From: Sulfurimonas sp. HSL3-1
GTDB lineage: Bacteria; Campylobacterota; Campylobacteria; Campylobacterales; Sulfurimonadaceae
Direction of reading: 5' to 3'
DNA length: 64,000 bases
Assembly (NCBI RefSeq): GCF_039645995.1
Contig: NZ_CP147920.1
Location: 2,356,001 to 2,420,000 of the forward strand
Both the position numbers and the translations under genes were made by a program. This document shows, in pieces, positions 1-64,000 of this stretch (the first letter of the stretch is position 1; the number at the start of each line of letters is the position of its first letter). The notes beneath the pieces were generated by a model. The model searched no databases. It had not been told where the DNA came from and saw only the letters and a program-made list of their open reading frames with translations.

Positions 1-1068
1 CGCGGCATGGATGACGATGTCGGCTCCGAAGGCCGCCATCTTCTCCTCCAGTATCCTGCCGTCGGTCACGCTGAACATCTCCAGCGAGGCCTCGGGAATC
101 GCTTCGCCGACCGTGTAGAGATTGAACTCGCTGTGGTCGATCAGGGCCAGGGCCGACGCGCCGAAACGGCGGCACTGGCGGGCGATCTCACTGCCGATGC
201 TGCCTCCCGCACCGGTGATAAGCACGCGCTTTCCTTTCACAAAACCCGCAATCACCTCCTTGTCCAGGTCTTTCGGATGACGGGCGAGGAGATCTTCGAT
301 GGAAAGATCTTCGAGTTTATCATACTGCCCTCCCAGCAGCCGCACCCGTTTGACTTCATTCACCCCGGCATCGCTCAGACGCGCGTAGAGCGCCTGGAGC
401 TCATCCTGCGCCAGGGTGCTGGTAACTATCGCCGCGGCAATCCCGCGCTCGCGGATCAGGGATTCAACTGCCTCCTCGCCGTATACGCGGATATTGCTGA
501 TATAGGTCCCGACGGCACTGCGGTTTTCCGCTGAGAGCACAACGACCGCGGAGGGGTAGTACGGGATATCCCCCTCCTGCGCACTTTTGATGATCGAAGC
601 CGTTTTGGGGTTGACGCCTAACAGCAGTACCGGTTGCTGGTGGGATGAGCGCTCCTGCTCCGTCATCAGCCGTTTGGCAACACGCAGGGCGCCGATGGCA
701 AAGATGGAGAGAAAAAAGTCGATGATGATCACACTGCGGGGAAAAGGGTCGAAGAGTGCCGGGAATAGCAGGTAAAAGCCCGTGAAAACCGTATAGGCCG
801 CCACATGGGCCTTGACAATGTTCTTGGCCTCCGCGAAGCCGACGAAACGCCAGACGATAAAGTAAATCCGAAAAAAGAAAAACGCGACGACCTTGAAGCC
901 GACCAGGTAAAGGTAGACCGTATCAAAAGATGAAAAGAACCGCAGCGGGATGTCAAAGTTGAAGCGCAGGGCGTAGGCGCCGTACAGCGTTGCCAGGGAG
1001 AGGAGCATATCCAGCAGCAGAAAGAAAAGGATCCGCTTGCCGGACGTCGGTCGCAACAGCCCGCTCAC
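1..1068 (-). CDS. pglF: PglF-type UDP-GlcNAc 4,6-dehydratase (partial, runs off left edge)
   Basis: Membrane-bound nucleotide-sugar dehydratase that turns UDP-GlcNAc into UDP-4-keto-6-deoxy-GlcNAc, the first step towards bacillosamine. The 356 visible codons stay open to the window edge, so the C-terminal part is missing. The first ~150 residues are strongly hydrophobic with several membrane segments. A Rossmann-like stretch follows, then the dinucleotide-binding motif GAGGSIGSE near residue 285, as in PglF/CapD/WbpM proteins. The GTG start at 1068 lies inside the pglE stop (GTGA overlap), so the two are translationally coupled. The family is secure; the exact sugar product is inferred from the neighbouring pglE. 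Confidence 0.88.
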   Translation of the reverse strand, partial: MSGLLRPTSGKRILFFLLLDMLLSLATLYGAYALRFNFDIPLRFFSSFDTVYLYLVGFKVVAFFFFRIYFIVWRFVGFAEAKNIVKAHVAAYTVFTGFYLLFPALFDPFPRSVIIIDFFLSIFAIGALRVAKRLMTEQERSSHQQPVLLLGVNPKTASIIKSAQEGDIPYYPSAVVVLSAENRSAVGTYISNIRVYGEEAVESLIRERGIAAAIVTSTLAQDELQALYARLSDAGVNEVKRVRLLGGQYDKLEDLSIEDLLARHPKDLDKEVIAGFVKGKRVLITGAGGSIGSEIARQCRRFGASALALIDHSEFNLYTVGEAIPEASLEMFSVTDGRILEEKMAAFGADIVIHAA

Positions 1069-2168
1069 ACCACCACCTTCCGGATGATGTCGGAGACCCT
1101 GATAACATCCTCCTGCGTCATCTGGGTGCCGCTCGGCAGGCAGAGGCCGCATGAGAACAACTGTTCACTAACACCGTCCGTCACTGCTTCGGCCCCCGAA
1201 AACAGGGGCTGAAGGTGCATCGGTTTCCAGAGGGGACGGCTCTCGATATCGTGATCTTCCAACGCGGTTCTGACCCGCTCGGGATCGGAATGACCCAGGG
1301 TCAGCGTCGTCAGCCAGCGGTTCCCCTGGGCACCCGGCAGCTCCGGCATAAAATCGATTTCGTCGATCTCCCCCAGCGCTTCTTGGTACCAGCCGAAGAT
1401 CCGGCGCCGCTGCGTCACGCGCTCGGCCAGCACCTCCATCTGCGCCACGCCGATGGCAGCTAGGACATTACTCATCCGGTAGTTGTACCCCAGCTCTTTG
1501 TGCTCGTACCATGGCGTCGGCTCTTTCGCCTGCGTCGCATAGAACATCGCCTTTGCGATCGCCTCTTCACTTTTAGAGACGAGCATCCCCCCGCCGGAGG
1601 TGGAGAGGATCTTGTTTCCGTTGAAGGAGTAGACGCCGAAGTCGCCCCAGGTGCCCGTATGGACACCATCCAAGGTCGCCCCGAGGCTCTCGGCCGCATC
1701 TTCGATCACAACGATACCGTGCTCCCGGCAGATCGCCATGATCCGCCGCATCTCCGCGCACTGGCCGTAAAGGTGGGTCACTATCAGGGCCTTCGGCGGT
1801 TTCGGTGCACGCGCTATCGCAAGCTCGAGCAACTCAGGGGAGAGATTCCAGCTCTTTGCGTCGGCATCGATGAAAAGCGGCGTCGCCTGCTGGTAAAGGA
1901 TGGCGGCAACGGAACCGATGAAGGTGAACGACGACGCCAAAACGATATCGCCCTCCCCGATACCGCTGACACGCAGCGCCAGGTGCAGCGCCGCCGTCCC
2001 GCTGGAAGTGCCCAGCGCGAACGGCGCCTGCGTGTAGTCGCAGATCGCCTGCTCGAACCGTGTCACCATCGGCCCGAGCGGCGCGATGTAGTTACTCTCG
2101 AACACTTCGGCGATGTAGCGCTGCTCGTTGCCGGTCATATGGGGAGGGGAGAGAAAAAGACGTGCCAC
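1065..2168 (-). CDS. pglE: PglE-type UDP-4-amino-sugar aminotransferase (DegT/DnrJ/EryC1)
   Basis: PLP-dependent aminotransferase that puts the 4-amino group on UDP-4-keto-6-deoxy-GlcNAc in bacillosamine synthesis. The 367 residues match the usual length. The start FLSPPHMTGNEQRYI, the GTSSGTAALHLAL cofactor-pocket motif, the LIVTHLYGQCAEM and EDAAESLGA blocks, and the PLP lysine in FNGNK are all present. By recollection of Campylobacter PglE the resemblance runs the whole length, so PglE is preferred over the related WbpE. It overlaps pglF by 4 bp and lies 2 bp after pglC. No PglD, the acetyltransferase of the next step, is in the window. Confidence 0.92.
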   Translation of the reverse strand: MARLFLSPPHMTGNEQRYIAEVFESNYIAPLGPMVTRFEQAICDYTQAPFALGTSSGTAALHLALRVSGIGEGDIVLASSFTFIGSVAAILYQQATPLFIDADAKSWNLSPELLELAIARAPKPPKALIVTHLYGQCAEMRRIMAICREHGIVVIEDAAESLGATLDGVHTGTWGDFGVYSFNGNKILSTSGGGMLVSKSEEAIAKAMFYATQAKEPTPWYEHKELGYNYRMSNVLAAIGVAQMEVLAERVTQRRRIFGWYQEALGEIDEIDFMPELPGAQGNRWLTTLTLGHSDPERVRTALEDHDIESRPLWKPMHLQPLFSGAEAVTDGVSEQLFSCGLCLPSGTQMTQEDVIRVSDIIRKVVV

Positions 2169-2170
2169 CG

Positions 2171-2782
2171 TTATCCTTTCAGCGTCTTCCAGATATACGC
2201 AAGGTCCGCTCTAAAGGACCACTGTTCGACATACATCCGGTTTATACGCACCTTGTCAGGCCATATTACCTTGTCATTATACTCCTGCGGAGACGGCTGT
2301 ACGGCCAGAATCGCCTCTTCATCACGGTATTTCAGCGTTGCAGGCCCGGTAATCCCGGGACGAACACCTAAAATCACCCGGTCCGGCCCTTCAAGCCGGT
2401 CCGCGTATCCGGCAACATCGGGACGGGGGCCCACAAAACTCATATCACCCACGAGAATATTCAGCAGCTGGGGGAGTTCATCAAGTTTGAACCGACGCAA
2501 TACGCTCCCCAACCGCGTAATACGCACATCATTGCTCGCCGTAACAGTCGTATCTACACCGCTGACGGCACGCATTGTCCTGATCTTGTAGACGGTAAAA
2601 GGACGCCCATGTCGGCCGATCCGCCGCTGCATGAACAGTCCGAACCTCCGGGTGTCGATGCTCGCCGCCGCGATCAGCAACAGGATCATCCACCACCCCA
2701 GCAGCAGCAGCCCTGTCCCCGCCAACAGGATGTCAAAGAGGCGCTTGGCAAAGGCGTCCCGCCGGGAAAGTCCCTGTGTCAT
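2171..2782 (-). CDS. pglC: PglC-type undecaprenyl-phosphate bacillosamine-1-phosphate transferase
   Basis: Initiating phosphoglycosyl transferase that moves diNAcBac-1-phosphate onto undecaprenyl phosphate at the inner membrane. It has an N-terminal hydrophobic helix (LLAGTGLLLLGWWMILLLIA) followed by QRRIGRHGRPF, YKIRTM and DELPQLLNILVGDMSFVGPRPD, the signature of the monotopic sugar transferase family. I chose the ATG at 2782 (203 residues) because its ATGA overlaps the pglB stop and the length equals that of known PglC. A start at 2809 would add nine residues inside pglB. It shares the operon with pglB upstream and pglE downstream. Confidence 0.93.
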   Translation of the reverse strand: MTQGLSRRDAFAKRLFDILLAGTGLLLLGWWMILLLIAAASIDTRRFGLFMQRRIGRHGRPFTVYKIRTMRAVSGVDTTVTASNDVRITRLGSVLRRFKLDELPQLLNILVGDMSFVGPRPDVAGYADRLEGPDRVILGVRPGITGPATLKYRDEEAILAVQPSPQEYNDKVIWPDKVRINRMYVEQWSFRADLAYIWKTLKG

Positions 2783-4887
2783 ATCTTCAGGCGGTAGATC
2801 TTGGCCCATGGAGAGAGAATGACCGGTTCATAGAGATCGGCATCGTAGTTCTCCAGGACCCCCATCTGGATAAAGAGGGACTGGTACATCTCCTCGTCAA
2901 GCACCAGGAACTTGTTCGCGCTGCGCATGAAAATGACGGAAAGCGTCCCGTCGAAATGCAGCAGATTGACCTGCTTGCCCACCGGACCGTTCTCGTGCTC
3001 TTCGGTAATAACGAAACGGCGCAGCGGAAGGCTCTGCCTACCGGCCTGCAGTACGCTCTTTTGCAAATCAAGACGCAAGCCGTTGCCGAGATCGACCAAG
3101 TTACCCGACTGTTTGGCATACCCCGTCACGTAGTAGAACGGCATCTTGTAGGACTGGCCGCTCTGCAGATCCAGGTTCGAGAACACCTTAATCGTACTGA
3201 AGATATCGAGCATCCGCAGCGGCAGGTAAAGGTAGATGTCCCGTGTAGGTTCGGGCAGCGTTACCTCTCCGACACGCAGCTGTTCGAGATACGCCTCGGT
3301 ATCGACCTGATCGGGCTGCTTGTTCCTAAAAAGGGTATCGGCGGCGACCCGATAGCCCGAATCGACATAGGTTTCCACCGCCAGGCGCGACAGCGACGCC
3401 GCCTCTTTCGGGGAATCCGTCGTCAACACCCGGGAGACGATATAGTTGTCATGACTGTGTTTTCCCCCGTCGATGAGGGTGTTCATATTGCTGTAGTACC
3501 AGATGGGATAGCCGTAATCCCACCAGGTGATGACGTAATCCCGCTCGCTACCGATGGCTTTCATCTTGTCCAGAAGTGCCACCTCCTCCTTGGTGAAGAC
3601 GGTCGGTACTTTATAGCCGATGATATGTTTGATGTTCGGGAAGAGCATCAGCCCCGTCAACAGTGCTACCGCCGCCCAGGAAGCTTTGCGATTGGGAATA
3701 TAGGAGGCCAGCACATAAAAAAGGTAAACAGCCCCGAGTGCGGCGACGGGAACAGCATAGACGGTAAAACGCAGACCGCCCCAGAGCGAAAAGACGCCGA
3801 TGCCGATCAGCGGCAACGCGAGCAGAAATGGTCTGGAACGCATCACCAGCAGCAGATAACCGATCAACGCCGCTATGACACCGGGGACAGAGCCTGAGAT
3901 CCGGTCCGCCATCACGCTGAAGGGGATCGTCCCCGCCTCCCGAACCGTCTGGCTGACCTGGTAAAAATGCAGGCCGACCTCTTCCGTGCCCCGGAACAGG
4001 TAACCCGAAACCTTGCTCCAGATCACCCCGAAAACGTTGCCGTTGATCAGGAACAGAACAAGGGTGATCCCGGCAATGACCATCAGATGGCGCAATGAGA
4101 CGGATTCGTTCTTGAACACAAAATGAGCGGCAATGAGCAACGGCACCTTGATCCACCATTGCAGCGGCATCAGGGCGATCGCGATAAGAATGATCGAATG
4201 GTAGGTGAACTTCTGATGTCGGTGGAACAGGACCATATAACCCATATAGATCAGTCCCATAGCATAGATAATAGAAAGCCCCTGATCGTACAGGAAGCGG
4301 TACAGGGCGATCGTGAACGCCGCCATCAGCGCATTGACATAGGTCTCTTTCTCAATGGTCGCCATCAAAAAATAGAGGATGAACATCGGCGCCATTGCCG
4401 AGAACATGTCAGTATCGTAGTAGCCGATCATCGTCCGGTTGTAATAGCTCCAGGCGATCGAACCGATCAGTGCCGCGAAGAAACCGAGCAGCGTCTGTCC
4501 ATAGAGGCGGCCTATCAGGATCATAGGGATCACAACAAGGCTGGAGATGACAGCAGGCATGTACAAAATGACGGTGTTGAGATCCACGGGAAAGAACTTG
4601 ACCGCCACCGTCGTCAGGAAGGTCAGTGCAAGTTCCATCCACCCGAGCACGCGCGGGTTGTCCGCATGCATTCCCTCCAGGGCCTGCTGGGCACTGCTGG
4701 CAAAATAGTAGCCGTCGTTCGTATTAATCATAAGCTGGTCTTGCCAAGAAAACGAAGGGATTCCGGAAGCCCAATCCACCCAGATCATTCGAATCGCTAT
4801 ACTAAAAGCATAGGCGATGACCATAAGGAAGATCATATTGGCAGTAGAAAGCTGTATACTCTGGGCTTCATTTTTGGACAAACTCAT
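2779..4887 (-). CDS. pglB: PglB oligosaccharyltransferase (STT3 family)
   Basis: Membrane enzyme that transfers a lipid-linked oligosaccharide onto Asn of periplasmic proteins. The 702 residues are close to Campylobacter PglB in length. An N-terminal multi-spanning part carries the first acidic site (NDGYYFA, D58) and the DxD-like YYDTDMF (D158/D160). Then follow a loop glutamate (about E317) and the arginine of GLRFTVYAVP near 372. The soluble domain has WWDYG at 455-459, DGGKHS near 473, and an MxxI motif, MLDI, at 559-562. A GAGG Shine-Dalgarno precedes the ATG. This gene points to protein N-glycosylation rather than lipopolysaccharide as the end use of the cluster. Confidence 0.96.
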   Translation of the reverse strand: MSLSKNEAQSIQLSTANMIFLMVIAYAFSIAIRMIWVDWASGIPSFSWQDQLMINTNDGYYFASSAQQALEGMHADNPRVLGWMELALTFLTTVAVKFFPVDLNTVILYMPAVISSLVVIPMILIGRLYGQTLLGFFAALIGSIAWSYYNRTMIGYYDTDMFSAMAPMFILYFLMATIEKETYVNALMAAFTIALYRFLYDQGLSIIYAMGLIYMGYMVLFHRHQKFTYHSIILIAIALMPLQWWIKVPLLIAAHFVFKNESVSLRHLMVIAGITLVLFLINGNVFGVIWSKVSGYLFRGTEEVGLHFYQVSQTVREAGTIPFSVMADRISGSVPGVIAALIGYLLLVMRSRPFLLALPLIGIGVFSLWGGLRFTVYAVPVAALGAVYLFYVLASYIPNRKASWAAVALLTGLMLFPNIKHIIGYKVPTVFTKEEVALLDKMKAIGSERDYVITWWDYGYPIWYYSNMNTLIDGGKHSHDNYIVSRVLTTDSPKEAASLSRLAVETYVDSGYRVAADTLFRNKQPDQVDTEAYLEQLRVGEVTLPEPTRDIYLYLPLRMLDIFSTIKVFSNLDLQSGQSYKMPFYYVTGYAKQSGNLVDLGNGLRLDLQKSVLQAGRQSLPLRRFVITEEHENGPVGKQVNLLHFDGTLSVIFMRSANKFLVLDEEMYQSLFIQMGVLENYDADLYEPVILSPWAKIYRLKI

Positions 4888-4889
4888 AT

Positions 4890-5726
4890 TTAACCTCGCA
4901 ATCGTTTATAGAACATTCTTTTGACCCACACCGGGGAAAGCAGTAGAAAAAAAGCGGCGACCGCATAAAGATACCCTGTGAAACCAAACCCCAATCGACG
5001 GGTCGCTTCAATTTTCAACGTAAAATCATCCTGCGCTTTTGCCCAGCCGTGTCTCCTGTAATAAAAGGCATCATTCACCCTCATTTTCACAAGCGCTACC
5101 TGGAGGTTGTGAAAACGGCATCCATGCGCAAAACCTTCTATCCACAACGCAAGATCTTCGTTCGTCGTATTTAATCGATGAAGTCCCGCCTTTTCAAAAA
5201 AAGTACGCCTGAAAAAAGCGGTGGGGTTGGCCAGCGGTGACCTTTTTTTGAAAAACTCAAAAATTTCTTCATGTGTTTCAGCGTAACGGACCACCTGTTT
5301 CTCGTCAGTGTCGGTGTTAAACTCCTCGATCCAAGCGCCAACAACATCAATTTCGGGATGGACCGACATAAAACTGTGTTGTACCGCGATCCGTTCCGGC
5401 ACGCAAATGTCGTCCGTATCCATCCGAACGATATAAACATACCCTTCTTTCAGTGCATGACTAATTAACTCGTTAAACGTGAAACTGACACCCCGATTTG
5501 TACTCCGCTCGCCGAAGTACTGGATCTGTCCACTCGCATAAAGATCGAGAAGATAATCATGCAACAAAGGAAGCACCGGGCCGTCTTCCTTGACAAAAAT
5601 ATCAAAGTCCCGCCTCGTCTGCGCAAACAGCGAAGCAAACATCGCCTTGCTTTCCTTCAGATCACTGTTGATGTAGAAGCTAAGCAAAACGACCGTATCT
5701 TGTTTCAAATGCTGTCCTCTCTGCAT
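4890..5726 (-). CDS. Family 2 glycosyltransferase
   Basis: Likely adds one sugar to the growing lipid-linked glycan on the cytoplasmic face. The protein is 278 residues with a GT-A fold: an N-terminal beta-alpha start (TVVLLSFYINSD), the acidic metal/nucleotide motif RMDTDDICVPERI, and a C-terminal hydrophobic helix followed by basic residues (FFLLLSPVWVKRMFYKR) that probably anchors it. It ends 2 bp before pglB. A TTG at 5708 has a better-spaced AGAGGA Shine-Dalgarno than the ATG at 5726, so the true start may be six codons later. A -10 box sits just upstream at 5750-5755. Donor and acceptor are unknown. Confidence 0.82.
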   Translation of the reverse strand: MQRGQHLKQDTVVLLSFYINSDLKESKAMFASLFAQTRRDFDIFVKEDGPVLPLLHDYLLDLYASGQIQYFGERSTNRGVSFTFNELISHALKEGYVYIVRMDTDDICVPERIAVQHSFMSVHPEIDVVGAWIEEFNTDTDEKQVVRYAETHEEIFEFFKKRSPLANPTAFFRRTFFEKAGLHRLNTTNEDLALWIEGFAHGCRFHNLQVALVKMRVNDAFYYRRHGWAKAQDDFTLKIEATRRLGFGFTGYLYAVAAFFLLLSPVWVKRMFYKRLRG

Positions 5727-5749
5727 GCCTCGGCCATATTGGAAGGTTT

Positions 5750-5755
5750 ATTATA
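5750..5755 (-). promoter_or_regulatory. Possible internal promoter -10 box (TATAAT)
   Basis: Reading the minus strand, TATAAT lies in the only clear gap (39 bp) between the first sulfotransferase and the GT2 gene. It could start a sub-operon GT2-pglB-pglC-pglE-pglF. There is no convincing -35, which is common for Campylobacterota sigma-70 promoters. Confidence 0.4.
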
Positions 5756-5765
5756 GCGCAAGAAG

Positions 5766-6728
5766 TCAGCGCAAAAATATCTCTGGTAGATTTTGTTCAT
5801 GTCCGTTTGCCACTCTCGCTTTGAGCGCCGTCACGAGGTGCCTGGTCTCGTCATTCGTATCGGGTTCTATATGCGATGCCGCGAACTCTTGCGGCAGATC
5901 AAGACGCGGATTCACTCGAATCTGCCGCTGTTTGGCAAACGCGACAATACTGTCAACAACACGCTGCGGAGAGCGGCACAAGTCCTCATAGGTAATCCTG
6001 ATCGTATCACCCGGCAGACTTTGAGACAGAATCGATTCGTGTATGGAGACCAGCTGATCCGCTACACGCTCATACCGGCTGTTATACTCTTTTTCGCTGC
6101 AGGCTTTGGGCCGCAGGGAACTCCACTCCTCTCCGGAGATTTTTAGCAGTGAGTACGCGTTGGAAAGCAAATCTCTTGAAACATACACAAAGACAATGCG
6201 ATCGAAGTGTGCCCGCATCTGTTCCATGGAAAAGGCATGGCCGAGATAGCCTGTAATAAACGGTTCATCGGGGGAAGCCAGCATATCCAGTACCCCTTTG
6301 AGTTCCCGAAGCTTTTCGGGCTTTAACGCTCCGGCATCCTCCTGCAGTGTCTGCCCCGACCAATAAGACCAGAATTTCAACCCTTCGGCCTCCCCGCATA
6401 GTCCCGGGACAAAGCCATGGGTGGACGAGAAGCTGCTGATATGGCGTCGGCAAAGGAGTTTGGACACGACCCCGCCCAACGCCGGTGTAGCATAAAGCAG
6501 GTTCCAGATATTTGTCAAATGCGTGTTCTTCAGGGCGGTCGTCAACACCTGATATGTCAGTGTAGAACCGCTCCGCGGAGGAGCAACAATGCAGACAACC
6601 GGGATATCCCTGGGAGGGTGCAGGCGCAAAGGTAATCGGAACAGATGGTCCAACGGCGCACAGAAACGGTAAAGATCCTGAAACGTGCGTGCATATCGGA
6701 TGATAGGGCTTTCTCTACCGTAACTCAA
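5766..6728 (-). CDS. Sulfotransferase family protein (first copy)
   Basis: Predicted PAPS-dependent sulfotransferase of 320 residues. The 5'-phosphosulfate loop appears as PPRSGSTLTY at about residues 50-59, and the 3'-phosphate-binding region as IVFVYVSRDLLSNAYSLLK near 178-196. A TTG start is chosen because AGGAG lies 5 nt before it. This start overlaps the 3' end of the FemAB-like gene by 14 bp. Its position inside a glycan assembly operon suggests that it sulfates a sugar of the glycan, but the substrate cannot be read from the sequence. It is not closely similar to the second sulfotransferase at 14640-15626. Confidence 0.8.
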   Translation of the reverse strand: MSYGRESPIIRYARTFQDLYRFCAPLDHLFRLPLRLHPPRDIPVVCIVAPPRSGSTLTYQVLTTALKNTHLTNIWNLLYATPALGGVVSKLLCRRHISSFSSTHGFVPGLCGEAEGLKFWSYWSGQTLQEDAGALKPEKLRELKGVLDMLASPDEPFITGYLGHAFSMEQMRAHFDRIVFVYVSRDLLSNAYSLLKISGEEWSSLRPKACSEKEYNSRYERVADQLVSIHESILSQSLPGDTIRITYEDLCRSPQRVVDSIVAFAKQRQIRVNPRLDLPQEFAASHIEPDTNDETRHLVTALKARVANGHEQNLPEIFLR

Positions 6729-7551
6729 GACTTCTCCTGACCTCTTCGTGTTTTAATAAAACTGTCACCCTGGCGGCAAATTTATTCCGAAATGACGCGA
6801 TAATCCTACGAAACGGATAAAGCAGACGCACGGCAAGCTGTACGGACGGTCTGTAGACAACATGCATGCGGCAGTAGGCCTTTCTGAATCCGAATTTGCG
6901 GATGAGATACTGCTGGACACTGGTGTCATGTGCGAGACTGCGAGCACCGTCGTCGATATAGCGCACCTCTTTTTGATGAAGGTAGTAGTCGTTCAGCGTG
7001 TAAAAGAGTGCTTCGCTCGGATTGAGGTGGAAATAGTCCGGATCGAACCGGACGGTATCGTACTTGCAGCAACCTTCGGTGATCCGGGTAGCAGCAAACG
7101 CGATCATCATCCCCTCCGGGTCCAGAACACTCCAAAATTCCCAAAAAGGCTCTTGCATTTTACGGATCGAAGCGACGAACATTTCCCGGCTGCCGGGGCC
7201 CGCCGAGCTCCTGTACTTTTCAAAGGCTTTCACATGCACCGGCCAACCGTTTTCGGCAATATCATCGGCTCCGGTACGCCGCACCGTACAGTGCTTCAGT
7301 CCCCGTCGCACTTCGTAACGAACTTTCCGGCCGAGGGATTCAAGCGTGTCGGGTGTATCTTTGATGATGTACCAGAACGCCGTCTCTTGCCCTCTGTCAA
7401 AATCGCTTATCCAGCGTATGAAATAGGCCCCGCTCCGTTTCAGCAGTTCGCGGGCCTCTTCGCGGCTCAACGCTACCGGCACGTGCGGAGGAACATCGGG
7501 GATCAATACCTGCTGGTATAGGACCCATGTCACCCCCTTATATTCAAGCAT
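6715..7551 (-). CDS. FemAB/GNAT-like acyl- or aminoacyltransferase
   Basis: The 278-residue protein resembles the FemAB-like branch of the GNAT superfamily. It has a core with RKVRYEVRRGLKH, a later strand WEFWSVLDPEGMMIAFAATRI, and a conserved-looking end with NPSEALFYTLNDYYL, RYIDDGARSLAHDTSVQQYLIRKFGF-type sequence (substrate-site region of this fold), then a basic tail. Such proteins transfer acyl or aminoacyl groups; the donor here is unknown. GGAG sits 6 nt before the ATG. It lies 25 bp after the 2-epimerase and overlaps the sulfotransferase. Its role as a glycan-decorating enzyme is inferred from context only. Confidence 0.65.
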   Translation of the reverse strand: MLEYKGVTWVLYQQVLIPDVPPHVPVALSREEARELLKRSGAYFIRWISDFDRGQETAFWYIIKDTPDTLESLGRKVRYEVRRGLKHCTVRRTGADDIAENGWPVHVKAFEKYRSSAGPGSREMFVASIRKMQEPFWEFWSVLDPEGMMIAFAATRITEGCCKYDTVRFDPDYFHLNPSEALFYTLNDYYLHQKEVRYIDDGARSLAHDTSVQQYLIRKFGFRKAYCRMHVVYRPSVQLAVRLLYPFRRIIASFRNKFAARVTVLLKHEEVRRSLELR

Positions 7552-7576
7552 TAATCACTCCCCCACGCCTCGTCCT

Positions 7577-8710
7577 CTACTCTGTAGAGTCGCTGTTCGG
7601 CTTGCACTGATTTTTCAGCAATGCATCGACGATGATTCCGCTTGCGTTCCCGTTGCCGTAAAGCTCCGGTTTCCGCTCGTCAAAAAGCTGCTTGTGACGC
7701 AACATCTTTTCGGAGGCATCGATGATCGTGTTCCTGTCCGCACCCGTCAGCAGATTGAACCCATGCTCCACCAGCTCCGTCCATTCGGTTTCATCACGCA
7801 GCGTGATACAGGGTTTTTCAAAAAAGAAGGCTTCTTTTTGCAGCCCCCCGCTGTCCGTCATCACCAGCGCACAGTGCGTGAGCAGGTATACCATCTCCAG
7901 ATATCCCACCGGGTCGATGATAATAAGACGATCATGAAGAGAACGGATACCCAATGCCGTAAGCTTGGCCCTCGTCCTCGGATGAAGCGGCAGAATAAGC
8001 GGCGTTTTTTCCGCTATCGTCTGCAGCGCTTCGAAAATGGACTGCAGCCTTTCGGGGTCATCAGTATTTTCCGCCCGATGGATTGTCGTCAGAACGAAAG
8101 GGGAATCGAAATCGAATTCAATCCCCGGTTTTTCTGAGAGTGCTGCGTAGAACATGGCGGCGTCCTGCATGACATCGCCGGACCGGACGATACTTCCAAA
8201 CCCTCTCGCATCTCCCCCGAACCCTTCCGCTTGAAGGTTTGAGACCGCTGTTGCGGTCGGACAGAAAAGAAGATCGCTGATCCGGTCGGTCATGATGCGG
8301 TTGACCTCCTCGGGCATCGCCATGTTAAAGCTCCGCAAGCCCGCTTCAACGTGGGCAACCCTGATATGGAGCTTCTTGGCAGCCAGTGCCCCGGCAAGCG
8401 TACTGTTCGTATCCCCATAAACCAGCACCCAGTCCGGCTGCTCATCCAGCAGTACTTTTTCGATCTTCTCGAGCATCTGGCCCGTCATGGCACCGTGTCC
8501 CAGGCTGTGCACCTCCAGATTATAATCCGGCTTCGGAATACGCATCTGCTCAAAAAAGATATCGGACATATTGGCATCAAAATGCTGTCCCGTGTGCACA
8601 ATGACTTCTTCAATGTCGACACCATCGTTTTGCCGTTTCAGCACCTCACGACTGACCGTCGCAGCTTTGATGAATTGCGGTCTTGCACCGATAACGGTCA
8701 GAATTTTCAC
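7577..8710 (-). CDS. wbpI: WbpI-type UDP-2,3-diacetamido-glucuronate 2-epimerase
   Basis: Non-hydrolysing nucleotide-sugar 2-epimerase of 377 residues. It begins VKILTVIGARPQFIKA and contains VHTGQHFDANMSDIFF, VYGDTNSTLAGALAA, HVEAGLRSFNMAMPEE, TIHRAENTDDPERL and MTDSGGLQKEAFFFEKPC with LRDETEWTEL. The last block (KEAFFF...ETEW) fits the WbpI/WlbD branch rather than WecB, which usually has QEEAP and TTERPE. The predicted product is UDP-ManNAc(3NAc)A. The GTG at 8710 is chosen because it gives a GTGA overlap with the upstream glycosyltransferase and the normal family N-terminus. The wbpB- and wbpD-like genes in the same operon support the substrate. Confidence 0.85.
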   Translation of the reverse strand: MKILTVIGARPQFIKAATVSREVLKRQNDGVDIEEVIVHTGQHFDANMSDIFFEQMRIPKPDYNLEVHSLGHGAMTGQMLEKIEKVLLDEQPDWVLVYGDTNSTLAGALAAKKLHIRVAHVEAGLRSFNMAMPEEVNRIMTDRISDLLFCPTATAVSNLQAEGFGGDARGFGSIVRSGDVMQDAAMFYAALSEKPGIEFDFDSPFVLTTIHRAENTDDPERLQSIFEALQTIAEKTPLILPLHPRTRAKLTALGIRSLHDRLIIIDPVGYLEMVYLLTHCALVMTDSGGLQKEAFFFEKPCITLRDETEWTELVEHGFNLLTGADRNTIIDASEKMLRHKQLFDERKPELYGNGNASGIIVDALLKNQCKPNSDSTE

Positions 8711-9813
8711 GATAACAGTCCTGCGTAAATATCCATAAGTTTTGTCTCCTCTGCCGACCAATTGTACTTTGTTTCCACGGCTTCCCTGCCGTTGCGTCCC
8801 ATCCGTTCCGCTTCTTCCGGATGGGAAAGAATATACTGCATGGCGTTTGCGATCGCCGTCGGGTCGAGAGGATCGATGCAAAGCCCGCAATAGTTTTTTT
8901 CAATAATACTGCGCCAAAGAGGGAAATTCGAAGCTATCACGGGTATACCTGCGGACATATATTCAAACATTTTGTTGGGCTGTGAATCGATATGGTTGTG
9001 CGCCGGCAGGAACGTTACGACACCCGCCATCGACCTGGCCATGACGTCCCTTACCCCTTCGCGATCCAGGTAGCCGACAAAATTCACCCTCTTCCACCCC
9101 GCATACTTCTTCACCTCGGTTTCGAGAGATGCGGGGGCGAAACTCCCTGCGAGCGTCAGGATGCCGGACGGAACCGACCCCATTGCCTGAACGACCTCAT
9201 CGATCCCCCTGATTTTCGATATTCCCCCGATATAGCAGAGCTCTTGATGCTTGTGTTGCCAATCGGTGGTGTTTGCCAATTCCGAGAGAATCGGAAAATT
9301 ATTGACATCTGTCGTCCGGCTGTTTATCGCCAAAAAACGGTCCCGGATAAATGGCGTCGCCGTCATGATATGATCAAACTTGCGCACGGCAAAGTTTTCA
9401 AATCTTTCGAAGAGTGCGGAAATAAACGCCCGTTGCCAGCGCTTGAGGTAGGATTTACTGAGAATATCGCGGGGGACATCTTCATGGACGTCGTAAACAA
9501 CCTTCTTCCCTCTGCGCTTGAGCATCAAGGCGGCAGGGATCAGTTCGGGATCATGGAAATGGTAAAGCGCGGCATCTATTTCCAGGGCACGTTTATAGAC
9601 AGCGCGTACGCCTCTGGTCATGCGGGCGATCCTTCTCCCCGAAGCCTTGCCCGCATCGATAATCTCTACCCCGTGACGGACTTCGTCACCGCACCCGTCG
9701 GCAACGACCAGCGCAACATGATAGCCGGCCGCGGCCAGGCTGCTGCACTCTTTGAGAAAAATGCGGGTGTCATACCTCGGATGTACTGATGTAAGATGAC
9801 AAACCTTATGCAT
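8707..9813 (-). CDS. Family 4 glycosyltransferase
   Basis: A 368-residue GT-B enzyme, probably adding a sugar to the undecaprenyl-linked glycan in the cytoplasm. It begins MHKVCHLTSVHPRYDTRIF, then has VYDVHEDVPRDILSKSY in the N-terminal lobe. In the donor lobe it has FEYMSAGIPVIASNFP, the ExxxxxxxE-type region of GT4 enzymes. The ATG at 9813 is preferred to longer in-frame starts because AGAGGA lies just upstream and homologues start at this motif. It overlaps the preceding GT4 gene by 8 bp and wbpI by 4 bp (GTGA). Sugar specificity is unknown. Confidence 0.86.
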   Translation of the reverse strand: MHKVCHLTSVHPRYDTRIFLKECSSLAAAGYHVALVVADGCGDEVRHGVEIIDAGKASGRRIARMTRGVRAVYKRALEIDAALYHFHDPELIPAALMLKRRGKKVVYDVHEDVPRDILSKSYLKRWQRAFISALFERFENFAVRKFDHIMTATPFIRDRFLAINSRTTDVNNFPILSELANTTDWQHKHQELCYIGGISKIRGIDEVVQAMGSVPSGILTLAGSFAPASLETEVKKYAGWKRVNFVGYLDREGVRDVMARSMAGVVTFLPAHNHIDSQPNKMFEYMSAGIPVIASNFPLWRSIIEKNYCGLCIDPLDPTAIANAMQYILSHPEEAERMGRNGREAVETKYNWSAEETKLMDIYAGLLS

Positions 9814-10948
9814 AGAGTCCTCTGTAAACATCCAAGAGGACTTCTTCCTGATTTTCCCAGTTATATCTCTTTTTAAAACGATGCAGATTCTCTTTAAGCG
9901 TTTTTGGATCAAGCGATTCGGCACGACGGACCGCATCCAAAACACCTTCGGCGCTGTTTTCTTCCGCCACGACTCCGATACCGTTGTTCGTCACGAGTCT
10001 GTGCATTTCATAAAGATCGGAAACGATGACGGGGATCCCCGCCATTGTATATTCAAACAGCTTGTTCGGCGAACAGTAGTAATGGTTCAAACAAGTATTT
10101 TCATAAAAAAGGAGGCCGAAATCAGCCGATGACGTATACGTTAGAAGCACCTCGGGTTTGACGGCTTCATGGTAGTAGATATTGGCATATTGGTCGGCTG
10201 CCTCGGCGGCGGCTTTTGCCAACGGTCCGTAACCCATCATGACGAGAACACTGTTTTTGTCCTCTGTTCTTTTGAACGCCTCGATGATATGTTCAACACC
10301 GCGCCCGCTGCTCAATCCCCCCTGATAAAGAAAGATTTTTTTTCCCTTATCGATTCCGAAAGTGTTACGGAAAATATCATGCCTCTCTTCCGCCTGATAC
10401 GGGGGACAATTAAGCACGAGTGCGGGTTTCTCAACCGGGTACATTCTGGCATATTCATTCGCGATAGAATCGCTGACTGTCAAAATACGATCGGCAGCAC
10501 CGATGAAGAGTTTTTCCGTGAGTTTTGCCATCTTTTTGAGAGCGCCTTTGAAATTGTGTCGCTCCGTCTCATACTCGTGCGCATCATAGACGACTTTGGC
10601 ATCCCTCTTAAACAGCATTTTGACGACAGCTCCCACAGGAAGCGTGCCCAGATCATTGCAGTGGTAGATGTCGCCGTCCCCGTGCTCCCGGATCACCCTG
10701 TAGAGGAACTCAAGGTATTTGAATAGCTGGACTACGCGGTGTTTCGACCACCCTTTCGTCCTGAGCTTGATACGGTGGACCGGGACCCCATGGACCTCAT
10801 CCCGCTCGGGGAGACCTGCTTCATGAAGGGCGACAACCTCAACGGCATAACCGGCTTGCTGCAAAGAAACATTCTCTTTCAAAACCCTGGCATCGTTCTC
10901 AAAGCTGTTCAGTACAAGCGAAATGACCTTTTTCACCGTTGACGCCAT
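9806..10948 (-). CDS. Family 4 glycosyltransferase
   Basis: A 380-residue GT-B glycosyltransferase. The N-terminal domain starts VISLVLNSFENDARVLKEN and carries YDAHEYETERHNF. The C-terminal donor domain has FLYQGGLSSGRGVEHIIEAF and LFEYTMAGIPVIVSD. It overlaps the amidotransferase gene by 16 bp at its start. A GTG at 10936, four codons in, would form the GTGA overlap seen elsewhere in this operon and is an alternative start. It shares its overall build with the next gene (8707-9813), but they are clearly different proteins and probably add different residues. Confidence 0.85.
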   Translation of the reverse strand: MASTVKKVISLVLNSFENDARVLKENVSLQQAGYAVEVVALHEAGLPERDEVHGVPVHRIKLRTKGWSKHRVVQLFKYLEFLYRVIREHGDGDIYHCNDLGTLPVGAVVKMLFKRDAKVVYDAHEYETERHNFKGALKKMAKLTEKLFIGAADRILTVSDSIANEYARMYPVEKPALVLNCPPYQAEERHDIFRNTFGIDKGKKIFLYQGGLSSGRGVEHIIEAFKRTEDKNSVLVMMGYGPLAKAAAEAADQYANIYYHEAVKPEVLLTYTSSADFGLLFYENTCLNHYYCSPNKLFEYTMAGIPVIVSDLYEMHRLVTNNGIGVVAEENSAEGVLDAVRRAESLDPKTLKENLHRFKKRYNWENQEEVLLDVYRGLYA

Positions 10949-12066
10949 TTGGAAATGTATTGTTTAAGTCTGGAAAAACGCTGTTCAAGGGCATAGTCGG
11001 ACGGGTAATCCCGAAACGTTTTATTGGGTTGCAGCATGATGGCGTTAAGCTCCTCAACCGAGATGCTAAGCTTTTTGGCAATGAATTCTTTCTCGCTCTC
11101 TATTTCCCCTGCGTTGTAGGGAGGTTTTTCCAGCACATTCAAGGCCTCCTGCCGTGTCATCTGGCCGGCAACGATCATGCTTGACAGATGGGCTCTGCGT
11201 TTGTCGTATCCAAACTTTTCGGGCAGCCAGTAAGACTGAAAGAACTTTGTAAAGATGCTTTCATGATGTTTGTCGCCGTAATCACGCCAATCAAGCTTTT
11301 CGACAATGATCCGCTTCGCTTCCTCTTTGTCATAGGGCCAAAAATTCAGCGGTCTGATCATCTTGAATTTTTTGATATAAGGGTAATAGATCTTCCGTTT
11401 GAAGAAGCCGACAGTTTCATACGTTTTTAGCCGTATCGTTCCGAACCGTTTGTGAATGGCGAGCAGCTGCTTGGCGTCCATTGCGTTATAGCCCCAGGCA
11501 GCCGGCAGAATTGACTCTGTGGCGTAATTCCCGCCGCTGAGAAAATATCTAATGCCGAAATGATCGACAGCCACCTTGTAGAGTGTGGCGAAAAAGGCGT
11601 GGTCCTGCGGAACATCCTGGTTCGCCAGCTGAGACTTGAGATAGGCGAGTTGCAGATCTTTCATCTCCTCCCAATTGATCACTTCGGTATGAAGATCAAT
11701 CGACAGCCTCTTGACGATATGCTCTATGTTGTGTACGGCCAGCTCAGAATTCCAGCCGCCGTCAATATGAATAGCCAGAATACGAAGTTGCGGGTATTCC
11801 GTTCGAAGCATATAAGCCAGATAAGAGCTGTCTACGCCGCCGCTCAAACCGATGACGCAGTCATATTCACCGCTTTTGCCGTCTTCAATGATTCTGGCAA
11901 CAATCTGATCAAGCCTTCTTTTCCCCTCGGGATTGGGGAACCAGGATTTCCGGATCACATTTTCAACGTGCCTGCAATGGTTACAGACGCCCTGCTCGTC
12001 GAATGTGATGTCGGGGTCCGTCGTATCCATGACACAATGCGAACAGATCTGGTAATGTGTTTTCAA
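10933..12066 (-). CDS. wbpG: WbpG-type N-acetyl sugar amidotransferase
   Basis: PP-loop ATPase that, with HisH- and HisF-like partners supplying ammonia, converts an acetamido group on a UDP-sugar to an acetamidino group. The 377 residues begin with a probable zinc knuckle (CSHCVMDTTDPDITF then CNHC), followed by the PP-loop GLSGGVDSSYLAYML near residue 90. These are the marks of the family that acts in ManNAc(3NAmA)A and legionaminic-acid amidination. The TTG start at 12066 overlaps the hisF-like stop (TTGA). The order hisH-like, hisF-like, wbpG supports a three-protein complex. Confidence 0.88.
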   Translation of the reverse strand: MKTHYQICSHCVMDTTDPDITFDEQGVCNHCRHVENVIRKSWFPNPEGKRRLDQIVARIIEDGKSGEYDCVIGLSGGVDSSYLAYMLRTEYPQLRILAIHIDGGWNSELAVHNIEHIVKRLSIDLHTEVINWEEMKDLQLAYLKSQLANQDVPQDHAFFATLYKVAVDHFGIRYFLSGGNYATESILPAAWGYNAMDAKQLLAIHKRFGTIRLKTYETVGFFKRKIYYPYIKKFKMIRPLNFWPYDKEEAKRIIVEKLDWRDYGDKHHESIFTKFFQSYWLPEKFGYDKRRAHLSSMIVAGQMTRQEALNVLEKPPYNAGEIESEKEFIAKKLSISVEELNAIMLQPNKTFRDYPSDYALEQRFSRLKQYISKWRQR

Positions 12067-12833
12067 GGCTGCTCTCCAAACAATTTTTCCAACTCTTCAT
12101 ATTTCGGATAGGTGATAAGGACGGCTCTGTGTTTGCCCTGGAATACAAAAAAGCTCCCTGCTGCGACCGCGGAGGCACCGCCGAGCTCCTTTGCAGCTTT
12201 AAAATCGGACAGTTGCCCGGCGCCGCCGCAGACGATCACGGGAACGGAAATCACATCTCGGACGGTCTGAAGCAGGGTCATATCGTATCCTTTCTGCATA
12301 CCGTCCATATCCACGCTGTTAAGGAAAACCTCGCCCGCCCCGAGCGCTTCAACCTCGCGAAGATAGGCAAGCAGATCGCCCTTCTGCACTCCCTTATCTG
12401 CGTGACGGTATATCTGGTAGCGCCCCCAGAGATTTCTTTTGACATCCACCGCCACGATAATGCTTTGCGCCCCGAAGAGCTGCGAAGCTTCCCGTATGAG
12501 GTCCTTGTCGCGCAGCGCAGAACTGTTTAGAGCGACTTTTTCGATGCCGAGTGAAAAAACCTTTCTGATCTGTTCAACGTTGGTAATCCCGCCTCCGTAA
12601 CAAACCGGCATAAAACACTCGCTTGCAAAACTTTCTATCAACGCATAATCCGGCTCTCTATGCTCTTTGGAAGCGTCGATGTCGAGAAAGATCAATTCGT
12701 CCACCTCTTTCTCGTTGAAGATCCGGATAGCATTAATGGGGTCGCCGACATATTTCGGATCTTTGAATCTCACAGTTTTCACGAGCCCTTTATTGTGCAG
12801 CAACAAAACAGGTATGACTCTTGTCCGCAGCAT
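12063..12833 (-). CDS. HisF-like subunit of glycan amidotransferase
   Basis: A (beta/alpha)8-barrel protein of 256 residues related to the imidazole-glycerol-phosphate synthase cyclase (VIPVLLLHNKGLVKTV, ELIFLDIDAS, CYGGGITNVEQIRKVFSLGIEKVALN, VPVIVCGGAG). In O-antigen and flagellar glycan loci such HisF copies pass ammonia to WbpG-type enzymes instead of making histidine. No other histidine gene is nearby, and the gene sits between hisH-like and wbpG-like genes with TTGA and TGATG overlaps. The ATG at 12833 sits 8 nt after GGAG; the TTG one codon earlier is an alternative. Function is inferred from context. Confidence 0.87.
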   Translation of the reverse strand: MLRTRVIPVLLLHNKGLVKTVRFKDPKYVGDPINAIRIFNEKEVDELIFLDIDASKEHREPDYALIESFASECFMPVCYGGGITNVEQIRKVFSLGIEKVALNSSALRDKDLIREASQLFGAQSIIVAVDVKRNLWGRYQIYRHADKGVQKGDLLAYLREVEALGAGEVFLNSVDMDGMQKGYDMTLLQTVRDVISVPVIVCGGAGQLSDFKAAKELGGASAVAAGSFFVFQGKHRAVLITYPKYEELEKLFGEQP

Positions 12834-13450
12834 CAATAGTACTCCACAAAGTTCTTGAAAAGCTGCATACCGAATTTATGGCTCTTTTCGGGGTGGAACT
12901 GGCAGCCCAGAATGTTTTCATGCTCGAAACATGATACAAACTCATAGCCGTATTCGGTTGTCGTCAATATGTCGTTACGGTTTGCGCATTCTACTGCATA
13001 TGAGTGAACGAAATAAAATCGGGGATCGTCGGGCATCCCTTCGAAAAGCGGACTCTCCTTTTTCACATGCACCCTGTTCCATCCCATATGCGGCACAGGA
13101 AGTTTTTTATCATGGTCTTGAAAGTTGAAGCGTTTCGCACTCCCCTCAATAAAACCGAACCCCTCGCACTTCCCCTCTTCGCTGCCGTTCGTCAACAGCT
13201 GCATTCCGAGACAGATGCCGAGAATCGGTGTCTTATCTTCAAGCACCTTCTGTTTGATCGCTGCAATTAAGTCCAGCTGCTGAAGGTTGATCATGGCGTT
13301 GTCAAATGCGCCGACTCCCGGCAGAATTATCTTTGTGGCCTCGTTTATCGCGCGTGCATCAGAAGAGACGACGGCGCCCTCTCCGATTTTTTTCAGCATA
13401 TTTTTTACTGATCCCAAGTTTCCCATTCCATAGTCAACGATTGTTGTCAT
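12833..13450 (-). CDS. HisH-like glutamine amidotransferase subunit for glycan amidination
   Basis: Class I glutamine amidotransferase of 205 residues. It opens TTIVDYGMGNLGSVKNMLK, has the nucleophile in GICLGMQLL and the catalytic His/Glu in GCQFHPEKSH, so the glutaminase triad is complete. It releases ammonia from glutamine for channelling through the HisF-like protein. Its stop overlaps the next gene's ATG (TGATG), indicating coupled synthesis. A histidine-biosynthesis role is less likely because the adjacent wbpG-like gene has no place in that pathway. Confidence 0.88.
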   Translation of the reverse strand: MTTIVDYGMGNLGSVKNMLKKIGEGAVVSSDARAINEATKIILPGVGAFDNAMINLQQLDLIAAIKQKVLEDKTPILGICLGMQLLTNGSEEGKCEGFGFIEGSAKRFNFQDHDKKLPVPHMGWNRVHVKKESPLFEGMPDDPRFYFVHSYAVECANRNDILTTTEYGYEFVSCFEHENILGCQFHPEKSHKFGMQLFKNFVEYY

Positions 13451-13468
13451 TTACTTCCCATACGCACA

Positions 13469-14638
13469 TCAATGTTCTAGCAGCTTATTATAGATCGACT
13501 GCAGAACAGATGCAATTTTCGCCGAGCCGTATCTGTGCAGGCACGCCATTCTGATAGCTTTGCCGTCATAGCTGTCAAAAGAATTTGCCATCTTTTGCAG
13601 TGCTACCGCCAACGCCCCGGTCTCTTTCGGCGGTACCAGGAGACCGTTGCTGTCGTCGATAAGATACTCCGGTCCGCCGCACTGCGTCGCCACGACCGGC
13701 TTTCCGCATGCCAGCGCCTCGGTGATCACGACACCGAACGTTTCAAAATGGCTTGCCAGGACAAAGACATCACACGCCTCCATATGCCGTTTAACCTCTT
13801 TTTTCGACAAAAGGCCAACGAATGTTACCTGCTTCTCTATCCCAAGTTCGGAGGCATATTGTTCCAAACTGTCCCGCTCCGGGCCATCGCCTCCGATGAC
13901 CAGTTTTTTCGCCGAATCTCCCTGAAAACTTTTTGCAAAACTTTCCAACAGCTCAAAAAAGCCCTTGGTTGCCACCAGGGCGGCCAACGAAAAGAACACG
14001 ACTCCCTCCGCTCTGTTTTTCAGGCGTGTGTCGTTTTCAAACAGCCTGTCCAGAGGGTTGGGAACGACCGAAACCGTTTGATGTGACGACAGATACCGCT
14101 TTATGACTTCTCCCAGACTCGGGCTGACCGCAATCAATGCATCGGCATGGGAAAACACCGTATGAATTTTTCTCTTCTCCCATGGTGTAAACGCCCCCTT
14201 TATGAATTGGCTGCTGTGTTCGGTCACGACATAAGGGAGTTTGTACTCTTTTTTCAGCTCGAGCGCAAGCAAACCGGCATTCAAAGCATTATGTGCATGG
14301 ATGACATCAGGCATGCCGTATGTCTTGACATACTCCTTGAATACCTGTTTCCCTTTCAAGACCCAGAAGGGTCTGAAAATTCTTGGGTAGCGGTTTGGAG
14401 GCGCGATCGCGCTGATCCGCGACACTGTGATCCCCTCCTCCTTCGTGTGCACCACCCTGTCGTGAACAAAAAATCGTCTCTGACCTATCATCTTTCTTAT
14501 ACCATGCAGTTCGATGGAAAGGATGCCGACCGTTAAACCGCTATCACGAAGGGCTACGGCATTGTCTTTTTGAAAAATACCCTCAAGCGGTCTGTCCTTG
14601 GGAAGATACCGCTCAGAAGGGATCACGAGGATATGCAT
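13469..14638 (-). CDS. Family 4 glycosyltransferase
   Basis: A 389-residue GT-B enzyme. It starts MHILVIPSERYLPKDRPLEG, carries VIHAHNALNAGLLALELK and PYVVTEHSS in the acceptor lobe, and VGLLSKKEVKRHMEACDVFV, ETFGVVITEALACGKPVVA and GGPEYLI in the donor lobe, all typical of GT4 retaining enzymes. The ATG at 14638 is 1 bp from the stop of the preceding sulfotransferase; longer in-frame starts would lie inside that gene. It is followed by a short gap and the hisH-like gene. The sugar transferred is unknown. Confidence 0.87.
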   Translation of the reverse strand: MHILVIPSERYLPKDRPLEGIFQKDNAVALRDSGLTVGILSIELHGIRKMIGQRRFFVHDRVVHTKEEGITVSRISAIAPPNRYPRIFRPFWVLKGKQVFKEYVKTYGMPDVIHAHNALNAGLLALELKKEYKLPYVVTEHSSQFIKGAFTPWEKRKIHTVFSHADALIAVSPSLGEVIKRYLSSHQTVSVVPNPLDRLFENDTRLKNRAEGVVFFSLAALVATKGFFELLESFAKSFQGDSAKKLVIGGDGPERDSLEQYASELGIEKQVTFVGLLSKKEVKRHMEACDVFVLASHFETFGVVITEALACGKPVVATQCGGPEYLIDDSNGLLVPPKETGALAVALQKMANSFDSYDGKAIRMACLHRYGSAKIASVLQSIYNKLLEH

Positions 14639-14639
14639 G

Positions 14640-15626
14640 CTACCTTGTTTCCTCACTGTGATGCCCACTCCAAGCGGCATAACCGAATTTATCCCGTTCA
14701 CTGGCAATAATGGGATCTATTGTACTGTTTGTGTCCGCATCGATTGCATCCCTGCCTCGCCCGATACTTTTCGTATTAATCGGCTTATACACATTGGCAT
14801 GATGCGCTCTTAGTCTCACATCCCCAAGCTCCTGTGCGGATGTTTCTGACGTCAGCATCGTCTTTTCGAAAGGAACATCCAGGAACGCACACACTCTCCT
14901 GATCTCCTTTTCGGGGTTTTCGACAAGTGTTTCATAATAAATTTCGTGGAGATTCCCAGGATATTTACTTTTAAACTTTTCAGCCATTTGAACCGATCGC
15001 ACCCATCTGCGTGCCGCATCCGTATGGTTTTTATAGATTCCTGATGCCACATAAGAGGCAACGACATCATAGGGATCCCGAACAATATGTATGAACTTTG
15101 CATCGGGGAAAACTTGAAAAAGCGGGAAGATAGCAAACGTGTTTAAAGGTGTTTTATCCCCCCATCTCGACTTGTCAATTTGATGCGTCTTGGCAAAATA
15201 CTCATAAAAGCCGTGCAGCAAGAATGCGAGCGTTCTCTGCTCCTCGGGACAACGCGAAGCGCTGTCGACAAGCGGTGCCAATGTTTTGATGTCAAACGTT
15301 TCAAATTCAGGATAAAACTCGAAATTGGAATAGATGAGCTGGACAAGATCTCCCCAGCCCATGTTGTTGTAACGGCGGAACTGCCTGATGGATTTTCCCA
15401 GGACATATGTTTCGGGCGGGATAAACAACTCGGAATGGCTGTTGAGAATACGCCTAAGAAGCGTGTTCCCCGATCTGCCGGATCCAACGATGAAAAAAGG
15501 TGCGAATCCCTCCTGCTTTTCCAGCAGATGCTTTCTTAGTGGACTCCCCATCCTGATTTTCTTATAAAAATCGATCAAAGCTTCCGGAAGATAGTGCATA
15601 AACCCCAAAACGTCAACCTTGCTCAA
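14640..15626 (-). CDS. Sulfotransferase family protein (second copy)
   Basis: Predicted PAPS-dependent sulfotransferase of 328 residues. The phosphosulfate loop is IVGSGRSGNTLLRRIL (about 46-61), and the 3'-phosphate site is FIHIVRDPYDVVASYVASG (about 177-195). The middle contains GDKTPLN, as in bacterial Sulfotransfer_3-type enzymes. It overlaps the O-acetyltransferase by 14 bp if the TTG at 15626 is used; an ATG at 15599 is a possible later start. With the copy at 5766-6728 it makes two distinct sulfotransferases in one glycan operon. Substrate unknown. Confidence 0.82.
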   Translation of the reverse strand: MSKVDVLGFMHYLPEALIDFYKKIRMGSPLRKHLLEKQEGFAPFFIVGSGRSGNTLLRRILNSHSELFIPPETYVLGKSIRQFRRYNNMGWGDLVQLIYSNFEFYPEFETFDIKTLAPLVDSASRCPEEQRTLAFLLHGFYEYFAKTHQIDKSRWGDKTPLNTFAIFPLFQVFPDAKFIHIVRDPYDVVASYVASGIYKNHTDAARRWVRSVQMAEKFKSKYPGNLHEIYYETLVENPEKEIRRVCAFLDVPFEKTMLTSETSAQELGDVRLRAHHANVYKPINTKSIGRGRDAIDADTNSTIDPIIASERDKFGYAAWSGHHSEETR

Positions 15627-16161
15627 TCGTTTTTATAAATTTCGCGGGAATGCCGCCAACGAGCGTTCCCGCCGACACATCCCGGTCTACTACGGCTCCT
15701 GCCGCGACAACGGCATCTTCGTAAATGGTCACTCCGCCCAATATGATCGCACCGGCCCCGATCCACACCCGATCTTTTACTACAATAGGCCGGGAAGATG
15801 TACTTGTCCTCGGTTTGCCTTTCGCGCTATGCAAGTCGTGTTGCGCAGTTTCAAAAGAGACGTTGGGACCGATTGCCACATCCTCACCAATGGCGATGTA
15901 CGTGTTTGGCGCGGCAAATCGCGAATTCACATTGACGAACGACCCTTTACCGATCGTGATATGCGAAGCTGCCCCGATTGGCCGGATATCTACACCTGGC
16001 CAGATTGTACATTTTCTTTCGATGCGCATACCGGCCAGTTTCAGGCAAAGCGCGCGCCATCGGTTGCAAACATTCAGACGCGGGAGGTGATTGGCGAAAA
16101 AAAGGAAGAGAGACTCCCGCAGCTCAGCCGCCAAGCCGTAAAGCATTCTTACCGCTTTCAT
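15613..16161 (-). CDS. Hexapeptide-repeat O-acetyltransferase (WbbJ/NodL-like)
   Basis: A 182-residue left-handed beta-helix acetyltransferase. After a basic N-terminal segment come hexapeptide coils (IERKCTIWPGVDIRP, ITIGKGSFVNVNSRF, IAIGEDVAIGPNVSF). The active-site region is FETAQHDLH with the probable catalytic histidine, and the C-terminal coils are VWIGAGAIILGGVTI and GIPAKFIK. It lacks the N-terminal Rossmann-like domain of PglD, so an O-acetyltransferase decorating the glycan is more likely than the bacillosamine N-acetyltransferase. It overlaps wzx by 4 bp (ATGA). Confidence 0.82.
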   Translation of the reverse strand: MKAVRMLYGLAAELRESLFLFFANHLPRLNVCNRWRALCLKLAGMRIERKCTIWPGVDIRPIGAASHITIGKGSFVNVNSRFAAPNTYIAIGEDVAIGPNVSFETAQHDLHSAKGKPRTSTSSRPIVVKDRVWIGAGAIILGGVTIYEDAVVAAGAVVDRDVSAGTLVGGIPAKFIKTIEQG

Positions 16162-17501
16162 CTTGAAACCCTTAGGGGAAAGTACCCAATAAATGAGCCG
16201 AACTTGCCTTTGATATAAAACAACGGCAAGAGATTTGAAATGAGCAGACTTAACAGGCTGGCGGCGGCGGCGCCCTTGATGCCAAAAGACGGGATAAGCA
16301 GATAATTTCCCGTAATATTTACAGCAGAAGCGATAATAATGATATTACGATAAACCGTTTGATTCCCGGTCATATTCAAAAAATACCCGACCGATCCGGA
16401 AGCGGCGTTAACAAATTGGCCTACAGCGAGGATAACCAGCGCCAGATACCCTGTCTCAAAACTGCTCCCAAAGATGCCGAGAATCCAGTGGCCGCCCGCT
16501 ATCAGTAGGATGAGGAGTGGTGCAGAAGACCAGAAAATCATTTTACTTGATTTTCTGGCCACGAAGATCAACTCATCTATTTTATCCCTGTGGTAAAGCT
16601 CTGAAAACTTCGGGCCCAATATCGTATTAATGGCCGTAAGCAGGAACGCCGTCAACCCTGCCAGCTTCAAGACAATGCTGTAGATGCCCAAAGATGCTTC
16701 GTCCGACATCACTCCCAGCATAATAACATCAGTCTGACTTATAACCAGAAAAAGGACGGACGTCAAAAACATAGGGTGTGCTGTCGAAAAAATATTTTCA
16801 TATGACAGCATGTGGACCTGTCCGCCTCTTTCCTTATCGCCTTTGAAATGGCTCCAAACAAAATAGCTACTGATCACCACCATAAGTACGGGAGTAAATA
16901 GCTGAATATACACAGGGTTGTATTTATCATAAAAAACAAGCGTTACGACAATTAGTGCCACAAGGTAAAAGGCACTTGGAAACCACTGAAAGAATACAAA
17001 CAACTTGATATTTTTCATCCCCCTGAGTGCCGTCATATTAAGTGTCTGAAGCGACTTGAAAAGAATGATGGTAGAAGCTAAAGCGAACAAGAAGGACAAA
17101 TGCGGTTTTGAGAAGATACCAGAAGCAATCACGTCGGACAAAGCAAAACTGAAAATACTAATGACAAAAGAAAATAGCAGCACCAAATGCATGGTTTTCT
17201 TAAAGGCCGCTTTGGCAGACCCCAGAGAGTATTTCACCAGATGCTCGGGGATAATTTTCAGCAATGACGTATCAGTCCCCATCAGTGAAACAATAAGTGC
17301 GACGCTTAAAAATGCATTGATAAGGGCCAGGGTTCCAACGACCTCAGCTCCATAGAAACGCGCAACGATAAAGCTGGAACCAATGCCGAGGAGTACAGCA
17401 ACAATTTTTGCACCGAAGGTCAGGAGACCGCCTCTCGCTATCTCACTAAATCTTTCATCACGGAAAAATTGATTGAGCTTTCTCCTCCACACCGAGTACA
17501 T
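16158..17501 (-). CDS. wzx: Wzx-type oligosaccharide flippase (MOP superfamily)
   Basis: Inner-membrane flippase expected to carry the lipid-linked glycan to the periplasm. The ~447 residues are almost all hydrophobic helices (about 12-14). They begin RFSEIARGGLLTFGAKIVAVLLG and show the MOP/polysaccharide-transporter pattern throughout. The ATG at 17501 has GAAGG 5 nt upstream; a GTG six codons earlier (17519) is an alternative. This stretch is visibly more AT-rich than the flanking housekeeping genes, a common sign of exchange in glycan loci. No PglK ABC flippase was found, so this is the candidate translocase for PglB substrate. Confidence 0.87.
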   Translation of the reverse strand: MYSVWRRKLNQFFRDERFSEIARGGLLTFGAKIVAVLLGIGSSFIVARFYGAEVVGTLALINAFLSVALIVSLMGTDTSLLKIIPEHLVKYSLGSAKAAFKKTMHLVLLFSFVISIFSFALSDVIASGIFSKPHLSFLFALASTIILFKSLQTLNMTALRGMKNIKLFVFFQWFPSAFYLVALIVVTLVFYDKYNPVYIQLFTPVLMVVISSYFVWSHFKGDKERGGQVHMLSYENIFSTAHPMFLTSVLFLVISQTDVIMLGVMSDEASLGIYSIVLKLAGLTAFLLTAINTILGPKFSELYHRDKIDELIFVARKSSKMIFWSSAPLLILLIAGGHWILGIFGSSFETGYLALVILAVGQFVNAASGSVGYFLNMTGNQTVYRNIIIIASAVNITGNYLLIPSFGIKGAAAASLLSLLISNLLPLFYIKGKFGSFIGYFPLRVSR

Positions 17502-17555
17502 ATCAGCCTTCACCCTCACTGGAGTGGGATACGGCCGGTAAAGCGATAAATACCA

Positions 17556-18215
17556 TCATGTATCCATAAGCACGACCCGGTCTTGAAGCAACCGGTATCG
17601 GCTTCCGTCGTAACCATCATCAGCGTAGCCCCCTTCATCAAAGACCAGCCTGTTGCCCGCTATACTGACCCACCCGATCTGCTTGGCCGGCACCCCGGCT
17701 ATTAGGGCAAAGTCAGGCACATCTTTCGTTACAACAGCCCCTGCGCCGATGAGCGCATAACGTCCGACGGTAACGCCGCAGACAATCGTCGCGTTCGCCC
17801 CGACGGTGCACCCTTTTTTCAAGAGCGTCTTTTTGAACTCCGTTTTGCGGACGATAAATGCGCGAGGGTTGATGACGTTGGTGAAGACCATCGACGGCCC
17901 AAGGAAAACGTCGTCTTCGATCTCGACCCCTTCATATACACTGACGTTGTTCTGGATCTTGACGCCGTTCCCGATCGTGACGTTCGGCCCGACGACGCAG
18001 TTCTGCCCGAAAGAGCAGTTGCTGCCGACGCGTGTGTGCGAAAGGAGATGGCAAAAGTGCCAAATTTTCGTGCCCTCCCCGATGGAGACGTCCGCGTCGA
18101 CAAAAGCGGATTCATGCACGAAGAGCGCTGCCGGCTTTTCCGCCGATTCCGTTTTGCCTTTGGCGCGCAGACGGGCTTTCCACTCCTCGGGTGTCAAACG
18201 ACGCGGCTTATCCAT
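17556..18215 (-). CDS. wbpD: WbpD/WlbB-type UDP-3-amino-uronate N-acetyltransferase
   Basis: Left-handed beta-helix acetyltransferase that N-acetylates the 3-amino group of UDP-GlcNAc3NA. Of 219 residues, the region from FVHESAFVDADVSIGEGTKI onward is a run of hexapeptide coils (IWHFCHLLSHTRVG, NCSFGQNCVVGPNVTI). It includes PSMVFTNVINPRAF and KKGCTVGANATIVCGVTVG, then AGVPAKQIGWVS, all typical of WlbB/WbpD. An unusual ~35-residue Lys/Arg-rich N-terminal extension precedes the first coil. The ATG at 18215 follows the wbpB-like stop by 2 bp. An aminotransferase (WbpE) that would make its substrate is not in the window. Confidence 0.88.
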   Translation of the reverse strand: MDKPRRLTPEEWKARLRAKGKTESAEKPAALFVHESAFVDADVSIGEGTKIWHFCHLLSHTRVGSNCSFGQNCVVGPNVTIGNGVKIQNNVSVYEGVEIEDDVFLGPSMVFTNVINPRAFIVRKTEFKKTLLKKGCTVGANATIVCGVTVGRYALIGAGAVVTKDVPDFALIAGVPAKQIGWVSIAGNRLVFDEGGYADDGYDGSRYRLLQDRVVLMDT

Positions 18216-18217
18216 GA

Positions 18218-19177
18218 TCACGCCTCCACTTTCTTGCAAAAGGGATGATACTCCCCTTTCAGGCCAATGGGTGAGAGCCCCCGGATTTCCGATACGGTCC
18301 GAATAGAACCGTATGCCTCCTCCAATCCAAAACCGTTGCCGGCGAGAATCTCCTCGTATGAGCGTGTATGCAGATCGGTAAAGCCGCCGCTGAACTCGAT
18401 CTCTTCTCCGTCAACGGTAATCGAACGGTAGGTGCGCTGTCCCTGCGCTTTGATCTCGTCCGGAATATAGTCGTAAACAACGGAGAGGAACCAGCGGACG
18501 TTGGCATGTTTGAGCCGAAGCATTCCCGCATTGGCATACGCTGTTTTCAGGTGCACGATGTTCTCTTCGACATCACCGAAGATCCAGGTAAGCATGTCGT
18601 AAAAATGGACCCCGATATTGCTGGCGATTCCCCCGCTTTTGCTTTCGTCGCCTTTCCAGCTGACAAAATACCATTTTCCCCGTGAAGTCAGGTAGGTCAA
18701 ATCAATGTCGTACATCTTGTCCGGGTTTTCGGCCAGCTCTTTTTGAACCTTCTCTTTCAAAGCGATGATGGAGGGGTGCAGCCGGAGCTGCAGAATGTTA
18801 TAGACCTTTCTGCCGGTCTCCGCTTCGATCACCTTGAGTTGATCGATATTGTGCGGGTTCAGCACGAGCGGTTTTTCGCAAATGGCGTCTGCCCCGCTTT
18901 TGAGCGCGAATCGGATATGGCTGTCATGCAGATAGTTCGGAGAGCAGATACTGACGTATTCGATGCGGTCATTGTTGCTGCGGTGCCATTTGTCGACGAA
19001 ACGGTCGAAGCGCTCGTACTCCGTAAAAAAACTGGCGTCCGGAAAGTAGCTGTCGATAATGCCGACACTGTCGCAGCGGTCAAGGGCTGCGATCAGGTTG
19101 TTACCCGTCTCTTTGATCGCCTTCATGTGGCGCGGCGCGATATAACCGGCCGCCCCGATCAATGCAAAATTCTTCAT
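18218..19177 (-). CDS. wbpB: WbpB/WlbA-type UDP-N-acetylglucosaminuronate 3-dehydrogenase
   Basis: Gfo/Idh/MocA-family oxidoreductase, 319 residues. It oxidises C3 of UDP-GlcNAcA to a 3-keto sugar using bound NAD. The N-terminus MKNFALIGAAGYIAPRHMKA is the Rossmann motif, YVSICSPNYLHDSHI the second part, and CEKPLVLNP contains the family's catalytic-site lysine (EKP). LQLRLHPSI is typical of the WlbA branch. The start at 19177 is set by the family N-terminus; longer starts lie within the dehydrogenase gene. It stands between the dehydrogenase and acetyltransferase genes of the same pathway. Confidence 0.9.
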   Translation of the reverse strand: MKNFALIGAAGYIAPRHMKAIKETGNNLIAALDRCDSVGIIDSYFPDASFFTEYERFDRFVDKWHRSNNDRIEYVSICSPNYLHDSHIRFALKSGADAICEKPLVLNPHNIDQLKVIEAETGRKVYNILQLRLHPSIIALKEKVQKELAENPDKMYDIDLTYLTSRGKWYFVSWKGDESKSGGIASNIGVHFYDMLTWIFGDVEENIVHLKTAYANAGMLRLKHANVRWFLSVVYDYIPDEIKAQGQRTYRSITVDGEEIEFSGGFTDLHTRSYEEILAGNGFGLEEAYGSIRTVSEIRGLSPIGLKGEYHPFCKKVEA

Positions 19178-19181
19178 CCTG

Positions 19182-20456
19182 TCACAACCTCCATGTCGGT
19201 TTTTCCACAATGCCCTTGACGTCAATCACTACGGGATCGGATGTACTGATACGCTCATAGTCCTCCATCTGAAGCGCCTTGAACTGACGATGTCCGACAG
19301 CCACTACGATGGCGTCGTAACGCTTTTCCGCTTCGAACGGGTTGGGTACGATGCCGTGCTGGTAATGCTTCTTGTTCTCGTTCGGGTCGACCCAAGGATC
19401 GTATACATCCACTGTGCAGCCGTACGATTTGAGCTCCTCGATAATATCAACGACCTTCGTATTGCGCATATCCGGACAATCCTCTTTGAAGGTAACCCCC
19501 AATACAAGCACATTGGCGTTTTTCACCTTTTTATCATGCTGAATCAGCTCTTTGACCGTCTTTTCGGCAATGAACTTCCCCATCCCGTTGTTGATCAGGC
19601 GGGCGCCGAGGATCAGGTTCGGCTTGTAGCCCAGCTCTTCGGCCTTGAAAGTGAGGTAATACGGATCGACCCCGATGCAGTGTCCGCCTACAAGCCCCGG
19701 TCTGAGCTTGATGAAATTCCACTTTGTCGACGCGGCCTCGATCACCTCGTTTGTATCGATACCGATCGCATCAAAAATCAGTGAGAGCTCATTAATGAGT
19801 GCGATATTGACATCGCGCTGCGTGTTCTCAATGACTTTGCTCGCTTCCGCAACTTTGATTGATGAGGCAAGATGGGTCCCTGCTTCGATGATACTCGCAT
19901 AGAGGGCATCAACCCTTTGTGCGATTTCGGGCGTGGAACCCGAAGTTACCTTCGTGATCTTCTTGACCGTATGTTCTTTGTCACCGGGGTTAATACGTTC
20001 GGGAGAGTAGCCGGCGAAGAAGTCCCGATTGAACTGCAGGCCCGAATGCTTTTCCAGCACGGGAACGCATACTTCCTCCGTGACACCCGGATAGACCGTC
20101 GATTCGTAAACGACGATATCGCCTTTTTTCAAAATCCTGCCGACCGTTTCGCTGGATTTCACAAGGGGAGTGAGGTCCGGGCGGTTGCTGCTATCGATCG
20201 GTGTCGGTACGGTAATGATAAAAACTGTCGCCTCGGAAAGCGCGTCCTCCCCGTCCGTAAAACGCAGCGTACTATCCACGCCCTCAAGCTGCTCTTTTGA
20301 CAGCTCCAGCGTCCGGTCATACCCTTGACGCAGTTCGGCTATGCGTTCCGTGTTGATGTCATACCCAACCACATTGTACTTCTCGGCGAAAGCCGCCGCC
20401 AATGGCAGTCCAACATAGCCGAGTCCTATGACCGCAACGGTCTCAATTTTGTTCAT
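19182..20456 (-). CDS. UDP-N-acetylhexosamine 6-dehydrogenase (WbpO/TviB/WbpA-type)
   Basis: NAD-dependent UDP-sugar dehydrogenase, 424 residues, likely making UDP-GlcNAcA (or the galacto isomer) as the first step for the uronic-acid sugar. It has the N-terminal Rossmann motif VAVIGLGYVGLPLAAAFA, then AGYSPERINPGDKEHT and VAEASKVIENTQRDVNIA. The catalytic cysteine is in GLVGGHCIGVDPYYL, and the C-terminal NAD domain follows (VLVLGVTFKEDCPDMRNTK). The sequence style is TviB/WbpO-like, but the next two genes are WbpB- and WbpD-like, so it probably fills the WbpA role. First gene of the minus-strand glycan operon. Confidence 0.92.
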   Translation of the reverse strand: MNKIETVAVIGLGYVGLPLAAAFAEKYNVVGYDINTERIAELRQGYDRTLELSKEQLEGVDSTLRFTDGEDALSEATVFIITVPTPIDSSNRPDLTPLVKSSETVGRILKKGDIVVYESTVYPGVTEEVCVPVLEKHSGLQFNRDFFAGYSPERINPGDKEHTVKKITKVTSGSTPEIAQRVDALYASIIEAGTHLASSIKVAEASKVIENTQRDVNIALINELSLIFDAIGIDTNEVIEAASTKWNFIKLRPGLVGGHCIGVDPYYLTFKAEELGYKPNLILGARLINNGMGKFIAEKTVKELIQHDKKVKNANVLVLGVTFKEDCPDMRNTKVVDIIEELKSYGCTVDVYDPWVDPNENKKHYQHGIVPNPFEAEKRYDAIVVAVGHRQFKALQMEDYERISTSDPVVIDVKGIVEKPTWRL

Positions 20457-20482
20457 AACGTCTTCTTGAATAAAAGTGAAAC

Positions 20483-20488
20483 ATTATA
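20483..20488 (-). promoter_or_regulatory. Probable promoter -10 box for the glycan operon
   Basis: TATAAT on the minus strand about 26 bp upstream of the dehydrogenase ATG, in the 130-bp divergent gap shared with asnB. It is the best visible candidate for driving the whole minus-strand locus. The -35 is weak. Confidence 0.5.
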
Positions 20489-20530
20489 ACGATCCATCCC
20501 CAACAGAACTCTAAACAGGGCCGTTTGTAG

Positions 20531-20536
20531 TAAAAT
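20531..20536 (+). promoter_or_regulatory. Probable asnB promoter -10 box (TAAAAT)
   Basis: TAAAAT lies exactly 6 bp before an ATG at 20543 that opens a 14-codon ORF ending in the asnB start. The spacing would put the transcription start at or next to that ATG. Confidence 0.4.
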
Positions 20537-20542
20537 AGCGCC

Positions 20543-20587
20543 ATGGTTTTTCCCGACACTTCCCGCTTGCACCAGAAGGCTGCCTGA
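20543..20587 (+). CDS. Possible 14-residue leader ORF coupled to asnB
   Basis: ATG at 20543 begins MVFPDTSRLHQKAA and ends in TGA that shares its A with the asnB ATG (TGATG). The ORF sits 6 bp after a -10-like box and has no Shine-Dalgarno, so it would have to be read as a leaderless start, with asnB reached by re-initiation. The asnB ATG itself also lacks a good Shine-Dalgarno in this stretch. It could equally be a chance ORF. Confidence 0.3.
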   Translation: MVFPDTSRLHQKAA

Positions 20588-22380
20588 TGTGCGCCGTCTT
20601 CGGCATTCTCGGCGATTACGAGCCCTCCCTCGCCCGACAGGCATTAGCTAAACTGGCGCACCGCGGCCCGGATTATTGCGGGATCATCGAGGAGAAAGGG
20701 CTCTTCTTCGCCCAGCACCGCCTGAGCATCCGCGACCTTCACGAGCGTTCACACCAGCCACTGCGGAAGGGAGACGTTCTGCTCAGCTTCAACGGAGAGA
20801 TCTACAATTACCGTGAAATCGCAGAGACGCTGCAGCTCCGGGCGGCCACGGAAGCCGAAACCGTTCTGGAGGCCTACCTGCGTTGGGGAATAGAGTGCGT
20901 GCACCGCTTCCGGGGCATGTTCGCCCTGGCGATCTATGACGGCGGGACCCTCTACCTGCTCCGCGATCGGCTAGGGAAAAAGCCGCTCTTTTTTGCCAAA
21001 CAAAAAGAGCGATTCGTGTTTGCCTCGGAGATCAAGGGGATCCTCCCGTTTCTGCCCAGCGTAAGAATGGACGACGATGCCATGATGGGTTTTCTCTCCT
21101 TCCAGGCCCCGACAGCGCCGTACACCTTCTTTGAAGGCATCGAAAAAATCGCCCCCGGCGAGCTCATAACAGTCGCTAACGGAAACGTTAGCCGGCGTTC
21201 GTATTACTGTTTGCTCGAACATGCCGAACCGGTGGATGACAGTAGTGCCCCACAACGTATCGAGGCCCGTATGGAAGAGAGCATCGCGATGCGCCTCGAT
21301 GCCGACGTTCCCGTCGCTGCTCTGCTCAGCGGCGGGATCGACAGTGCCGCCGTGAACGCCTTTGCCAAGAAACTCGGCCGTCCGCTGCAGACCTTCAGTC
21401 TGGGCTACACGGAGCCTTGGAACTACGACGAGAGCGGGAGTGCCGCCGAAACGGCGCGCATCCTTGGGATAAACAACACGAAGATCACCATCAGTCAGCA
21501 TGACTTCGTCGATGCCATCGACCCGGTCATGGACGCCCTGGACGAGCCCCTGAACGACCCCGCGGCGATCCCGCTCTACCTCCTCTTCGGTGCCATCAAA
21601 AAGGAGGGGTACCGCGTCGTGCTCAGCGGCGAGGGGGGAGACGAACTTTTTCTGGGCTACCGGCAGTACTTCGACTACCTCGATATCGAGCAGCTGGCCT
21701 CACTGCAGCGCAAGGCATGGCTGAAGAAATTTTTCCACGGCCACTTTTCCATCAACCGCGAATGGGAGTGGTACAAACGCGCCTTCGATGAGACTCTTCT
21801 CTTCCGGGGAGCCGGTGAAAAGTTCACCGACCTGCAGAAAAACGCCCTGATGCGCCGGAACGTCCGCGATGAGGATGGTCTGCGTTTTGTACAGCCCGAA
21901 CGCGACCGTTTCGACGCCAGCCGCTGGACACACCCCGCCCACTGGTACAGCTACCTCGACCTTCGGCAGCTTCAGGCCGAGTACTACCTCTCCAAGCTCG
22001 ACCGTGTCTCCATGGCCCACGGCATCGAGTCCCGCACCCCGATGCTCGACCACCGCCTCGCCGAGACGGTCTTCGGCACGTCTGCCGAACTCAAGATCGG
22101 AAACGGTCGTCCGAAAGCGCTGCTCAAACAGATCATGCGGCCGTACCTCGGCGACACGATACTGAATCGCAAAAAGAAGGGATTCGCCTCTCCCTATATG
22201 GAGTACCTGCAGGCCTCAGGGAAGATCGACCTCATCACCGAGGTCAACGACCAAACGGGACTCTTCAAAAAAGAGGTGCTGGAGCGCTACATCGATGCGG
22301 CGGTGCGGCGCGGCCGCTTCAAACAGCAGGTGTGGAGCCTCTTCGTGCTGTCACACTGGATGAAAAAACACCTGCTCTGA
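20587..22380 (+). CDS. asnB: Asparagine synthase (glutamine-hydrolysing) AsnB
   Basis: A 597-residue two-domain amidotransferase. After Met the nucleophile Cys2 (MCAVFGILGDYE), AHRGPDYCG and SFNGEIYNY mark the N-terminal glutaminase. The ATP PP-loop LLSGGIDSAAV is at 246-256, and SGEGGDELFLGYRQY and SRTPMLDHRLAE follow. It makes Asn from Asp or amidates a related carboxylate; AsnB homologues next to glycan loci sometimes amidate uronic acids, which would fit here but is inference. It is divergent from the glycan operon, and its stop is 1 bp from the convergent barrel gene. Confidence 0.93.
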   Translation: MCAVFGILGDYEPSLARQALAKLAHRGPDYCGIIEEKGLFFAQHRLSIRDLHERSHQPLRKGDVLLSFNGEIYNYREIAETLQLRAATEAETVLEAYLRWGIECVHRFRGMFALAIYDGGTLYLLRDRLGKKPLFFAKQKERFVFASEIKGILPFLPSVRMDDDAMMGFLSFQAPTAPYTFFEGIEKIAPGELITVANGNVSRRSYYCLLEHAEPVDDSSAPQRIEARMEESIAMRLDADVPVAALLSGGIDSAAVNAFAKKLGRPLQTFSLGYTEPWNYDESGSAAETARILGINNTKITISQHDFVDAIDPVMDALDEPLNDPAAIPLYLLFGAIKKEGYRVVLSGEGGDELFLGYRQYFDYLDIEQLASLQRKAWLKKFFHGHFSINREWEWYKRAFDETLLFRGAGEKFTDLQKNALMRRNVRDEDGLRFVQPERDRFDASRWTHPAHWYSYLDLRQLQAEYYLSKLDRVSMAHGIESRTPMLDHRLAETVFGTSAELKIGNGRPKALLKQIMRPYLGDTILNRKKKGFASPYMEYLQASGKIDLITEVNDQTGLFKKEVLERYIDAAVRRGRFKQQVWSLFVLSHWMKKHLL

Positions 22381-22381
22381 T

Positions 22382-23227
22382 TCAAAAAGCATACTGATAC
22401 ATCAGCGAGGCCTCGGTGATCTCGGTCGTAAAGGTGGCAGGCAGTGTCATGTAGTGCGGACCGTAATCATAGTAATAGTGCATATCGGCATCGCCTTCGC
22501 TTCGCCGGTAGGAGAAGCCGGCTGTGACTTCGGAACCGGCATGCCGGAGCAGCAACACATCGGCGCCCAGCAGAACCCCTTTCATCCACCCTTCGCTGAG
22601 GGTATAAAACCCCCTTTGCAGGTGGTCGTCCCTGCTGTATTGGCGCGCCAGCGACATCCCGCCTCGGAAACGCCACGACAGTGCAAAAAGGGTTGCGTCG
22701 AATACGCCGTACAGGTTTACCCCTCCGGAGTGCTGGGTAAAACGCACGCTCGTACCGCTCAGGACTGTTCGCGTACCGTCCGTATAGTCAGTCTGCCGGG
22801 TATGCGACCAGCCAAGCCGCCACTGTTCATAGAAAACGTCTATCCCCATCGCGAAGTTCAATGACACGGAGTGAAGGAAATCTGCGTGGAGAGCGTAATA
22901 CCCGTCAAGCGTCGTATCCGACTGCGAAAAAACGGTCCGGTTCCCGTCTGTCCAGTCCGTGTCGTCACCTGTACGTTTTTTGGAGGCAAACGCGGAAGCG
23001 ACAGTAAAACGGAGTGTCCCTACTTCCACTCGGTACTCATATCCCAGTACCCCGACCGCTGCCGTTGCCGGGAAGCGCAGTCGTGCTTCGAGCCCCTGCG
23101 CAGAATCTTTTACCCGGTAGGAGAGCAGCGCATTGACGCCTTCGAGCCCGGCAAAAAGCCCGTCACCCGACAGCGGCGCTGCCGCCAGGATCATGCCGGC
23201 GATTGCGCAACGCAGAGCGGTCCTCAA
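22382..23227 (-). CDS. Predicted outer-membrane beta-barrel protein, function unknown
   Basis: 281 residues with an N-terminal signal peptide (ALRCAIAGMILAAAPLSG). Alternating aromatic/polar strands follow (GVLGYEYRVEVGTLRFTVAS, YYALHADFLHSVSLNFAMG, FALSWRFRGGMSLARQY), and the C-terminus is LMYQYAF with the terminal Phe expected of BAM substrates. I do not recognise a specific family. The start codon overlaps the stop of the upstream lipoprotein gene (ATGA at 23224-23227), so the two are made together and may work together. Confidence 0.7.
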   Translation of the reverse strand: MRTALRCAIAGMILAAAPLSGDGLFAGLEGVNALLSYRVKDSAQGLEARLRFPATAAVGVLGYEYRVEVGTLRFTVASAFASKKRTGDDTDWTDGNRTVFSQSDTTLDGYYALHADFLHSVSLNFAMGIDVFYEQWRLGWSHTRQTDYTDGTRTVLSGTSVRFTQHSGGVNLYGVFDATLFALSWRFRGGMSLARQYSRDDHLQRGFYTLSEGWMKGVLLGADVLLLRHAGSEVTAGFSYRRSEGDADMHYYYDYGPHYMTLPATFTTEITEASLMYQYAF

Positions 23228-24180
23228 AGCGTGACGTTGATGTCCGTACCGTTCTGATCCGTCACCGTGATCGTATTGGTCGCGGTGACATAAACGTTAA
23301 TATACCCGCCGGCACCGATGAGGCGCATGCTACCGCTGATAAGGTCAAAATAGTCATAATAGAAAGGATCCGTACAATTTGGATCATATGTCGGATCGAT
23401 ATCGAGGCTCGCCGTCAGGTTATTGACATAGATACGCCCGGATCTATAGCAGTAGGTCTCAATCGGAGTGCTGTAATAATCCTGCGTGAACGCTACGGTC
23501 AAGTTGTCGTAACGTCCCATGTCACCGTCGACACCCCACTCCACACTGCTTGTCATCGTACCCGTATAGTAATCATTATAGTAGTCATATGCACTGTAAT
23601 CCGTGCGCATATTGCTGCCGGCGCTGATATAGAACGTATACATATCATCCGTAATAGTGAAATCGTAGGGGAAAGAGACCTCCATATAGGTCAACGTATC
23701 GCCGTAATTGCTCCCCGCCGCGCTTATGCGCATCTTCCCGTTCATAACAAAATTCGGATCAAAAGCGCAGGCGCTGAATGTCACCGTCGCATCCATGTGC
23801 GTCTCGGTGTAACTCTCTGTAAACGACATTGTCCCGCCGTAATCGCATGCGATGGAATCTGAGTAGGACGCGTTCAGTGTCTCGGGACGATATCCCAGTA
23901 CTTTCGAGACCGGCCCGTTTTTATCCAGCATGAAATCGACAGGATCAAATCCGGTTGACTGCGAAGCAGAAGCAGAGAAAGGAATAACAATATTACCGAT
24001 CGAGCCGGAAAAGATCGCGGCGACCGCTTCCGCACCGTTCGCCGCCGTTGCATTCGCCTCCGCTACGTTCAGCGTCGGCAGGCTTGTCGTACCGCCGCCT
24101 CCCCCGCCGCCGCATCCCGTCAGTATCAGTACTCCGGTCGCAACAGCGACAAGCCCGCTTTTTCGAAATGTATCAAACAT
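23224..24180 (-). CDS. Predicted lipoprotein with polyglycine after the lipid cysteine
   Basis: 318 residues with a lipoprotein signal: MFDTFRKSGLVAVATGVLILTG-C, the cysteine being followed by seven glycines. The mature part is rich in Asp, Tyr and Thr (YSAYDYYNDYYTGTM), probably beta-structured, and ends with short strands (GYINVYVTATNTITVTDQNG). GAAGGAG lies before the ATG at 24180, which is preferred to a longer start 20 codons upstream. No known family recognised. It is coupled to the barrel gene downstream; a surface or periplasmic partner role is a guess. Confidence 0.72.
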   Translation of the reverse strand: MFDTFRKSGLVAVATGVLILTGCGGGGGGGTTSLPTLNVAEANATAANGAEAVAAIFSGSIGNIVIPFSASASQSTGFDPVDFMLDKNGPVSKVLGYRPETLNASYSDSIACDYGGTMSFTESYTETHMDATVTFSACAFDPNFVMNGKMRISAAGSNYGDTLTYMEVSFPYDFTITDDMYTFYISAGSNMRTDYSAYDYYNDYYTGTMTSSVEWGVDGDMGRYDNLTVAFTQDYYSTPIETYCYRSGRIYVNNLTASLDIDPTYDPNCTDPFYYDYFDLISGSMRLIGAGGYINVYVTATNTITVTDQNGTDINVTL

Positions 24181-24275
24181 ATTCACTCCTTCAATGATGT
24201 CACTGCCGCACAATATAACACCTGCTAACTTTAACAACACTTATTAGTTATTGTTGCACTGTTGCCTTCTGTGGG
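24181..24275 (-). promoter_or_regulatory. Promoter region of the lipoprotein-barrel pair
   Basis: A 95-bp gap between the CBS gene's stop and the lipoprotein start. On the minus strand it has a TATATT -10-like box about 35 bp before the ATG and the strong GGAG ribosome site. No clear terminator hairpin for the CBS gene is seen. Confidence 0.4.
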
Positions 24276-24686
24276 CTACATATCAGCGCGCGCTTCCTCC
24301 ATCAGGACCCGGGCGATATCCGTCATGCTGATGACACCGGTCAGCTTCCCTTCCCACGTCACGGAGAGGTGCTTGATCCTCTGGTTGATCATTAGCTGCG
24401 CCGCATACCGGATATCGAGGTCCGGCACGATCTGTACCATCGGCTTGCTGGCGACGTCGTAGACGTTGAGCAGGTCCATATCCCCGTCGTTGCTGTAGAT
24501 CGCCTCGAGGATATTGGAGTAGGTGACGATCCCGTAGGCGTCGTTTTCGCTGGTGCGCTCGACGATGACCGAACGTACGCTGCGCGTGTCCATCAGGTTG
24601 ATCAGTTCGCGCACCGACGCATAGGGAGAGATCATCGCAATCTCATCCGCCGGCGTCATGATATCCCTCACTGTAATCAGTTTCAT
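24276..24686 (-). CDS. CBS-domain pair protein
   Basis: A 136-residue protein made of two CBS domains (VRDIMTPADEIAMISPYASVR... in the first; KPMVQIVPDLDIRYAAQLM and GKLTGVISMTDIARVLM in the second). CBS pairs bind adenine nucleotides and regulate partners. It overlaps the PII-like gene by 4 bp (ATGA) and ends the three-gene unit with the DUF1538 permease, so a nucleotide-sensing role for that permease is likely but unproven. Confidence 0.88.
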   Translation of the reverse strand: MKLITVRDIMTPADEIAMISPYASVRELINLMDTRSVRSVIVERTSENDAYGIVTYSNILEAIYSNDGDMDLLNVYDVASKPMVQIVPDLDIRYAAQLMINQRIKHLSVTWEGKLTGVISMTDIARVLMEEARADM

Positions 24687-25036
24687 ACCTCTTTCTCCTC
24701 TTTGAGTCTGTTGGCAAAGGCTTCGATCTGGTTGCTGGCGATCCCCGCGAGATGTTCGATGGGCAGCGACATGACGATCCCCTTGTTCTCCGTTTCAAGA
24801 TGCAGTTCGTTCTTGAGCGCCTTCATCACTTTGACGGAGGTCCGTTTCTCAAGAACGAAGAGCAGCACACTCTCGGCGCGCTCATACGTCAGGCCGAAAA
24901 ACGTCTTCTTTTCATTCAATCCAGTACCCTTGCCGGTAAGACTCGTCACCCCGCCGGCACCGTTGGCTTTGGCGATATCGATCGCCTCCTCTTCAAGCGA
25001 CTGTTCCACGATCGCTACCAGTAATGCAAACCTCAT
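24683..25036 (-). CDS. PII-like signalling protein linked to the DUF1538 permease
   Basis: A 117-residue ferredoxin-like protein with the PII pattern: [28 protein letters not shown] at the first strand/helix, a variable T-loop region ([18 protein letters not shown]), then [20 protein letters not shown]. It lacks the canonical uridylylated Tyr51 loop of GlnB. PII-like proteins bind nucleotides and control nearby transporters. It overlaps both the permease gene (25033-25036) and the CBS gene, and probably forms a regulated transport module with them. Confidence 0.8.
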
Positions 25037-26553
25037 TCAAACTCCTCCTTGTGTTGAGTTTTTGTGCGCCCGGCGCTGAATTCCGTAATCACCCCGTAAG
25101 CCATGACGGTGATCATCGGGAAAAGCGACGCAAAGGCGATCAGCCCGAACCCGTCAACGAGCGGGCTCCGTCCCTCGATATTGGTTGCCAGGCCCAGGCC
25201 CAGCGCCGCGACCAGCGGCACGGTGACCGTCGACGTCGTCACCCCGCCGCTGTCGTAGGCGATCGGGATAATGTAGCGCGGCGCAAAATAGGTCAGGATG
25301 ATGACGATGATGTAGCCGGCGATAATGTAATAGTGTATCGGGTCCCCCGCCACGATGCGATACGCCCCCAGGGCGATACCCACGGCCACCCCTGCGGCGA
25401 CGGCGATCCGCAGTACCATCTGACGGATCTTGCCGGCGGAGATCTCCTCGACCTTGATCGCAATCGCCAGCAGCGCCGGTTCGGCCATGGTCGTCGAAAA
25501 GCCGATCAGAAAGGCGAATAGGTAGATCAGCAGTCGGTTGTCTTGCTCGGTGAGCTGCAGTGCCATCGTCTCCCCGATAGGAAAGAGCCCCATCTCCAGC
25601 CCCACGATAAAAGCATACAGCCCGAGGATAACAAGCACGATACCGAAGACGATGCGGCGCAGGTAGGGCACCTGTTTTTTGATGATGGCGTACTGGAAAA
25701 AGAAGATCACGGCCAGGATCGGCAAGACGTCTTTGATGACATCGATAAGCTCCAGCAGCAGCACCAGCGCCTGCTGACCTACCGTGCGGCTGTGTTCCAC
25801 GTGCTCCGACACACTCTGCGCCACGGCGGCAATCGCCTCGCCGTTGCCGGAGGCGTAGACGACGATCCCGTAGACCTGAACGAAGATCATCGGTGTCAGC
25901 GAGGCGAACGCAATCAGGCCAAAGCCGTCGATGACCGGGTTGCGCCCGCGGATACTGCTGGCAAGCCCGACACCGAGCGCCGCGACAAGCGGTACCGTTA
26001 CCGTCGAGGTCGTCACCCCGCCGCTGTCGTAGGCAAGCCCGACGATCTCCGGCGGGACGAAAAAGGTCAGCGTCACGACGATGATATAGCCGGTGATGAT
26101 ATAGAAGTGGATCGGATGGCCCGTCAGGATGCGGAAGGTGCCCAGGGCGATGGCGAAGCCGACCGAAAAGGCGACAGTCAGCCGCAGCACCAGGGCGTCA
26201 ATCTTGCCATTGCTGATGACGGCAGCCTTATCCGCGATAGCAATCAGCGCCGGTTCGGCAATGGTCGTCGAAAAACCGATCAGAAAGGCAAAAAGCAGCA
26301 GCCAGAATGCCGAACCCTTCCGTGCGAACTCCTGCGCGAGGTTCTCGCCGACGGGGAAGATACCGACTTCCAGCCCCTGGATAAAAAGCGCAAGCCCTAC
26401 GGCGACGATGAAAAGCCCCGTCGCGACGGAAAGAAGATTGTCGGGCATCTGCTGCAGGATAAAGATCTGGAAAAAGGCGATGACGGCGATGATGGGGGCA
26501 AGGTCGCCGAAGGAGCCTCTGAGCATGATCCAAAAGAGTCTGAGTTGTTCCAT
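25033..26553 (-). CDS. DUF1538 family integral membrane permease, internally duplicated
   Basis: 506 residues built of two homologous halves. Each has a FLIGFSTT-(I/M)-AEPAL motif (91-103 and 349-361) and a [20 protein letters not shown] block (175-194 and 433-452), followed by [11 protein letters not shown]-x-PMI (209-223 and 467-481). About 12 membrane helices are expected. The Gly/Ser/Thr-rich repeated motifs in both halves suggest a transport path with two-fold pseudo-symmetry. The family's substrate is not known to me. A TAAAAT box only 6 bp before the ATG suggests a leaderless transcript for the operon. Confidence 0.88.
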
Positions 26554-26559
26554 TGGGAT

Positions 26560-26565
26560 ATTTTA
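26560..26565 (-). promoter_or_regulatory. -10 box of the DUF1538 operon, 6 bp before ATG
   Basis: TAAAAT on the minus strand, followed by 6 bp and the ATG at 26553. No Shine-Dalgarno lies between, which fits leaderless initiation. Confidence 0.45.
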
Positions 26566-26627
26566 CGCATTTTTGTGATTGATGTCATGGCACGCCTCAT
26601 GCAAAGGGGAGCAAATCGGAAAAGCGT

Positions 26628-26633
26628 TACAAT
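26628..26633 (+). promoter_or_regulatory. arsC promoter -10 box (TACAAT)
   Basis: TACAAT 20 bp upstream of the arsC ATG, followed by the AAAGGAG ribosome site. It is divergent from the DUF1538 promoter. Confidence 0.45.
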
Positions 26634-26653
26634 TTCGGAAAAAAGGAGTATCG

Positions 26654-27010
26654 ATGCGTTCGAAAGTGACCATTTGGCATAACCCCCGCTGCGGCAAGTC
26701 CCGTGAGGCGCTAAAACTGTTGGAGGGCGAAGGGATCACCCCGGAAATCATCCGATACCTTGATGATACCCCCAGCGAAAAGGAACTCCGTAGCGTTTTG
26801 AAAATGCTCGGCATCGGCGCCCGCGACCTGATGCGTACGAAAGAGGCTGTCTATAAGGAGCTGGGTCTCAAAGAGGTCACCGATGAAGACGCCCTGATCA
26901 AAGCGATGACGGAAAATCCGAAGCTCATCGAACGTCCCGTCGTCATCACGGATGGCAAAGCCGTTATCGGCCGTCCGCCGGAAAAAGTTGTTGATCTGGT
27001 AAAAGCATAA
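26654..27010 (+). CDS. arsC: ArsC-family (arsenate reductase/Spx-like) protein
   Basis: A 118-residue thioredoxin-fold protein. VTIWHNPRCGKSREAL holds the catalytic cysteine of glutaredoxin-linked arsenate reductases, and LIERPVVITDGKAVIGRPPE is the conserved C-terminal arsenate-pocket stretch. The ATG at 26654 follows AAAGGAG by 6 nt and is preferred to an in-frame start 25 codons upstream. No other ars genes are near, so the role could be arsenate reduction or another thiol-linked reduction (YfgD-like). Confidence 0.9.
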   Translation: MRSKVTIWHNPRCGKSREALKLLEGEGITPEIIRYLDDTPSEKELRSVLKMLGIGARDLMRTKEAVYKELGLKEVTDEDALIKAMTENPKLIERPVVITDGKAVIGRPPEKVVDLVKA

Positions 27011-27018
27011 GGGAAAAT

Positions 27019-27038
27019 CGGCCGCCGTACGGTGGCCG
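27019..27038 (-). terminator. Hairpin terminator between convergent arsC and DUF465 gene
   Basis: CGGCCGCC - GTAC - GGTGGCCG forms an 8-bp stem (one G-T pair) with a 4-nt loop. On the minus strand it is followed by ATTTT, fitting an intrinsic terminator for the DUF465 gene. It could also slow plus-strand arsC transcripts. Confidence 0.6.
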
Positions 27039-27047
27039 GATGTCTAT

Positions 27048-27284
27048 TTAGAGGTCGTTTTCTTTTTTGTACTTGATAATCTCGGCGTACGCCTCGTCTT
27101 TGAGCAGCAGCTTCTCTTTTTTCAGCTTTTCGATCTCAACGTCGTCCATCGGGATCTGGCCGCTCTCACCCTTTTCAATCAGGTCGTCCAGCTCGTTGTG
27201 ACGCTCGAAAATTTTCAGAAAATGCGCATTGGCGCTTCCGTCTTCCTTCATCTTAGTGATGATTTCACGGTATTCGTGCAGCAT
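27048..27284 (-). CDS. DUF465 (YdcH-like) small helical protein
   Basis: 78 residues, nearly all helix-forming: FLKIFERHNELDDLIEKGESG then KLKKEKLLLKDEAYAEIIKY, the usual DUF465 hairpin of two helices. The family's molecular role is unknown. It is downstream of dcd on the same strand with a 61-bp gap that probably contains its own promoter, and it ends in a hairpin terminator. Confidence 0.85.
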   Translation of the reverse strand: MLHEYREIITKMKEDGSANAHFLKIFERHNELDDLIEKGESGQIPMDDVEIEKLKKEKLLLKDEAYAEIIKYKKENDL

Positions 27285-27345
27285 ATGTTGTCCTCGTCTT
27301 TTTTAGGACGCCGCTTCCACGTCCCATAAACACCACTATAGCGTA

Positions 27346-27906
27346 TTACTGTAAAATCCGGGGTAAAGTAATCCCCTCTTGACCCTGGTATTTGCCGCCT
27401 TTGTCGCCGTAACTCGTTTCGCACATTTCGTCCCCCTGAAGGAAAAGAACCTGGGCAATCCCCTCGTTGGCATAGATCTTCGCCGGCAGCGGCGTAGTGT
27501 TGGAAATCTCAATCGTAATATGGCCTTCGAATTCCGGTTCGAAGGGAGTAACGTTGACAATAATCCCGCAGCGCGCATAGGTGGATTTCCCCAGACAGAT
27601 CGCCAGCACGTCGCGGGGGATTTTGAAATACTCCACGGTCCGCGCCAGCGCAAAAGAGTTCGGCGGAACGATACAGATATCGCCTTTGAAATCCACAACG
27701 TTGGCATCGTCAAAATGTTTCGGGTCGACCACGGTGGAATTGAGGTTCGTAAAGATCTTGAACTCGTCGCTGACACGGATATCATACCCGTAGGAGCTCA
27801 GACCGTAACTGACAACGCCCTTGCCGACCTGATCCTCGCAAAAAGGCGTAATCATGGCGTGTTCAAGCGCCTGTTCCCTGATCCAGCTGTCCGCCTTCAG
27901 TCCCAT
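27346..27906 (-). CDS. dcd: dCTP deaminase
   Basis: A 186-residue dUTPase-fold enzyme that deaminates dCTP to dUTP. Typical stretches are [53 protein letters not shown] (the SxxR and catalytic Glu region) and [19 protein letters not shown]. The length matches bacterial Dcd. It is divergent from accB with about 140 bp between the starts. Confidence 0.96.
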
Positions 27907-27960
27907 AAAAATCCTTCCCTGCCGCGGGGCGTTTCCCGGGCGGCTTAAATTAAGTTGTGC

Positions 27961-27966
27961 TATTAT
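27961..27966 (+). promoter_or_regulatory. accBC promoter -10 box (TATTAT)
   Basis: TATTAT in an AT-rich patch 82 bp before the accB ATG, which would give an mRNA leader of about 75 nt carrying the inverted repeats at 27986-28030. Confidence 0.4.
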
Positions 27967-27985
27967 ATCGCATTAAAATTTAGGC

Positions 27986-28030
27986 GGCCCCGATGCGGAA
28001 AACCAAGGGTTTTCACCCATTTCCGGGGCC
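27986..28030 (+). promoter_or_regulatory. Structured accB leader with alternative stem-loops
   Basis: GGCCCC (27986-27991) pairs with GGGGCC (28025-28030), and GGAAA (27997-28001) with TTTCC (28020-28024). Alternatively GAAAACC (27998-28004) pairs with GGTTTTC (28008-28014) in a tight hairpin. The two forms share bases and so exclude each other. The accB ribosome site (CAGGAG) begins 3 nt after the last arm. Confidence 0.4.
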
Positions 28031-28047
28031 CCCAGGAGCGTTTTGAC

Positions 28048-28500
28048 ATGGATATGAGACAGATCAAGGCATTGATGCAGGAATTTGACGAGAGCGGGCT
28101 TTCCAAACTGAAGATCACCAAAGAGGGATTCGAGATGGAACTGGAAAAAGTTATCGGAGCCGTCGCGGCACCGGTCGCCGCCCCTGCACCGGTCGCAGCA
28201 CCGGCAGCTGCCCCCGCAGCCGCACCGGTAGCTGCTGCGGCGCCGGCCCCTTCTGTCAGCGGTGACGAGATCCTCTCCCCGATGGTCGGTACCTACTATG
28301 CGGCACCGTCACCGGATTCCGCCCCGTTCGTCAAAGTCGGCGACACCGTGAAAAAAGGCCAGGTCATCGCCATCCTCGAAGCGATGAAGATCATGAACGA
28401 GCTCGAGGCGGAATTCGACTGCAAGGTCCTTGACGTCCTCGTCTCCGACGGCCAGGCTGTTGAATACGATATGCCGCTCTTCGTGGTCGAGAAGCTCTAA
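28048..28500 (+). CDS. accB: Acetyl-CoA carboxylase biotin carboxyl carrier protein
   Basis: 150-residue BCCP subunit. A helical N-terminus (IKALMQEFDESGLSKLKI) is followed by an Ala/Pro linker (about 45-70) and a biotinyl domain with the biotinylated lysine in EAMKIMNE. It carries the carboxyl group in malonyl-CoA synthesis. The ATG at 28048, with CAGGAG upstream, gives the family N-terminus. The stop overlaps the accC start by one base (TAATG). Confidence 0.96.
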   Translation: MDMRQIKALMQEFDESGLSKLKITKEGFEMELEKVIGAVAAPVAAPAPVAAPAAAPAAAPVAAAAPAPSVSGDEILSPMVGTYYAAPSPDSAPFVKVGDTVKKGQVIAILEAMKIMNELEAEFDCKVLDVLVSDGQAVEYDMPLFVVEKL

Positions 28501-29840
28501 TGGCAGAGATCAAGCGTATCCTGGTCGCGAACCGCGGCGAGATCGCCCTGCGTGCCATCCGTACCATCAAAGAGATGGGCAAGGAGGCCGTCGCCGTCTA
28601 CTCCAAAGGGGACAAAGGCGCCGCCTACCTTGAACTGGCAGACGCCGCCATCTGCATCGGCGAAGCGCCGAGCAGCGCCAGCTATCTGCATATTCCCGCC
28701 ATCATCTCCGCCGCGGAAGTGAGCGGGTGCGATGCCATCTTCCCCGGCTACGGCTTCCTGAGCGAAAACCAGCACTTCGTCGAAATCTGTGCGCACCACG
28801 GCATCAAGTTCATCGGGCCGACCCCGGAAGTCATGGTGCTGATGTCGGACAAGTCCAAAGCCAAAGACGTCATGATCGCCGCGGGCGTCCCGGTCGTCCC
28901 GGGCAGCGACGGCGCCATCACCGATATCGACGATGCGAAAAAACGCGCCCGCGAAGTCGGCTACCCGGTCATCCTCAAAGCCGCCCAGGGCGGCGGGGGA
29001 CGCGGGATGCGCGTCGTCGAGGATGAGAGCTACCTTGAAAACGCCTTCCTGGCGGCGGAGTCCGAAGCAGTCACCGCGTTCGGCGACGGCACGATCTATA
29101 TGGAAAAGTTCATCCTCAACCCGCGCCACATCGAGGTGCAGATCATGGCGGACAGCCATGGTAATGTCCTCCATATCGGTGAACGCGACTGCTCCATGCA
29201 GCGCCGCCACCAGAAGCTGATCGAAGAGTCTCCGGCCGTCGTCCTGACGCCGGAAGTCCGCGAACGCCTCCATGCCGCCGCTGTCCGCGCCACGGAGTAC
29301 ATCAACTACGAAGGCGCCGGTACCTTCGAGTTCCTGCTCGATGCGAACCTGGATTTCTACTTCATGGAGATGAACACCCGTCTGCAGGTCGAGCACACTG
29401 TCTCCGAAGAGGTGAGCGGCCTTGACCTCATCGAACTGATGATCCGTGTCGCGGAGGGGGAGACACTCCCCAAACAAGAAGAGATCAAGCTCAAAGGCCA
29501 TGCGATCGAGTGCCGCATCACGGCGGAAGATCCGGTCAAGTTCCTCCCGAGCCCGGGCAAGATCCAGGAGTGGATCGCGCCGGGCGGTATCGGCGTACGT
29601 ATCGATACCCATGCCCACGCGGGCTATATCGTTCCGCCGACCTACGACTCCATGATCGGGAAGCTGATCGTTTACGGCCGTGACCGCGAACATGCGATCA
29701 AACGGATGCACCGGGCGCTCAGTGAATTCACCATCAACGGTATCCGCACGACGATCCCTTTCCATATCAAAATGATGGAGAACGACGACTTCATCTCCAA
29801 CAACTTCGATACGAAGTACCTCGAGAACTACAAGGGGTGA
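28500..29840 (+). CDS. accC: Acetyl-CoA carboxylase biotin carboxylase subunit
   Basis: 446-residue ATP-grasp enzyme that carboxylates biotin on AccB. It begins IKRILVANRGEIALRAIR, has the Gly-rich ATP loop KAAQGGGGRGMR, HIEVQIMADSHG, and the catalytic region FYFMEMNTRLQVEHTVSE. The length matches AccC. It is coupled to accB by TAATG and ends in a GC-rich hairpin. Confidence 0.97.
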   Translation: MAEIKRILVANRGEIALRAIRTIKEMGKEAVAVYSKGDKGAAYLELADAAICIGEAPSSASYLHIPAIISAAEVSGCDAIFPGYGFLSENQHFVEICAHHGIKFIGPTPEVMVLMSDKSKAKDVMIAAGVPVVPGSDGAITDIDDAKKRAREVGYPVILKAAQGGGGRGMRVVEDESYLENAFLAAESEAVTAFGDGTIYMEKFILNPRHIEVQIMADSHGNVLHIGERDCSMQRRHQKLIEESPAVVLTPEVRERLHAAAVRATEYINYEGAGTFEFLLDANLDFYFMEMNTRLQVEHTVSEEVSGLDLIELMIRVAEGETLPKQEEIKLKGHAIECRITAEDPVKFLPSPGKIQEWIAPGGIGVRIDTHAHAGYIVPPTYDSMIGKLIVYGRDREHAIKRMHRALSEFTINGIRTTIPFHIKMMENDDFISNNFDTKYLENYKG

Positions 29841-29852
29841 CACTGTCACCCC
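29834..29852 (+). terminator. Hairpin over the accC stop codon
   Basis: GGGGTGAC-ACT-GTCACCCC is a perfect 8-bp stem with a 3-nt loop that includes the accC TGA. It lacks a long T run afterwards (GACACTCCCTTTAAAA), so termination may be weak or the hairpin may protect the 3' end. Confidence 0.5.
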
Positions 29853-30206
29853 GACACTCCCTTTAAAAACCTCACACGCTGCTTCTTTTGGCTCTCTATA
29901 TATAGAAGCATAGTATCGCCGGCCGTTTGCACTCCCGACAACCCTCTCGCTTTTCCAAGAAATTTCGTAAAAATCGAAAATAATGTGATAGTAATTTCAG
30001 GTTCGCGAGGAGAGATTTTCGGATAGCGAATGTAATATAACAGTTTTATCACAACTTTTATGCCGAAAAATAGGAATAAAGCCATAAAAATTAAGCTTTT
30101 ATTTTATAAAAACATTTTTAAACTAAATCGAATATTTTTCTAATTAATATTAGAAACTCTTATATTGTACTATAATGATACTTATATTTCGCATCAGGAA
30201 ATTTAC
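29841..30206. other. AT-rich intergenic region upstream of the pilus locus
   Basis: 366 bp without a convincing gene. It begins with the accC hairpin. A second inverted repeat (GCTTCT / AGAAGC around 29880-29910) follows, and the stretch ~30080-30165 is almost pure A/T. The pilus promoter lies at its right end. A 79-codon minus-strand ORF here has no supporting features. The AT-rich run may be a UP-like element or a regulator binding region. Confidence 0.5.
30171..30176 (+). promoter_or_regulatory. Pilus operon promoter -10 box (TATAAT)
   Basis: TATAAT 30 bp before the first pilin ATG, directly after the AT-rich tract. CAGGAAAT lies before the ATG as ribosome site. Confidence 0.5.
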
Positions 30207-30701
30207 ATGAAAACGAAACCGAGTACAACCCTTCTTAGTTTCTCTGCACTGCTTCTGCTGGCAGGGTCCACCAATGTTTTGGCCGCTTCTAAGACCAACT
30301 CATTTATCGTCTCGGCGAACGTACCCGCCGTGTGCAACTTTAACAGTGTCAACGATCTCAGCTTCGGTGATTACGATCCCAACACAGGAACAGGGCTGAG
30401 CGCCGAATCGACGTTCAATATCCGCTGTACAAAAAATACAGACTACACGCTCGCACTGGATGCGGGTGGCAACTCCGACAGAACCATGAGCGGCTCAGCG
30501 ACCAACACCGACACACTGGCGTATGAGCTGTATCAGGACGCTGCACACTCACAGGTATGGGATGCGACGAACACCGTCACCGGCACCGCCACCGGGTTCG
30601 CATCAGACATCACTCAAACAGTTTATGGCAATATTCCTTCTAGCCAGGATGTCCTGCCGGACAGCTACACCGACACGGTGACCATTACCGTCAGTTACTA
30701 A
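30207..30701 (+). CDS. Spore coat U (SCPU) domain pilin subunit
   Basis: 164 residues with a signal peptide (STTLLSFSALLLLAGSTNVLA) and one SCPU domain: NVPAVCNFNSVNDLSFGDYDP, FNIRCTKNTDYTLALD with the paired cysteines, and the C-terminal donor-like strand DSYTDTVTITVSY. Such proteins are the subunits of Csu-type (archaic) chaperone-usher pili. It is the first gene of a four-gene locus. The ATG at 30207 gives a clean signal peptide. Confidence 0.87.
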   Translation: MKTKPSTTLLSFSALLLLAGSTNVLAASKTNSFIVSANVPAVCNFNSVNDLSFGDYDPNTGTGLSAESTFNIRCTKNTDYTLALDAGGNSDRTMSGSATNTDTLAYELYQDAAHSQVWDATNTVTGTATGFASDITQTVYGNIPSSQDVLPDSYTDTVTITVSY

Positions 30702-30722
30702 ATCATCAAGGAGTGGGCGAGA

Positions 30723-31412
30723 GTGAGTAGAGCGTTGCTTGCAGCATTGCTGATCGGCTATACCAGCCTCTGGGCAGGCTTCCAGGTCTACCCCATACGG
30801 GTTTATCTTGATCCGGAGACGCCGGTAGCAACGGTCAAGGTCACGAACCAATCCGAGGAGAAGCGCTCTTTCGAAGTAGAAACGATGCGCTGGACCCAGG
30901 ATGCCAACGGCAGCGACCGCTACGACAAAGACGCCTCCCTGCTGGCGGTGCCCCTGCTCTTTACACTGGAGGGGAAGGCATCCCAGACGGTACGCATTAC
31001 CGATCTCTCGCCAAACGGGAAGAAAGCGCAATCGGCCTACCGCCTCTTTATCAGCGAACTTCCCGCGAAGCACGCCGAAGAAACGGGAGGGCTGCATATG
31101 CTTTTTCGCGTTGCCATCCCCGTCTTTATCACGACCGCCGCTTCGACGGAAACGCTCCTCACCCTAGACACCATCGAGAAATCACCGACAACGTTCAACT
31201 GCTGGCTTCGCAACGACTCATCGCATTTTGTCCGAATCAGCAAGCTCTATCTTGTGACAGCAAAAGGGGAGCACGGCGTGCAGGTTGAACCGGCAAAATA
31301 TCTGCTCCCCGGCAGCAAGGCCTCCTTCAACTTTACGCTCGATCCGGGGTTCACCCCGTCAGCGCTGCACATTTTCCTAGAAGACGGGCAGCGGATTGAA
31401 CTGGCTATCTAG
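30723..31412 (+). CDS. Periplasmic pilus chaperone (Csu/archaic type)
   Basis: 229 residues starting with GTG. It has a signal peptide (ALLAALLIGYTSLWA) and an N-terminal Ig-like domain with VYPIRVYLDPETPVATVKVTNQ and MRWTQDANGSDRYD. TVRITDLSPNG and AYRLFISELP are the chaperone subunit-binding strand signature of PapD-like proteins. It delivers SCPU subunits to the usher. It lies 21 bp after the pilin, and its end overlaps the usher start by 17 bp. Confidence 0.88.
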   Translation: MSRALLAALLIGYTSLWAGFQVYPIRVYLDPETPVATVKVTNQSEEKRSFEVETMRWTQDANGSDRYDKDASLLAVPLLFTLEGKASQTVRITDLSPNGKKAQSAYRLFISELPAKHAEETGGLHMLFRVAIPVFITTAASTETLLTLDTIEKSPTTFNCWLRNDSSHFVRISKLYLVTAKGEHGVQVEPAKYLLPGSKASFNFTLDPGFTPSALHIFLEDGQRIELAI

Positions 31413-33690
31413 ACCGCTTCCACTCCTATTTTTTCACGCGCTCCTGCTGGCCCAGTCCGACTACCACCGGACCATCATGGACATCGAACTCAACGGCGTG
31501 TTGCACGGGAACGTCATCCTGTTTCAGTCCGCCGAGGGGCTTTGCCTCCCGATGGAGTCCTTCCCGGAGCTCTCATCCTCGTCGCTTCCCCCAAAAAACG
31601 TCCGCACGGTTGACGGTGTCTCCTGTCTTGCCGTCGATACCCTTGAGGGCGCACATACCCGCCTCGACGAACAAGGCATGCGAGCCCTTGTGACGCTCCC
31701 GACGCAGCTGCTCAAAACGCAGACCCTGTCCGGCGAGCATGAACAGCTGCCGGACGTCATGTCCTCAACGGGGTTCTATACGAACTACAATCTCTTTTAT
31801 CAGCGCGAATCCGACATCTACAGCTACAGCAGCAGCGCCGACGCCCATCTCTTTTCCCCCTACGGGGTCCTGAGCAGCGGCTACTCCTATTTCGGCAGCG
31901 ATACGGAGGAGAAAGGGGTACGCCTCGATACGCTTTATGTCCTGGACCTTCCCGAAACCATTCAGTCGCTCCGGGTCGGCGACGTCATCGGTGCGCGTAC
32001 GGAGTGGTCCGGCGGTCTCCGGATAGGCGGGATCCAGCTCGCGCGGAACTTTTCAACACGCCCCGACATGCTGACGATGCCGCTGCCAAGCTACACCTCC
32101 TCGGCCAGCCTCCCCTCCGCTGTCGACGCCTACGTCAACGGGAACAAGATCTTCCAAGAGAACGTCACGCCCGGTCCGTTTGAGATCACGGCCCTTCCGA
32201 CGATCAACGGCCAGGGGGAGCTGACCGTCGTGCTCAAAGACATTACCGGGGTGCAGCGGAGTATGACCATTCCCTTCTACAGCGACACGAGGCTGCTGCG
32301 CAAAGGGCTGAGCGACTACGCCTTCGAAGCCGGGTACCTGCGCTATAACTACGGCATCAAAGATTTCGACTACCGCGACTTCGTCACCAGCGGAAGCTAC
32401 CGCTTCGGGGTGACGGACCGTCTGACAACGGAGGTGAACGGTCTGACCTTCAACGAACGGGCCGGCCGCATGGGAGCGGGTGCGAGCTATCTGCTCTTTG
32501 ATGCGTTCACCCTCGACGCCGCGGTCGCCGCGTCGATCGACGAGGGCCAAAAAGGGTATTTGGCCAAAACCGGCATCAGCCGACGCACGCAGCGCTACTC
32601 CTTCTCGGCACAGTCGCAATGGGCAACGGAGGCCTTTCTCCAGCCGGGCATTCTCGGGAATGCACTCCGACAGCAGACCCTTCTGTTCGCCGGCTACAAC
32701 ACCCCCGCTTTGGGAAGTTTCTCCGCAAGCTATGTCTACCAGAAATACAGCGCCGAGCCCGCGTCGGAAACCGCGTCGCTCAGCTATTCGAAAACCCTCT
32801 ATCGGCGCCTCTTTTTAAACCTGATGGTGTCGCATACGATCGCGCCCCATGCCGACACCAGCGGACAGCTCCTTTTAAGCCTGCCGCTGGGAGAGCGCAC
32901 CACCCTCTCCAATACGGACTTCGTCTCCAAAGAGAGTTCGGAGGTCCGGGTAAGTCTGCAGCAGAACCTGCCGACGTCCGATGGGTTCGGCTATACCCTG
33001 AGCGCTGCGCGCAACACCGCCTACGAGCATCCGTGGTACGGGGAGGCGCGCGGCAGCTATCAAAACCGCTATGCGCGTTTCGGGGCCGGCGTCGCTTCGG
33101 TCAACAACAAGACAGCGTACAGGGCAAGTGCGGAGGGCTCCTTCTCCTACATGGAGGGCCATCTTCACTTCAACCGGTCGACCGACGCGGCCTTCGGTGC
33201 CGTCAACGTGGGCAGCGTCAAAGGGGTACGCGTCTATTACCGCAACCTTCTGGTCGGAGAGACCGACGAGGACGGTTACCTCTTCATCCCGTCGCTTCTG
33301 CCTTATCAGCGCAACAAAATCACCGTCGACCCCCGCGACATCCCCTTTGATTACAGCCTCGGCAGAAGCGAGATCCACCTTACCCCCTACCTTCACAGCG
33401 GTGTCAGCTACGCTTTCGACGTCAAAAAAGTGGAATCGGCGATCCTGCATCTCTTCCGTGCCGGGGGCAAGGCGCTGCCCGTCGGTTCCGAGTGGGTGCT
33501 TGACGACGGTGCGACAGGCATCGTCGGCCAGGCGGGTCTGATCTATTTTGAATCGCTCCCGAGGGGGGAGCACACGCTTCGCATCACAAGCGAACAGGAA
33601 CCCTGCCGGCTGCGCTTCCGTTTTGACGGGGCCCTGCCAAATACGCTACTATCTAATCTTGGAGAATTCACATGCGACGAAGACAACTGA
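31396..33690 (+). CDS. Outer-membrane usher for chaperone-usher pilus
   Basis: 764-residue FimD/CsuD-type usher. A short signal segment is followed by the N-terminal domain (YHRTIMDIELNGVLHGNVILF). A long beta-barrel comes next with the plug region (DAYVNGNKIFQENVTPGPF, ELTVVLKDITGVQRSMTIPFY), then C-terminal domains (VYYRNLLVGETDEDGYLFIP). It is shorter than FimD, as many Csu-type ushers are. A TTG start inside the chaperone gene fits coupled translation. It overlaps the final SCPU gene by 19 bp. Confidence 0.92.
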   Translation: MNWLSRPLPLLFFHALLLAQSDYHRTIMDIELNGVLHGNVILFQSAEGLCLPMESFPELSSSSLPPKNVRTVDGVSCLAVDTLEGAHTRLDEQGMRALVTLPTQLLKTQTLSGEHEQLPDVMSSTGFYTNYNLFYQRESDIYSYSSSADAHLFSPYGVLSSGYSYFGSDTEEKGVRLDTLYVLDLPETIQSLRVGDVIGARTEWSGGLRIGGIQLARNFSTRPDMLTMPLPSYTSSASLPSAVDAYVNGNKIFQENVTPGPFEITALPTINGQGELTVVLKDITGVQRSMTIPFYSDTRLLRKGLSDYAFEAGYLRYNYGIKDFDYRDFVTSGSYRFGVTDRLTTEVNGLTFNERAGRMGAGASYLLFDAFTLDAAVAASIDEGQKGYLAKTGISRRTQRYSFSAQSQWATEAFLQPGILGNALRQQTLLFAGYNTPALGSFSASYVYQKYSAEPASETASLSYSKTLYRRLFLNLMVSHTIAPHADTSGQLLLSLPLGERTTLSNTDFVSKESSEVRVSLQQNLPTSDGFGYTLSAARNTAYEHPWYGEARGSYQNRYARFGAGVASVNNKTAYRASAEGSFSYMEGHLHFNRSTDAAFGAVNVGSVKGVRVYYRNLLVGETDEDGYLFIPSLLPYQRNKITVDPRDIPFDYSLGRSEIHLTPYLHSGVSYAFDVKKVESAILHLFRAGGKALPVGSEWVLDDGATGIVGQAGLIYFESLPRGEHTLRITSEQEPCRLRFRFDGALPNTLLSNLGEFTCDEDN

Positions 33691-34157
33691 ACCCGCTTGG
33701 CCCCATCATCGCGGCCGCCCTCGTATTGACGGCCTCTGCCGCGGCCGCCACCTGTTCCGTGAGCTCAACGGGATTGGCGTTCGGATCGTACAACCCCTTC
33801 GACCTCGCCAGCGTCACAACGACCGGGACGATCACGATACAGTGTACGACGCTCAAACTCAACGACCGCGTCCAGGCAACGCTGCTGCTCTCAACGGGCA
33901 GCAGCAACAGCTACAGCGCAAGAACGATGCAGAACGACGCCGCGGAGACCCTCGCCTACAATATCTATACGAGCAGTAACTATGCTTTGGTCTGGGGAGA
34001 TGGAAATAGCGGTACGGAAGTCGTCAGCGACAAATTTTTCGCAAAACTTCTCGCACCCGCCACAAAAAATTACACCATGTACGCGCGCATTCCTGCCGGG
34101 CAGGATGCCGGTGTCGGCACGTACCAGGACGTCATTACCGTCACGGTCGAATATTAG
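33672..34157 (+). CDS. Spore coat U (SCPU) domain pilin subunit
   Basis: 161 residues with signal peptide (IIAAALVLTASAAAA) and SCPU domain: TCSVSSTGLAFGSYNPF, ITIQCTTLKL with the cysteine pair, YARIPAGQDAGVGTYQDVITVTVEY at the C-terminus. It may be the tip or minor subunit of the pilus, since Csu-type loci carry several SCPU genes. It overlaps the usher gene, and its stop is 2 bp from the convergent SurA-like gene. Confidence 0.86.
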   Translation: MRRRQLNPLGPIIAAALVLTASAAAATCSVSSTGLAFGSYNPFDLASVTTTGTITIQCTTLKLNDRVQATLLLSTGSSNSYSARTMQNDAAETLAYNIYTSSNYALVWGDGNSGTEVVSDKFFAKLLAPATKNYTMYARIPAGQDAGVGTYQDVITVTVEY

Positions 34158-34159
34158 CC

Positions 34160-35002
34160 TCAGGGATTCGGCAGGCGGATAACGGTGATCTCGGCGTTCA
34201 GGCGGGCACGGTTGAAATAGTCTTTGAGCGTCTGTTCCCGCGCGTCGGCCATCATCTCCTCTTGCACCTGCATCTTCACCGTCTCAAACGGCTGCATGAC
34301 CGGGAGACTTTTGTTGCGGATATAGAACGAAACGAACCCCCCTTTCGGGTCGGAAAGCATCGGTGTGTACGCGCCGATTTCGGTCTTGATCAGCAGGGCG
34401 GCGAGCTGCGGTTCGATCTTGGCATAAGGCAGTGAAGCCTCCTGCATCGTCACCTCGGGAAGCATCAGCATCGGATTCTCCATCTTGCGCTTCAACGCCC
34501 CCTGCGCCGACGCGTGATAGACCGTAACGTCAAAGGTTTCGGGATGGGAGAATTTCTCCGAGTGCAGGCGGTAATATTCGCGCATCTCCTCTTCGCCGGG
34601 CTCCTCCATGTTCGCCATCGCAACGGCGCTGTAGAGTTTCTGGGTCAGCATCGACTGCTTGAGCTTCGCTTCGAACGCACTGCGGCTGAGATGTTCCGTT
34701 TTCCAGACCGCGTCGAAGAGCTGCGCCGTCGTCATGTTGTTCTGCTGCGCGATCTGCGCAACACGCTCCTGCAGCTCTGTCTCGCTGACGCTGAGCTCGC
34801 GCTGCGCGATCTCCTGGCTTTCCAGCTTCTCGCGGATCAGGGCATCGACGGCCTGCGCCTGCGTCATTCCGCCCTCCTGCATCTTCTGCGTGATGGCGTA
34901 GAGGGTGATCGGCTCCTCCTTGACGAGGATGGCGACACCATCGACCATACGTGCGTATAACGCTACGGTAAAAAGTATGAAAAGCAGTGCTGTTTTTTGC
35001 AA
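34160..35002 (-). CDS. SurA-like periplasmic chaperone
   Basis: About 280 residues with a signal peptide (KTALLFILFTVALYARM) then a SurA-N type helical domain (VDGVAILVKEEPITLYAI, MTQAQAVDALIREKLESQEI, ELQERVAQIAQQNNMT). The second part resembles a degenerate parvulin-like segment (VTMQEASLPYAKIEP, GGFVSFYIRNKS). It likely helps outer-membrane protein folding. A TTG start at about 35002 is chosen because CAGGAG lies 6 nt upstream and it begins the signal peptide directly; in-frame ATGs further upstream lack these. Divergent from gltX. Confidence 0.75.
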   Translation of the reverse strand: MQKTALLFILFTVALYARMVDGVAILVKEEPITLYAITQKMQEGGMTQAQAVDALIREKLESQEIAQRELSVSETELQERVAQIAQQNNMTTAQLFDAVWKTEHLSRSAFEAKLKQSMLTQKLYSAVAMANMEEPGEEEMREYYRLHSEKFSHPETFDVTVYHASAQGALKRKMENPMLMLPEVTMQEASLPYAKIEPQLAALLIKTEIGAYTPMLSDPKGGFVSFYIRNKSLPVMQPFETVKMQVQEEMMADAREQTLKDYFNRARLNAEITVIRLPNP

Positions 35003-35174
35003 AGAGATCTCCTGATTGAAAGGCACCATTTTACCCGTTTTTGTTGAATGGACGCTCTTGCCGCTCTTTTGTCGCTGTGGATGCCCCTCTCTCACGCATC
35101 GCCCTGGTCCATCGCAAAAAGCCATGAAAGCCCTCAGGGTTCCACACTTTTCCTACCTCCAAACCGTAATGAGT

Positions 35175-35180
35175 TATAAT
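35175..35180 (+). promoter_or_regulatory. gltX promoter -10 box (TATAAT)
   Basis: TATAAT 25 bp upstream of the gltX ATG within a ~200-bp divergent gap; no clear -35. Confidence 0.5.
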
Positions 35181-35205
35181 GGCGCCAAAAAAAGGCTTGC
35201 TTACC

Positions 35206-36594
35206 ATGGTTGTCACCCGCTTCGCCCCCAGCCCGACCGGATACCTGCATATCGGGGGGCTGCGTACCGCGCTCTTCTCCTGGCTCTGGGCCCGCCGCAA
35301 CGGCGGGAAATTCGTTCTGCGCATCGAGGACACCGACCAAAGCCGCAACAATGAGGCCGCGGCCCAGGCGATCGTGGACGCTTTCGAATGGATCGGCCTC
35401 GAACACGACGGCGAGATCCTCTACCAGTCACAGCGCATGGGTGTCTACCAGATGTACATCGACCAGCTCCTCCAGGAGGGCAAGGCGTACAAATGCTACA
35501 TGAGCAAAGAGGAACTTGACGCCCTGCGCGAAGCACAGCAAGCACGCAAGGAACGCCCGCGCTATGACGGCCGCTACCGCGACTTTACCGGCACCCCGCC
35601 CGAAGGCGTCGATCCCGTCATCCGCATCAAAGCCCCGACCGAGGGAAGCATCACCGTCTATGATGGCATCAAGGGCGAGGTCACCTTCAACGTCGACGAC
35701 ATCCTCGACGACTTCATCATCGCCCGCGCCGACGGGACGCCTACGTACAACTTCGTCGTCGCCGTCGACGATGCGCTCATGGGCATCAACGAAGTCATCC
35801 GCGGGGACGACCACTTCTCCAATACGCCCAAGCAGCTCGTCGTTTACGAAGCCCTTGGCTTCAAAGCCCCTGCGTTTTACCATGTCCCGATGATCCACAA
35901 CAGCGAAGGCAAAAAGCTCTCCAAGCGCGACGGCGCAACGGACGTGATGGAGTACAAACGCCTCGGCTACCGGCCCGAAGCCCTGCTGAACTTCCTTGTC
36001 CGCCTGGGGTGGAGCCACGGCGACCAGGAGATCTTCTCCATGGAGGAGATGAAAAAACTCTTCGATCCGAATACGATCAACAAGTCGGCCTCCATTTACA
36101 ACACCGAGAAACTCGACTGGCTCAACGCCCACTACATCAAGAACCTAGCCAATGATGCGCTGGCCCACGAGCTGCTCCCCTTCGGCGCCGACCTGAAAGC
36201 CCATGACAAAAAAGAGATCCTGCTCGACGCGCTCAAAGAGCGTGCCAAGACGCTGGTCGAACTCGCCGAGATGGTCAAAGAGGTCCTGACCGCACCGACG
36301 GCCTACGACGAGAAAGCCTTCAAAAAAGCGGTCAAGCCCGACTCGAAAGCCGTCTTGGAAGCCTTTGCCGCCAAAGTCGAAGCCACGCCGGAGCTTCATC
36401 TCCCGACCGATTACCACGCCCTGATGGAAACGGTCGTTTCCGAGATGGAAATCGGCTTTGGCAAGATCGGAATGCCGCTGCGACTGGCACTGATGGGTAA
36501 ACTCTCCGGCCCCGGTGTCGACACCATCATGGCGTCCATCGGCCGCGAGGAAACCCTCGCACGTATCGCCGGACTGACCGCCCAACTCAACTAA
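35206..36594 (+). CDS. gltX: Glutamyl-tRNA synthetase
   Basis: 462-residue class I synthetase charging tRNA-Glu. It has the class I HIGH-like motif APSPTGYLHIGGLRTAL near the N-terminus, NFVVAVDDALMGINEVIRGDDH, and the KMSKS-like KKLSKRDGATDV. The C-terminal helical anticodon-binding part ends with GREETLARIAGL. The ATG at 35206 is chosen because MVVTRFAPSPTG is the family start; an ATG nine codons earlier overlaps the -10 box. Campylobacterota often have two GltX; this could be either. It is followed by a malic enzyme 11 bp later. Confidence 0.95.
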   Translation: MVVTRFAPSPTGYLHIGGLRTALFSWLWARRNGGKFVLRIEDTDQSRNNEAAAQAIVDAFEWIGLEHDGEILYQSQRMGVYQMYIDQLLQEGKAYKCYMSKEELDALREAQQARKERPRYDGRYRDFTGTPPEGVDPVIRIKAPTEGSITVYDGIKGEVTFNVDDILDDFIIARADGTPTYNFVVAVDDALMGINEVIRGDDHFSNTPKQLVVYEALGFKAPAFYHVPMIHNSEGKKLSKRDGATDVMEYKRLGYRPEALLNFLVRLGWSHGDQEIFSMEEMKKLFDPNTINKSASIYNTEKLDWLNAHYIKNLANDALAHELLPFGADLKAHDKKEILLDALKERAKTLVELAEMVKEVLTAPTAYDEKAFKKAVKPDSKAVLEAFAAKVEATPELHLPTDYHALMETVVSEMEIGFGKIGMPLRLALMGKLSGPGVDTIMASIGREETLARIAGLTAQLN

Positions 36595-36605
36595 AGGGAG
36601 CTACC

Positions 36606-37892
36606 ATGGCCACCCCTCTTACCAACGAAGAGGCCCTCGCCTACCACGCCGAACCCACCCCCGGCAAACTCGCCATCGGCGTGACCAAATCCTTTAAAAG
36701 CCAGCACGACCTCTCCCTGGCCTATACGCCCGGGGTCGCTGTGCCCTGTCTCGCCATCGAAAAGAACCCCGAGGATGCCTACCGCTATACGGCCAAGGCG
36801 AACCTGATCGGGGTCGTCTCCAACGGTACGGCGGTCCTCGGCCTGGGCGATATCGGCGCGCAGGCCTCCAAGCCCGTGATGGAGGGGAAGGCAGTCCTTT
36901 TCAAGAAGTTCAGCGACCTGGACGCCTTCGACATCGAGGTTGATACGAAAGATGTCGAGCGCTTCTGCAGCGTCGTCGAAGCGATCGCCCCCACCTTCGG
37001 GGGGATCAACCTCGAGGATATCAAGGCCCCGGAGTGCTTCGAGATCGAAAAACGCCTTGCCGCCCGGCTCGACATCCCCGTGATGCACGACGACCAGCAC
37101 GGGACCGCCGTCATCAGCGCCGCGGGCATCATGAACGCCTGCCGCCTGACGGGACGCGACATCAAAACCCTGCGTATCGTCATCGTCGGGGCCGGGGCCG
37201 CTGCCATCAGCTGTGCCCGTCTCTACCGCTACCTGGGCGTAGAGAACATCATCCTGATCGATTCCAAAGGGGTCGTGCATACGGGGCGCAGCGATCTCAA
37301 TGTCTATAAAACGGAGTTCGCCATCAAGGTCCCTATCAGTCAGAGCGACGCCTTCGACGGGGCCCACGTCGTCGTCGGCCTTTCACGCCCCGGCACCTTC
37401 AGCACGGACGACGTCAAACGCATGGCCGAAAACCCGGTGGTCTTTACCCTCGCCAACCCCACGCCGGAGATCATGCCGGAGCTGGTACGCGAGGCCCGCC
37501 CCGACGCCATCGTCGCCACGGGGCGCAGCGACTTCCCCAATCAGGTCAACAACGTCCTGGGTTTCCCCTTTATCTTCCGCGGGGCCGTCGACGTACGTGC
37601 CAAGGCAATCAATACGGAGATGAAGATCGCCGCCGCCGAAGCCCTGGCGCGCCTGGCCCGGACGGAAGTCCCCGCCTACCTGAACGAACTCTACGGCACC
37701 GCACTCACCTTCGGCCGCGACTACCTCATCCCCAAACCCTTCGACAAGCGCCTGATCGTCGAGGTCTCCAGCGCCGTCGCCGCCGCGGCGATCCACACGG
37801 GCGTCGCCCGCGCGGCCGACTTTGACATCGACACCTACCGCAAGGAGCTCGCCGACCGCATCTGCGTCGATTGCGAGCCTGAAGAAGGTTAA
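36606..37892 (+). CDS. maeB: Malic enzyme (oxaloacetate-decarboxylating, NAD(P))
   Basis: 428-residue malic enzyme converting malate to pyruvate and CO2 with NAD(P)H. Motifs are DLSLAYTPGVAVPCLAI, SNGTAVLGLGDIGAQASKPVMEGKAVLFKKF, VMHDDQHGTAVISAAGIMNA with the metal Asp residues, and the dinucleotide fold IVIVGAGAAAISCARL. It is the short form without the phosphotransacetylase tail of E. coli MaeB. AAAGGGAG precedes the ATG. Its stop TAA shares the palindrome TTAA with the convergent GDH gene. Confidence 0.94.
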   Translation: MATPLTNEEALAYHAEPTPGKLAIGVTKSFKSQHDLSLAYTPGVAVPCLAIEKNPEDAYRYTAKANLIGVVSNGTAVLGLGDIGAQASKPVMEGKAVLFKKFSDLDAFDIEVDTKDVERFCSVVEAIAPTFGGINLEDIKAPECFEIEKRLAARLDIPVMHDDQHGTAVISAAGIMNACRLTGRDIKTLRIVIVGAGAAAISCARLYRYLGVENIILIDSKGVVHTGRSDLNVYKTEFAIKVPISQSDAFDGAHVVVGLSRPGTFSTDDVKRMAENPVVFTLANPTPEIMPELVREARPDAIVATGRSDFPNQVNNVLGFPFIFRGAVDVRAKAINTEMKIAAAEALARLARTEVPAYLNELYGTALTFGRDYLIPKPFDKRLIVEVSSAVAAAAIHTGVARAADFDIDTYRKELADRICVDCEPEEG

Positions 37893-40800
37893 ATCACCGA
37901 CGTCATCAGAAGATTGACCAGCAGGGTGACGTCCCGGAGCGAGGGCTTCGGATTCGCCTCCAGCGCCGTGATCGACTCAAGGATATCCGCGAACGCTTCC
38001 TGGTCGTTGGCCAGGAAGTTCTCGAACGCCTCCATCGGCGGTTCGTTGATGCGCTGAAAGGCCAGAATACGGTTCGTATAGTGGACGGCGATGTACTCCA
38101 CGAACTGCAGCAGCTGCCGCCGCAGATTAAGATCCCGCTCATCTTTAAGATCAAACGCGTTGAGGATATTGATGATCCGCAGAATCGCGAAACGCTCGAT
38201 AACCAGGTAGAAGAGCGTCGCGACGTCGCTGAAAGAGTGCTTGCTCTGCTCTTTGGTAATGATGACCGCGACCGCGAAACGCAGATACTCCAGCACATCG
38301 AAGAAGCGGTTGAAAGTGTCGTCCCCTTCGATCAACATCCGCGGCTGTTTGGGTTTGATCTTCGAAAGCATGTCGAAGAGCTCCTCTTTGTGCTCGATAA
38401 AGTGGAGGCTGTCGATCGATTCGACGTCGACGTATTTGACCATCCAGCGCGTGGCGAAATTGAGTACGTGCTCGATCTGGTCCAGCAGGGCGTACTGCTG
38501 GCGCACCGGCATCGTATAATCCGAACGGAAGATCGTATGGCGGATGTCGTTCGCCCCGAAGAGGGCGTTGCAGATCAGGTAGGCGCGTATCTTCATCAAA
38601 AAGCGCGCTTTCCCCAGCCGCCGGTAATCCCGCACGAAAGAGACCCCCTGGTCGTTAATCACCATATCGGCGATCATCGTCGCGATGATCTGGGGGCGCA
38701 GCGGATGGTGGCGGATCTCCTCTTCGTAGGCGCTGACAAAGGCCTTGGGGAAATATTTGTATAAAAAGCGCTGGGCGAACTGCTCGTCGATCAGCGGCGT
38801 GTCGATGATCAGCTGCTTGATGAAGATCTTCGCATAGGAGAGCAGCGAGCCCAGAATCGGCCGTACGATCCCCCCGTCCTCGGCGGAGAGCACTTCGAAA
38901 ATATTCTCTTTTTTCGGAATGTAGAAGTCGCGGCGGTTGAAGACCGGGTTCTCCTCGGCGATCACGTCGATAGCCTCCTGGAAATCCTCCAGGTACATCC
39001 GGCTGAGCTGCTCGTCGCGCGAGATCGTCAGCGCCTGGCGGTAACAGCTCCAGAGCACGCTGTTCTCCACCTGCTCGCTGTGGCGTCCGAGCACTTCCGC
39101 GCGGCTCCGCTGATCCAGCAGCCCCTTTCGGCTCAGCGACTCCAGCAGGATCTTGATATTGACCTCATGGTCGGAGGTGTCGACTCCGCCGGCGTTGTCG
39201 ATGCCGTCGAGGTTGATCTTCCCGCCGCCGAGGGCATATTCGATCCGGGCGCGCTGGGTAAACCCGAGGTTCCCCCCTTCGCAGACGGCGAAACAGCGCA
39301 GCTGCGCGGCATTGACCCGCACCGATTCGTTCTGCTTGTCCCCCAGCTCCAGGTCGCTCTCCTCCGAGTGCTTCACATAGGTACCGACCCCGCCGTTAAA
39401 GAGCAGATCGACTTTCATGCACAGCAGCGCCCGGGCCAGCTCCTCCCCGCTCATATAGCGTGCCTGGGTCTGGAGCATCCGCCGTATCTCGTCGCTGAGC
39501 GCGATCGCCTTCTCGCTGCGTTCCCAGACCCCGCCGCCGCTGGAAATCAGCTCCTTCTTGTACGCCCCCCAGCTGCCGTCTTTGGCGGCAAAGAGCCGCT
39601 TGCGCTCCTCAAACGCCTCCTGCGGCGAGGGATTGGGGTCAACAAAGATCTCCCGGTGGGAAATCGCGCCGAGCAGTTTGAACGCCCGGGAGAGCAGCAC
39701 CCCGTTCCCGAAAACATCGCCGTTCATCGACCCGATGCCGACCACGCTGATGGGATCGTTATAGAGGTCGATGCCCCGTTCAAGGAAGAAGCGCTGCGTC
39801 GAACGCATCGCCCCTTTGGCCGTGATGCCGATCGCCTTGTGGTCGTATCCGTTGCTGCCGCCGCTGGCGAAGGCGTCCCCGAGCCAGAAGCCTCGTTTCA
39901 ATGCGATGGCATTGGCCGTGTCGCTCATTGCCGCCGTCCCCTTGTCCGCCGCGACGACGAAGTAGCTGTCCTCCCCGTCATAGGCTACGATACGCTCGTC
40001 ATGCACGGTCTCGCCGTTTTCGACGTTGTCGACCAGATCCAGCAGGTTCTCGATAAAGGCGCTGTAAATGGCCGTGAAGAGCTCCTTCGTGATCTCGCTG
40101 CGCGGCCGGTCGATGACGAAGCCGCCCTTCGCCCCGTCGGGGATGATGATCGCGTTTTTGCCCTCCTGGGTCACCATCAAGGAGCGTACCTCAGTGCGGT
40201 AGTCGTCGTAGCGCTCGCTCCAGCGCAGCCCCCCGCGGCTGATCCTGCCCATGCGCAGGTGAAGGCCTCTAAAATCCTTGTGGTAGACGAAGGCTTCGAT
40301 GCGCGGCTGGATCCCGCGCAGATGCTCGGCGAACTTCGTCATATCGAGCTTGAACGCGATCGCCTCGCGCTCCAGGTAGTAGTTGGTCCGGCTCATGGCG
40401 CCGAGCATCGCAAAGAGCAGTTTGAGGATCCGGTCGTCCATGATGTCGGGGACCGCCTTGATCGCCTCCGCGACGATCCCCTCTATCTCCGTGCTTTTCT
40501 GGGCCCGCGCTTTCAGCTCCGGGTTGAAGCGCGCAGCGAAATAGTGCAGCAGCATGGCCGACAGTTCATCGTGCCGGGTCACCGTATGCAAAATCGTGTC
40601 AAAGTTGATCGACGGCACCGCCTGGTTGATGTACTCGATAAAGGCCCGCAGCAGCGTCACCTGGCGCAGGCTCAGGTTCTGCTTGTAGACCAGCGAATAG
40701 ATCCGGCAACTGCTGAACGTCCGCCCCAGCAGCGAGTCGGTGATCACCGACTCGATATTCGTTTTGGCCCGGGAGAAGGCCTCCGTATCGTCCACCTGCA

Positions 40801-41080
40801 GATTAAAGCGGCAGACATGGACCGGTTTTTCCTCCGGTTCAACCGTGTAAGTCACTTCATCCACCACCACGAAGGCGAAGTCATGCAGGATCGGCGTAAT
40901 GTCGGAGAGCAGCAGCTGCTCCCGGGAATAGAGCCGGACGGCGGCCTTTCCTTCGGCAAGCGTGATCTGGGTGACGATAGACGTCTGCCGCAGCGCCGTC
41001 AGCAGCTCCTCTCCGATCTCCAGGTCCTGGGGATTTAGCAGCTGCGAACAGACCGCGCCGAGCTGGCTTTCCGGGCTCAT
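37889..41080 (-). CDS. NAD-specific glutamate dehydrogenase (large type)
   Basis: 1063-residue enzyme of the large NAD-GDH class (Bac_GDH), oxidatively deaminating glutamate to 2-oxoglutarate. The catalytic domain is recognisable: HLRMGRISRGGLRWSERYDDYRTEVRSLM, KNAIIIPDGAKGGFVI, GIGSMNGDVFGNGVLLS and DPNPSP. It is shorter than the ~1600-residue GDH-180 forms because most N-terminal regulatory sequence is absent. A GGAG site 5 nt before the ATG at 41080 fixes the start. It follows the GGDEF-EAL gene by 1 bp and is probably co-transcribed with it. Confidence 0.9.
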   Translation of the reverse strand: MSPESQLGAVCSQLLNPQDLEIGEELLTALRQTSIVTQITLAEGKAAVRLYSREQLLLSDITPILHDFAFVVVDEVTYTVEPEEKPVHVCRFNLQVDDTEAFSRAKTNIESVITDSLLGRTFSSCRIYSLVYKQNLSLRQVTLLRAFIEYINQAVPSINFDTILHTVTRHDELSAMLLHYFAARFNPELKARAQKSTEIEGIVAEAIKAVPDIMDDRILKLLFAMLGAMSRTNYYLEREAIAFKLDMTKFAEHLRGIQPRIEAFVYHKDFRGLHLRMGRISRGGLRWSERYDDYRTEVRSLMVTQEGKNAIIIPDGAKGGFVIDRPRSEITKELFTAIYSAFIENLLDLVDNVENGETVHDERIVAYDGEDSYFVVAADKGTAAMSDTANAIALKRGFWLGDAFASGGSNGYDHKAIGITAKGAMRSTQRFFLERGIDLYNDPISVVGIGSMNGDVFGNGVLLSRAFKLLGAISHREIFVDPNPSPQEAFEERKRLFAAKDGSWGAYKKELISSGGGVWERSEKAIALSDEIRRMLQTQARYMSGEELARALLCMKVDLLFNGGVGTYVKHSEESDLELGDKQNESVRVNAAQLRCFAVCEGGNLGFTQRARIEYALGGGKINLDGIDNAGGVDTSDHEVNIKILLESLSRKGLLDQRSRAEVLGRHSEQVENSVLWSCYRQALTISRDEQLSRMYLEDFQEAIDVIAEENPVFNRRDFYIPKKENIFEVLSAEDGGIVRPILGSLLSYAKIFIKQLIIDTPLIDEQFAQRFLYKYFPKAFVSAYEEEIRHHPLRPQIIATMIADMVINDQGVSFVRDYRRLGKARFLMKIRAYLICNALFGANDIRHTIFRSDYTMPVRQQYALLDQIEHVLNFATRWMVKYVDVESIDSLHFIEHKEELFDMLSKIKPKQPRMLIEGDDTFNRFFDVLEYLRFAVAVIITKEQSKHSFSDVATLFYLVIERFAILRIINILNAFDLKDERDLNLRRQLLQFVEYIAVHYTNRILAFQRINEPPMEAFENFLANDQEAFADILESITALEANPKPSLRDVTLLVNLLMTSVI

Positions 41081-41081
41081 A

Positions 41082-43196
41082 TTAACTCCTTGCAATAGAT
41101 ATCGACTCTTCCGGCGCCGCTGCCGGACGCCCGAAATAGTACCCCTGTCCGTACCCGACGCCCATCTTGCGCAGCACGGCGATGGTCTCCTCGTTCTCGA
41201 CGAATTCCGCGACGATCTCGAATCCGAGCTGCTTGGCGAAACGGACGATGGTTCTGACGGTACGCTGGGTCATCTCGTCGTCGACGATCTTCGTGATCAG
41301 CGAACCGTCGATCTTGAGGATATCGATATCCAGCTCCATCAGGTAGGCGAAGTTGGAGTACCCGATGCCGAAGTCGTCGATGGCGATCCGGCAGCCGTAG
41401 GCCTTGACCTGCTTGATGAACGTCTTGACCGCTTCAAGGTCATCAAGCTCTTCGCTCTCCAGCAGTTCGATATCCAGGCGGCCGGCACGCTCTTTATAGG
41501 TCTCGAGCAAAGAGAGCAGCATGGAGACCATCTTTTCGTCAGCCAGGTCGCGCATCCCGAGGTTGATGGAGAAGCGGGTATCGTACCCCTCCATCGCCTC
41601 GAAGACCTTATGGACCATCACCTCGGTGATCCGGCGATAGTAGGGGGTCTGCATCGCTGTTTCCAAGAAGAGCCCCGGGCCGCTGACGCTGCCGTCGCTC
41701 CCCACCATCCGCACCAGGGCTTCATATTTGGCAACTTCGCCGCTTTGCAGCTGCACAATGGGCTGAAACCACGGCACGATGGCATCGCGGTCGAGGGCCC
41801 TTTTGAGCTCATGGGCCGTGGCGATGTTCCTGGCGGCCTGCTCTTTAAGGTGCAGCTCCTCCGAGAAAAACAGTACACCCTCGCTGTGGCGCGCTTTGTC
41901 GTACTTGAGGATCAGGTCCGCATTCTCCAGCAGCGGCGCCACGCCGTTGACCGCGACGGAAACGGTCAGGTAGACCTCGATATCGTCCACGAAGAAGGTG
42001 TAGCCCTCGATGCTTTTTTTCAGCATGCGGCCCATCTGCCGCGCGCGCTCGGCATCAATCCCCTGGAGCACCACGCCGAACTCATCCCCTCCCAGACGGA
42101 AGTAGTAGGGGTGGAAGGGCTCAAGGACCGGCTGGCGGATCAGCAGGGCGATCTCTTTGAGGATTGCATTGCCGGCGGCGCTGCCGTAAAAGTCGTTGAC
42201 GTGCTTGAAACGGTCAAGGTTGAGCAGCAGAAGGTAAGGGGATTCAAACTGCTCCTGGAGCTGTTCGAAACGGCTGCGGCTGAGCAGCTCGGTCAGCTGG
42301 TCATGACTGATCGCATGGCGCAGCTCCCCCTCGAGTTCCCGCAAATGGCGGTTCTCGTTCCCGGCGCGGATCAGCAGGCCCATGACCAGGACCAGGGCCG
42401 TTAGGAAGAGCGCCGCCAGAATGACGACAAAACGATCGAGCATCTCGTAATCCCGTTTCGCCTCATCGAGGAAGTTCGTTTCCAGCTCCACGATCCGCTG
42501 ATCGAGGTTAAAGGTCTCGATCCGGTTCACGTTCTGCACGAATCCCGGGTAGTTTGCGGCAATGTAATGCACGTGCAGTATGAAACTCCGGATCAGGGCT
42601 GCCTGCGCCTTTGACATGCCGGAGAGCGCTTCCAGCGGCTCCACCTCCCGGTTGAGGTTGCTCAGGAAGGTGGCGTCGAAAAGGATCCGGGCCTGGGAGA
42701 CTTCCGCGATGACGGAGAGGATCCGGGCATAGGTCACGGGATCGTTTTCGAACATCTTCACCTTCTCCGCCGAGAGCGATGTGATGTAGACGAAGGAGTT
42801 CTTGATCCCCGCGTTGAGCATCATGAAATCATCAAGCATCGACTCGTACCGGTGCAACGATTCGCCGAGGCGCACCAGGGAGCGGTGGCTCCGCCCGTAG
42901 GCACTGCGCTCAAGAAACGCGTTCTTCCGCAGCGCCTCGTATTCATCCTTCAGCGTATTGAGATCGCCCGTGATTTCGTCCTGGTTGGAGTAGGCAAAGA
43001 GCGAACTGCGCAGGATCTCGTAGTTGAGGCGGTGATAGTTTCGGTCGATCGTATGGAAATGGCCTCGGACCTCCCGGAAATTGTACTCGACATGGCGCTG
43101 CGACAGGTAAAAATAGAGCAGGAGCGAAAACGACCCCACCCCGGCCGCCAGCGCCAGGAAGGGCTTCCAGCCGATCTGCCGGAGCCGTGCGCTCAT
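41082..43196 (-). CDS. Membrane-bound GGDEF-EAL cyclic-di-GMP enzyme
   Basis: 704 residues. TM helix 1 (about 11-31) is followed by a helical periplasmic sensor (~35-250), TM helix 2 (256-277), a GGDEF domain with intact RLGGDEF (367-373) and an EAL domain with intact YEALVRM (491-497), plus DDFGIGYSN and LKIDGSLI. Both active sites look complete; the RxxD inhibitory site before GGDEF is absent. It may make or break c-di-GMP. The sensor lacks a recognisable ligand motif. It is coupled by ATGA to the cytochrome c peroxidase gene upstream. Confidence 0.93.
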   Translation of the reverse strand: MSARLRQIGWKPFLALAAGVGSFSLLLYFYLSQRHVEYNFREVRGHFHTIDRNYHRLNYEILRSSLFAYSNQDEITGDLNTLKDEYEALRKNAFLERSAYGRSHRSLVRLGESLHRYESMLDDFMMLNAGIKNSFVYITSLSAEKVKMFENDPVTYARILSVIAEVSQARILFDATFLSNLNREVEPLEALSGMSKAQAALIRSFILHVHYIAANYPGFVQNVNRIETFNLDQRIVELETNFLDEAKRDYEMLDRFVVILAALFLTALVLVMGLLIRAGNENRHLRELEGELRHAISHDQLTELLSRSRFEQLQEQFESPYLLLLNLDRFKHVNDFYGSAAGNAILKEIALLIRQPVLEPFHPYYFRLGGDEFGVVLQGIDAERARQMGRMLKKSIEGYTFFVDDIEVYLTVSVAVNGVAPLLENADLILKYDKARHSEGVLFFSEELHLKEQAARNIATAHELKRALDRDAIVPWFQPIVQLQSGEVAKYEALVRMVGSDGSVSGPGLFLETAMQTPYYRRITEVMVHKVFEAMEGYDTRFSINLGMRDLADEKMVSMLLSLLETYKERAGRLDIELLESEELDDLEAVKTFIKQVKAYGCRIAIDDFGIGYSNFAYLMELDIDILKIDGSLITKIVDDEMTQRTVRTIVRFAKQLGFEIVAEFVENEETIAVLRKMGVGYGQGYYFGRPAAAPEESISIARS

Positions 43197-44119
43197 CGGA
43201 GCACTTCCGGACGCTCGCCGGTCAGCGTTTTCAGGAACGCCACGATTGCCCTGACGTCCTTGTCGCTCAATTCGACCCCCAGGTTATGGTAGCTCATCTT
43301 CTGAACTGCGTCGGTCAGGGTCTTGGAAGAGGCGTCGTGGAAATAGGGAGCCGTCAGGGCGATGTTACGCAGGGTCGGGACCTTGTAAACGTTCATGTGG
43401 CGGCGTTGATTCGTCACGGCATGCAGGTCCGGCGCCGCTTCGTCATGCTCATAGGGGACAAAGAGGCCCATCTTTTGGAAAGAGTTCCCCCCGATGTTGA
43501 TCCCGTTATGGCAGGTGATGCAGCCGTAGGCCTTGAACCGCTGATACCCCTCCAGCTCCAGCGGGGAAAGGGTTGTCTCCCCCCGCAAGAAGCGGTCGAA
43601 AGGGCTGTCGGGCGTCACCAGCGCCTTTTCAAACTCCACGATCGCCTCGATCGCCTGCTCATAGGTGATCTCCCCTTCGCCGTAAACGGCGGCAAAGGCT
43701 TTGACATAGTCGGGGTCCGCATTGAGGCGCTGCGCAATCGTGGTGCTTTCCATGCCCATCTCGACAGGGTTGTGGATCGGGCCGCTGGCCTGCTCCATGA
43801 GCGATGCCGCGCGCCCGTTCCAGAACTGCTTGAAGTTGTAGCGGGCGTTATACACGGTCGGTGACTGGACGCTGCCCGTTTTCCCCCCGACCCCGATGGA
43901 GACCGGACGGGGATCCGCACCGCCATAATTGAAACTGTGGCAGGTGGCGCAGGCGACCGTTTTGTCACTGGAGAGCAGGGTGTCGCTGAAGAGCTGCCGC
44001 CCCAGGGCCGCCTTGGCGTGGTCGTACACCACACTCCTGGGGAGGGGCTTAATGGGTTCCTGCCCCATCGCGAGAGACGAAAAGGCCGATAATACGATCA
44101 CTGCGAGCCAATATTTCAT
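43193..44119 (-). CDS. Di-haem cytochrome c peroxidase
   Basis: 308-residue periplasmic enzyme reducing H2O2 with electrons from cytochrome c. It has a signal peptide (YWLAVIVLSAFSSLAMG), a first haem motif VACATCHSFNYGG, a second haem motif YGCITCHNGINIGG, and VYKVPTLRNIALTAPYFHDAS with the distal ligand region, as in CcpA/MauG-family peroxidases. TATACT lies only 7 bp before the ATG, suggesting a leaderless message. The gene heads a three-gene run with GGDEF-EAL and GDH genes. Confidence 0.93.
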   Translation of the reverse strand: MKYWLAVIVLSAFSSLAMGQEPIKPLPRSVVYDHAKAALGRQLFSDTLLSSDKTVACATCHSFNYGGADPRPVSIGVGGKTGSVQSPTVYNARYNFKQFWNGRAASLMEQASGPIHNPVEMGMESTTIAQRLNADPDYVKAFAAVYGEGEITYEQAIEAIVEFEKALVTPDSPFDRFLRGETTLSPLELEGYQRFKAYGCITCHNGINIGGNSFQKMGLFVPYEHDEAAPDLHAVTNQRRHMNVYKVPTLRNIALTAPYFHDASSKTLTDAVQKMSYHNLGVELSDKDVRAIVAFLKTLTGERPEVLR

Positions 44120-44126
44120 TAGATCG

Positions 44127-44132
44127 AGTATA
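44127..44132 (-). promoter_or_regulatory. -10 box 7 bp before the peroxidase ATG (TATACT)
   Basis: TATACT on the minus strand, preceded by TATGC (extended -10-like), 7 bp from the start codon. No Shine-Dalgarno fits in between. Confidence 0.45.
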
Positions 44133-44170
44133 GCATAAGCGCGCCCCGCTTTTTCAAACGCAAAGCGCGA

Positions 44171-44824
44171 TCAGCGCACCTTCTCGGCGAGGCGCCAGAA
44201 AAGGCGGAGGCTGCGGAGGGCGCGGTGGTCCATACGGTAATGGATCCCCTCCAGGTAGGCGAGGATATCCTGTGGCCGGACACCGGTACGCGCGGCAGCG
44301 CGTTTGAGCAGGTACTGCGGGATTTTCTGGGGACGCCGGGCGAAAGCACGGCCGAGCCGCCGCATCTGTTTTTCGTTCCCCTGGTACGACAGCAGTCCGA
44401 AAACAAAAGGGAGACCGTAGCGTTTGTGCCACTCTTCGGCCAGATCGAGGGCCTCAACCCCCTCCAGATAGGCCCGCAACGCGGGATCGCCGATAATGAC
44501 CCTCCCCTCGAGCCCCAACACCCGCGTCAGGGCGTTGGAGGTCTCCGAAGCCGTATCCGTCTGAGGGCTTTCGGAGGGGATCAACAAGACGCTCTGCACG
44601 GGGCCGTCGGCGATGATCCCGAGGTTCAGATGTTTCTGCCCCTTGGCCCGGATACTGGAGATGAACGCAGCATCGATCTTGCGCGCCCGGTAGGCACGGT
44701 TGATGGCGGAGGGCACGTTCGCCCCGTGACGCAGCATCATCTGCGACCGCGACGCGCGCAGGTAACGCTTCATAAAAATGTGAAACGGCAGCAGATTCAG
44801 ATATTCGATCCGGCCAAAACGCAT
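44171..44824 (-). CDS. mqnA: Chorismate dehydratase MqnA (futalosine menaquinone pathway)
   Basis: 217-residue periplasmic-binding-like enzyme that dehydrates chorismate to 3-enolpyruvylbenzoate, entry to the futalosine route of menaquinone synthesis. RFGRIEYLNLLPFHIFMKRYL, DAAFISSIRAKGQKHLNLGIIADGPVQSVLL and the C-terminal GIHYRMDHRALRSLRLFW match the Campylobacterota branch. AGGAGG lies 4 nt before the ATG. It stands alone, divergent from the moa genes. This pathway supports the Campylobacterota assignment. Confidence 0.9.
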   Translation of the reverse strand: MRFGRIEYLNLLPFHIFMKRYLRASRSQMMLRHGANVPSAINRAYRARKIDAAFISSIRAKGQKHLNLGIIADGPVQSVLLIPSESPQTDTASETSNALTRVLGLEGRVIIGDPALRAYLEGVEALDLAEEWHKRYGLPFVFGLLSYQGNEKQMRRLGRAFARRPQKIPQYLLKRAAARTGVRPQDILAYLEGIHYRMDHRALRSLRLFWRLAEKVR

Positions 44825-44849
44825 AGCCCCTCCTGAAATAAAGCTAACA

Positions 44850-44855
44850 ATTATA
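44850..44855 (-). promoter_or_regulatory. mqnA promoter -10 box (TATAAT)
   Basis: TATAAT on the minus strand 25 bp before the mqnA ATG, in the 109-bp divergent gap with moaD. Confidence 0.45.
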
Positions 44856-44897
44856 CGGCGCCTCCTCTGAAATAACCCGTCCTCAACTCCGCTTTGT

Positions 44898-44903
44898 TAT
44901 AAT
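44898..44903 (+). promoter_or_regulatory. moa operon promoter -10 box (TATAAT)
   Basis: TATAAT 30 bp upstream of the moaD ATG, followed by AAGGATT as ribosome site. Confidence 0.5.
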
Positions 44904-44933
44904 CACGGACTTGTTTTCATAAGGATTACCACT

Positions 44934-45155
44934 ATGGTTCGTATCGAATTCCTTGGGCCGATCAACAAACCGGCCATCGAAATGGAAGCCGCCACCCTCG
45001 CAGACGTCGCCAAGGCCCTGCGCGAGGATGCCGAACTTGCCCCCTGGCTGGAGAACAGCGCCGTCGCCGTCAACGACACCCTCGTTGCCGGCCTCGAGAC
45101 GCCACTGAAATCCGGGGACAAAGTCTCCCTGCTTCCGCCGGTCTGCGGAGGCTGA
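44934..45155 (+). CDS. moaD: Molybdopterin synthase small subunit MoaD
   Basis: 73-residue ubiquitin-like sulfur carrier. It starts VRIEFLGPINKPAIE and ends LLPPVCGG, the C-terminal Gly-Gly that becomes the thiocarboxylate used to make molybdopterin dithiolene. First of moaD-moaE-moeA, with moaE 3 bp later. Confidence 0.92.
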   Translation: MVRIEFLGPINKPAIEMEAATLADVAKALREDAELAPWLENSAVAVNDTLVAGLETPLKSGDKVSLLPPVCGG

Positions 45156-45158
45156 GGC

Positions 45159-45608
45159 GTGCTAGAACTCTTTGACGGGGCACTCGACGTGCCCGCACTG
45201 CTGACACGCTGGTACGAAGAGGAGGCGCAGAGCAACTACGGCGCCTACATCCCCTTTGTCGGGACCGTCCGCGACGAGAACGGCATCGAGGGACTGAGCT
45301 TCGACATCTACGAACCGATCCTTAACAACTGGTTCGATGCCTGGCAGGAAAAAGCCGCCGAGAAGGGTGCCGTCCTGAAGATGGCCCACAGCCGCGGCGA
45401 CGTCCTGTTGCACGAATCCTCCTACATTGCCGCCGTCTTCTCCCCCAAACGCCGCGTGGCCCTGGAGACGATCGAGGCGTTCGTCGAGGACTTCAAAGCC
45501 AGCGCCCCCATCTGGAAATACGACCTCATAAACGGCAAACGGGTCTACGCCGATGACCGTTCCACCGCCATCAAAGGCAGCGGGCTGCTGGCCGGGGGTG
45601 AGTCGTGA
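45159..45608 (+). CDS. moaE: Molybdopterin synthase large subunit MoaE
   Basis: 149-residue catalytic subunit that transfers sulfur from MoaD to precursor Z. The motifs are YIPFVGTVRDEN, AHSRGDVLLHESSYIAAVFSPKR and FKASAPIWKYD with the active-site lysine region. It starts with GTG. It overlaps moeA by 4 bp (GTGA), so moaD, moaE and moeA form one translational chain. Confidence 0.94.
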   Translation: MLELFDGALDVPALLTRWYEEEAQSNYGAYIPFVGTVRDENGIEGLSFDIYEPILNNWFDAWQEKAAEKGAVLKMAHSRGDVLLHESSYIAAVFSPKRRVALETIEAFVEDFKASAPIWKYDLINGKRVYADDRSTAIKGSGLLAGGES

Positions 45609-46819
45609 GTTTCCTCTCCTACACCGAATCCGTCGACCGCCTGCTCTCCCTCGATACCGGCCGCGTCCGCGTTGAGAAAGTCGCCCTGCCCGACGCGCTC
45701 GGGCGCATGCTTGCCGAACATATCGTCGCCGACGAGGACTACCCCCGCCACCCGACGGCCTCCATGGACGGCTACGCCATCGTGGCCGCCGACCAGAGTC
45801 AAGGCGCGATCGCCCTCTCCCGCAGCGACAACCCCGCCGGCAGCGACGGCCGGGAAGCCGTCCGCAGCGGCATGGCCGTCAAGACCTTTACCGGCGCCAA
45901 GATGCCCGAGGGTGCCGACACCCTCATCCCCATCGAGAACGTCACGGTCGAAAACGGTGCCATCCGCATCGACACCCCCGTACGCGAAGGGTTCAGCGTC
46001 CGTCCCGTCGGCGAGAGCTACTTTGAAGGCGAGATCCTCATCCCCGCCGGCACGGCCATCGGCTATGCCGAGATCGGGGTGATGGCGGGACTGAACCGCG
46101 TCATGATCCCCGTCGCCCGCCGCCCCCGCGTCGGCGTCCTCTCGACCGGCAGCGAGATCCTCGACCTGGGCGAACGCGAACGCACCGATTCGCAGATCCG
46201 TAGCTCCAACAACTACACCCTCGCCGCCCTGGCGCAAAGCGCCGGCGCGGAAGTCGTGCAGCTCGGCACCGCCGAGGATGACCGGCAGAGCATTACGGCC
46301 GCCTTCGAGAACGCCCTGGAGTGCAGCGACATCGTCGTCAGTACCGGCGGGGTCAGCGTCGGCGACTACGACTTCGTCAAGGACGTCGTTCCGGCCCTGG
46401 GGGCGACCGTCATCTTCAAAGGGGTACGGATGAAACCGGGGCAGCACGTCATGGTCGCCCAGCGCGGCAATCAGTTCATCCTGGCCCTGCCCGGCTTCGC
46501 CTACTCCTCGACGGTCACCTTTATTCTCTACGCCCTGCCGCTTATCCGAAAGATGCTCGGGCGCGATCCCGGCCATACCATCGTCGAGGCGACCCTGGCC
46601 GAGCCCTTCAACAAACGCTCGAACAAAAGCGAATTCACGACCTGCAACCTCCGCCTGAGCGAAGGAAAATATCTCGTCGATTTCGAAGAGAAGAAAGCGG
46701 CCTCCTCCGCGGTACTGACCAATATGCTGGACAACGCCGCCCTGATGATCACCGACGAAAGCGACGGCCCGCTGGATGCGGGGACCGTCGTACGCGTCAT
46801 CCGGCTCGACCGGTTGTAG
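45605..46819 (+). CDS. moeA: Molybdopterin molybdotransferase MoeA
   Basis: 404-residue enzyme that inserts molybdate into adenylylated molybdopterin. The N-terminal [58 protein letters not shown] and MKPGQHVM are all standard MoeA blocks. GTG start inside the moaE stop. Anaerobic or microaerobic respiration on molybdoenzymes is a reasonable context. Confidence 0.95.
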
Positions 46820-46833
46820 CAATGGGAGAGAAG

Positions 46834-47436
46834 ATGCAGCTCGTACTCGCCACCTCCAACAAGGGGAAGATCCGTGAGATCGCCCAGCTCTGCGACAGCT
46901 TCGAGGTCGTCGCCTTCAACGATCTCGTCGACCTCGGCGAGATCGTCGAGGACGGCGATACCTTCGCCGCAAACGCGATGATCAAGGCGCGCACCGTCTA
47001 TGACGCCCTGAACGACCCCGATGCCATTGTCCTCTCCGACGACAGCGGCATCAGCGTCGAAGCCCTGGACAACGCCCCCGGCATCTACAGCGCGCGCTAT
47101 GCCGGCAAAGGCGCGACGGACAAAGACAACCTCAACAAGCTCGTCGAAGCCCTCAAAGCCAAGGGACTCACAGAGTCCCCCGCCTTCTACACCGCCGCCA
47201 TCAGCATCGTCTGCCGCGAAGGCGAATACACCGTCCACGGCTGGATGCACGGGAAAGTCATCGATACCCCCCGCGGCGACGGCGGCTTCGGCTACGACCC
47301 GATGTTCATTCCCCAGGGATACGATCAAACCCTCGGCGAACTGGACGGCGAGATCAAGAAACGCATCTCCCACCGCTCCAAGGCCCTGGGCCTCGCCAAG
47401 GTCGTCCTGGCCACCATCCGCAAGGCGCGCCACTAG
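46834..47436 (+). CDS. rdgB: Non-canonical purine NTP pyrophosphatase RdgB (HAM1)
   Basis: 200-residue house-cleaning enzyme that hydrolyses dITP/XTP. The N-terminal [38 protein letters not shown] and [13 protein letters not shown] are signature blocks, with the C-terminal SHRSKAL. The ATG at 46834 follows GGGAGAGA closely and gives the family start; an ATG four codons earlier is an alternative. It follows moeA by about 14 bp. Confidence 0.94.
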
Positions 47437-47474
47437 CGCCTGCCTAAACATCCCAGCCTTAACGACATTTCAGT

Positions 47475-47480
47475 TATAAT
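47475..47480 (+). promoter_or_regulatory. -10 box 6 bp before the kdsD ATG (TATAAT)
   Basis: TATAAT, six bases, then ATG at 47487; no Shine-Dalgarno can fit in a transcript starting at the usual distance. Suggests leaderless kdsD mRNA. Confidence 0.5.
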
Positions 47481-47486
47481 CTCTCT

Positions 47487-48455
47487 ATGAAACAAAACTA
47501 TATTCCCGTAGCACGCGAGGTGCTTTCCATCGAAGCCGACACCCTGAAAAAGGCCTCGGAAGTCCTCGATGAAAGCATCAACCTCGCCGTCAACCTCATC
47601 CTCGAAACCCGCGGTAAACTGATCGTGACGGGGGTGGGCAAATCGGGCCTGATCGGCGCCAAAATCGCCGCCACGATGGCCTCGACGGGAACCCCGAGCT
47701 TTTTCCTTCACCCCACCGAAGCGCTGCACGGCGACCTGGGCATGATCGGCAAGGAGGACGCCGTCCTCGCCATCAGCTACAGCGGCGAAAGCGAGGAGCT
47801 CAGCTCCATCCTGCCGCACATCAAGCGGTTCGACATTCCGCTCATCGGCCTGACCCGCAGCGCCGAGTCGACGCTGGGGCGCTACAGCGACGTGCTCGTA
47901 CCCATCCGGGTCGAACGCGAAGCCTGCCCCCTCGGCGTCGCCCCGACGAGCTCGACGACCCTGACCCTCGCCGTCGGCGACGCCCTGGCCGTCTGCCTGA
48001 TGAAAGCCCGGGACTTCCAAAAGGAGGATTTCGCCTCTTTCCACCCCGGCGGGAGCCTCGGCCGGAAGCTCTTCGTGAAGGTCGCGGACGTTATGCGCAA
48101 GGAGCAGCTGCCCGTCACCGACGAGAACACCCCGCTCAAAGAAGCCATCGTCACGATGAGCGAGGGGCGTCTGGGCGCCGTGCTGCTGACCGGCAGCGAT
48201 GGCACGCTGCGCGGTCTGCTGACCGACGGGGACCTCCGCCGCGCCCTGATGCTCCCCGGCTTTGACATCAATGCCCCGGCGAAAACCTATGCCACCCCCG
48301 AACCGCGGACCGTCAGAGAGAGCGAAATGCTCGCCAGCGATGCCCTGGTGCTGATGGAAGAGAAGAAGATCCAGCTGCTCATCGTTACCGATGCGGCCGG
48401 CCATATCCACGGCGTGCTCCACCTGCACGACCTCGTTGAAAAGGGGATCGCATGA
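47487..48455 (+). CDS. kdsD: D-arabinose-5-phosphate isomerase (KpsF/GutQ/KdsD family)
   Basis: 322 residues: SIS isomerase domain (LIVTGVGKSGLIGAKIAATMASTGTPSFFLHPTEALHGD) followed by two CBS domains (VADVMRKEQLPVTDENTP, MEEKKIQLLIVTDAAGHIHGVLHL). It converts ribulose-5-P to arabinose-5-P for Kdo in lipopolysaccharide core or capsule. ATGA overlap with the pseudouridine synthase gene. Likely starts a four-gene transcript ending at rarA. Confidence 0.94.
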   Translation: MKQNYIPVAREVLSIEADTLKKASEVLDESINLAVNLILETRGKLIVTGVGKSGLIGAKIAATMASTGTPSFFLHPTEALHGDLGMIGKEDAVLAISYSGESEELSSILPHIKRFDIPLIGLTRSAESTLGRYSDVLVPIRVEREACPLGVAPTSSTTLTLAVGDALAVCLMKARDFQKEDFASFHPGGSLGRKLFVKVADVMRKEQLPVTDENTPLKEAIVTMSEGRLGAVLLTGSDGTLRGLLTDGDLRRALMLPGFDINAPAKTYATPEPRTVRESEMLASDALVLMEEKKIQLLIVTDAAGHIHGVLHLHDLVEKGIA

Positions 48456-49222
48456 CGCGTCTCAACAAATTTATCTCGCACCACTCCACCTATTCCCGCC
48501 GCGAGGCCGACCGCGCCATCCAGGAGGGGTATGTCCGCATCAACGGCGAGGTCGTCACCAACCCGGCCACCCAGGTCGACGAAAAGAACGACGAGGTCTA
48601 CATCAGCGGAAAAAAAGTCAGTACCGTCGAGAAGATGACCGTCATCGTCTACAACAAACCCCGCGGCGAACTCGTCACCAAAAAAGACCCCCAGGGGCGC
48701 CGTACCATCTATGACACGCTGGAGAAACCGTACAAACACTTCATTCCCGTCGGGCGGCTCGACTTTGCCACCGAAGGGCTGCTGCTGCTCACCGACAGCC
48801 CCCGCGTCGCCTCCGTGCTGATGCACTCTGCGCTGGAACGTGTCTACAAAGTCAAGATCAAAGGGCCCGTGACCGAAGCAATGGAGGAGGCGATGCGGGA
48901 GGGGATGCACCTCGAGGACGCCTCGGCCGGGGGCCATGGCAAAAGTGATATCGAAGCAATGACCTTCGCCCCTTTCTACGCCTTCCAGGTGCAGAAGAAC
49001 CGCCACGACTACTCCATCCTCAAGATCGCCATCGGCGAGGGGAAGAACCGCGAGATCCGCCGTTTCTTCGCCCATTTCGGCGCCGAGGTCGCCGACCTGA
49101 AACGCCTCTCCTACGGGGGAATCGAGCTCAACAACCTCCCCACCGGGAAAACGCGTTTTCTTTCCCGCAGCGAATACGCCAGTCTGCGCGACTTCATCAA
49201 AGAAGAGGAGAAGAAACAATGA
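48452..49222 (+). CDS. RsuA/RluB-family pseudouridine synthase
   Basis: 256 residues: N-terminal S4 RNA-binding domain (RLNKFISHHSTYSRREADRAIQEG) and a catalytic domain with the nucleophile Asp in VGRLDFATEGLLLLT and GKNREIRRFFAHFG at the C-terminal side. It isomerises a uridine in rRNA; RluB-like (23S) seems more likely than RsuA but cannot be settled here. It overlaps kdsD and yjbQ by 4 bp each. Confidence 0.92.
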   Translation: MTRLNKFISHHSTYSRREADRAIQEGYVRINGEVVTNPATQVDEKNDEVYISGKKVSTVEKMTVIVYNKPRGELVTKKDPQGRRTIYDTLEKPYKHFIPVGRLDFATEGLLLLTDSPRVASVLMHSALERVYKVKIKGPVTEAMEEAMREGMHLEDASAGGHGKSDIEAMTFAPFYAFQVQKNRHDYSILKIAIGEGKNREIRRFFAHFGAEVADLKRLSYGGIELNNLPTGKTRFLSRSEYASLRDFIKEEEKKQ

Positions 49223-49617
49223 AAACCCTGACGCTCACCACCAAAAGCAAAACGGAAATCACCGACATCACCAACGAGATCCGGGAGGCGGTCATCACCT
49301 CGGGAGTCAAAGAGGGGATCTGCGTCGTCTTCACCCCCCATACGACCACCGGCGTCATGCTCTCCGAAAACGTCGACCCGCGGCTGCAGCGCGACCTGCT
49401 CGGTTCGCTCGCGCGGATCGCACCGGATAATGTCCGCTACGCCCACGGTGGCGGCAATGCGGCGGCCCACATCAAGTCGGCGCGCACGGGCGTCAGCATT
49501 ACCATCCCCGTCGTCGGCGGCCGCCCGCTGCTGGGCGAATGGCAGGGCGTGCTCTTCGCCGAATTCGACGGGCCGCGCGAGGCGCGCGAAGTCATGATCA
49601 AGATCATCGCCGGCTAG
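49219..49617 (+). CDS. yjbQ: YjbQ family protein (UPF0047)
   Basis: 132-residue small beta-rich protein: TDITNEIREAVITSGVKEGICVVFTPHTTTGVML, AHGGGNAAAHIKSARTGVS and the C-terminal LGEWQGVLFAEFDGPR are typical of YjbQ proteins, some of which show weak thiamin-phosphate-synthase activity. The true physiological role is uncertain. It lies between a pseudouridine synthase and rarA, overlapping the first by ATGA and 2 bp from the second. Confidence 0.9.
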   Translation: MKTLTLTTKSKTEITDITNEIREAVITSGVKEGICVVFTPHTTTGVMLSENVDPRLQRDLLGSLARIAPDNVRYAHGGGNAAAHIKSARTGVSITIPVVGGRPLLGEWQGVLFAEFDGPREAREVMIKIIAG

Positions 49618-49619
49618 GA

Positions 49620-50810
49620 ATGGACTTTACCGCGCTGCTCCGTCCCGACACCTTTGACGCCCTGCTGGGCCAGCCGCACCTGAGCGCCCCGGACGCGCCG
49701 CTGCGCACCCTCTGTGAAAAAAATGCGCTGGGGCACACCTTCTTCTACGGTCCCCCCGGTACGGGGAAGACCTCGATCGCCCGCATCATCGCCAAGGTGA
49801 TGGACCTCCCCTTTTATGAATTCAACGCGACCTCGCTGAAGATCGAGCAGCTGCGCAAGATCTTCGACCAGTACAAAAACGCGCTGACAAGACCGCTCCT
49901 CTTTATCGACGAAGTGCACCGCCTGGCCAAGAACCAGCAGGAGGTTCTGCTGCCTGTCATGGAGACTAACTGCGTGTTAGTCATCGGTGCGTCCACCGAA
50001 AACCCCTACTTTTCGCTGACGGCGGCGATGCGCTCGCGTTCCATGCTGTTTGAGCTGAAGCCCGTGGACGAAACGGCGATGGCGACAATCCTGGAAAAGG
50101 CCGTAGCCCAGTCGGGCTGTACGATTGACGAGGATGCCCGCGACTACCTTATCCGCACCAGCGGCGGGGATGCCCGGGCGATGCTGAAACTGCTGGAGTT
50201 TGCCCTGGCGATCCGCAACGATGTCGACCGCGACCTGCTGCAGAGCCTGCGCCCGGCCGCCCAGAGCCGCGGCAGCGCCGAAGCGACAGAGCACTACGAC
50301 CTCGCCTCGGCGCTGATCAAGTCGATCCGCGGTTCCGACCCTGACGCGGCCGTCTACTACCTCGCCCGCCTCATCGAAGGGGGCGAACCGCCCGAGTTCA
50401 TCGCCCGTCGCCTCGTCATCCTGGCCAGCGAGGACGTCGGCAACGCCAACCCCCAGGCATTGACGCTCTGCACCTCCGCTATGACCTCCGTCAAGCAGAT
50501 CGGCTATCCCGAGGCGCGGATTATCCTCGCCCAGGCCGTCATCTACCTCTGTGCCTCTCCCAAGTCCAACAGCGCCTACAGCGCAATCAACGCCGCGCAG
50601 CAGGCGATCAGGGACGGCGTCCTGCTTGATCCGCCTCCGACGATCAAGCAGTTCAACGAACACTACCGCTACCCCCACGACTACGGCGGCTGGGTACCGC
50701 AGGAGTACCTTACCGAACCGCTGCACTTCGTCGACTTCAAGCCCATCGGCTATGAGCAGAAGATGGGGGAGTGGCTGCGCAAAATCCGCGGGGATGACGC
50801 ACCAGCTTAA
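49620..50810 (+). CDS. rarA: Replication-associated recombination protein RarA (MgsA)
   Basis: 396-residue AAA+ ATPase acting at stalled replication forks. Walker A is FYGPPGTGKTSIAR, Walker B is RPLLFIDEVHRLAKNQQ, sensor ASTENPYFS. The C-terminal domain carries EGGEPPEFIARRLVILASEDVGNANPQAL, DGVLLDPPPTIKQFNEHYRYPHDYGG-like and PIGYEQKM blocks common to RarA. Start ATG at 49620, 2 bp after yjbQ; longer starts lie inside yjbQ. Confidence 0.95.
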   Translation: MDFTALLRPDTFDALLGQPHLSAPDAPLRTLCEKNALGHTFFYGPPGTGKTSIARIIAKVMDLPFYEFNATSLKIEQLRKIFDQYKNALTRPLLFIDEVHRLAKNQQEVLLPVMETNCVLVIGASTENPYFSLTAAMRSRSMLFELKPVDETAMATILEKAVAQSGCTIDEDARDYLIRTSGGDARAMLKLLEFALAIRNDVDRDLLQSLRPAAQSRGSAEATEHYDLASALIKSIRGSDPDAAVYYLARLIEGGEPPEFIARRLVILASEDVGNANPQALTLCTSAMTSVKQIGYPEARIILAQAVIYLCASPKSNSAYSAINAAQQAIRDGVLLDPPPTIKQFNEHYRYPHDYGGWVPQEYLTEPLHFVDFKPIGYEQKMGEWLRKIRGDDAPA

Positions 50811-50869
50811 ACGAACAATAAACCCCCCTGTTGTACCTAAAGTAAACACACGCCCTAAGTATTTCTTCT

Positions 50870-50875
50870 TATAAT
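50870..50875 (+). promoter_or_regulatory. MFS gene promoter -10 box (TATAAT)
   Basis: TATAAT 29 bp before the ATG at 50905, in the 94-bp gap after rarA. Confidence 0.5.
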
Positions 50876-50904
50876 GTTGGGATTTTTCCTTCCAAGGATG
50901 CTTG

Positions 50905-52239
50905 ATGAAAACCATCATGAAGAAAACCCTCCCCCTGAGCATGATCATCGGCCTGCGCTTTTTCGGGCTTTTTATCGTCCTCTCCGTGCTGTCGCAATAC
51001 GCCCTGGAACTGCCGGGCGGCACCCCCTTCCTCGCCGGGGTCGCCCTGGGGGGCTACGCCCTGACGCAGGCATTCTTACAGGTCCCTTTCGGGGCGATGA
51101 GTGATAAGTTCGGCCGCAAAAAGACGATCCTTGTCGGGCTGCTCATCTTCGCCGCCGGGTCCGTGATCGCCGCATCGGCGGAGAACGTCTACTGGCTGCT
51201 GCTGGGCCGCTTCCTGCAGGGTGCCGGCGCCATCGGTTCCGTCGTCACCGCGATGATCGCCGACCAGGTCCGCGAGGACGAACGCGCCCACGCCATGGCC
51301 GTCATGGGAATGGTCATCGCCATGAGCTTCGCCGCCTCCATGATCATCGGGCCGCTCGTCGCCGGGGTCTGGTCCGTCTCCGCCCTCTTCTGGCTGACGG
51401 CGATCCTCTCTATCACCGCCCTCGTCATCCTCTTCACCGCCGTACCGGAACCGCCGCAGATCGTCCACCACTACAGCGAGGACGAGGCGCAGATCAAGCA
51501 TGTCTTCAAGGACAAGGAACTGGTGCGCATGTACATCACCTTCCTCTTCCACAGCTCGACGATGGCGATCGCCTTTTTCCTTATCCCGATCATCATGAAA
51601 CAGCAGTTCGGCATGGGCACGATGGAGTTCTGGAAGGTCTACCTCCCCGCCGTTATTTTCGGGATCCTCGCGATGGGACCGGCGGCCGTCTTCGGCGAAA
51701 AATACGCCAAAGGCAAGCAGATCTTCCTCATCTCTATCGGCTTTATCATCGCGGCGTTCGCGCTGATGGGCTTTACGACCTCCTTCTGGGCCTTTGCCGT
51801 CGGCGCCGTCTTCTTCTTCATCGGCTTCAACATGTTCGAGCCGCTCTTGCAGAGTTTCGTCAGCAAATTCGCCAAAGTGCACCAGAAGGGTGCTGCCCTC
51901 GGCGTCGCCAACACCTTCGCCTACGTCGGGATCTTCGTCGGCGGGGCACTGGGCGGGGCGCTCTACCAGCACTTCTCCAAAGAGGGGGTGGCGATCTTCG
52001 TCATGAGCGCATCGGTGCTCTGGTTCCTCTGGATCCTCGGCATGCGCAACCCGGGGCTGCGCGCGACACTCTTCCTCGATTTCGAAGCCTATGACAAGGC
52101 CAAGGTGCCTTCGCTCAAGGGCATGGAGGGGATCTCCGACTTTTACGTCAACGAAACCGAAAGCCTCATTGTCATCAAGTACGATGCCGAACTCCTCAAC
52201 GAAGAGGGGCTCAAAACCCATATGCTCAAAGCGGCCTGA
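50905..52239 (+). CDS. YajR-like MFS transporter with C-terminal soluble domain
   Basis: 444 residues. Twelve membrane helices of the major facilitator type, with the loop motif SDKFGRKKTILVG (motif A) after helix 2. After about residue 380 comes a soluble ~65-residue tail (FLDFEAYDKAKVPSLKGMEGISDFYVN...), like the ferredoxin-fold YAM domain of E. coli YajR. Substrate unknown, probably drug or metabolite efflux. The ATG at 50905 with AAGGA upstream is preferred to a TTG one codon earlier. Confidence 0.87.
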   Translation: MKTIMKKTLPLSMIIGLRFFGLFIVLSVLSQYALELPGGTPFLAGVALGGYALTQAFLQVPFGAMSDKFGRKKTILVGLLIFAAGSVIAASAENVYWLLLGRFLQGAGAIGSVVTAMIADQVREDERAHAMAVMGMVIAMSFAASMIIGPLVAGVWSVSALFWLTAILSITALVILFTAVPEPPQIVHHYSEDEAQIKHVFKDKELVRMYITFLFHSSTMAIAFFLIPIIMKQQFGMGTMEFWKVYLPAVIFGILAMGPAAVFGEKYAKGKQIFLISIGFIIAAFALMGFTTSFWAFAVGAVFFFIGFNMFEPLLQSFVSKFAKVHQKGAALGVANTFAYVGIFVGGALGGALYQHFSKEGVAIFVMSASVLWFLWILGMRNPGLRATLFLDFEAYDKAKVPSLKGMEGISDFYVNETESLIVIKYDAELLNEEGLKTHMLKAA

Positions 52240-52323
52240 CGCCGCACGGGTTCCGCACTGCACTCCTGCAAAAATCCTCTGAAAAAACGTGTAAGAAAAA
52301 AATGACGCTGAAACGGCCGATGC

Positions 52324-53922
52324 CTAGCCGTAGAGGCGTTCAAGCATCATCTGGATGGAGACCCGGCCGCCCCATTCGTTGCGGGCCAGGGTATAGCTGC
52401 AGGTGAGACGGCCGCTCTCGGGCCGCTCCAGCTTTCGCCGGAAGGCCATAAGGTCATATGTCTCGCGTTCGTGCCGGAAAAGCCGCAGACTGACCTTGGA
52501 GTGGTCTCCGTCGCTGCCGAGGTAGCGGATGCCGACGACCTCGGCATCCCGTGCCAGAAAGCGGGGGCGGGGGTTGCCCTCGCCGTAGGGCTCGTAGCGC
52601 TCCAGGATCTCCAGCAGTTCAAAATCCACGCTGCCCGTGTCGAGCTGTCCGACGATCTCTTCGACCGGCAGGAACTCCTCCGGGTCGAGCGTTGCCGCTT
52701 CGGTGTTGATCCCGGCGCGGAAGGCGTCGACATCCTCGGCACGCAGGGAGAGTCCCGCCGCCATCTTGTGGCCGCCGAACTTCTCGAGCAGCCCCTCCTG
52801 CGAAGCGATCAGGTCGTAGATGCTGACGTTGCCGAGCGAACGCGCACTCCCTTTGGCCCGTCCCTCCTCGATGCTGAGCACGATGGTCGGCTTTTCAAAC
52901 CGCTGCACCAGACGCGCGGCGACGATGCCCACAACCCCCTCGTGCCACCCTTCGTGGGCGACGACGATCACCCGGTCGTCGGGCCGGACCAGGGCGATGG
53001 CCTCCTCCGTCGCCTCTGCCTCGATAGCCTTGCGCATGACGTTGAGCTGCGTCAGGAGTTCAAACTGCCTGAAAGCCGTCTTCTCATCCGGTGCAATCAA
53101 CAGTTCCAGGGCTAAAGAAGCGTCCTCCAGGCGGCCGGCGGCATTGATGCGCGGCGCGATCTGGAAACCGATATCCTCGGCCCCCAGTTTCGTTTTTCCC
53201 AATGCTTCGCGGACGATAACGGAGAAGGGACGGGCGGAGCGCTCCATCTGGGCGAGCCCCGCCTGGACGATCGCACGGTTGATGCCCATAAGCGGCATTA
53301 CATCGGCGATGATCGCCAGGGCAAGGAGTTCGAGGAACTGCCCCATATCGATGGAGAGCCCCAGCTCCTTCTTGATCAGCGCCATCAGCAGCCACGCCAC
53401 CTGCGCCCCGCAGATCTCCGGGAAAGCGTAGTGATCGTCAGCGCGCTTCGGATCAACGACGGCGTAGGCGTCGGGCAGTTTCTCCGAAGGCGTATGGTGG
53501 TCGGTGATGATCAGGTCGATGCCGCGCGCTTTGCACACCTCTGCCGCCGCGAAGGCGTTGATGCCGTTGTCGACGGTAAACACGACGTCGGCGTCAATGC
53601 GTTCGAGCACGCGTTCGGAAACCCCGTAGCCGTCCGTGAAACGGTTGGGTATGGTCACCTCGAGGGGATAGGGGATCTGCCGGAAAAAGAGAGTCGTAAT
53701 CGCCGTGGCGGTCACCCCGTCGACGTCGTAATCCCCCACCAGGGCGATGCGTTCGCCTTTGCGAATGGCATCGGCGATCCGTTTCGCGGCCTTTGAAGCA
53801 TCGGTCAGACCGGCGGGGTCGGGGATATCGGAGAGTTTGGAAAAACCGGAAGCAAAACGCGAACGCAGCAGTGCCTCCAGGGCACGCTTGTCCAGCAGCG
53901 GAGCGTCAGGCGCCTTTGGCAT
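52324..53922 (-). CDS. recJ: Single-stranded-DNA-specific exonuclease RecJ
   Basis: 532-residue DHH-family 5'-3' exonuclease. [16 protein letters not shown] (first metal motif), [22 protein letters not shown] (DHH motif), [16 protein letters not shown]-like [20 protein letters not shown] and [12 protein letters not shown] are diagnostic. The ATG at 53922 overlaps the pyrG 3' end by 17 bp; a longer frame start would extend deeper into pyrG without matching the family. Works in recombination and mismatch repair. Confidence 0.94.
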
Positions 53923-55534
53923 GGGCCAGCGCCGCCTTGACGAAGGCGAGAATGGAGGGGTTCGGCGTCTGCAGACGCGAGGTGAATTCCGGGTGGAACT
54001 GGACACCGAGGAACCAGGGGTGCGCCGGGATCTCGACGGCTTCGATCAGGCCGTTGGATTCGCCGGTAACGATCATACCGGCATCCTCGAGCTCCTTACG
54101 GTAGGTCGGATTCGCCTCGTAACGGTGGCGGTGGCGCTCGAGGATCGTCTTTTCGCCGTTATAGGCTTCGCGCAGCAAAGAGCCCTCTTTCGTGTCACAG
54201 GGGTATTCGCCAAGGCGCAGCGTCCCGCCCATCGGCGACTTGTGGGTCCGCAGCTCGGTCTCGCCGCTCTGGTTGATGAAGTTGTCGATCAGGTAGATCA
54301 TCGGGTGCGCCGTCTCCTCATCGAACTCGATGGAGTTGGCATCCTCATAACCCAGCACATTGCGGGCGTACTCGACGAGGGTCAGCTGCATGCCGAGACA
54401 GATACCGAGGTAGGGCACTTTGTTCGTACGGGCATAATTGATCGCCTGGATCTTCCCTTCCACCCCGCGCGAACCGAAACCGCCGGCAACGAGGACGGCA
54501 TCGCAGTCCTGCAGCAGCGTCTCCGCGCCGCGCTCCTCGATCTCCTCGCTGTCGACCCAGCAGAAATCAACTTTTGTATCCAGGTGTGCACCCGAGTGGA
54601 TCAGCGCCTCGATCAGAGACTTGTAAGACTCCTTGAGCTCCAGGTACTTTCCGACGAAACCGATACTGATACGCTCCTGCGGAGAGACGATCTTCTTGAC
54701 CAGTCCATCCCACTGCTCCATGTCCGGGTTCAGCTCGCCAAGCTCCAGCGCCTTGGCGATCGGAGGCAGGATATTCTGGTGCATGAAGCTGATGGGCACC
54801 GCGTAGACGCTCGGCGCGTCCAGGGCCTCGATGACGCTGTCCTGGGAAACGTCACAGGAGAACGCGAGCTTTTTCTTGAAGGTTTTCGGCAGGGCGTGTT
54901 CGCTGCGGGCGATGATCATCTGCGGAGTGATACCGATGCGGCGCAGCTCCTGGACCGAGTGCTGGGTCGGTTTGCTTTTATGCTCGCCGGCCGCTTTGAT
55001 GTAGGGGATCAGGGTGACGTGGATAAAGAAGGTCCCTGCCACATCCTCATCATGCTTCATCTGGCGCACGGCCTCCATGAACGGCTGCCCCTCGATGTCG
55101 CCGACGGTCCCGCCGAGCTCGACGACAAGGATGTCGTGCCCTTCGCCCGCCTTTTTGATACGGTCAACGATCTCGCCGACGATATGCGGAATAACCTGGA
55201 TCGTCTGTCCCAGATACCCCCCGGCGCGTTCGCGCTCGATCACCGAGCTGTAAACCTGCCCCGTCGTGAAGTTGCTGGTCTTAAGAAAGGAGGTATCGAG
55301 GAAACGCTCGTAGTTCCCGATATCGAGGTCGGTTTCCGCACCGTCCTTCGTGACGAAAACTTCCCCGTGTTCCAGGGGACTCATCGTCCCCGGGTCGACG
55401 TTGATATAGGGGTCGATCTTGAGCATACCGACCTTTTTCCCGGAATGCTTCAGCAGCGCGCCGATGGAAGCAGCCGTGATCCCTTTACCAAGGGAACTCA
55501 GTACCCCACCCGTTACAAAGATAAATTTCGTCAT
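53906..55534 (-). CDS. pyrG: CTP synthase
   Basis: 542 residues. The synthetase domain begins [28 protein letters not shown], and [15 protein letters not shown]-like [20 protein letters not shown] follows. The C-terminal glutamine amidotransferase has the nucleophile in [18 protein letters not shown] and [13 protein letters not shown]. It makes CTP from UTP, ATP and glutamine. It overlaps recJ; the promoter TATAAT is on the minus strand about 40 bp upstream, divergent from the antiporter gene. Confidence 0.97.
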
Positions 55535-55637
55535 CGCAGACCCCGTTTGAAGCTATATTTTTTCGCAATTATAACGGGCGGCGGCTTATCGCTGTATGAG
55601 ATACTCCTGCTATACTTACCGGAAAAAAGAAACATAC

Positions 55638-57248
55638 ATGGACCAGCCCCTGCTCTACGCCGTTACGGCCCTCGCCATCTCCGTTGTCATCAACATCCTT
55701 CTCAAGAAGATCGGCGTCTCCCAGGTGATCGGCTACATTCTGACCGGCACGATCATCGTCTATGCTTTCGACCTGCGCCACTACAACGATTCGCACACCC
55801 TTGAGCAGATCGCGGAGTTCGGGATCGTCTTCTTGATGTTCACGATCGGCCTGGAACTCTCCCTGCCCCGGCTGGGGGCCCTGAAACAGATCGTCTTCGT
55901 CAACGGCCTGCTTCAGGTGCTTGTCACGGCGGTCACCGTCTTTGGCTTTGCCTATGCGCTTTTGGGCATCGGCCTCACCTCATCCATCATCATCGCCAGC
56001 GCCTTCGCGCTCTCTTCCACCGCCGTCGTGCTCAGCTATCTCAAAAGCTCCAAAGAGATCCATCTCCCCTACGGGCAGCGCGCCATGGGGATCCTGATCT
56101 TCCAGGATATTGCCGTCATCCCGATCCTGCTGCTTATCGGCTTCCTTGCCAGCGAAGGGGGGGACTGGCAAAGTACGCTCTTGCACACCGCCGAGAGTGC
56201 CGTGCTGATCCTCGTCATCCTCTTTTCCGTCGGCAGACCGCTGATGACCTGGCTGCTGCATTTCGCGGCCGACAGCGGGATCGAGGAGCTCTTCCTCGGC
56301 TCGGTCCTCGTCATCGCCGTCGGGGCCTCCCTCCTGGCCGATGCGATGGGCTTTACCTACTCGCTGGGCGCCTTCCTCGCCGGGGTCATCATTGCCGAGA
56401 CCAAGTACCACCACAAGGTCGAGGCGGATATCGCCTCTTTCAAAGATCTCCTGCTGGGCGTCTTCTTTGTCACCGTCGGCATGAAAATAGACCTCGCTTT
56501 CTTCGCCGATCACCTCGTCAACATCCTCGGTGTCCTCGCCGCCGTCATGCTCCTCAAAAGCCTGATCATCTTCGCCCTGATCCGCCTGAGCAGCCCGACG
56601 CCCGTCGCCCTCAAAAGCGCGCTGGCGCTCTCCCAGCTCGGCGAGTTCTCCTTCGCCATTTTCGCCCTGGCCGCCTCGGACGGCCTGCTCGATCCGGCCC
56701 TGGAACAGTACCTGATCATGATGGTCGTCGTCTCCCTCGTGCTGACCCCTTTCTACCTGCCGAAAATCCACCCCTTCGTACTCAAACGCTTTCAGCAAAA
56801 AGGGCTCCACGACAACCTTGCCCCCGTGGCGGAGCACCGGAACCACGTTATCGTCTGCGGCTACAGTACCGTCGGGAAGTTCGTTGTTTCCGAACTGAAG
56901 GCCCGGGGGATGGATTACGTCATTATCGACAACTCCCTCAAACACGTCAAAGAGGGACTGGCCCTCAAAGAGGCCATCTACCTCGGCGACCTCTCCAAGC
57001 CGGCCATCGCGGAGGCCCTGCATACGGAGAACGCCTCGGCCGTGATCGTGACGCTGGACAACCCGGAAAAGAAAAACCTCATCTGCGAAACGGTGCTGGC
57101 CATCAATCCTCAGGCGAACCTTGTCGTGAAAATCGTGACGCTCGAAGAGAAAAAAGGGCTGGAAGAGCTGCATGTCGGACATATCGTCGATGGCAAACAT
57201 GAAGTCGCAAAGGTCCTGGTCTCCCAGGCAATGCAGTGTGAAATGTAA
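55638..57248 (+). CDS. CPA2-family cation:proton antiporter with TrkA-N domain (KefB-like)
   Basis: 536 residues. The N-terminal Na+/H+-exchanger domain has about 12 helices (VIGYILTGTIIV, GIVFLMFTIGLELSLPRL, AFALSSTAVVLSYL, AFLAGVIIAET). A RCK/TrkA-N domain begins HVIVCGYSTVGKFVVSEL near residue 410 and would bind NAD(H). It exports K+ or Na+ in exchange for protons under nucleotide control. The ATG at 55638 is favoured by the family N-terminus over one 14 codons upstream. Confidence 0.92.
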   Translation: MDQPLLYAVTALAISVVINILLKKIGVSQVIGYILTGTIIVYAFDLRHYNDSHTLEQIAEFGIVFLMFTIGLELSLPRLGALKQIVFVNGLLQVLVTAVTVFGFAYALLGIGLTSSIIIASAFALSSTAVVLSYLKSSKEIHLPYGQRAMGILIFQDIAVIPILLLIGFLASEGGDWQSTLLHTAESAVLILVILFSVGRPLMTWLLHFAADSGIEELFLGSVLVIAVGASLLADAMGFTYSLGAFLAGVIIAETKYHHKVEADIASFKDLLLGVFFVTVGMKIDLAFFADHLVNILGVLAAVMLLKSLIIFALIRLSSPTPVALKSALALSQLGEFSFAIFALAASDGLLDPALEQYLIMMVVVSLVLTPFYLPKIHPFVLKRFQQKGLHDNLAPVAEHRNHVIVCGYSTVGKFVVSELKARGMDYVIIDNSLKHVKEGLALKEAIYLGDLSKPAIAEALHTENASAVIVTLDNPEKKNLICETVLAINPQANLVVKIVTLEEKKGLEELHVGHIVDGKHEVAKVLVSQAMQCEM

Positions 57249-57264
57249 ATGGATGGTTTAAAAA

Positions 57265-57297
57265 CATCCCGGTAAAAGGAGGGGGGAAACCGGGATG
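57265..57297 (+). repeat. Perfect 9-bp inverted repeat with purine loop (AAGGAGG)
   Basis: CATCCCGGT (57265-57273) and ACCGGGATG (57289-57297) flank a 15-nt loop AAAAGGAGGGGGGAA. The hairpin begins 16 bp after the antiporter stop but has no T run, so it is not a standard terminator. The loop shows a GGA motif of the kind bound by CsrA. Confidence 0.6.
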
Positions 57298-57326
57298 CGC
57301 TTCATAGGTATATAAGGAGTGTATAA

Positions 57327-57359
57327 ATGAAACTCAATGACTGCTACTGTTGTCGTTGA
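57327..57359 (+). CDS. Possible 10-residue Cys-rich mini-ORF (MKLNDCYCCR)
   Basis: ATG at 57327, ten codons, TGA at 57357-57359. AAGGAG lies at 57314-57319, 7 nt upstream, as good a ribosome site as any in the window. Three of the last five residues are cysteine, followed by Arg and stop. It lies between the hairpin at 57265 and the RDD gene promoter in an otherwise empty 248-bp gap. A leader/attenuation peptide or a tiny free peptide is possible; too short for certainty. Confidence 0.4.
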   Translation: MKLNDCYCCR

Positions 57360-57484
57360 GACGGTGGAAGTATAGGGCAGTAGAGGTAAACTATCCGTAA
57401 ATATACAGGTGTATACAAATCTTTTATGTTATGTTTAAGTATAACAAATAGTTTTACTTCGCCTTTGTCCGCCACCCCTTTCGC

Positions 57485-57490
57485 TATAAT
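57485..57490 (+). promoter_or_regulatory. -10 box 6 bp before the RDD gene ATG (TATAAT)
   Basis: TATAAT, GCCGCC, ATG. Same geometry as at kdsD; the RDD message is probably leaderless. Confidence 0.5.
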
Positions 57491-57496
57491 GCCGCC

Positions 57497-58006
57497 ATGC
57501 GATGGCGAGAGATTAAACACACCAAACCGAAACGTCAGCCGGAGAACACTCCGAAAGTGACCTATGCCGACTTCAAGTCACGGGCCCTGGCCTTTATCAC
57601 GGACATCTTCATGATCGGCATTCCCATCACCCTCATCATTATGATCGCCTTTGGACATGACCAGATGATGAACAGCGCGGGCGGAACGGATGTGCTGATG
57701 AACCCGGCCGAGGCGAAGCAGCATGCTCCCAACCCCTACGCCTCGATCACGCAGATGCTGCTCTATGCCGTCACCTTTGTCCTCTTCTGGCACAAAAGCG
57801 GGCAGACGCCGGGCAAAAAGATGATGCAGATCCGCGTCGTCGATGCACGTACCTTCCAGACAGCCTCCTGGAGCCGCCTGCTCCTGCGTTTCGTCGGCTA
57901 CTTTCTCTCTGCTCTCACCCTGGTCGGTTTCTTCACCGGGCTGCTGCGCCGCGACGGCAGGGCCCTGCACGACCTGCTCAGCGGTACCGCCGTCATCCGT
58001 GCCTGA
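57497..58006 (+). CDS. RDD family membrane protein
   Basis: 169 residues with the RDD fold: ADFKSRALAFITDIFMIGIPITLIIMI (the Arg-Asp-Asp-like opening, here RALAFITD), a second helix YAVTFVLFWHKSGQTPGKKMMQIRVVDA and LLLRFVGYFLSALTLVGFFTGLLRRDGRALHDLLSGTAV-type ending. Family members are membrane proteins of mostly unknown role, some acting as ion antiporters. The following MFS gene begins right after its stop (TGAATG). Confidence 0.87.
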   Translation: MRWREIKHTKPKRQPENTPKVTYADFKSRALAFITDIFMIGIPITLIIMIAFGHDQMMNSAGGTDVLMNPAEAKQHAPNPYASITQMLLYAVTFVLFWHKSGQTPGKKMMQIRVVDARTFQTASWSRLLLRFVGYFLSALTLVGFFTGLLRRDGRALHDLLSGTAVIRA

Positions 58007-59095
58007 ATGACCCTGCTCGTCTCCGCGTTTTACTTTTTCTACTTCGCCATCATCGGCGTCTACGTCATCTTCATGCCCAAAGTGCTCGAGATGGTCGGTT
58101 ACGCCCCCTCGGAGATCGGCATTATCTTCGCCAGTGCGCCGCTAGTGCGCTTCGCCGTCCCCTTCGCCTTTATGCGCGGTCTCCGGCTCGACCGGACCGT
58201 CTTCAACGCCGCGCTGCTCCTCATGCTCGCCGCGGCCGCCGCTTTTTTCCCGGCCCTGCCCCACTTCTGGGCGCTGCTGGCCGCCAACATCACTCTGGGC
58301 ATTGGGCTCAGCCTCATCCTCCCCTATATCGAGGTGATCGTGCTGGAGCTGATCGGCAAAGAGCGGTACGGGAAGGTGCGACTCTACGGTTCGATCGGCT
58401 TCATCCTCGTCGCCCTGGCGTTGGTCAAGGTACTGGACGCCCCCCAGACGGCGCTCTTTTTCCTGATGGGTACGACGCTGCTGACGGCCCTGTTCGGCTA
58501 CAGCATCGCGCGGCATGACGCCAAAAAGCACTCAGAGGCGCCCGCCGCGTCCGACAGCGGCGGTTTCACGCTGCTGACCCACCCCGGCCTCTGGCTGGGC
58601 TTTTTGCTGATGCAGATCAGCTTCGGTCCCTTCTACAACTTCTTCACCATCTACGAGACCGCCCACGGTGTGAGCCTTGATATGACCATCTACCTCTGGA
58701 GTTTCGGCGTGATCGCGGAGATCGTTCTCTTCTACTTCCAAGGTCCCCTGCTGCGCCGCAATCTGCACCGCCTGCTGGAGTTCGCCGCGGGCGTGACCGT
58801 CATCCGCTGGCTCATCGTCTGGCAGTTCCCCGAAAACCTGCCGCTGCTTTTTGCGGCGCAGAGCATGCACGCCATCAGTTTCGCCCTCTTTCACACCGCG
58901 GCCATCAGCTATCTCTACACCCTTTTTACCCAGAAAAAGCTGGCGCAGCAGTTCTTCTTCGGGATCAGCTACGGACTGGGGGGATTTATCGGGGCCGTGG
59001 GATCGGGGTATGTCTATGAATACGCCCCCCAGACCCTCTTTCTCACCGCGGCGATCGCCTCTGCACTTGCCCTGCTCGCACTGCGGCGCGGCTAG
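58007..59095 (+). CDS. MFS transporter, LacY/HcaT-like (MFS_1_like)
   Basis: 362 residues, about 12 helices. The start LLVSAFYFFYFAIIGVYVIFMPKVLEMVGYAPSEIG with a short loop and acidic residue is typical of the MFS_1_like/nucleoside-symporter branch. YGKVRLYGSIGFI is the mid-domain motif. Substrate unknown. Zero-gap with the RDD gene upstream, so co-translated. The stop TAG shares CTAG with the convergent DUF481 gene. Confidence 0.85.
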   Translation: MTLLVSAFYFFYFAIIGVYVIFMPKVLEMVGYAPSEIGIIFASAPLVRFAVPFAFMRGLRLDRTVFNAALLLMLAAAAAFFPALPHFWALLAANITLGIGLSLILPYIEVIVLELIGKERYGKVRLYGSIGFILVALALVKVLDAPQTALFFLMGTTLLTALFGYSIARHDAKKHSEAPAASDSGGFTLLTHPGLWLGFLLMQISFGPFYNFFTIYETAHGVSLDMTIYLWSFGVIAEIVLFYFQGPLLRRNLHRLLEFAAGVTVIRWLIVWQFPENLPLLFAAQSMHAISFALFHTAAISYLYTLFTQKKLAQQFFFGISYGLGGFIGAVGSGYVYEYAPQTLFLTAAIASALALLALRRG

Positions 59096-59844
59096 AACTT
59101 GAAGGTAAACAGGGTTCGCTGGGAGAAATCATCCTGCTTGACGCCGACGGCAGGTTCCGAATCGTGCGCGTACTCCACCGAGAAGCCGAGGTAGAGCTGA
59201 CGGTAGATCTGTAGTTCGATCCGGGCCGAGGCCGTCACGTAGTAGTCATTGAAATCATCGCACTTTGGCTGGTAATAGCCGACGGCCGTGAACACCCCTT
59301 TATCGGACAAGGGCAGGCTGTAGGCGAGGTAGCTGTTGAAGCGGAGATTGCGTTCCAGAGGATCAATACTCGTCGAATAGCCGATGTATTCGGCATAGGC
59401 GCCCGCACCGATGAAGAGGCCGCCCCACTCGCCGCGTTTCTTGTTCAACACCTTCCAGCGCAACCCCCCGCCGGCAAGCGCCCGCTCCTCAATCGATTTG
59501 AATTCGTCCTTCTCCATCTGCCCGAACCCTTCCGCCGCGATGTCGGCCCCGACGATGTTGCGGATGTAGCGCAGGTGGGCAAAGAGATTGTTCGTATCCC
59601 TCACCCCGCTCGCCTCGCCGTATTCGCCGCGTACGACCCCCCAGATCACATAGGAGGTGTTACTGTCGAACTGCAGCTGAAGGCTCCCGGAGTAGTTGTC
59701 TTTCTCCGTATTGCCCCGTTTGGTTTCGAACGCGCCGGAAAGTTCCCCGGAAAGGCCGGGTTTCTCACCGACTTCACGCGGCTTGATGGCGACAATGGCA
59801 AACAGTTGAATAGAAATGAGCAGCAGAAAAAGGGGGCGTATCAC
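59092..59844 (-). CDS. DUF481-like outer-membrane protein (first copy)
   Basis: 250 residues. Signal peptide (RPLFLLLISIQLFAIVAI), then paired amphipathic strands: GLSGELSGAFETKRGNTEKDNYSGSLQLQF, YVIWGVVRGEYGEA, FAHLRYIRNI, ending LFTFKF. This is the YdiY/DUF481 salt-stress-type barrel pattern. A GTG at 59844 with GGAG 6 nt upstream is preferred over an upstream TTG (59865). It is transcribed after the second DUF481 copy with a 44-bp gap. Confidence 0.75.
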   Translation of the reverse strand: MIRPLFLLLISIQLFAIVAIKPREVGEKPGLSGELSGAFETKRGNTEKDNYSGSLQLQFDSNTSYVIWGVVRGEYGEASGVRDTNNLFAHLRYIRNIVGADIAAEGFGQMEKDEFKSIEERALAGGGLRWKVLNKKRGEWGGLFIGAGAYAEYIGYSTSIDPLERNLRFNSYLAYSLPLSDKGVFTAVGYYQPKCDDFNDYYVTASARIELQIYRQLYLGFSVEYAHDSEPAVGVKQDDFSQRTLFTFKF

Positions 59845-59888
59845 AGTGGACTCCGTCTGAAACAAAAATCAGACGGCATTATAGTGGA

Positions 59889-60683
59889 CTAGTAGTCGAT
59901 AATCAATGCGACCATAAAGGTCGTATCGGTGCGTTCGTTGCCCGCAGGGGGCATATTCGTATAGTCGATTTTGTAGCTGACGCCCAGCGAGAAGTTCCCG
60001 TTGATTTTGCTCTCGAGCGCCGTTTTCGAGTAGACGAAATAGTTCTGGTCATCATCGAAGCCGCTGCGGTAGCTCGCCTCTTCGATGAACTTGAACCCTT
60101 CGACGACGAGCCAGACGAAATTCCCCTTGACCAGGTAACCCCAGAAGTCGTCATAGAGGCCGTCCACCCGGGTCAGCCCGGCCTTGCCGTCGGGATAGGG
60201 GTATTTGATCTCGGTGCCGTTGGCATCGTAGTATTTGTCCATCTCCTGCTGCGTGTTGAAAAGCACGTTCCCCTGAAAATCGAGTTTAAACTTCTTGCTG
60301 TCAAGGGCGATATATTTCGCACCGGGACCCGTGAAGAACTGGTATTCGAAGCCGGAGAATTTATCATCCTTGTAGCCGACGATGTAGTTGAGCGCCAGGC
60401 GTTTCGCGAACTGCCAGTCGTAGTTGCCCTCCGTGTAGATCTTGTTCTTGTTCTCGATCCCGTTTTCCGTACCGTACAGGGCGTCAAAGTCCAGCCGAAC
60501 GCTGTGTTTCCCCCACGTTTTCTTGCCGCCGAAATCCAGCGAGAATGATTCGGTGTCCGTGTTCCCGCCCGTTTTGACGTAACCAAGTTCCGTATGCGTC
60601 ACCAGCGGGTTCGGCTTCTCGGCCCCGTCCGCTCCCATCAGAAGCGCCGCGGCGGCCATCACTGCAAAGAGTAGCTTTTTCAA
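59889..60683 (-). CDS. DUF481 family outer-membrane protein (second copy)
   Basis: 264 residues: signal peptide (KKLLFAVMAAAALLMGADG), then THTELGYVKTGGNTDTESFSLDFGGKKTW, the DUF481 opening, multiple aromatic strands and the terminal VALIIDY. Homologues are barrel proteins, sometimes induced by acid or salt. The TTG start overlaps the mscS stop (TTGA) and has AGAGGAG upstream, so it is co-translated with the mechanosensitive channel. Confidence 0.82.
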   Translation of the reverse strand: MKKLLFAVMAAAALLMGADGAEKPNPLVTHTELGYVKTGGNTDTESFSLDFGGKKTWGKHSVRLDFDALYGTENGIENKNKIYTEGNYDWQFAKRLALNYIVGYKDDKFSGFEYQFFTGPGAKYIALDSKKFKLDFQGNVLFNTQQEMDKYYDANGTEIKYPYPDGKAGLTRVDGLYDDFWGYLVKGNFVWLVVEGFKFIEEASYRSGFDDDQNYFVYSKTALESKINGNFSLGVSYKIDYTNMPPAGNERTDTTFMVALIIDY

Positions 60684-61519
60684 TCGTTTGTCTCCTCTTT
60701 TGTCGGGTCCATATGCACATCCATCTGCGGATAGGGGATGCTGATGCCGTTGGCATCGAGGGCAAGCTTGATCGACTCGAGCATGCCGAAATAGGCATCC
60801 CAGTACTCTTCGGACTTGACCCAGGCGCGGACGGTAAAGTTGACGCTGCTGTCACCGAGCTCGCTCACCGCGACCAGCGGCGCCGGGTCTGCAAGGGTGC
60901 GAGGGTCATCACGGATCACCCCGTACAGCACCTCCTTGGCCTTTTTGAGGTCGTCATTGTAGCCGATGCCGACGACGTGGTCAACGCGCCGCTGGGCCTT
61001 GTTGGAGAAGTTGACGATATTCCCCGCGGTGATGGCGGAGTTGGGCACGATGATCGTGCGGTTGTCGACCGGGCTGATCGTCGTCGTGAAGAGGCTGATG
61101 CTCTCCACCGTTCCCGTCGCGCCGCCGGCCTCGACAAAGTCGCCGACCTTGAAGGGGCGGAAGATCAGGATAATGACGGCGGCACCGACATTGGCCAGGG
61201 TGTCTTTCAGCGCCAGGCCGACCGCGAGGCCGGCGGCGCCGAGGATCGCCATGAACGAGGTCGTTTCAATGCCCAGCTGCCCAAGGGTCGCCATAATGAC
61301 GACGACCAGGAGCGCCACATAGACGCTGCTCGCGATAAACTTCGTCAGCGTCTCGTCGACGCCATATTTTGTCATCGCCTTGTTCGTCACGTTGCCCAGC
61401 GCCCGCGCCACCCGTTTTCCGATCAGGAAAATCAGCAGTGCGCCGAGCAACTGAAGCGCATAGCCAAGGGCCAGATCAAAGTAGGGACCGTATGTATCAG
61501 GGTCCAGATAAGCTTCCAT
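60680..61519 (-). CDS. mscS: Small-conductance mechanosensitive channel (MscS family)
   Basis: 279 residues. Three N-terminal helices with the pore helix region FMAILGAAGLAVGLALKDTLANVGAAVIILIFRPFKVGDFVEAGG, then the beta domain (TVESISLFTTTISPVDNRTIIVPNSAI) and the cytoplasmic mixed domain. Opens on membrane tension during hypo-osmotic shock. GGGAGG precedes the ATG. Co-transcription with the two DUF481 barrels suggests an envelope/osmotic stress unit. Confidence 0.93.
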   Translation of the reverse strand: MEAYLDPDTYGPYFDLALGYALQLLGALLIFLIGKRVARALGNVTNKAMTKYGVDETLTKFIASSVYVALLVVVIMATLGQLGIETTSFMAILGAAGLAVGLALKDTLANVGAAVIILIFRPFKVGDFVEAGGATGTVESISLFTTTISPVDNRTIIVPNSAITAGNIVNFSNKAQRRVDHVVGIGYNDDLKKAKEVLYGVIRDDPRTLADPAPLVAVSELGDSSVNFTVRAWVKSEEYWDAYFGMLESIKLALDANGISIPYPQMDVHMDPTKEETND

Positions 61520-61624
61520 GGGAACCTCCCGGTTAGAGTGTCCGTCAGTATAACACAGTAAACAACGGTGAAAAGTTACCGCTGCCTAAATAAATGGCGT
61601 CAGGGGCCGGAGAGCGAAAAATGG

Positions 61625-61630
61625 TATAAT
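61625..61630 (+). promoter_or_regulatory. leuC promoter -10 box (TATAAT)
   Basis: TATAAT 55 bp upstream of the leuC ATG within the 166-bp divergent gap with mscS. Confidence 0.5.
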
Positions 61631-61685
61631 CGCGGCACTATTTTTTGCGCGGAAACTCTATCTCCGCCGGACAAGGCAAACAATT

Positions 61686-62954
61686 ATGGGTCAGACTATC
61701 ACCGAAAAAATCTTCTCCGAGCACGCAGGCAAAACCGTCTACGCGGGCGAGATCGTTCGGGTGCCGATCGATATGGTCATCGGTAACGACATTACGACAC
61801 CTATCTCCATCAAGGCGTTCGAAGACGCGGGTGCCACCGAACTGGCAAACCCCGACGGCTTCTCCATCGTCCTGGATCACTTCATCCCCGCCAAGGATAT
61901 CGCTTCGGCCAACCAGGCACGCATCAGCCGCGACTTCGCCAAGAAGCACAAGATGAAGCACTTCTTCGACGAGAAGGATATGGGCATCGAGCACGCGCTG
62001 CTGCCGGAGAAGGGCCTCGTCGTCCCCGGTGACGTCATCATCGGCGCCGACAGCCACACCTGTACCCACGGCGCACTGGGCGCTTTCTCCACCGGTATGG
62101 GCTCCACCGACCTCGCCTTCGCCATGGTCACCGGCGGCAACTGGTTCAAAGTGCCCGAAAGCATCAAAGTCGTACTCTCCGGAAAACCGGGGCCCTTCAC
62201 GACCGGCAAGGACATCATCCTCGAAGTGATCCGCATGATCGGGGTCGACGGCGCGCTTTACCGCACCCTCGAGTTCACGGGTGACACGATCGCACACCTC
62301 AGCATGGACGACCGGTTCAGCATGTGCAACATGGCGATCGAAGCGGGAGCCAAGAGCGGGATCGTCGCCGTCGACGAGATCACAGAAGCCTTCCTGGCCG
62401 ACAAAACACTGGCGCGCCCGGCGAAGATCCACCACTCCGACCCTGATGCGACCTACGTCCAGGTGCTTGAGATCGACGTGGACAAGCTCGAACCGGTCAT
62501 CGCCTACCCGTTCCTGCCCTCCAACGGCCACAGCCTGAGCGAGGCCGTCAGCGACCATATCAAGGTCGACCAGGCCTTTATCGGCAGCTGTACCAACGGC
62601 CGCCTCAGCGACCTGCGCATCGCCGCGAAGATCCTGGAGGGCAAAAAGGTGCACGAGGACGTCCGCCTCATCGTCACCCCGGGTACGCAGCGCATCCTGC
62701 GCGAAGCGACAAAACTGGGCTACATCGACATCATCGTCGATGCCGGCGGCGTCGTCTCGAACCCGACCTGCGGCGCCTGCCTCGGCGGATACATGGGGAT
62801 CCTCGGTGACGAAGAGGTCGCCATCTCCACCACGAACCGCAACTTCGTCGGCCGCATGGGTTCACGCTCGTCCAAGGTCTACCTCGCCAACTCCGCCGTC
62901 GCCGCCGCCTCGGCCATCACCGGCTACATCACCGACCCGGCAACGATCGACTAA
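61686..62954 (+). CDS. leuC: 3-isopropylmalate dehydratase large subunit
   Basis: 422-residue aconitase-family enzyme of leucine biosynthesis. GADSHTCTHGALGAFSTGMGSTD, FIGSCTNGRLSDLRIAAKIL and NPTCGACLGGYMGIL carry the three [4Fe-4S] cysteines. This is the shorter LeuC form common in Archaea, thermophiles and Campylobacterota. No leuD is next to it in the window; a GDPD-like gene follows 9 bp later. Confidence 0.94.
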   Translation: MGQTITEKIFSEHAGKTVYAGEIVRVPIDMVIGNDITTPISIKAFEDAGATELANPDGFSIVLDHFIPAKDIASANQARISRDFAKKHKMKHFFDEKDMGIEHALLPEKGLVVPGDVIIGADSHTCTHGALGAFSTGMGSTDLAFAMVTGGNWFKVPESIKVVLSGKPGPFTTGKDIILEVIRMIGVDGALYRTLEFTGDTIAHLSMDDRFSMCNMAIEAGAKSGIVAVDEITEAFLADKTLARPAKIHHSDPDATYVQVLEIDVDKLEPVIAYPFLPSNGHSLSEAVSDHIKVDQAFIGSCTNGRLSDLRIAAKILEGKKVHEDVRLIVTPGTQRILREATKLGYIDIIVDAGGVVSNPTCGACLGGYMGILGDEEVAISTTNRNFVGRMGSRSSKVYLANSAVAAASAITGYITDPATID

Positions 62955-62963
62955 GCCGCACCC

Positions 62964-63815
62964 ATGTCCTGGAAGGCGATCGCGCTCGGTACGGTACTCG
63001 TCATCGTCATCGCCTGGAACGCGGCGGTCTATTTCGCCGACCGCCAGATCGCGGCCAAACGGTATGACGGTGTCTACGACAGCTGCCACAAGGTCTGGTC
63101 GTCCCGCGGACTCTACGACACCAAACAGGAGCGCAACTCCCTGACGGCCTTCCGCCGCGCCTTCGAAGCGGGTGCCCACGGCGTCGAAGTCGACTTCAGT
63201 TACGATGCGGACTCGGACCGCTTCATCATCGGACACGGCCACCCCCGCAAAGGTCCGGACGGTCGGACGGTCTACACGGAAAAAGAGGGGGGTCTCTTCA
63301 CCCTGGAGACCCTGTTCCGGGAACTGGGCGAAGAGCACGCCTTCTGGCTCGATTTCAAAAACCTCGACCACCTGAGCAGTGAGGAGACCCAAAAAGCGAT
63401 CCGCAGACTTGAGAGCATTGCCGTCAACAGCAACGTGCATGACCGTCTCTACATCGAAGGCTCCAACCCCCTGCGCCTCTCCTTGTATACCGACGCCGGT
63501 TTCAAAACGCTCCTCGGCACCTTCCCGCTTGCCGACAGCAACCCGGTCGCATCCATTGTCCTCAACGCCTACAAAATGATTTACGCCGTCTTCGACATCA
63601 CGGGAATCGCGATGAACTACGGCAGCGTCGACAAACCTATCTACGGGGAGAATACCCGCAAACAGCTCGGGATGATCCCGGCGTTCGTTTTTCATATTCC
63701 CGATGATCCGTCACTGCTGCAGGAGCTGGTACACAACAGCCATGTCCGCGTCATGCTCGTCGGCCGCGACATCAGCATCGACCGCTTTGCCGTCACCGCC
63801 TGCGGCCGGGAGTGA
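62964..63815 (+). CDS. Glycerophosphodiester phosphodiesterase-like protein, atypical active site
   Basis: 283 residues with one N-terminal membrane anchor ([19 protein letters not shown]) and a TIM-barrel GDPD-like domain: [38 protein letters not shown]. In normal GDPDs the first block reads HRG with an essential His; here it is S46-S47-R48-G49, with a His at 42 instead. E75 and D77 match the metal site, and H91/H93 (GHGHP) replace the usual HD. Activity and substrate are therefore uncertain. Confidence 0.75.
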
Positions 63816-63847
63816 CCGGCGGCCCGATCCACAGAAGGAGCGTCCCC

Positions 63848-64000
63848 ATGCCTGAAAACACTTTTCCCCTCCCCTGCGTTATCTTTGCCGGCGGAAAGAG
63901 CTCCCGGATGGGCCGCAACAAAGCCCTGCTCCCCTTTGACGGTTTCGACACCCTCGCCGCGTACCAGTACGCCCGGCTCTCTCCCCTCTTCGCGTCCGCC
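63848..64000 (+). CDS. mobA: Molybdenum cofactor guanylyltransferase MobA (partial, runs off right edge)
   Basis: 51 codons are visible. After MPENTFPLP comes [27 protein letters not shown], the nucleotide-binding start of MobA-type guanylyltransferases, which attach GMP to Mo-molybdopterin. AAGGAG lies 7 nt before the ATG. It fits with moaD, moaE and moeA elsewhere in the window. The rest of the gene is beyond the window. Confidence 0.85.

What the first reader, a model, noticed from the sequence alone, without database searches (positions are those of the whole stretch)
6715..7551. FemAB/GNAT-like transferase embedded in a glycan operon
The product looks like a GNAT/FemAB-type transferase rather than a sugar enzyme, is translationally coupled to a sulfotransferase, and follows wbpI. 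It could attach an amino acid or acyl group to an amino sugar of the glycan, similar in principle to FemX acting on UDP-linked peptidoglycan precursors.
Basis: inference. Interest (0 to 1): 0.52.

Follow-up and report, generated by a model that had tools for sequence, protein, structure and literature searches.

The report
FemX-fold glycan acyltransferase with swappable partners
A bacterial gene in a surface-glycan operon makes an enzyme shaped like those that hang amino acids on cell-wall precursors, and in distant bacteria it is nearly always paired or fused with a gene that would add sulfate, acetyl or methyl, suggesting an unstudied two-step way to decorate glycans.

Summary
The ORF is real: minus strand 7551-6715, 278 aa. 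It follows a wecB/wbpI-type epimerase and overlaps a sulfotransferase gene by 14 nt. Pfam places it just under the Acetyltransf_6 cut-off, but a confident AlphaFold2 model (pLDDT 94.5) matches S. aureus FemX best (Z 17.6, 234 residues), then streptothricin aminoacyl-tRNA-dependent synthases, other FemX entries, FemA and MprF; single GNATs match only residues ~86-237. The FemAB-like guess holds for the fold; donor and acceptor are unproven.

New: 24 further relatives in Campylobacterota, Desulfurellales, Flavobacteriales, Bacteroidales and Omnitrophica. In 21 of 23 readable loci the gene is adjacent or fused to a modifying enzyme: sulfotransferase (6 separate, 3 fused to one sulfotransferase class, 3 to another), small GNAT (6) or methyltransferase (3). 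None of 24 comparison loci without the gene carries these partners. All 23 sit beside PglC and/or PglE genes. Most likely it transfers an aminoacyl or acyl group to an amino sugar of a lipid-linked glycan, and the partner caps it.

I tested and dropped, as main reading, that it replaces PglD: 17 related loci without the gene lack PglD there too. New variant of a known kind.

The parts
6715..7551 (-). FemX-fold transferase ('Q'), 278 aa: partial N-terminal GNAT-like half (1-64), complete GNAT domain (~75-233), basic C-terminal helix (235-253) and last helix (257-276)
5766..6728 (-). Partner sulfotransferase (ST16 group, Sulfotransfer_3 E 5.4e-11), TTG start, 14 nt overlap with Q, AGGAG 5 nt upstream
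7577..8890 (-). wecB/wbpI-type UDP-GlcNAc 2-epimerase upstream of Q (homology starts near residue 60, so the true start is probably internal)
4890..5726 (-). GT2-family glycosyltransferase after the Q-sulfotransferase pair
2779..4887 (-). PglB/STT3 oligosaccharyltransferase
2171..2809 (-). PglC-like initiating sugar-phosphate transferase, of a type whose relatives in other loci lack a neighbouring pglD
1065..2168 (-). PglE-like aminotransferase
1..1152 (-). PglF-like 4,6-dehydratase, cut by the window edge
10933..12066 (-). WbuX N-acetyl sugar amidotransferase (292 bits, cut-off 203.2), part of the acetamidino set
12063..13450 (-). AglZ/HisF2 protein (369.2 bits, cut-off 310) and HisH-type partner of the acetamidino set

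Best explanation
The gene encodes a FemX-fold acyltransferase, most likely aminoacyl-tRNA dependent, that puts an aminoacyl (or related acyl) group on the amino group of an amino sugar in the membrane-linked precursor of a Pgl-initiated glycan. The gene next to it, or fused to it, then modifies the new group: sulfation in this genome, N-acetylation or methylation in others. In this genome the glycan would then go to protein through PglB. Shown: gene, overlap, predicted fold, conserved partnership and fusions, partner exchange, neighbouring initiation genes. Inferred: amino sugar as acceptor, aminoacyl-tRNA as donor, partner acting on the same group, lipid-linked stage.
For: Model pLDDT 94.5, pTM 0.89. 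VIA-align: S. aureus FemX 6snr Z 17.6 (234 residues, 4.1 A), Sba18 9wqy 16.7, Sbb17 9wqw 16.6, W. viridescens FemX 4ii9 16.0, FemA 1lrz 15.5, MprF 7f47 15.2; Foldseek's top 17 rows are FemX, Sba18/Sbb17 and PG-synthase/MprF entries. The acyl-CoA loop [QR]xxGx[GA] occurs in 0 of 24 members. Lys219 is conserved in 23 of 23 rows with a residue there and aligns with the Lys of the NFK stretch of an XrtA-type FemAB protein in three MAFFT runs and a weak hhalign run. Partner adjacent or fused in 21 of 23 loci; partners in 0 of 24 Q-free loci. Fusions to two Pfam sulfotransferase classes. Partner type changes at least 11 times on the tree of 22 labelled rows. Q lies beside PglC and/or PglE in 23 of 23. 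Between two congeners PglB, PglC, PglE are 88, 85, 95 % identical but Q 52 and the sulfotransferase 47-48 %, as if the pair had been exchanged as a unit. In one Q-free relative an LbH acetyltransferase takes Q's slot between orthologous neighbours (60-76 % identity).
Against: No enzyme of this family has been assayed. PF02388 FemAB is not matched and PF13480 is under its cut-off; no PDB chain matches the family profile by sequence at E<=10. The first GNAT domain is only partial. VipF, a GNAT protein solved with acetyl-CoA, also scores Z 15.7, so acyl-CoA is not excluded by fold. The equivalence of Lys219 with FemX Lys305 rests on weak alignments. Two of 23 loci have no partner (L011, L022), so the partner is not obligatory. 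Eight Flavobacteriales loci carry a further sulfotransferase upstream, which may act on another sugar.
Confidence: 0.5

Rival explanations
1. It is a GNAT-type N-acyltransferase that uses acyl-CoA or acyl-ACP (acetyl, hydroxyacyl) on an amino sugar; no tRNA is involved, and the partner enzymes decorate other positions of the same glycan.
For: PF13480 is the only Pfam signal. A GNAT protein solved with acetyl-CoA (VipF) scores Z 15.7. An LbH acetyltransferase, presumably acyl-CoA dependent, fills the same slot in a relative.
Against: The CoA-binding loop motif is found in 0 of 24 members; the best and longest structural matches are aminoacyl-tRNA enzymes.
Confidence: 0.3
2. It replaces PglD: it acylates the 4-amine of UDP-QuiNAc4N before PglC transfers it, giving a bacillosamine analogue with an aminoacyl group.
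For: Q lies next to PglC/PglE in 23 of 23 loci. A NeuD/PglD-type enzyme passes its cut-off in 1 of 25 Q-bearing genomes against 78 of 151 genomes of the family. In the same genus, loci with PglD use another PglC type while PglE stays 88-90 % identical.
Against: 17 Q-free loci with the same PglC type also show no pglD-labelled gene between pglC and pglF, so PglD absence follows the PglC type, not Q. Q's slot elsewhere holds heptosyltransferase-, Stealth-, LicD- or other glycosyltransferase-like genes by inspection.
Confidence: 0.15
3. A degenerate GNAT-fold protein without catalysis, kept as a scaffold for the sulfotransferase or other partner.
For: Fusion and overlap with partners.
Against: Eleven columns are invariant over 24 sequences and Lys219 is conserved in 23 of 23; two loci have Q without a partner.
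Confidence: 0.05

Closest known systems
FemX/FemA (FemABX non-ribosomal aminoacyl transferases of peptidoglycan)
   Same: Overall fold over residues 1-245 (Z 15.5-17.6); a conserved Lys tentatively in the FemX Lys305 region (Lys305 from passages of PMC12945691); gene lies among cell-envelope glycan genes
   Different: No PF02388 match at E<=0.01 in the genome; 278 aa with a partial first GNAT half; works in a Pgl-type glycan locus with a sulfotransferase; substrates unknown
Sba18/Sbb17, aminoacyl-tRNA-dependent peptide synthases solved with streptothrisamine
   Same: Second-best fold match, similar size (285-288 residues in the structures), full-length alignment; the acceptor streptothrisamine carries an amino sugar (recalled)
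   Different: Antibiotic-type small-molecule acceptor (role recalled and from a passage on a related enzyme); no sequence match at E<=10
HfsK of the Caulobacter holdfast
   Same: GNAT/FemX-like protein in glycan biosynthesis, C-terminal extension needed for membrane association; acyl donor and acceptor unknown (passages of PMC5362036)
   Different: HfsK binds c-di-GMP and acts on the holdfast; no sulfotransferase partner is mentioned in the passages read; no sequence comparison made here
XrtA/PEP-CTERM FemAB family (TIGR03019)
   Same: FemAB-like proteins of exopolysaccharide loci (recalled); one below-cut-off relative, L064, lies directly beside a sulfotransferase gene
   Different: Longer, different subfamily; hhalign with the Q profile only 27.6 % probability
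Threonine on ManNAc3NAmA in the Methanococcus maripaludis archaellin glycan
   Same: An amino acid on the acetamidino sugar that the WbuX/HisF2 set of this locus is expected to make (passages of PMC2952790)
   Different: There threonine sits at position 6 (as I recall an amide of the sugar's carboxyl group), the reverse chemistry of FemX; only 2 of 23 Q loci (window, L024) show WbuX in the stretch printed

Membership tests
FemABX (PF02388) | Match to the FemAB family model | tested here: not met
   only PF13480 listed for the protein at E<=1; no PF02388 match in G000 at E<=0.01
FemABX (PF02388) | FemX-type fold | tested here: met
   Predicted model only; 6snr Z 17.6 over 234 residues, five W. 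viridescens FemX entries Z 15.9-16.2
FemABX (PF02388) | Two complete GNAT domains | tested here: inconclusive
   one complete GNAT (about 75-233) and a smaller N-terminal half (1-64); one search aligns 1-246 with FemX 41-337
FemABX (PF02388) | Catalytic lysine (FemX Lys305) | tested here: inconclusive
   Lys219 in 23 of 23 rows, aligned with the Lys of a FemAB-like relative, but not superposed on FemX itself
FemABX (PF02388) | Aminoacyl-tRNA as donor | not testable with these tools
   Needs an enzyme assay
Acetyl-CoA GNAT (PF13480 Acetyltransf_6) | Score over the curated cut-off | tested here: not met
   21.3 bits against 22; 3 of 23 members at E<=0.1
Acetyl-CoA GNAT (PF13480 Acetyltransf_6) | [QR]xxGx[GA] pyrophosphate-binding loop (motif recalled) | tested here: not met
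   0 of 24 Q members. The motif is also rare among the partner small GNATs (1 of 7 rows), so it is not a sharp test
Sulfotransferase partner (PF13469) | Score over the curated cut-off | tested here: met
   43.6 bits against 27
PglD functional replacement | PglD missing only where Q is present | tested here: not met
   17 Q-free loci of the same PglC type show no pglD-labelled gene between pglC and pglF

The most novel reading that the evidence does not exclude
A widespread glycan-decoration module spanning at least Campylobacterota, Bacteroidota and Omnitrophica: a FemX-fold enzyme takes an amino acid from charged tRNA and puts it on the free 4-amine of the PglE-made sugar at the start of the glycan, and an exchangeable second enzyme caps the amino acid with sulfate, acetyl or methyl. 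This would bring tRNA-dependent aminoacylation, and sulfation of the added amino acid, into bacterial protein N-glycosylation.
Probability: 0.15. Interest if true: 0.8.

Novelty: new variant of a known kind. Interest (0 to 1): 0.52.

Why it matters
If right, it links translation (charged tRNA) to bacterial surface or protein glycans, and gives a gene signature, a FemX-fold protein next to or fused with a sulfotransferase, small GNAT or methyltransferase, that predicts aminoacylated and capped glycans in environmental bacteria whose glycans are little studied. The fusions and the partner swaps make the two-step idea directly testable by mass spectrometry and in vitro assay.

Tried and rejected
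PglD replacement: looked strong at first, dropped as the main reading after the control with Q-free loci of the same PglC type; kept as a rival.

'Tandem Q copies' in Flavobacteriales were a clustering error of mine: the 264-268 aa neighbours are sulfotransferases joined to Q by the fusion proteins; corrected.

Sequence routes to FemX: the family profile finds no PDB chain at E<=10 (the earlier 5-row profile gave only weak unrelated hits); a FemAB-like protein of a Q-bearing genome gave none of use. Superposition of Lys219 on FemX Lys305 was not possible because no coordinates are given.

Plasmids hold no relative at E<=1e-3. Papers: searches of the open PMC library listed no paper that I recognised as describing a FemAB-sulfotransferase pairing in glycan loci (0 papers hold FemAB, sulfotransferase and exopolysaccharide); most subscription papers are not in that library. 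Papers seen: passages only of PMC2952790, PMC4336324 (AglU and AglZ do not occur in it), PMC5362036 and PMC12945691; all others as search listings.

Rows dropped before counts: L017, L019, L013 (same genomes as L011, L012, L034); L021 and L031 (contig ends after Q) for partner counts; L037, L038 (fragments; L038 runs from Q sequence into a flippase-like protein, probably chimeric); L028 from alignments and tree because of undetermined bases. E-value limits differ between searches (1e-3 for Q; 1e-10, 1e-5, 1e-30 for partners). Partner searches in genomes: sulfotransferase orthologues in 2 of 397 (both with Q; two more weak hits at 26-27 % identity in genomes without a Q match), small GNAT in 1 of 151 (with Q), methyltransferase in 1 of 80 (with Q).

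Full report
The gene. The ORF at 6715-7551 lies on the minus strand, 278 aa. It sits in a long minus-strand operon: UDP-sugar dehydrogenase, Gfo/Idh-type oxidoreductase and LbH acetyltransferase genes, a sulfotransferase, HisH/HisF2/WbuX acetamidino genes, glycosyltransferases, a wecB/wbpI-type epimerase, then this gene, a second sulfotransferase, a GT2 glycosyltransferase, PglB, PglC, PglE and PglF. The sulfotransferase ORF starts with TTG so that the genes overlap by 14 nt, with AGGAG 5 nt before the TTG. The genome is 2.5 Mb, one contig. Genomes G069 and G490, of the same family and the same order, have contigs of the same length and place as records named Sulfuricurvum and Sulfurovum, so I take the organism for a campylobacterotan; it is not named by any search.

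Fold. Pfam gives only Acetyltransf_6 at 21.3 bits against a cut-off of 22, and just 3 of 23 relatives reach E 0.1. An AlphaFold2 model on 23 family sequences has mean pLDDT 94.5 and pTM 0.89. The closest solved structures are S. aureus FemX (Z 17.6, 234 residues aligned, 4.1 A), Sba18/Sbb17 aminoacyl-tRNA-dependent peptide synthases (16.1-16.7), W. viridescens FemX (15.9-16.2), FemA (15.5) and MprF/PG synthases (14.1-15.2). VipF, solved with acetyl-CoA, reaches 15.7. Single-domain GNATs stay at 14.2 or less and cover about 86-237. Rows within 1 Z are tied. The usual CoA-loop motif is in 0 of 24 members, though it is also rare among the partner GNATs, 1 of 7 rows. Lys219 is present in 23 of 23 rows and aligns with the Lys of an NFK stretch of an XrtA-type FemAB protein; FemX uses Lys305 (passages of PMC12945691). 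That equivalence is tentative. The C-terminal helix 234-252 is basic (mean net charge +3.3 over 23 rows) and moderately amphipathic, which would suit a membrane-bound acceptor; in HfsK a C-terminal extension is needed for membrane association (passages of PMC5362036).

Distribution. A match was found in 4 of 151 genomes of the family and 4 of 397 of the phylum, the window's own included, and in 25 loci of the single genome-contig scan: Sulfurovum, Sulfurimonas, Sulfuricurvum, Desulfurellales, Flavobacteriales (with Polaribacter and Cryomorphaceae), Bacteroidales and an Omnitrophica. Merging duplicates and leaving out two fragments gives 25 distinct loci with the window.

Partners. In 23 of these the partner position is readable. 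Partner: ST16-type sulfotransferase in 6 (window, G027, L020, L023, L027, L033); fused sulfotransferase of the Sulfotransfer_3 class in 3 (L015, L025, L028); fused sulfotransferase of the Sulfotransfer_1 class in 3 (L029, L030, L032); small GNAT in 6 (L014, L018, L026, L034, L035, L036); methyltransferase in 3 (L012, L024, and upstream in L016); none in 2 (L011, L022) (Pfam was run on 2 of 3 fusions of each class, the third of each was placed by BLAST). Eight Flavobacteriales loci have a further sulfotransferase upstream, directly adjacent or with one gene between. A tblastn of the partner proteins against 24 Q-free loci from the phylum found none at E 1e-6; these 24 were chosen around PglC and PglD genes, not at random, and some are short. 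On a tree of 22 labelled rows the partner type changes at least 11 times for 6 types, 8 when all sulfotransferases count as one type. So the partner is swapped repeatedly, yet nearly always present.

Module exchange. Between this genome and its congener G027, PglB, PglC and PglE are 88, 85 and 95 % identical, but the Q protein 52 % and the sulfotransferase 47-48 %. Between L011 (with Q) and L040 (without) the neighbours are 60-76 % identical and Q's slot holds an LbH acetyltransferase. In other Q-free loci the slot, judged by reading the sequences, holds heptosyltransferase-, Stealth-, LicD- or other glycosyltransferase-like genes. The slot is a variable decoration site.

Initiation genes. PglC and/or PglE follow in all 23 loci; PglB is seen in 7 of 23, all campylobacterotan. 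A NeuD/PglD-type acetyltransferase passes its cut-off in 1 of 25 Q-bearing genomes, with a second one just under it, and in 78 of 151 family genomes. This suggested that Q replaces PglD. The control speaks against it: 17 Q-free loci with the same PglC type also show no pglD-labelled gene between pglC and pglF (L043, L052, L061 and L062 are short or incomplete there). In the same genus two Q-free genomes (G010, G036) have another PglC type (34-36 % identity to this one), with PglD, and a PglE 88-90 % identical. The likely meaning is that this PglC type takes the sugar with a free 4-amine, which is one possible acceptor for Q, but that is not shown.

Mechanism. The fold, the partners and the fusions fit a two-step decoration: Q attaches an aminoacyl or acyl group to an amine of the precursor, and the partner modifies that group. 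Sulfation, acetylation and methylation can all act on a free amine or hydroxyl of such a group (general chemistry). This reading is inferred. The main rival is an acyl-CoA GNAT acting independently of the partner.

Wider pairing. Two further FemAB-like genes of other subfamilies in two Q-bearing genomes (L063, L064) also lie next to sulfotransferase genes. The pairing may be wider than this family; no background rate was measured.

Verdict. A new variant of a known kind: a FemX-like enzyme in a glycan locus with exchangeable partners. Interest 0.52; no activity has been shown.

Noticed in passing
window 1-4887: PglB-PglC-PglE-PglF block without pglD. This PglC type is found in 18 of 397 phylum genomes at E<=1e-55, and no Q-free locus with it shows pglD between pglC and pglF, while PglD-bearing loci use a PglC only 33-36 % identical. 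It may use the unacetylated 4-amino sugar.
   Followed up: partly
L063 1129-2986 and L064 1105-2983: FemAB-like genes of other subfamilies (PF02388 hit; TIGR03019-like) each directly beside a sulfotransferase gene, in genomes that also hold the Q family; L064 also has a polysaccharide-deacetylase-like gene (by eye) next to it.
   Followed up: partly
window 14640-15626: Another, higher-scoring sulfotransferase gene (Sulfotransfer_3 E 1.6e-37) in the same operon.
   Followed up: no
window 10933-13450: Acetamidino set WbuX, HisH, AglZ/HisF2, as for ManNAc3NAmA-type sugars; no second aminotransferase (WbpE) was labelled in the operon stretch.
   Followed up: no
L058 8623-9018: wbpI-like gene reduced to about its first 90 conserved residues, with no Q before the next glycosyltransferase gene; looks like a deletion, not proven.
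   Followed up: partly
L038 3-1367: Frame that begins as the Q protein and continues into a flippase-like membrane protein; probably a chimeric contig.
   Followed up: no
window 30165-34157: Genes resembling a spore-coat-U/chaperone-usher pilus set (small secreted protein, chaperone-like, 764-aa usher-like, second small protein); judged by eye only.
   Followed up: no
L022, PglC+PglE frame of 573 aa: PglC-like and PglE-like domains in one frame in a Polaribacter locus.
   Followed up: no

Follow-up and report, generated by a model that had tools for sequence, protein, structure and literature searches.

A conserved minus-strand gene for a predicted small RNA with an anti-Shine-Dalgarno linker in Sulfurimonadaceae

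A 248-bp gap between genes (57249-57496) in the window, that is, the whole 64,000-nucleotide stretch of Sulfurimonas sp. HSL3-1 DNA analysed here, very probably holds on its minus strand a gene for a trans-acting small RNA (sRNA) of about 105 nt, with a promoter of OmpR/PhoB-type layout, an anti-Shine-Dalgarno linker and a terminator of its own. A sequence-only reading of the same gap had pointed to the plus strand, where it saw a hairpin, a Shine-Dalgarno (SD) site and a Cys-rich mini-ORF, and guessed at a small regulatory RNA with a peptide. The general guess of a regulatory RNA is supported by our results, but the strand is the opposite one and the peptide is not supported. The parts of the predicted gene are listed below; the start near 57362 is predicted from the spacing to the −10 box and the 3′ end from the T tract.

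57386..57401, minus strand: direct repeat TTTAC-GGATAG-TTTAC, a predicted OmpR/PhoB-type response-regulator site, 11 nt before the −10 box
57369..57374, minus strand: −10 box TATACT (TATAAT in many homologs; TATAAT positions 73-100% conserved in 95 homologs)
57256..57362, minus strand: predicted sRNA gene, about 105 nt, from covariance models; homologs in 127/228 family genomes
57333..57360, minus strand: 5′ hairpin, arms 57360-57352 and 57341-57333; 6/9 pairs changed on both sides
57308..57332, minus strand: single-stranded linker UUUCAUUUAUACACUCCUUAUAUAC with the anti-SD core ACUCCUU; ACTCC in 88/95 homologs
57265..57297, minus strand: terminator hairpin with pyrimidine loop UUCCCCCCUCCUUUU; 9/9 pairs changed on both sides in 24 homologs
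57260..57264, minus strand: UUUUU terminator tail, from the T count after the stem

BLASTN searches in relatives and the resulting alignments revealed that not only the genus but also other genera of the family have kept the whole unit. A covariance model built from eight minus-strand sequences (R1) matched further genera, and a second model built from 24 sequences (R2) was applied to the family at a threshold of E ≤ 0.01; the window element scores 128 bits with R1 and 114.5 bits with R2. R2 matched 127 of 228 family genomes, a lower bound given the strict filters, including 82 of the 139 good-quality ones and 11 of 18 genera, and all positive genomes except one carry a single copy. In a survey of 397 sampled Campylobacterota genomes, R2 gave 31 matches, all inside Sulfurimonadaceae and none outside it. 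A locus in another family (L052), with a TTTAC repeat, TATAAT and a CTCAAGC hairpin, had been a lead at the R1 stage and was rejected, as R2 matched nothing outside the family. At this locus (G271:C16:115333-115442), a response regulator gene follows about 100 nt after the TTTAC-N6-TTTAC repeat, TATAAT and hairpin, and this gene may possibly be autoregulated through a similar box. None of the 4227 Rfam families matched above its gathering score in the window, the gap (where even E 10 gave nothing) or 10 homologous loci, and we found no published description of a matching Sulfurimonas sRNA in the open-access literature, itself weak evidence of absence. The sRNA therefore appears to be undescribed and a member of no Rfam family.

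The fold is conserved as well. None of 200 dinucleotide shuffles folds as well as the gap region (z −3.6). In the 24-sequence alignment, 87.4% of cells pair versus 69.1 in shuffles, 15 of 18 pairs have changed on both sides, double-change cells number 90 versus 28.5, and the covariation score of 0.536 (0.199 in shuffles) falls steeply once partners are shifted by one column, although the absolute values lean towards structure since this alignment was fitted to it. The first MAFFT alignment of eight sequences already gave 13 double-change cells versus 6.1 in shuffles. An example is the compensatory change of the terminator stem from CATCCCGGT/ACCGGGATG to CGACTCGGT/ACCCGAGTCG in G002. Of the two plus-strand elements expected to persist in relatives, the hairpin is kept and covaries, but the mini-ORF is not kept.

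Folding energy does not discriminate between the strands, and in the window's genus the 5′ hairpin even pairs slightly better on the plus strand, with U-G where the minus strand has C-A. We assign the gene to the minus strand because the −10 box, the repeat at fixed spacing in homologs and the T tail fit that strand only. The remark that the hairpin lacks a T tail is true of the plus strand, while on the minus strand the same hairpin is followed by TTTTT; across homologs, the 8 nt after the stem contain on average 4.4 T on the minus strand versus 2.0 after the last plus-strand hairpin. No plus-strand promoter was recognised, and no conserved plus-strand protein was found among the 95 homologs. 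Conserved promoter elements and an intrinsic terminator of its own, together with no conserved ORF, are what mark an intergenic trans-acting sRNA, and all of these features were observed for the predicted gene. Comparison of the homologs thus leaves the conserved gene, its minus strand and its fold well supported.

All sequence details of the original plus-strand description hold. The two stem arms, CATCCCGGT (57265-57273) and ACCGGGATG (57289-57297), enclose a 15-nt loop AAAAGGAGGGGGGAA, AAGGAG occupies 57314-57319, and the 10-codon mini-ORF ATGAAACTCAATGACTGCTACTGTTGTCGTTGA (MKLNDCYCCR) spans 57327-57359. Each is the complement of a minus-strand part: AAGGAG of CUCCUU in the linker UUUCAUUUAUACACUCCUUAUA, the loop GGAGGGGGG of the terminator loop CCCCCCUCC, and the mini-ORF of the 5′ hairpin. 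What had been overlooked is the second stem, over the mini-ORF (57333-57341 with 57352-57360), the minus-strand TTTTT after the first hairpin, and the minus-strand −10 box and direct repeat that complete a gene there.

One rival reading places a regulatory RNA on the plus strand, whose Cys-rich leader peptide would be translated and would sense cysteine or charged tRNA-Cys. SD-ATG spacing is indeed good in the window's genus and other genera. However, an ATG within 13 nt after the plus-strand GGAGT is present in only 45 of 95 homologs (lost in 50), the frames range from 2 to 24 codons and encode unrelated peptides, and just 15 contain at least two Cys. In divergent homologs the stem across the mini-ORF persists, whereas the peptide has changed (MKLNDCYMSLRQ, MELKRLHLVN, MKTQQLLLIAEILKL, MKNSTISIIEVIKL). 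A conserved Cys-rich peptide therefore lacks support, as does the Cys/tRNA-Cys attenuator. Moreover, the genes that follow are RDD or others rather than cysteine genes, the plus-strand downstream gene varies (in L009 a tsaD-like gene lies on the opposite strand), and the plus strand shows no recognisable promoter; we regard this explanation as extremely improbable. A type I toxin-antitoxin locus, in which the minus-strand RNA would be a cis-encoded antisense RNA over the start of a small plus-strand toxin ORF, would agree with the RNA covering the plus-strand SD-ATG and with the occurrence of AapA/IsoA systems in Helicobacter. Yet there is no conserved small ORF, on which ground we rejected this candidate; the ATG is missing in many homologs, and the element is widespread in single copy, unlike typical toxin-antitoxin loci. 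Its probability is very low.

The two GGA-containing segments had also been read as CsrA-type sites. The plus-strand GGA motifs turn out to be the complement of UCC in the sRNA, and on the transcribed strand the terminator loop contains GGA in 1 of 95 homologs. Although the RNA resembles CsrB/RsmY-type CsrA sponges in being small, with hairpins and a linker, those need GGA in their loops; a CsrA sponge was rejected, the GGA motifs being on the untranscribed strand.

The genomic surroundings bear on whether the RNA acts in cis or in trans. Neighbouring genes were named by Pfam scans in some cases and from translated sequences in the rest. In the 95 homologs, the upstream neighbour is a divergent RDD gene in 33 and a chemotaxis-like gene in 35; downstream there is a B12-type radical SAM gene in 45, with KefB-type or other convergent genes elsewhere. 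In the window, the terminator lies 12 nt before the stop codon of the converging kefB. Since the downstream gene varies, action in trans is the best reading. A leader of the RDD gene was rejected, as the downstream gene is inconstant. A cis-acting leader or attenuator of the minus-strand downstream gene could be imagined for the 45 homologs in which the B12-binding radical SAM gene lies downstream in the same orientation, and a cis role is possible there. As a general explanation it is very unlikely, given that in the window and many homologs the gene that comes next (kefB and others) is convergent and that the RNA has its own terminator. One might also see nothing more than a kefB terminator beside conserved promoter elements that belong to the RDD gene and have no connection with it, considering that the hairpin comes directly after kefB and that in 33 of 95 homologs the RDD gene and the sRNA diverge. 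This is hardly credible: the plus strand has no T run, the element is kept where neither kefB nor RDD adjoins, and the linker and 5′ hairpin are conserved equally with the terminator. The separate promoter proposed for the RDD gene is nonetheless plausible, with a plus-strand TATAAT 6 nt before the ATG (57485-57497), a layout shared with the sister species that suggests a leaderless RDD mRNA.

Promoters activated by OmpR/PhoB-family response regulators typically combine a direct repeat with a −10 box. The predicted sRNA gene has this layout, namely two direct repeats whose period is 11 bp, placed about 11 nt ahead of the −10 box, which suggests control by an OmpR/PhoB-type response regulator. 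The repeat was part of neither model, R1 nor R2. An exact TTTAC-N6-TT[TA] is carried by 68 of 95 homologs; in 65 of the 68 it begins 23-24 nt ahead of the model start. It is present in 47 of the 71 homologs outside the R2 building set. Most of the remaining homologs have, by eye, [TA]TTAC-N6-GTTTAC in the same place. Neither the reversed pattern nor a window 200 nt upstream gave a single hit in the 95 homologs.

The repeat plus −10 pattern occurs seven times in the genome of the window versus once for the control; the seven sites include soxX and a nearby DsrE-like gene, and six recur in three sister species. Sites with this pattern upstream of moxR-, ruvA- and bamA-like genes (G000:C1:248857, 824564 and 1866925; L068, L072 and L073) are kept in three sister species. 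Most soxX promoters in the 27 family genomes examined have the box TTTACAnnnnTTTTAC about 10 nt before the −10 box, adjoining genes for an OmpR-type regulator and a histidine kinase (L075:14339-16795 = G000:C1:736338-738794; L076-L102), and TTTACAnnnnTTTTAC is likely the box of this Sox regulator. The repeat of the sRNA is slightly unlike the sox box. In addition, G011, G050 and G054 keep the sRNA and its repeat, yet their best match to the Sox regulator has 38-39% identity versus 56-67% in most sox genomes. Lacking a close ortholog there, that regulator cannot serve everywhere, and it was rejected as the universal regulator of the sRNA. A more speculative and rather unlikely reading is that this family-wide anti-SD sRNA of sulfur-oxidising Campylobacterota is wired to the sox-adjacent two-component system, the likely target of which, soxX, bears the same TTTAC-N6-TTTAC box, and that thiosulfate or redox state would thereby also control translation of envelope genes through the RNA.

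The exposed parts of the RNA hint at its mode of action. Besides the ACTCC core in 88 of 95 homologs, CUCC is found in the linker of 93. Runs of CCC are seen in 62 terminator loops and 48 first loops, at least two of these three motifs (linker core and two loop runs) are present in 63, and C exceeds G in the terminator loop of 85. These exposed pyrimidine motifs match SD sequences, and the complement of the linker reads, in the window's genus, as a full SD plus AUGAAA. From this anatomy, an OmpR/PhoB-family response regulator bound to TTTAC-N6-TTTAC would bring RNA polymerase to the −10 box next to it, and transcription would stop at the C-rich-loop terminator before the converging kefB. Together with one or two C-rich loops, the RNA would expose the ACUCCUU linker, complementary to the SD and, in the window's genus, to the following AUG as well. 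By pairing with G-rich or SD regions of target mRNAs it would block ribosome binding, so that it probably switches off target messages through pairing at their ribosome-binding sites.

Target predictions are weak. The start region TAGGAGTGTATATATGAAA of a gene for a 108-aa secreted protein is a near-complete complement of the linker over SD and AUG and is kept in four sister species; a TonB-dependent receptor shows the same near-complete complementarity, in one species. These remain leads only, because SD-AUG complementarity is generic and duplex energies lie at background level: the best candidate reaches −46.6 kcal/mol versus up to −44.9 for the window background, and duplex energy separated no candidate from ordinary genes. 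The 108-aa protein (L194; G000:C1:438872) is Leu/Gly-rich, has no Pfam match and is preceded by an 11-bp-period repeat, TTAAC-N6-TTAAA.

The sulfur and hydrogen oxidisers of this family are ecologically important, and at least half of their genomes carry this core sRNA gene once. The RNA would offer a test case for regulation by sRNAs in this phylum, in whose studied members Hfq and ProQ are lacking, and its promoter predicts a specific class of regulator. It also illustrates how an anti-SD sRNA, read on the wrong strand, can imitate an SD and a mini-ORF.

Several known RNAs invite comparison. RsaE/RoxS of Firmicutes target the SD with C-rich single-stranded motifs and are expressed under a two-component response regulator. 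The predicted sRNA is similar in its C-rich single-stranded motifs directed towards the SD and in its predicted response-regulator control, but it belongs to another phylum and has no Rfam match. Within Campylobacterota, it resembles NikS and CncR1 of H. pylori, the latter under the orphan response regulator HsrA (PMC8322730), as a single-copy sRNA from a phylum in which the model species has neither Hfq nor ProQ; Rfam showed no similarity, and promoters and targets differ. RepG (HPnc5490) of Helicobacter pylori is an intergenic sRNA whose C/U-rich terminator loop pairs with a G-rich mRNA leader (PMC8295292), a likeness that is one of analogy only. RepG homologs are reported from gastric Helicobacter only, beside hp1043 (between hp1043/hp1044), whereas the predicted sRNA is flanked by RDD, KefB-type, chemotaxis-like and B12-type radical SAM genes. 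A relation to RepG was found neither in sequence nor in Rfam, and model matches are confined to Sulfurimonadaceae. What stays invariant in the predicted sRNA is the ACUCCUU linker, and its promoter has a TTTAC direct repeat. While a member of neither by location, distribution or Rfam, the sRNA may, by analogy, work like RepG or RsaE/RoxS.
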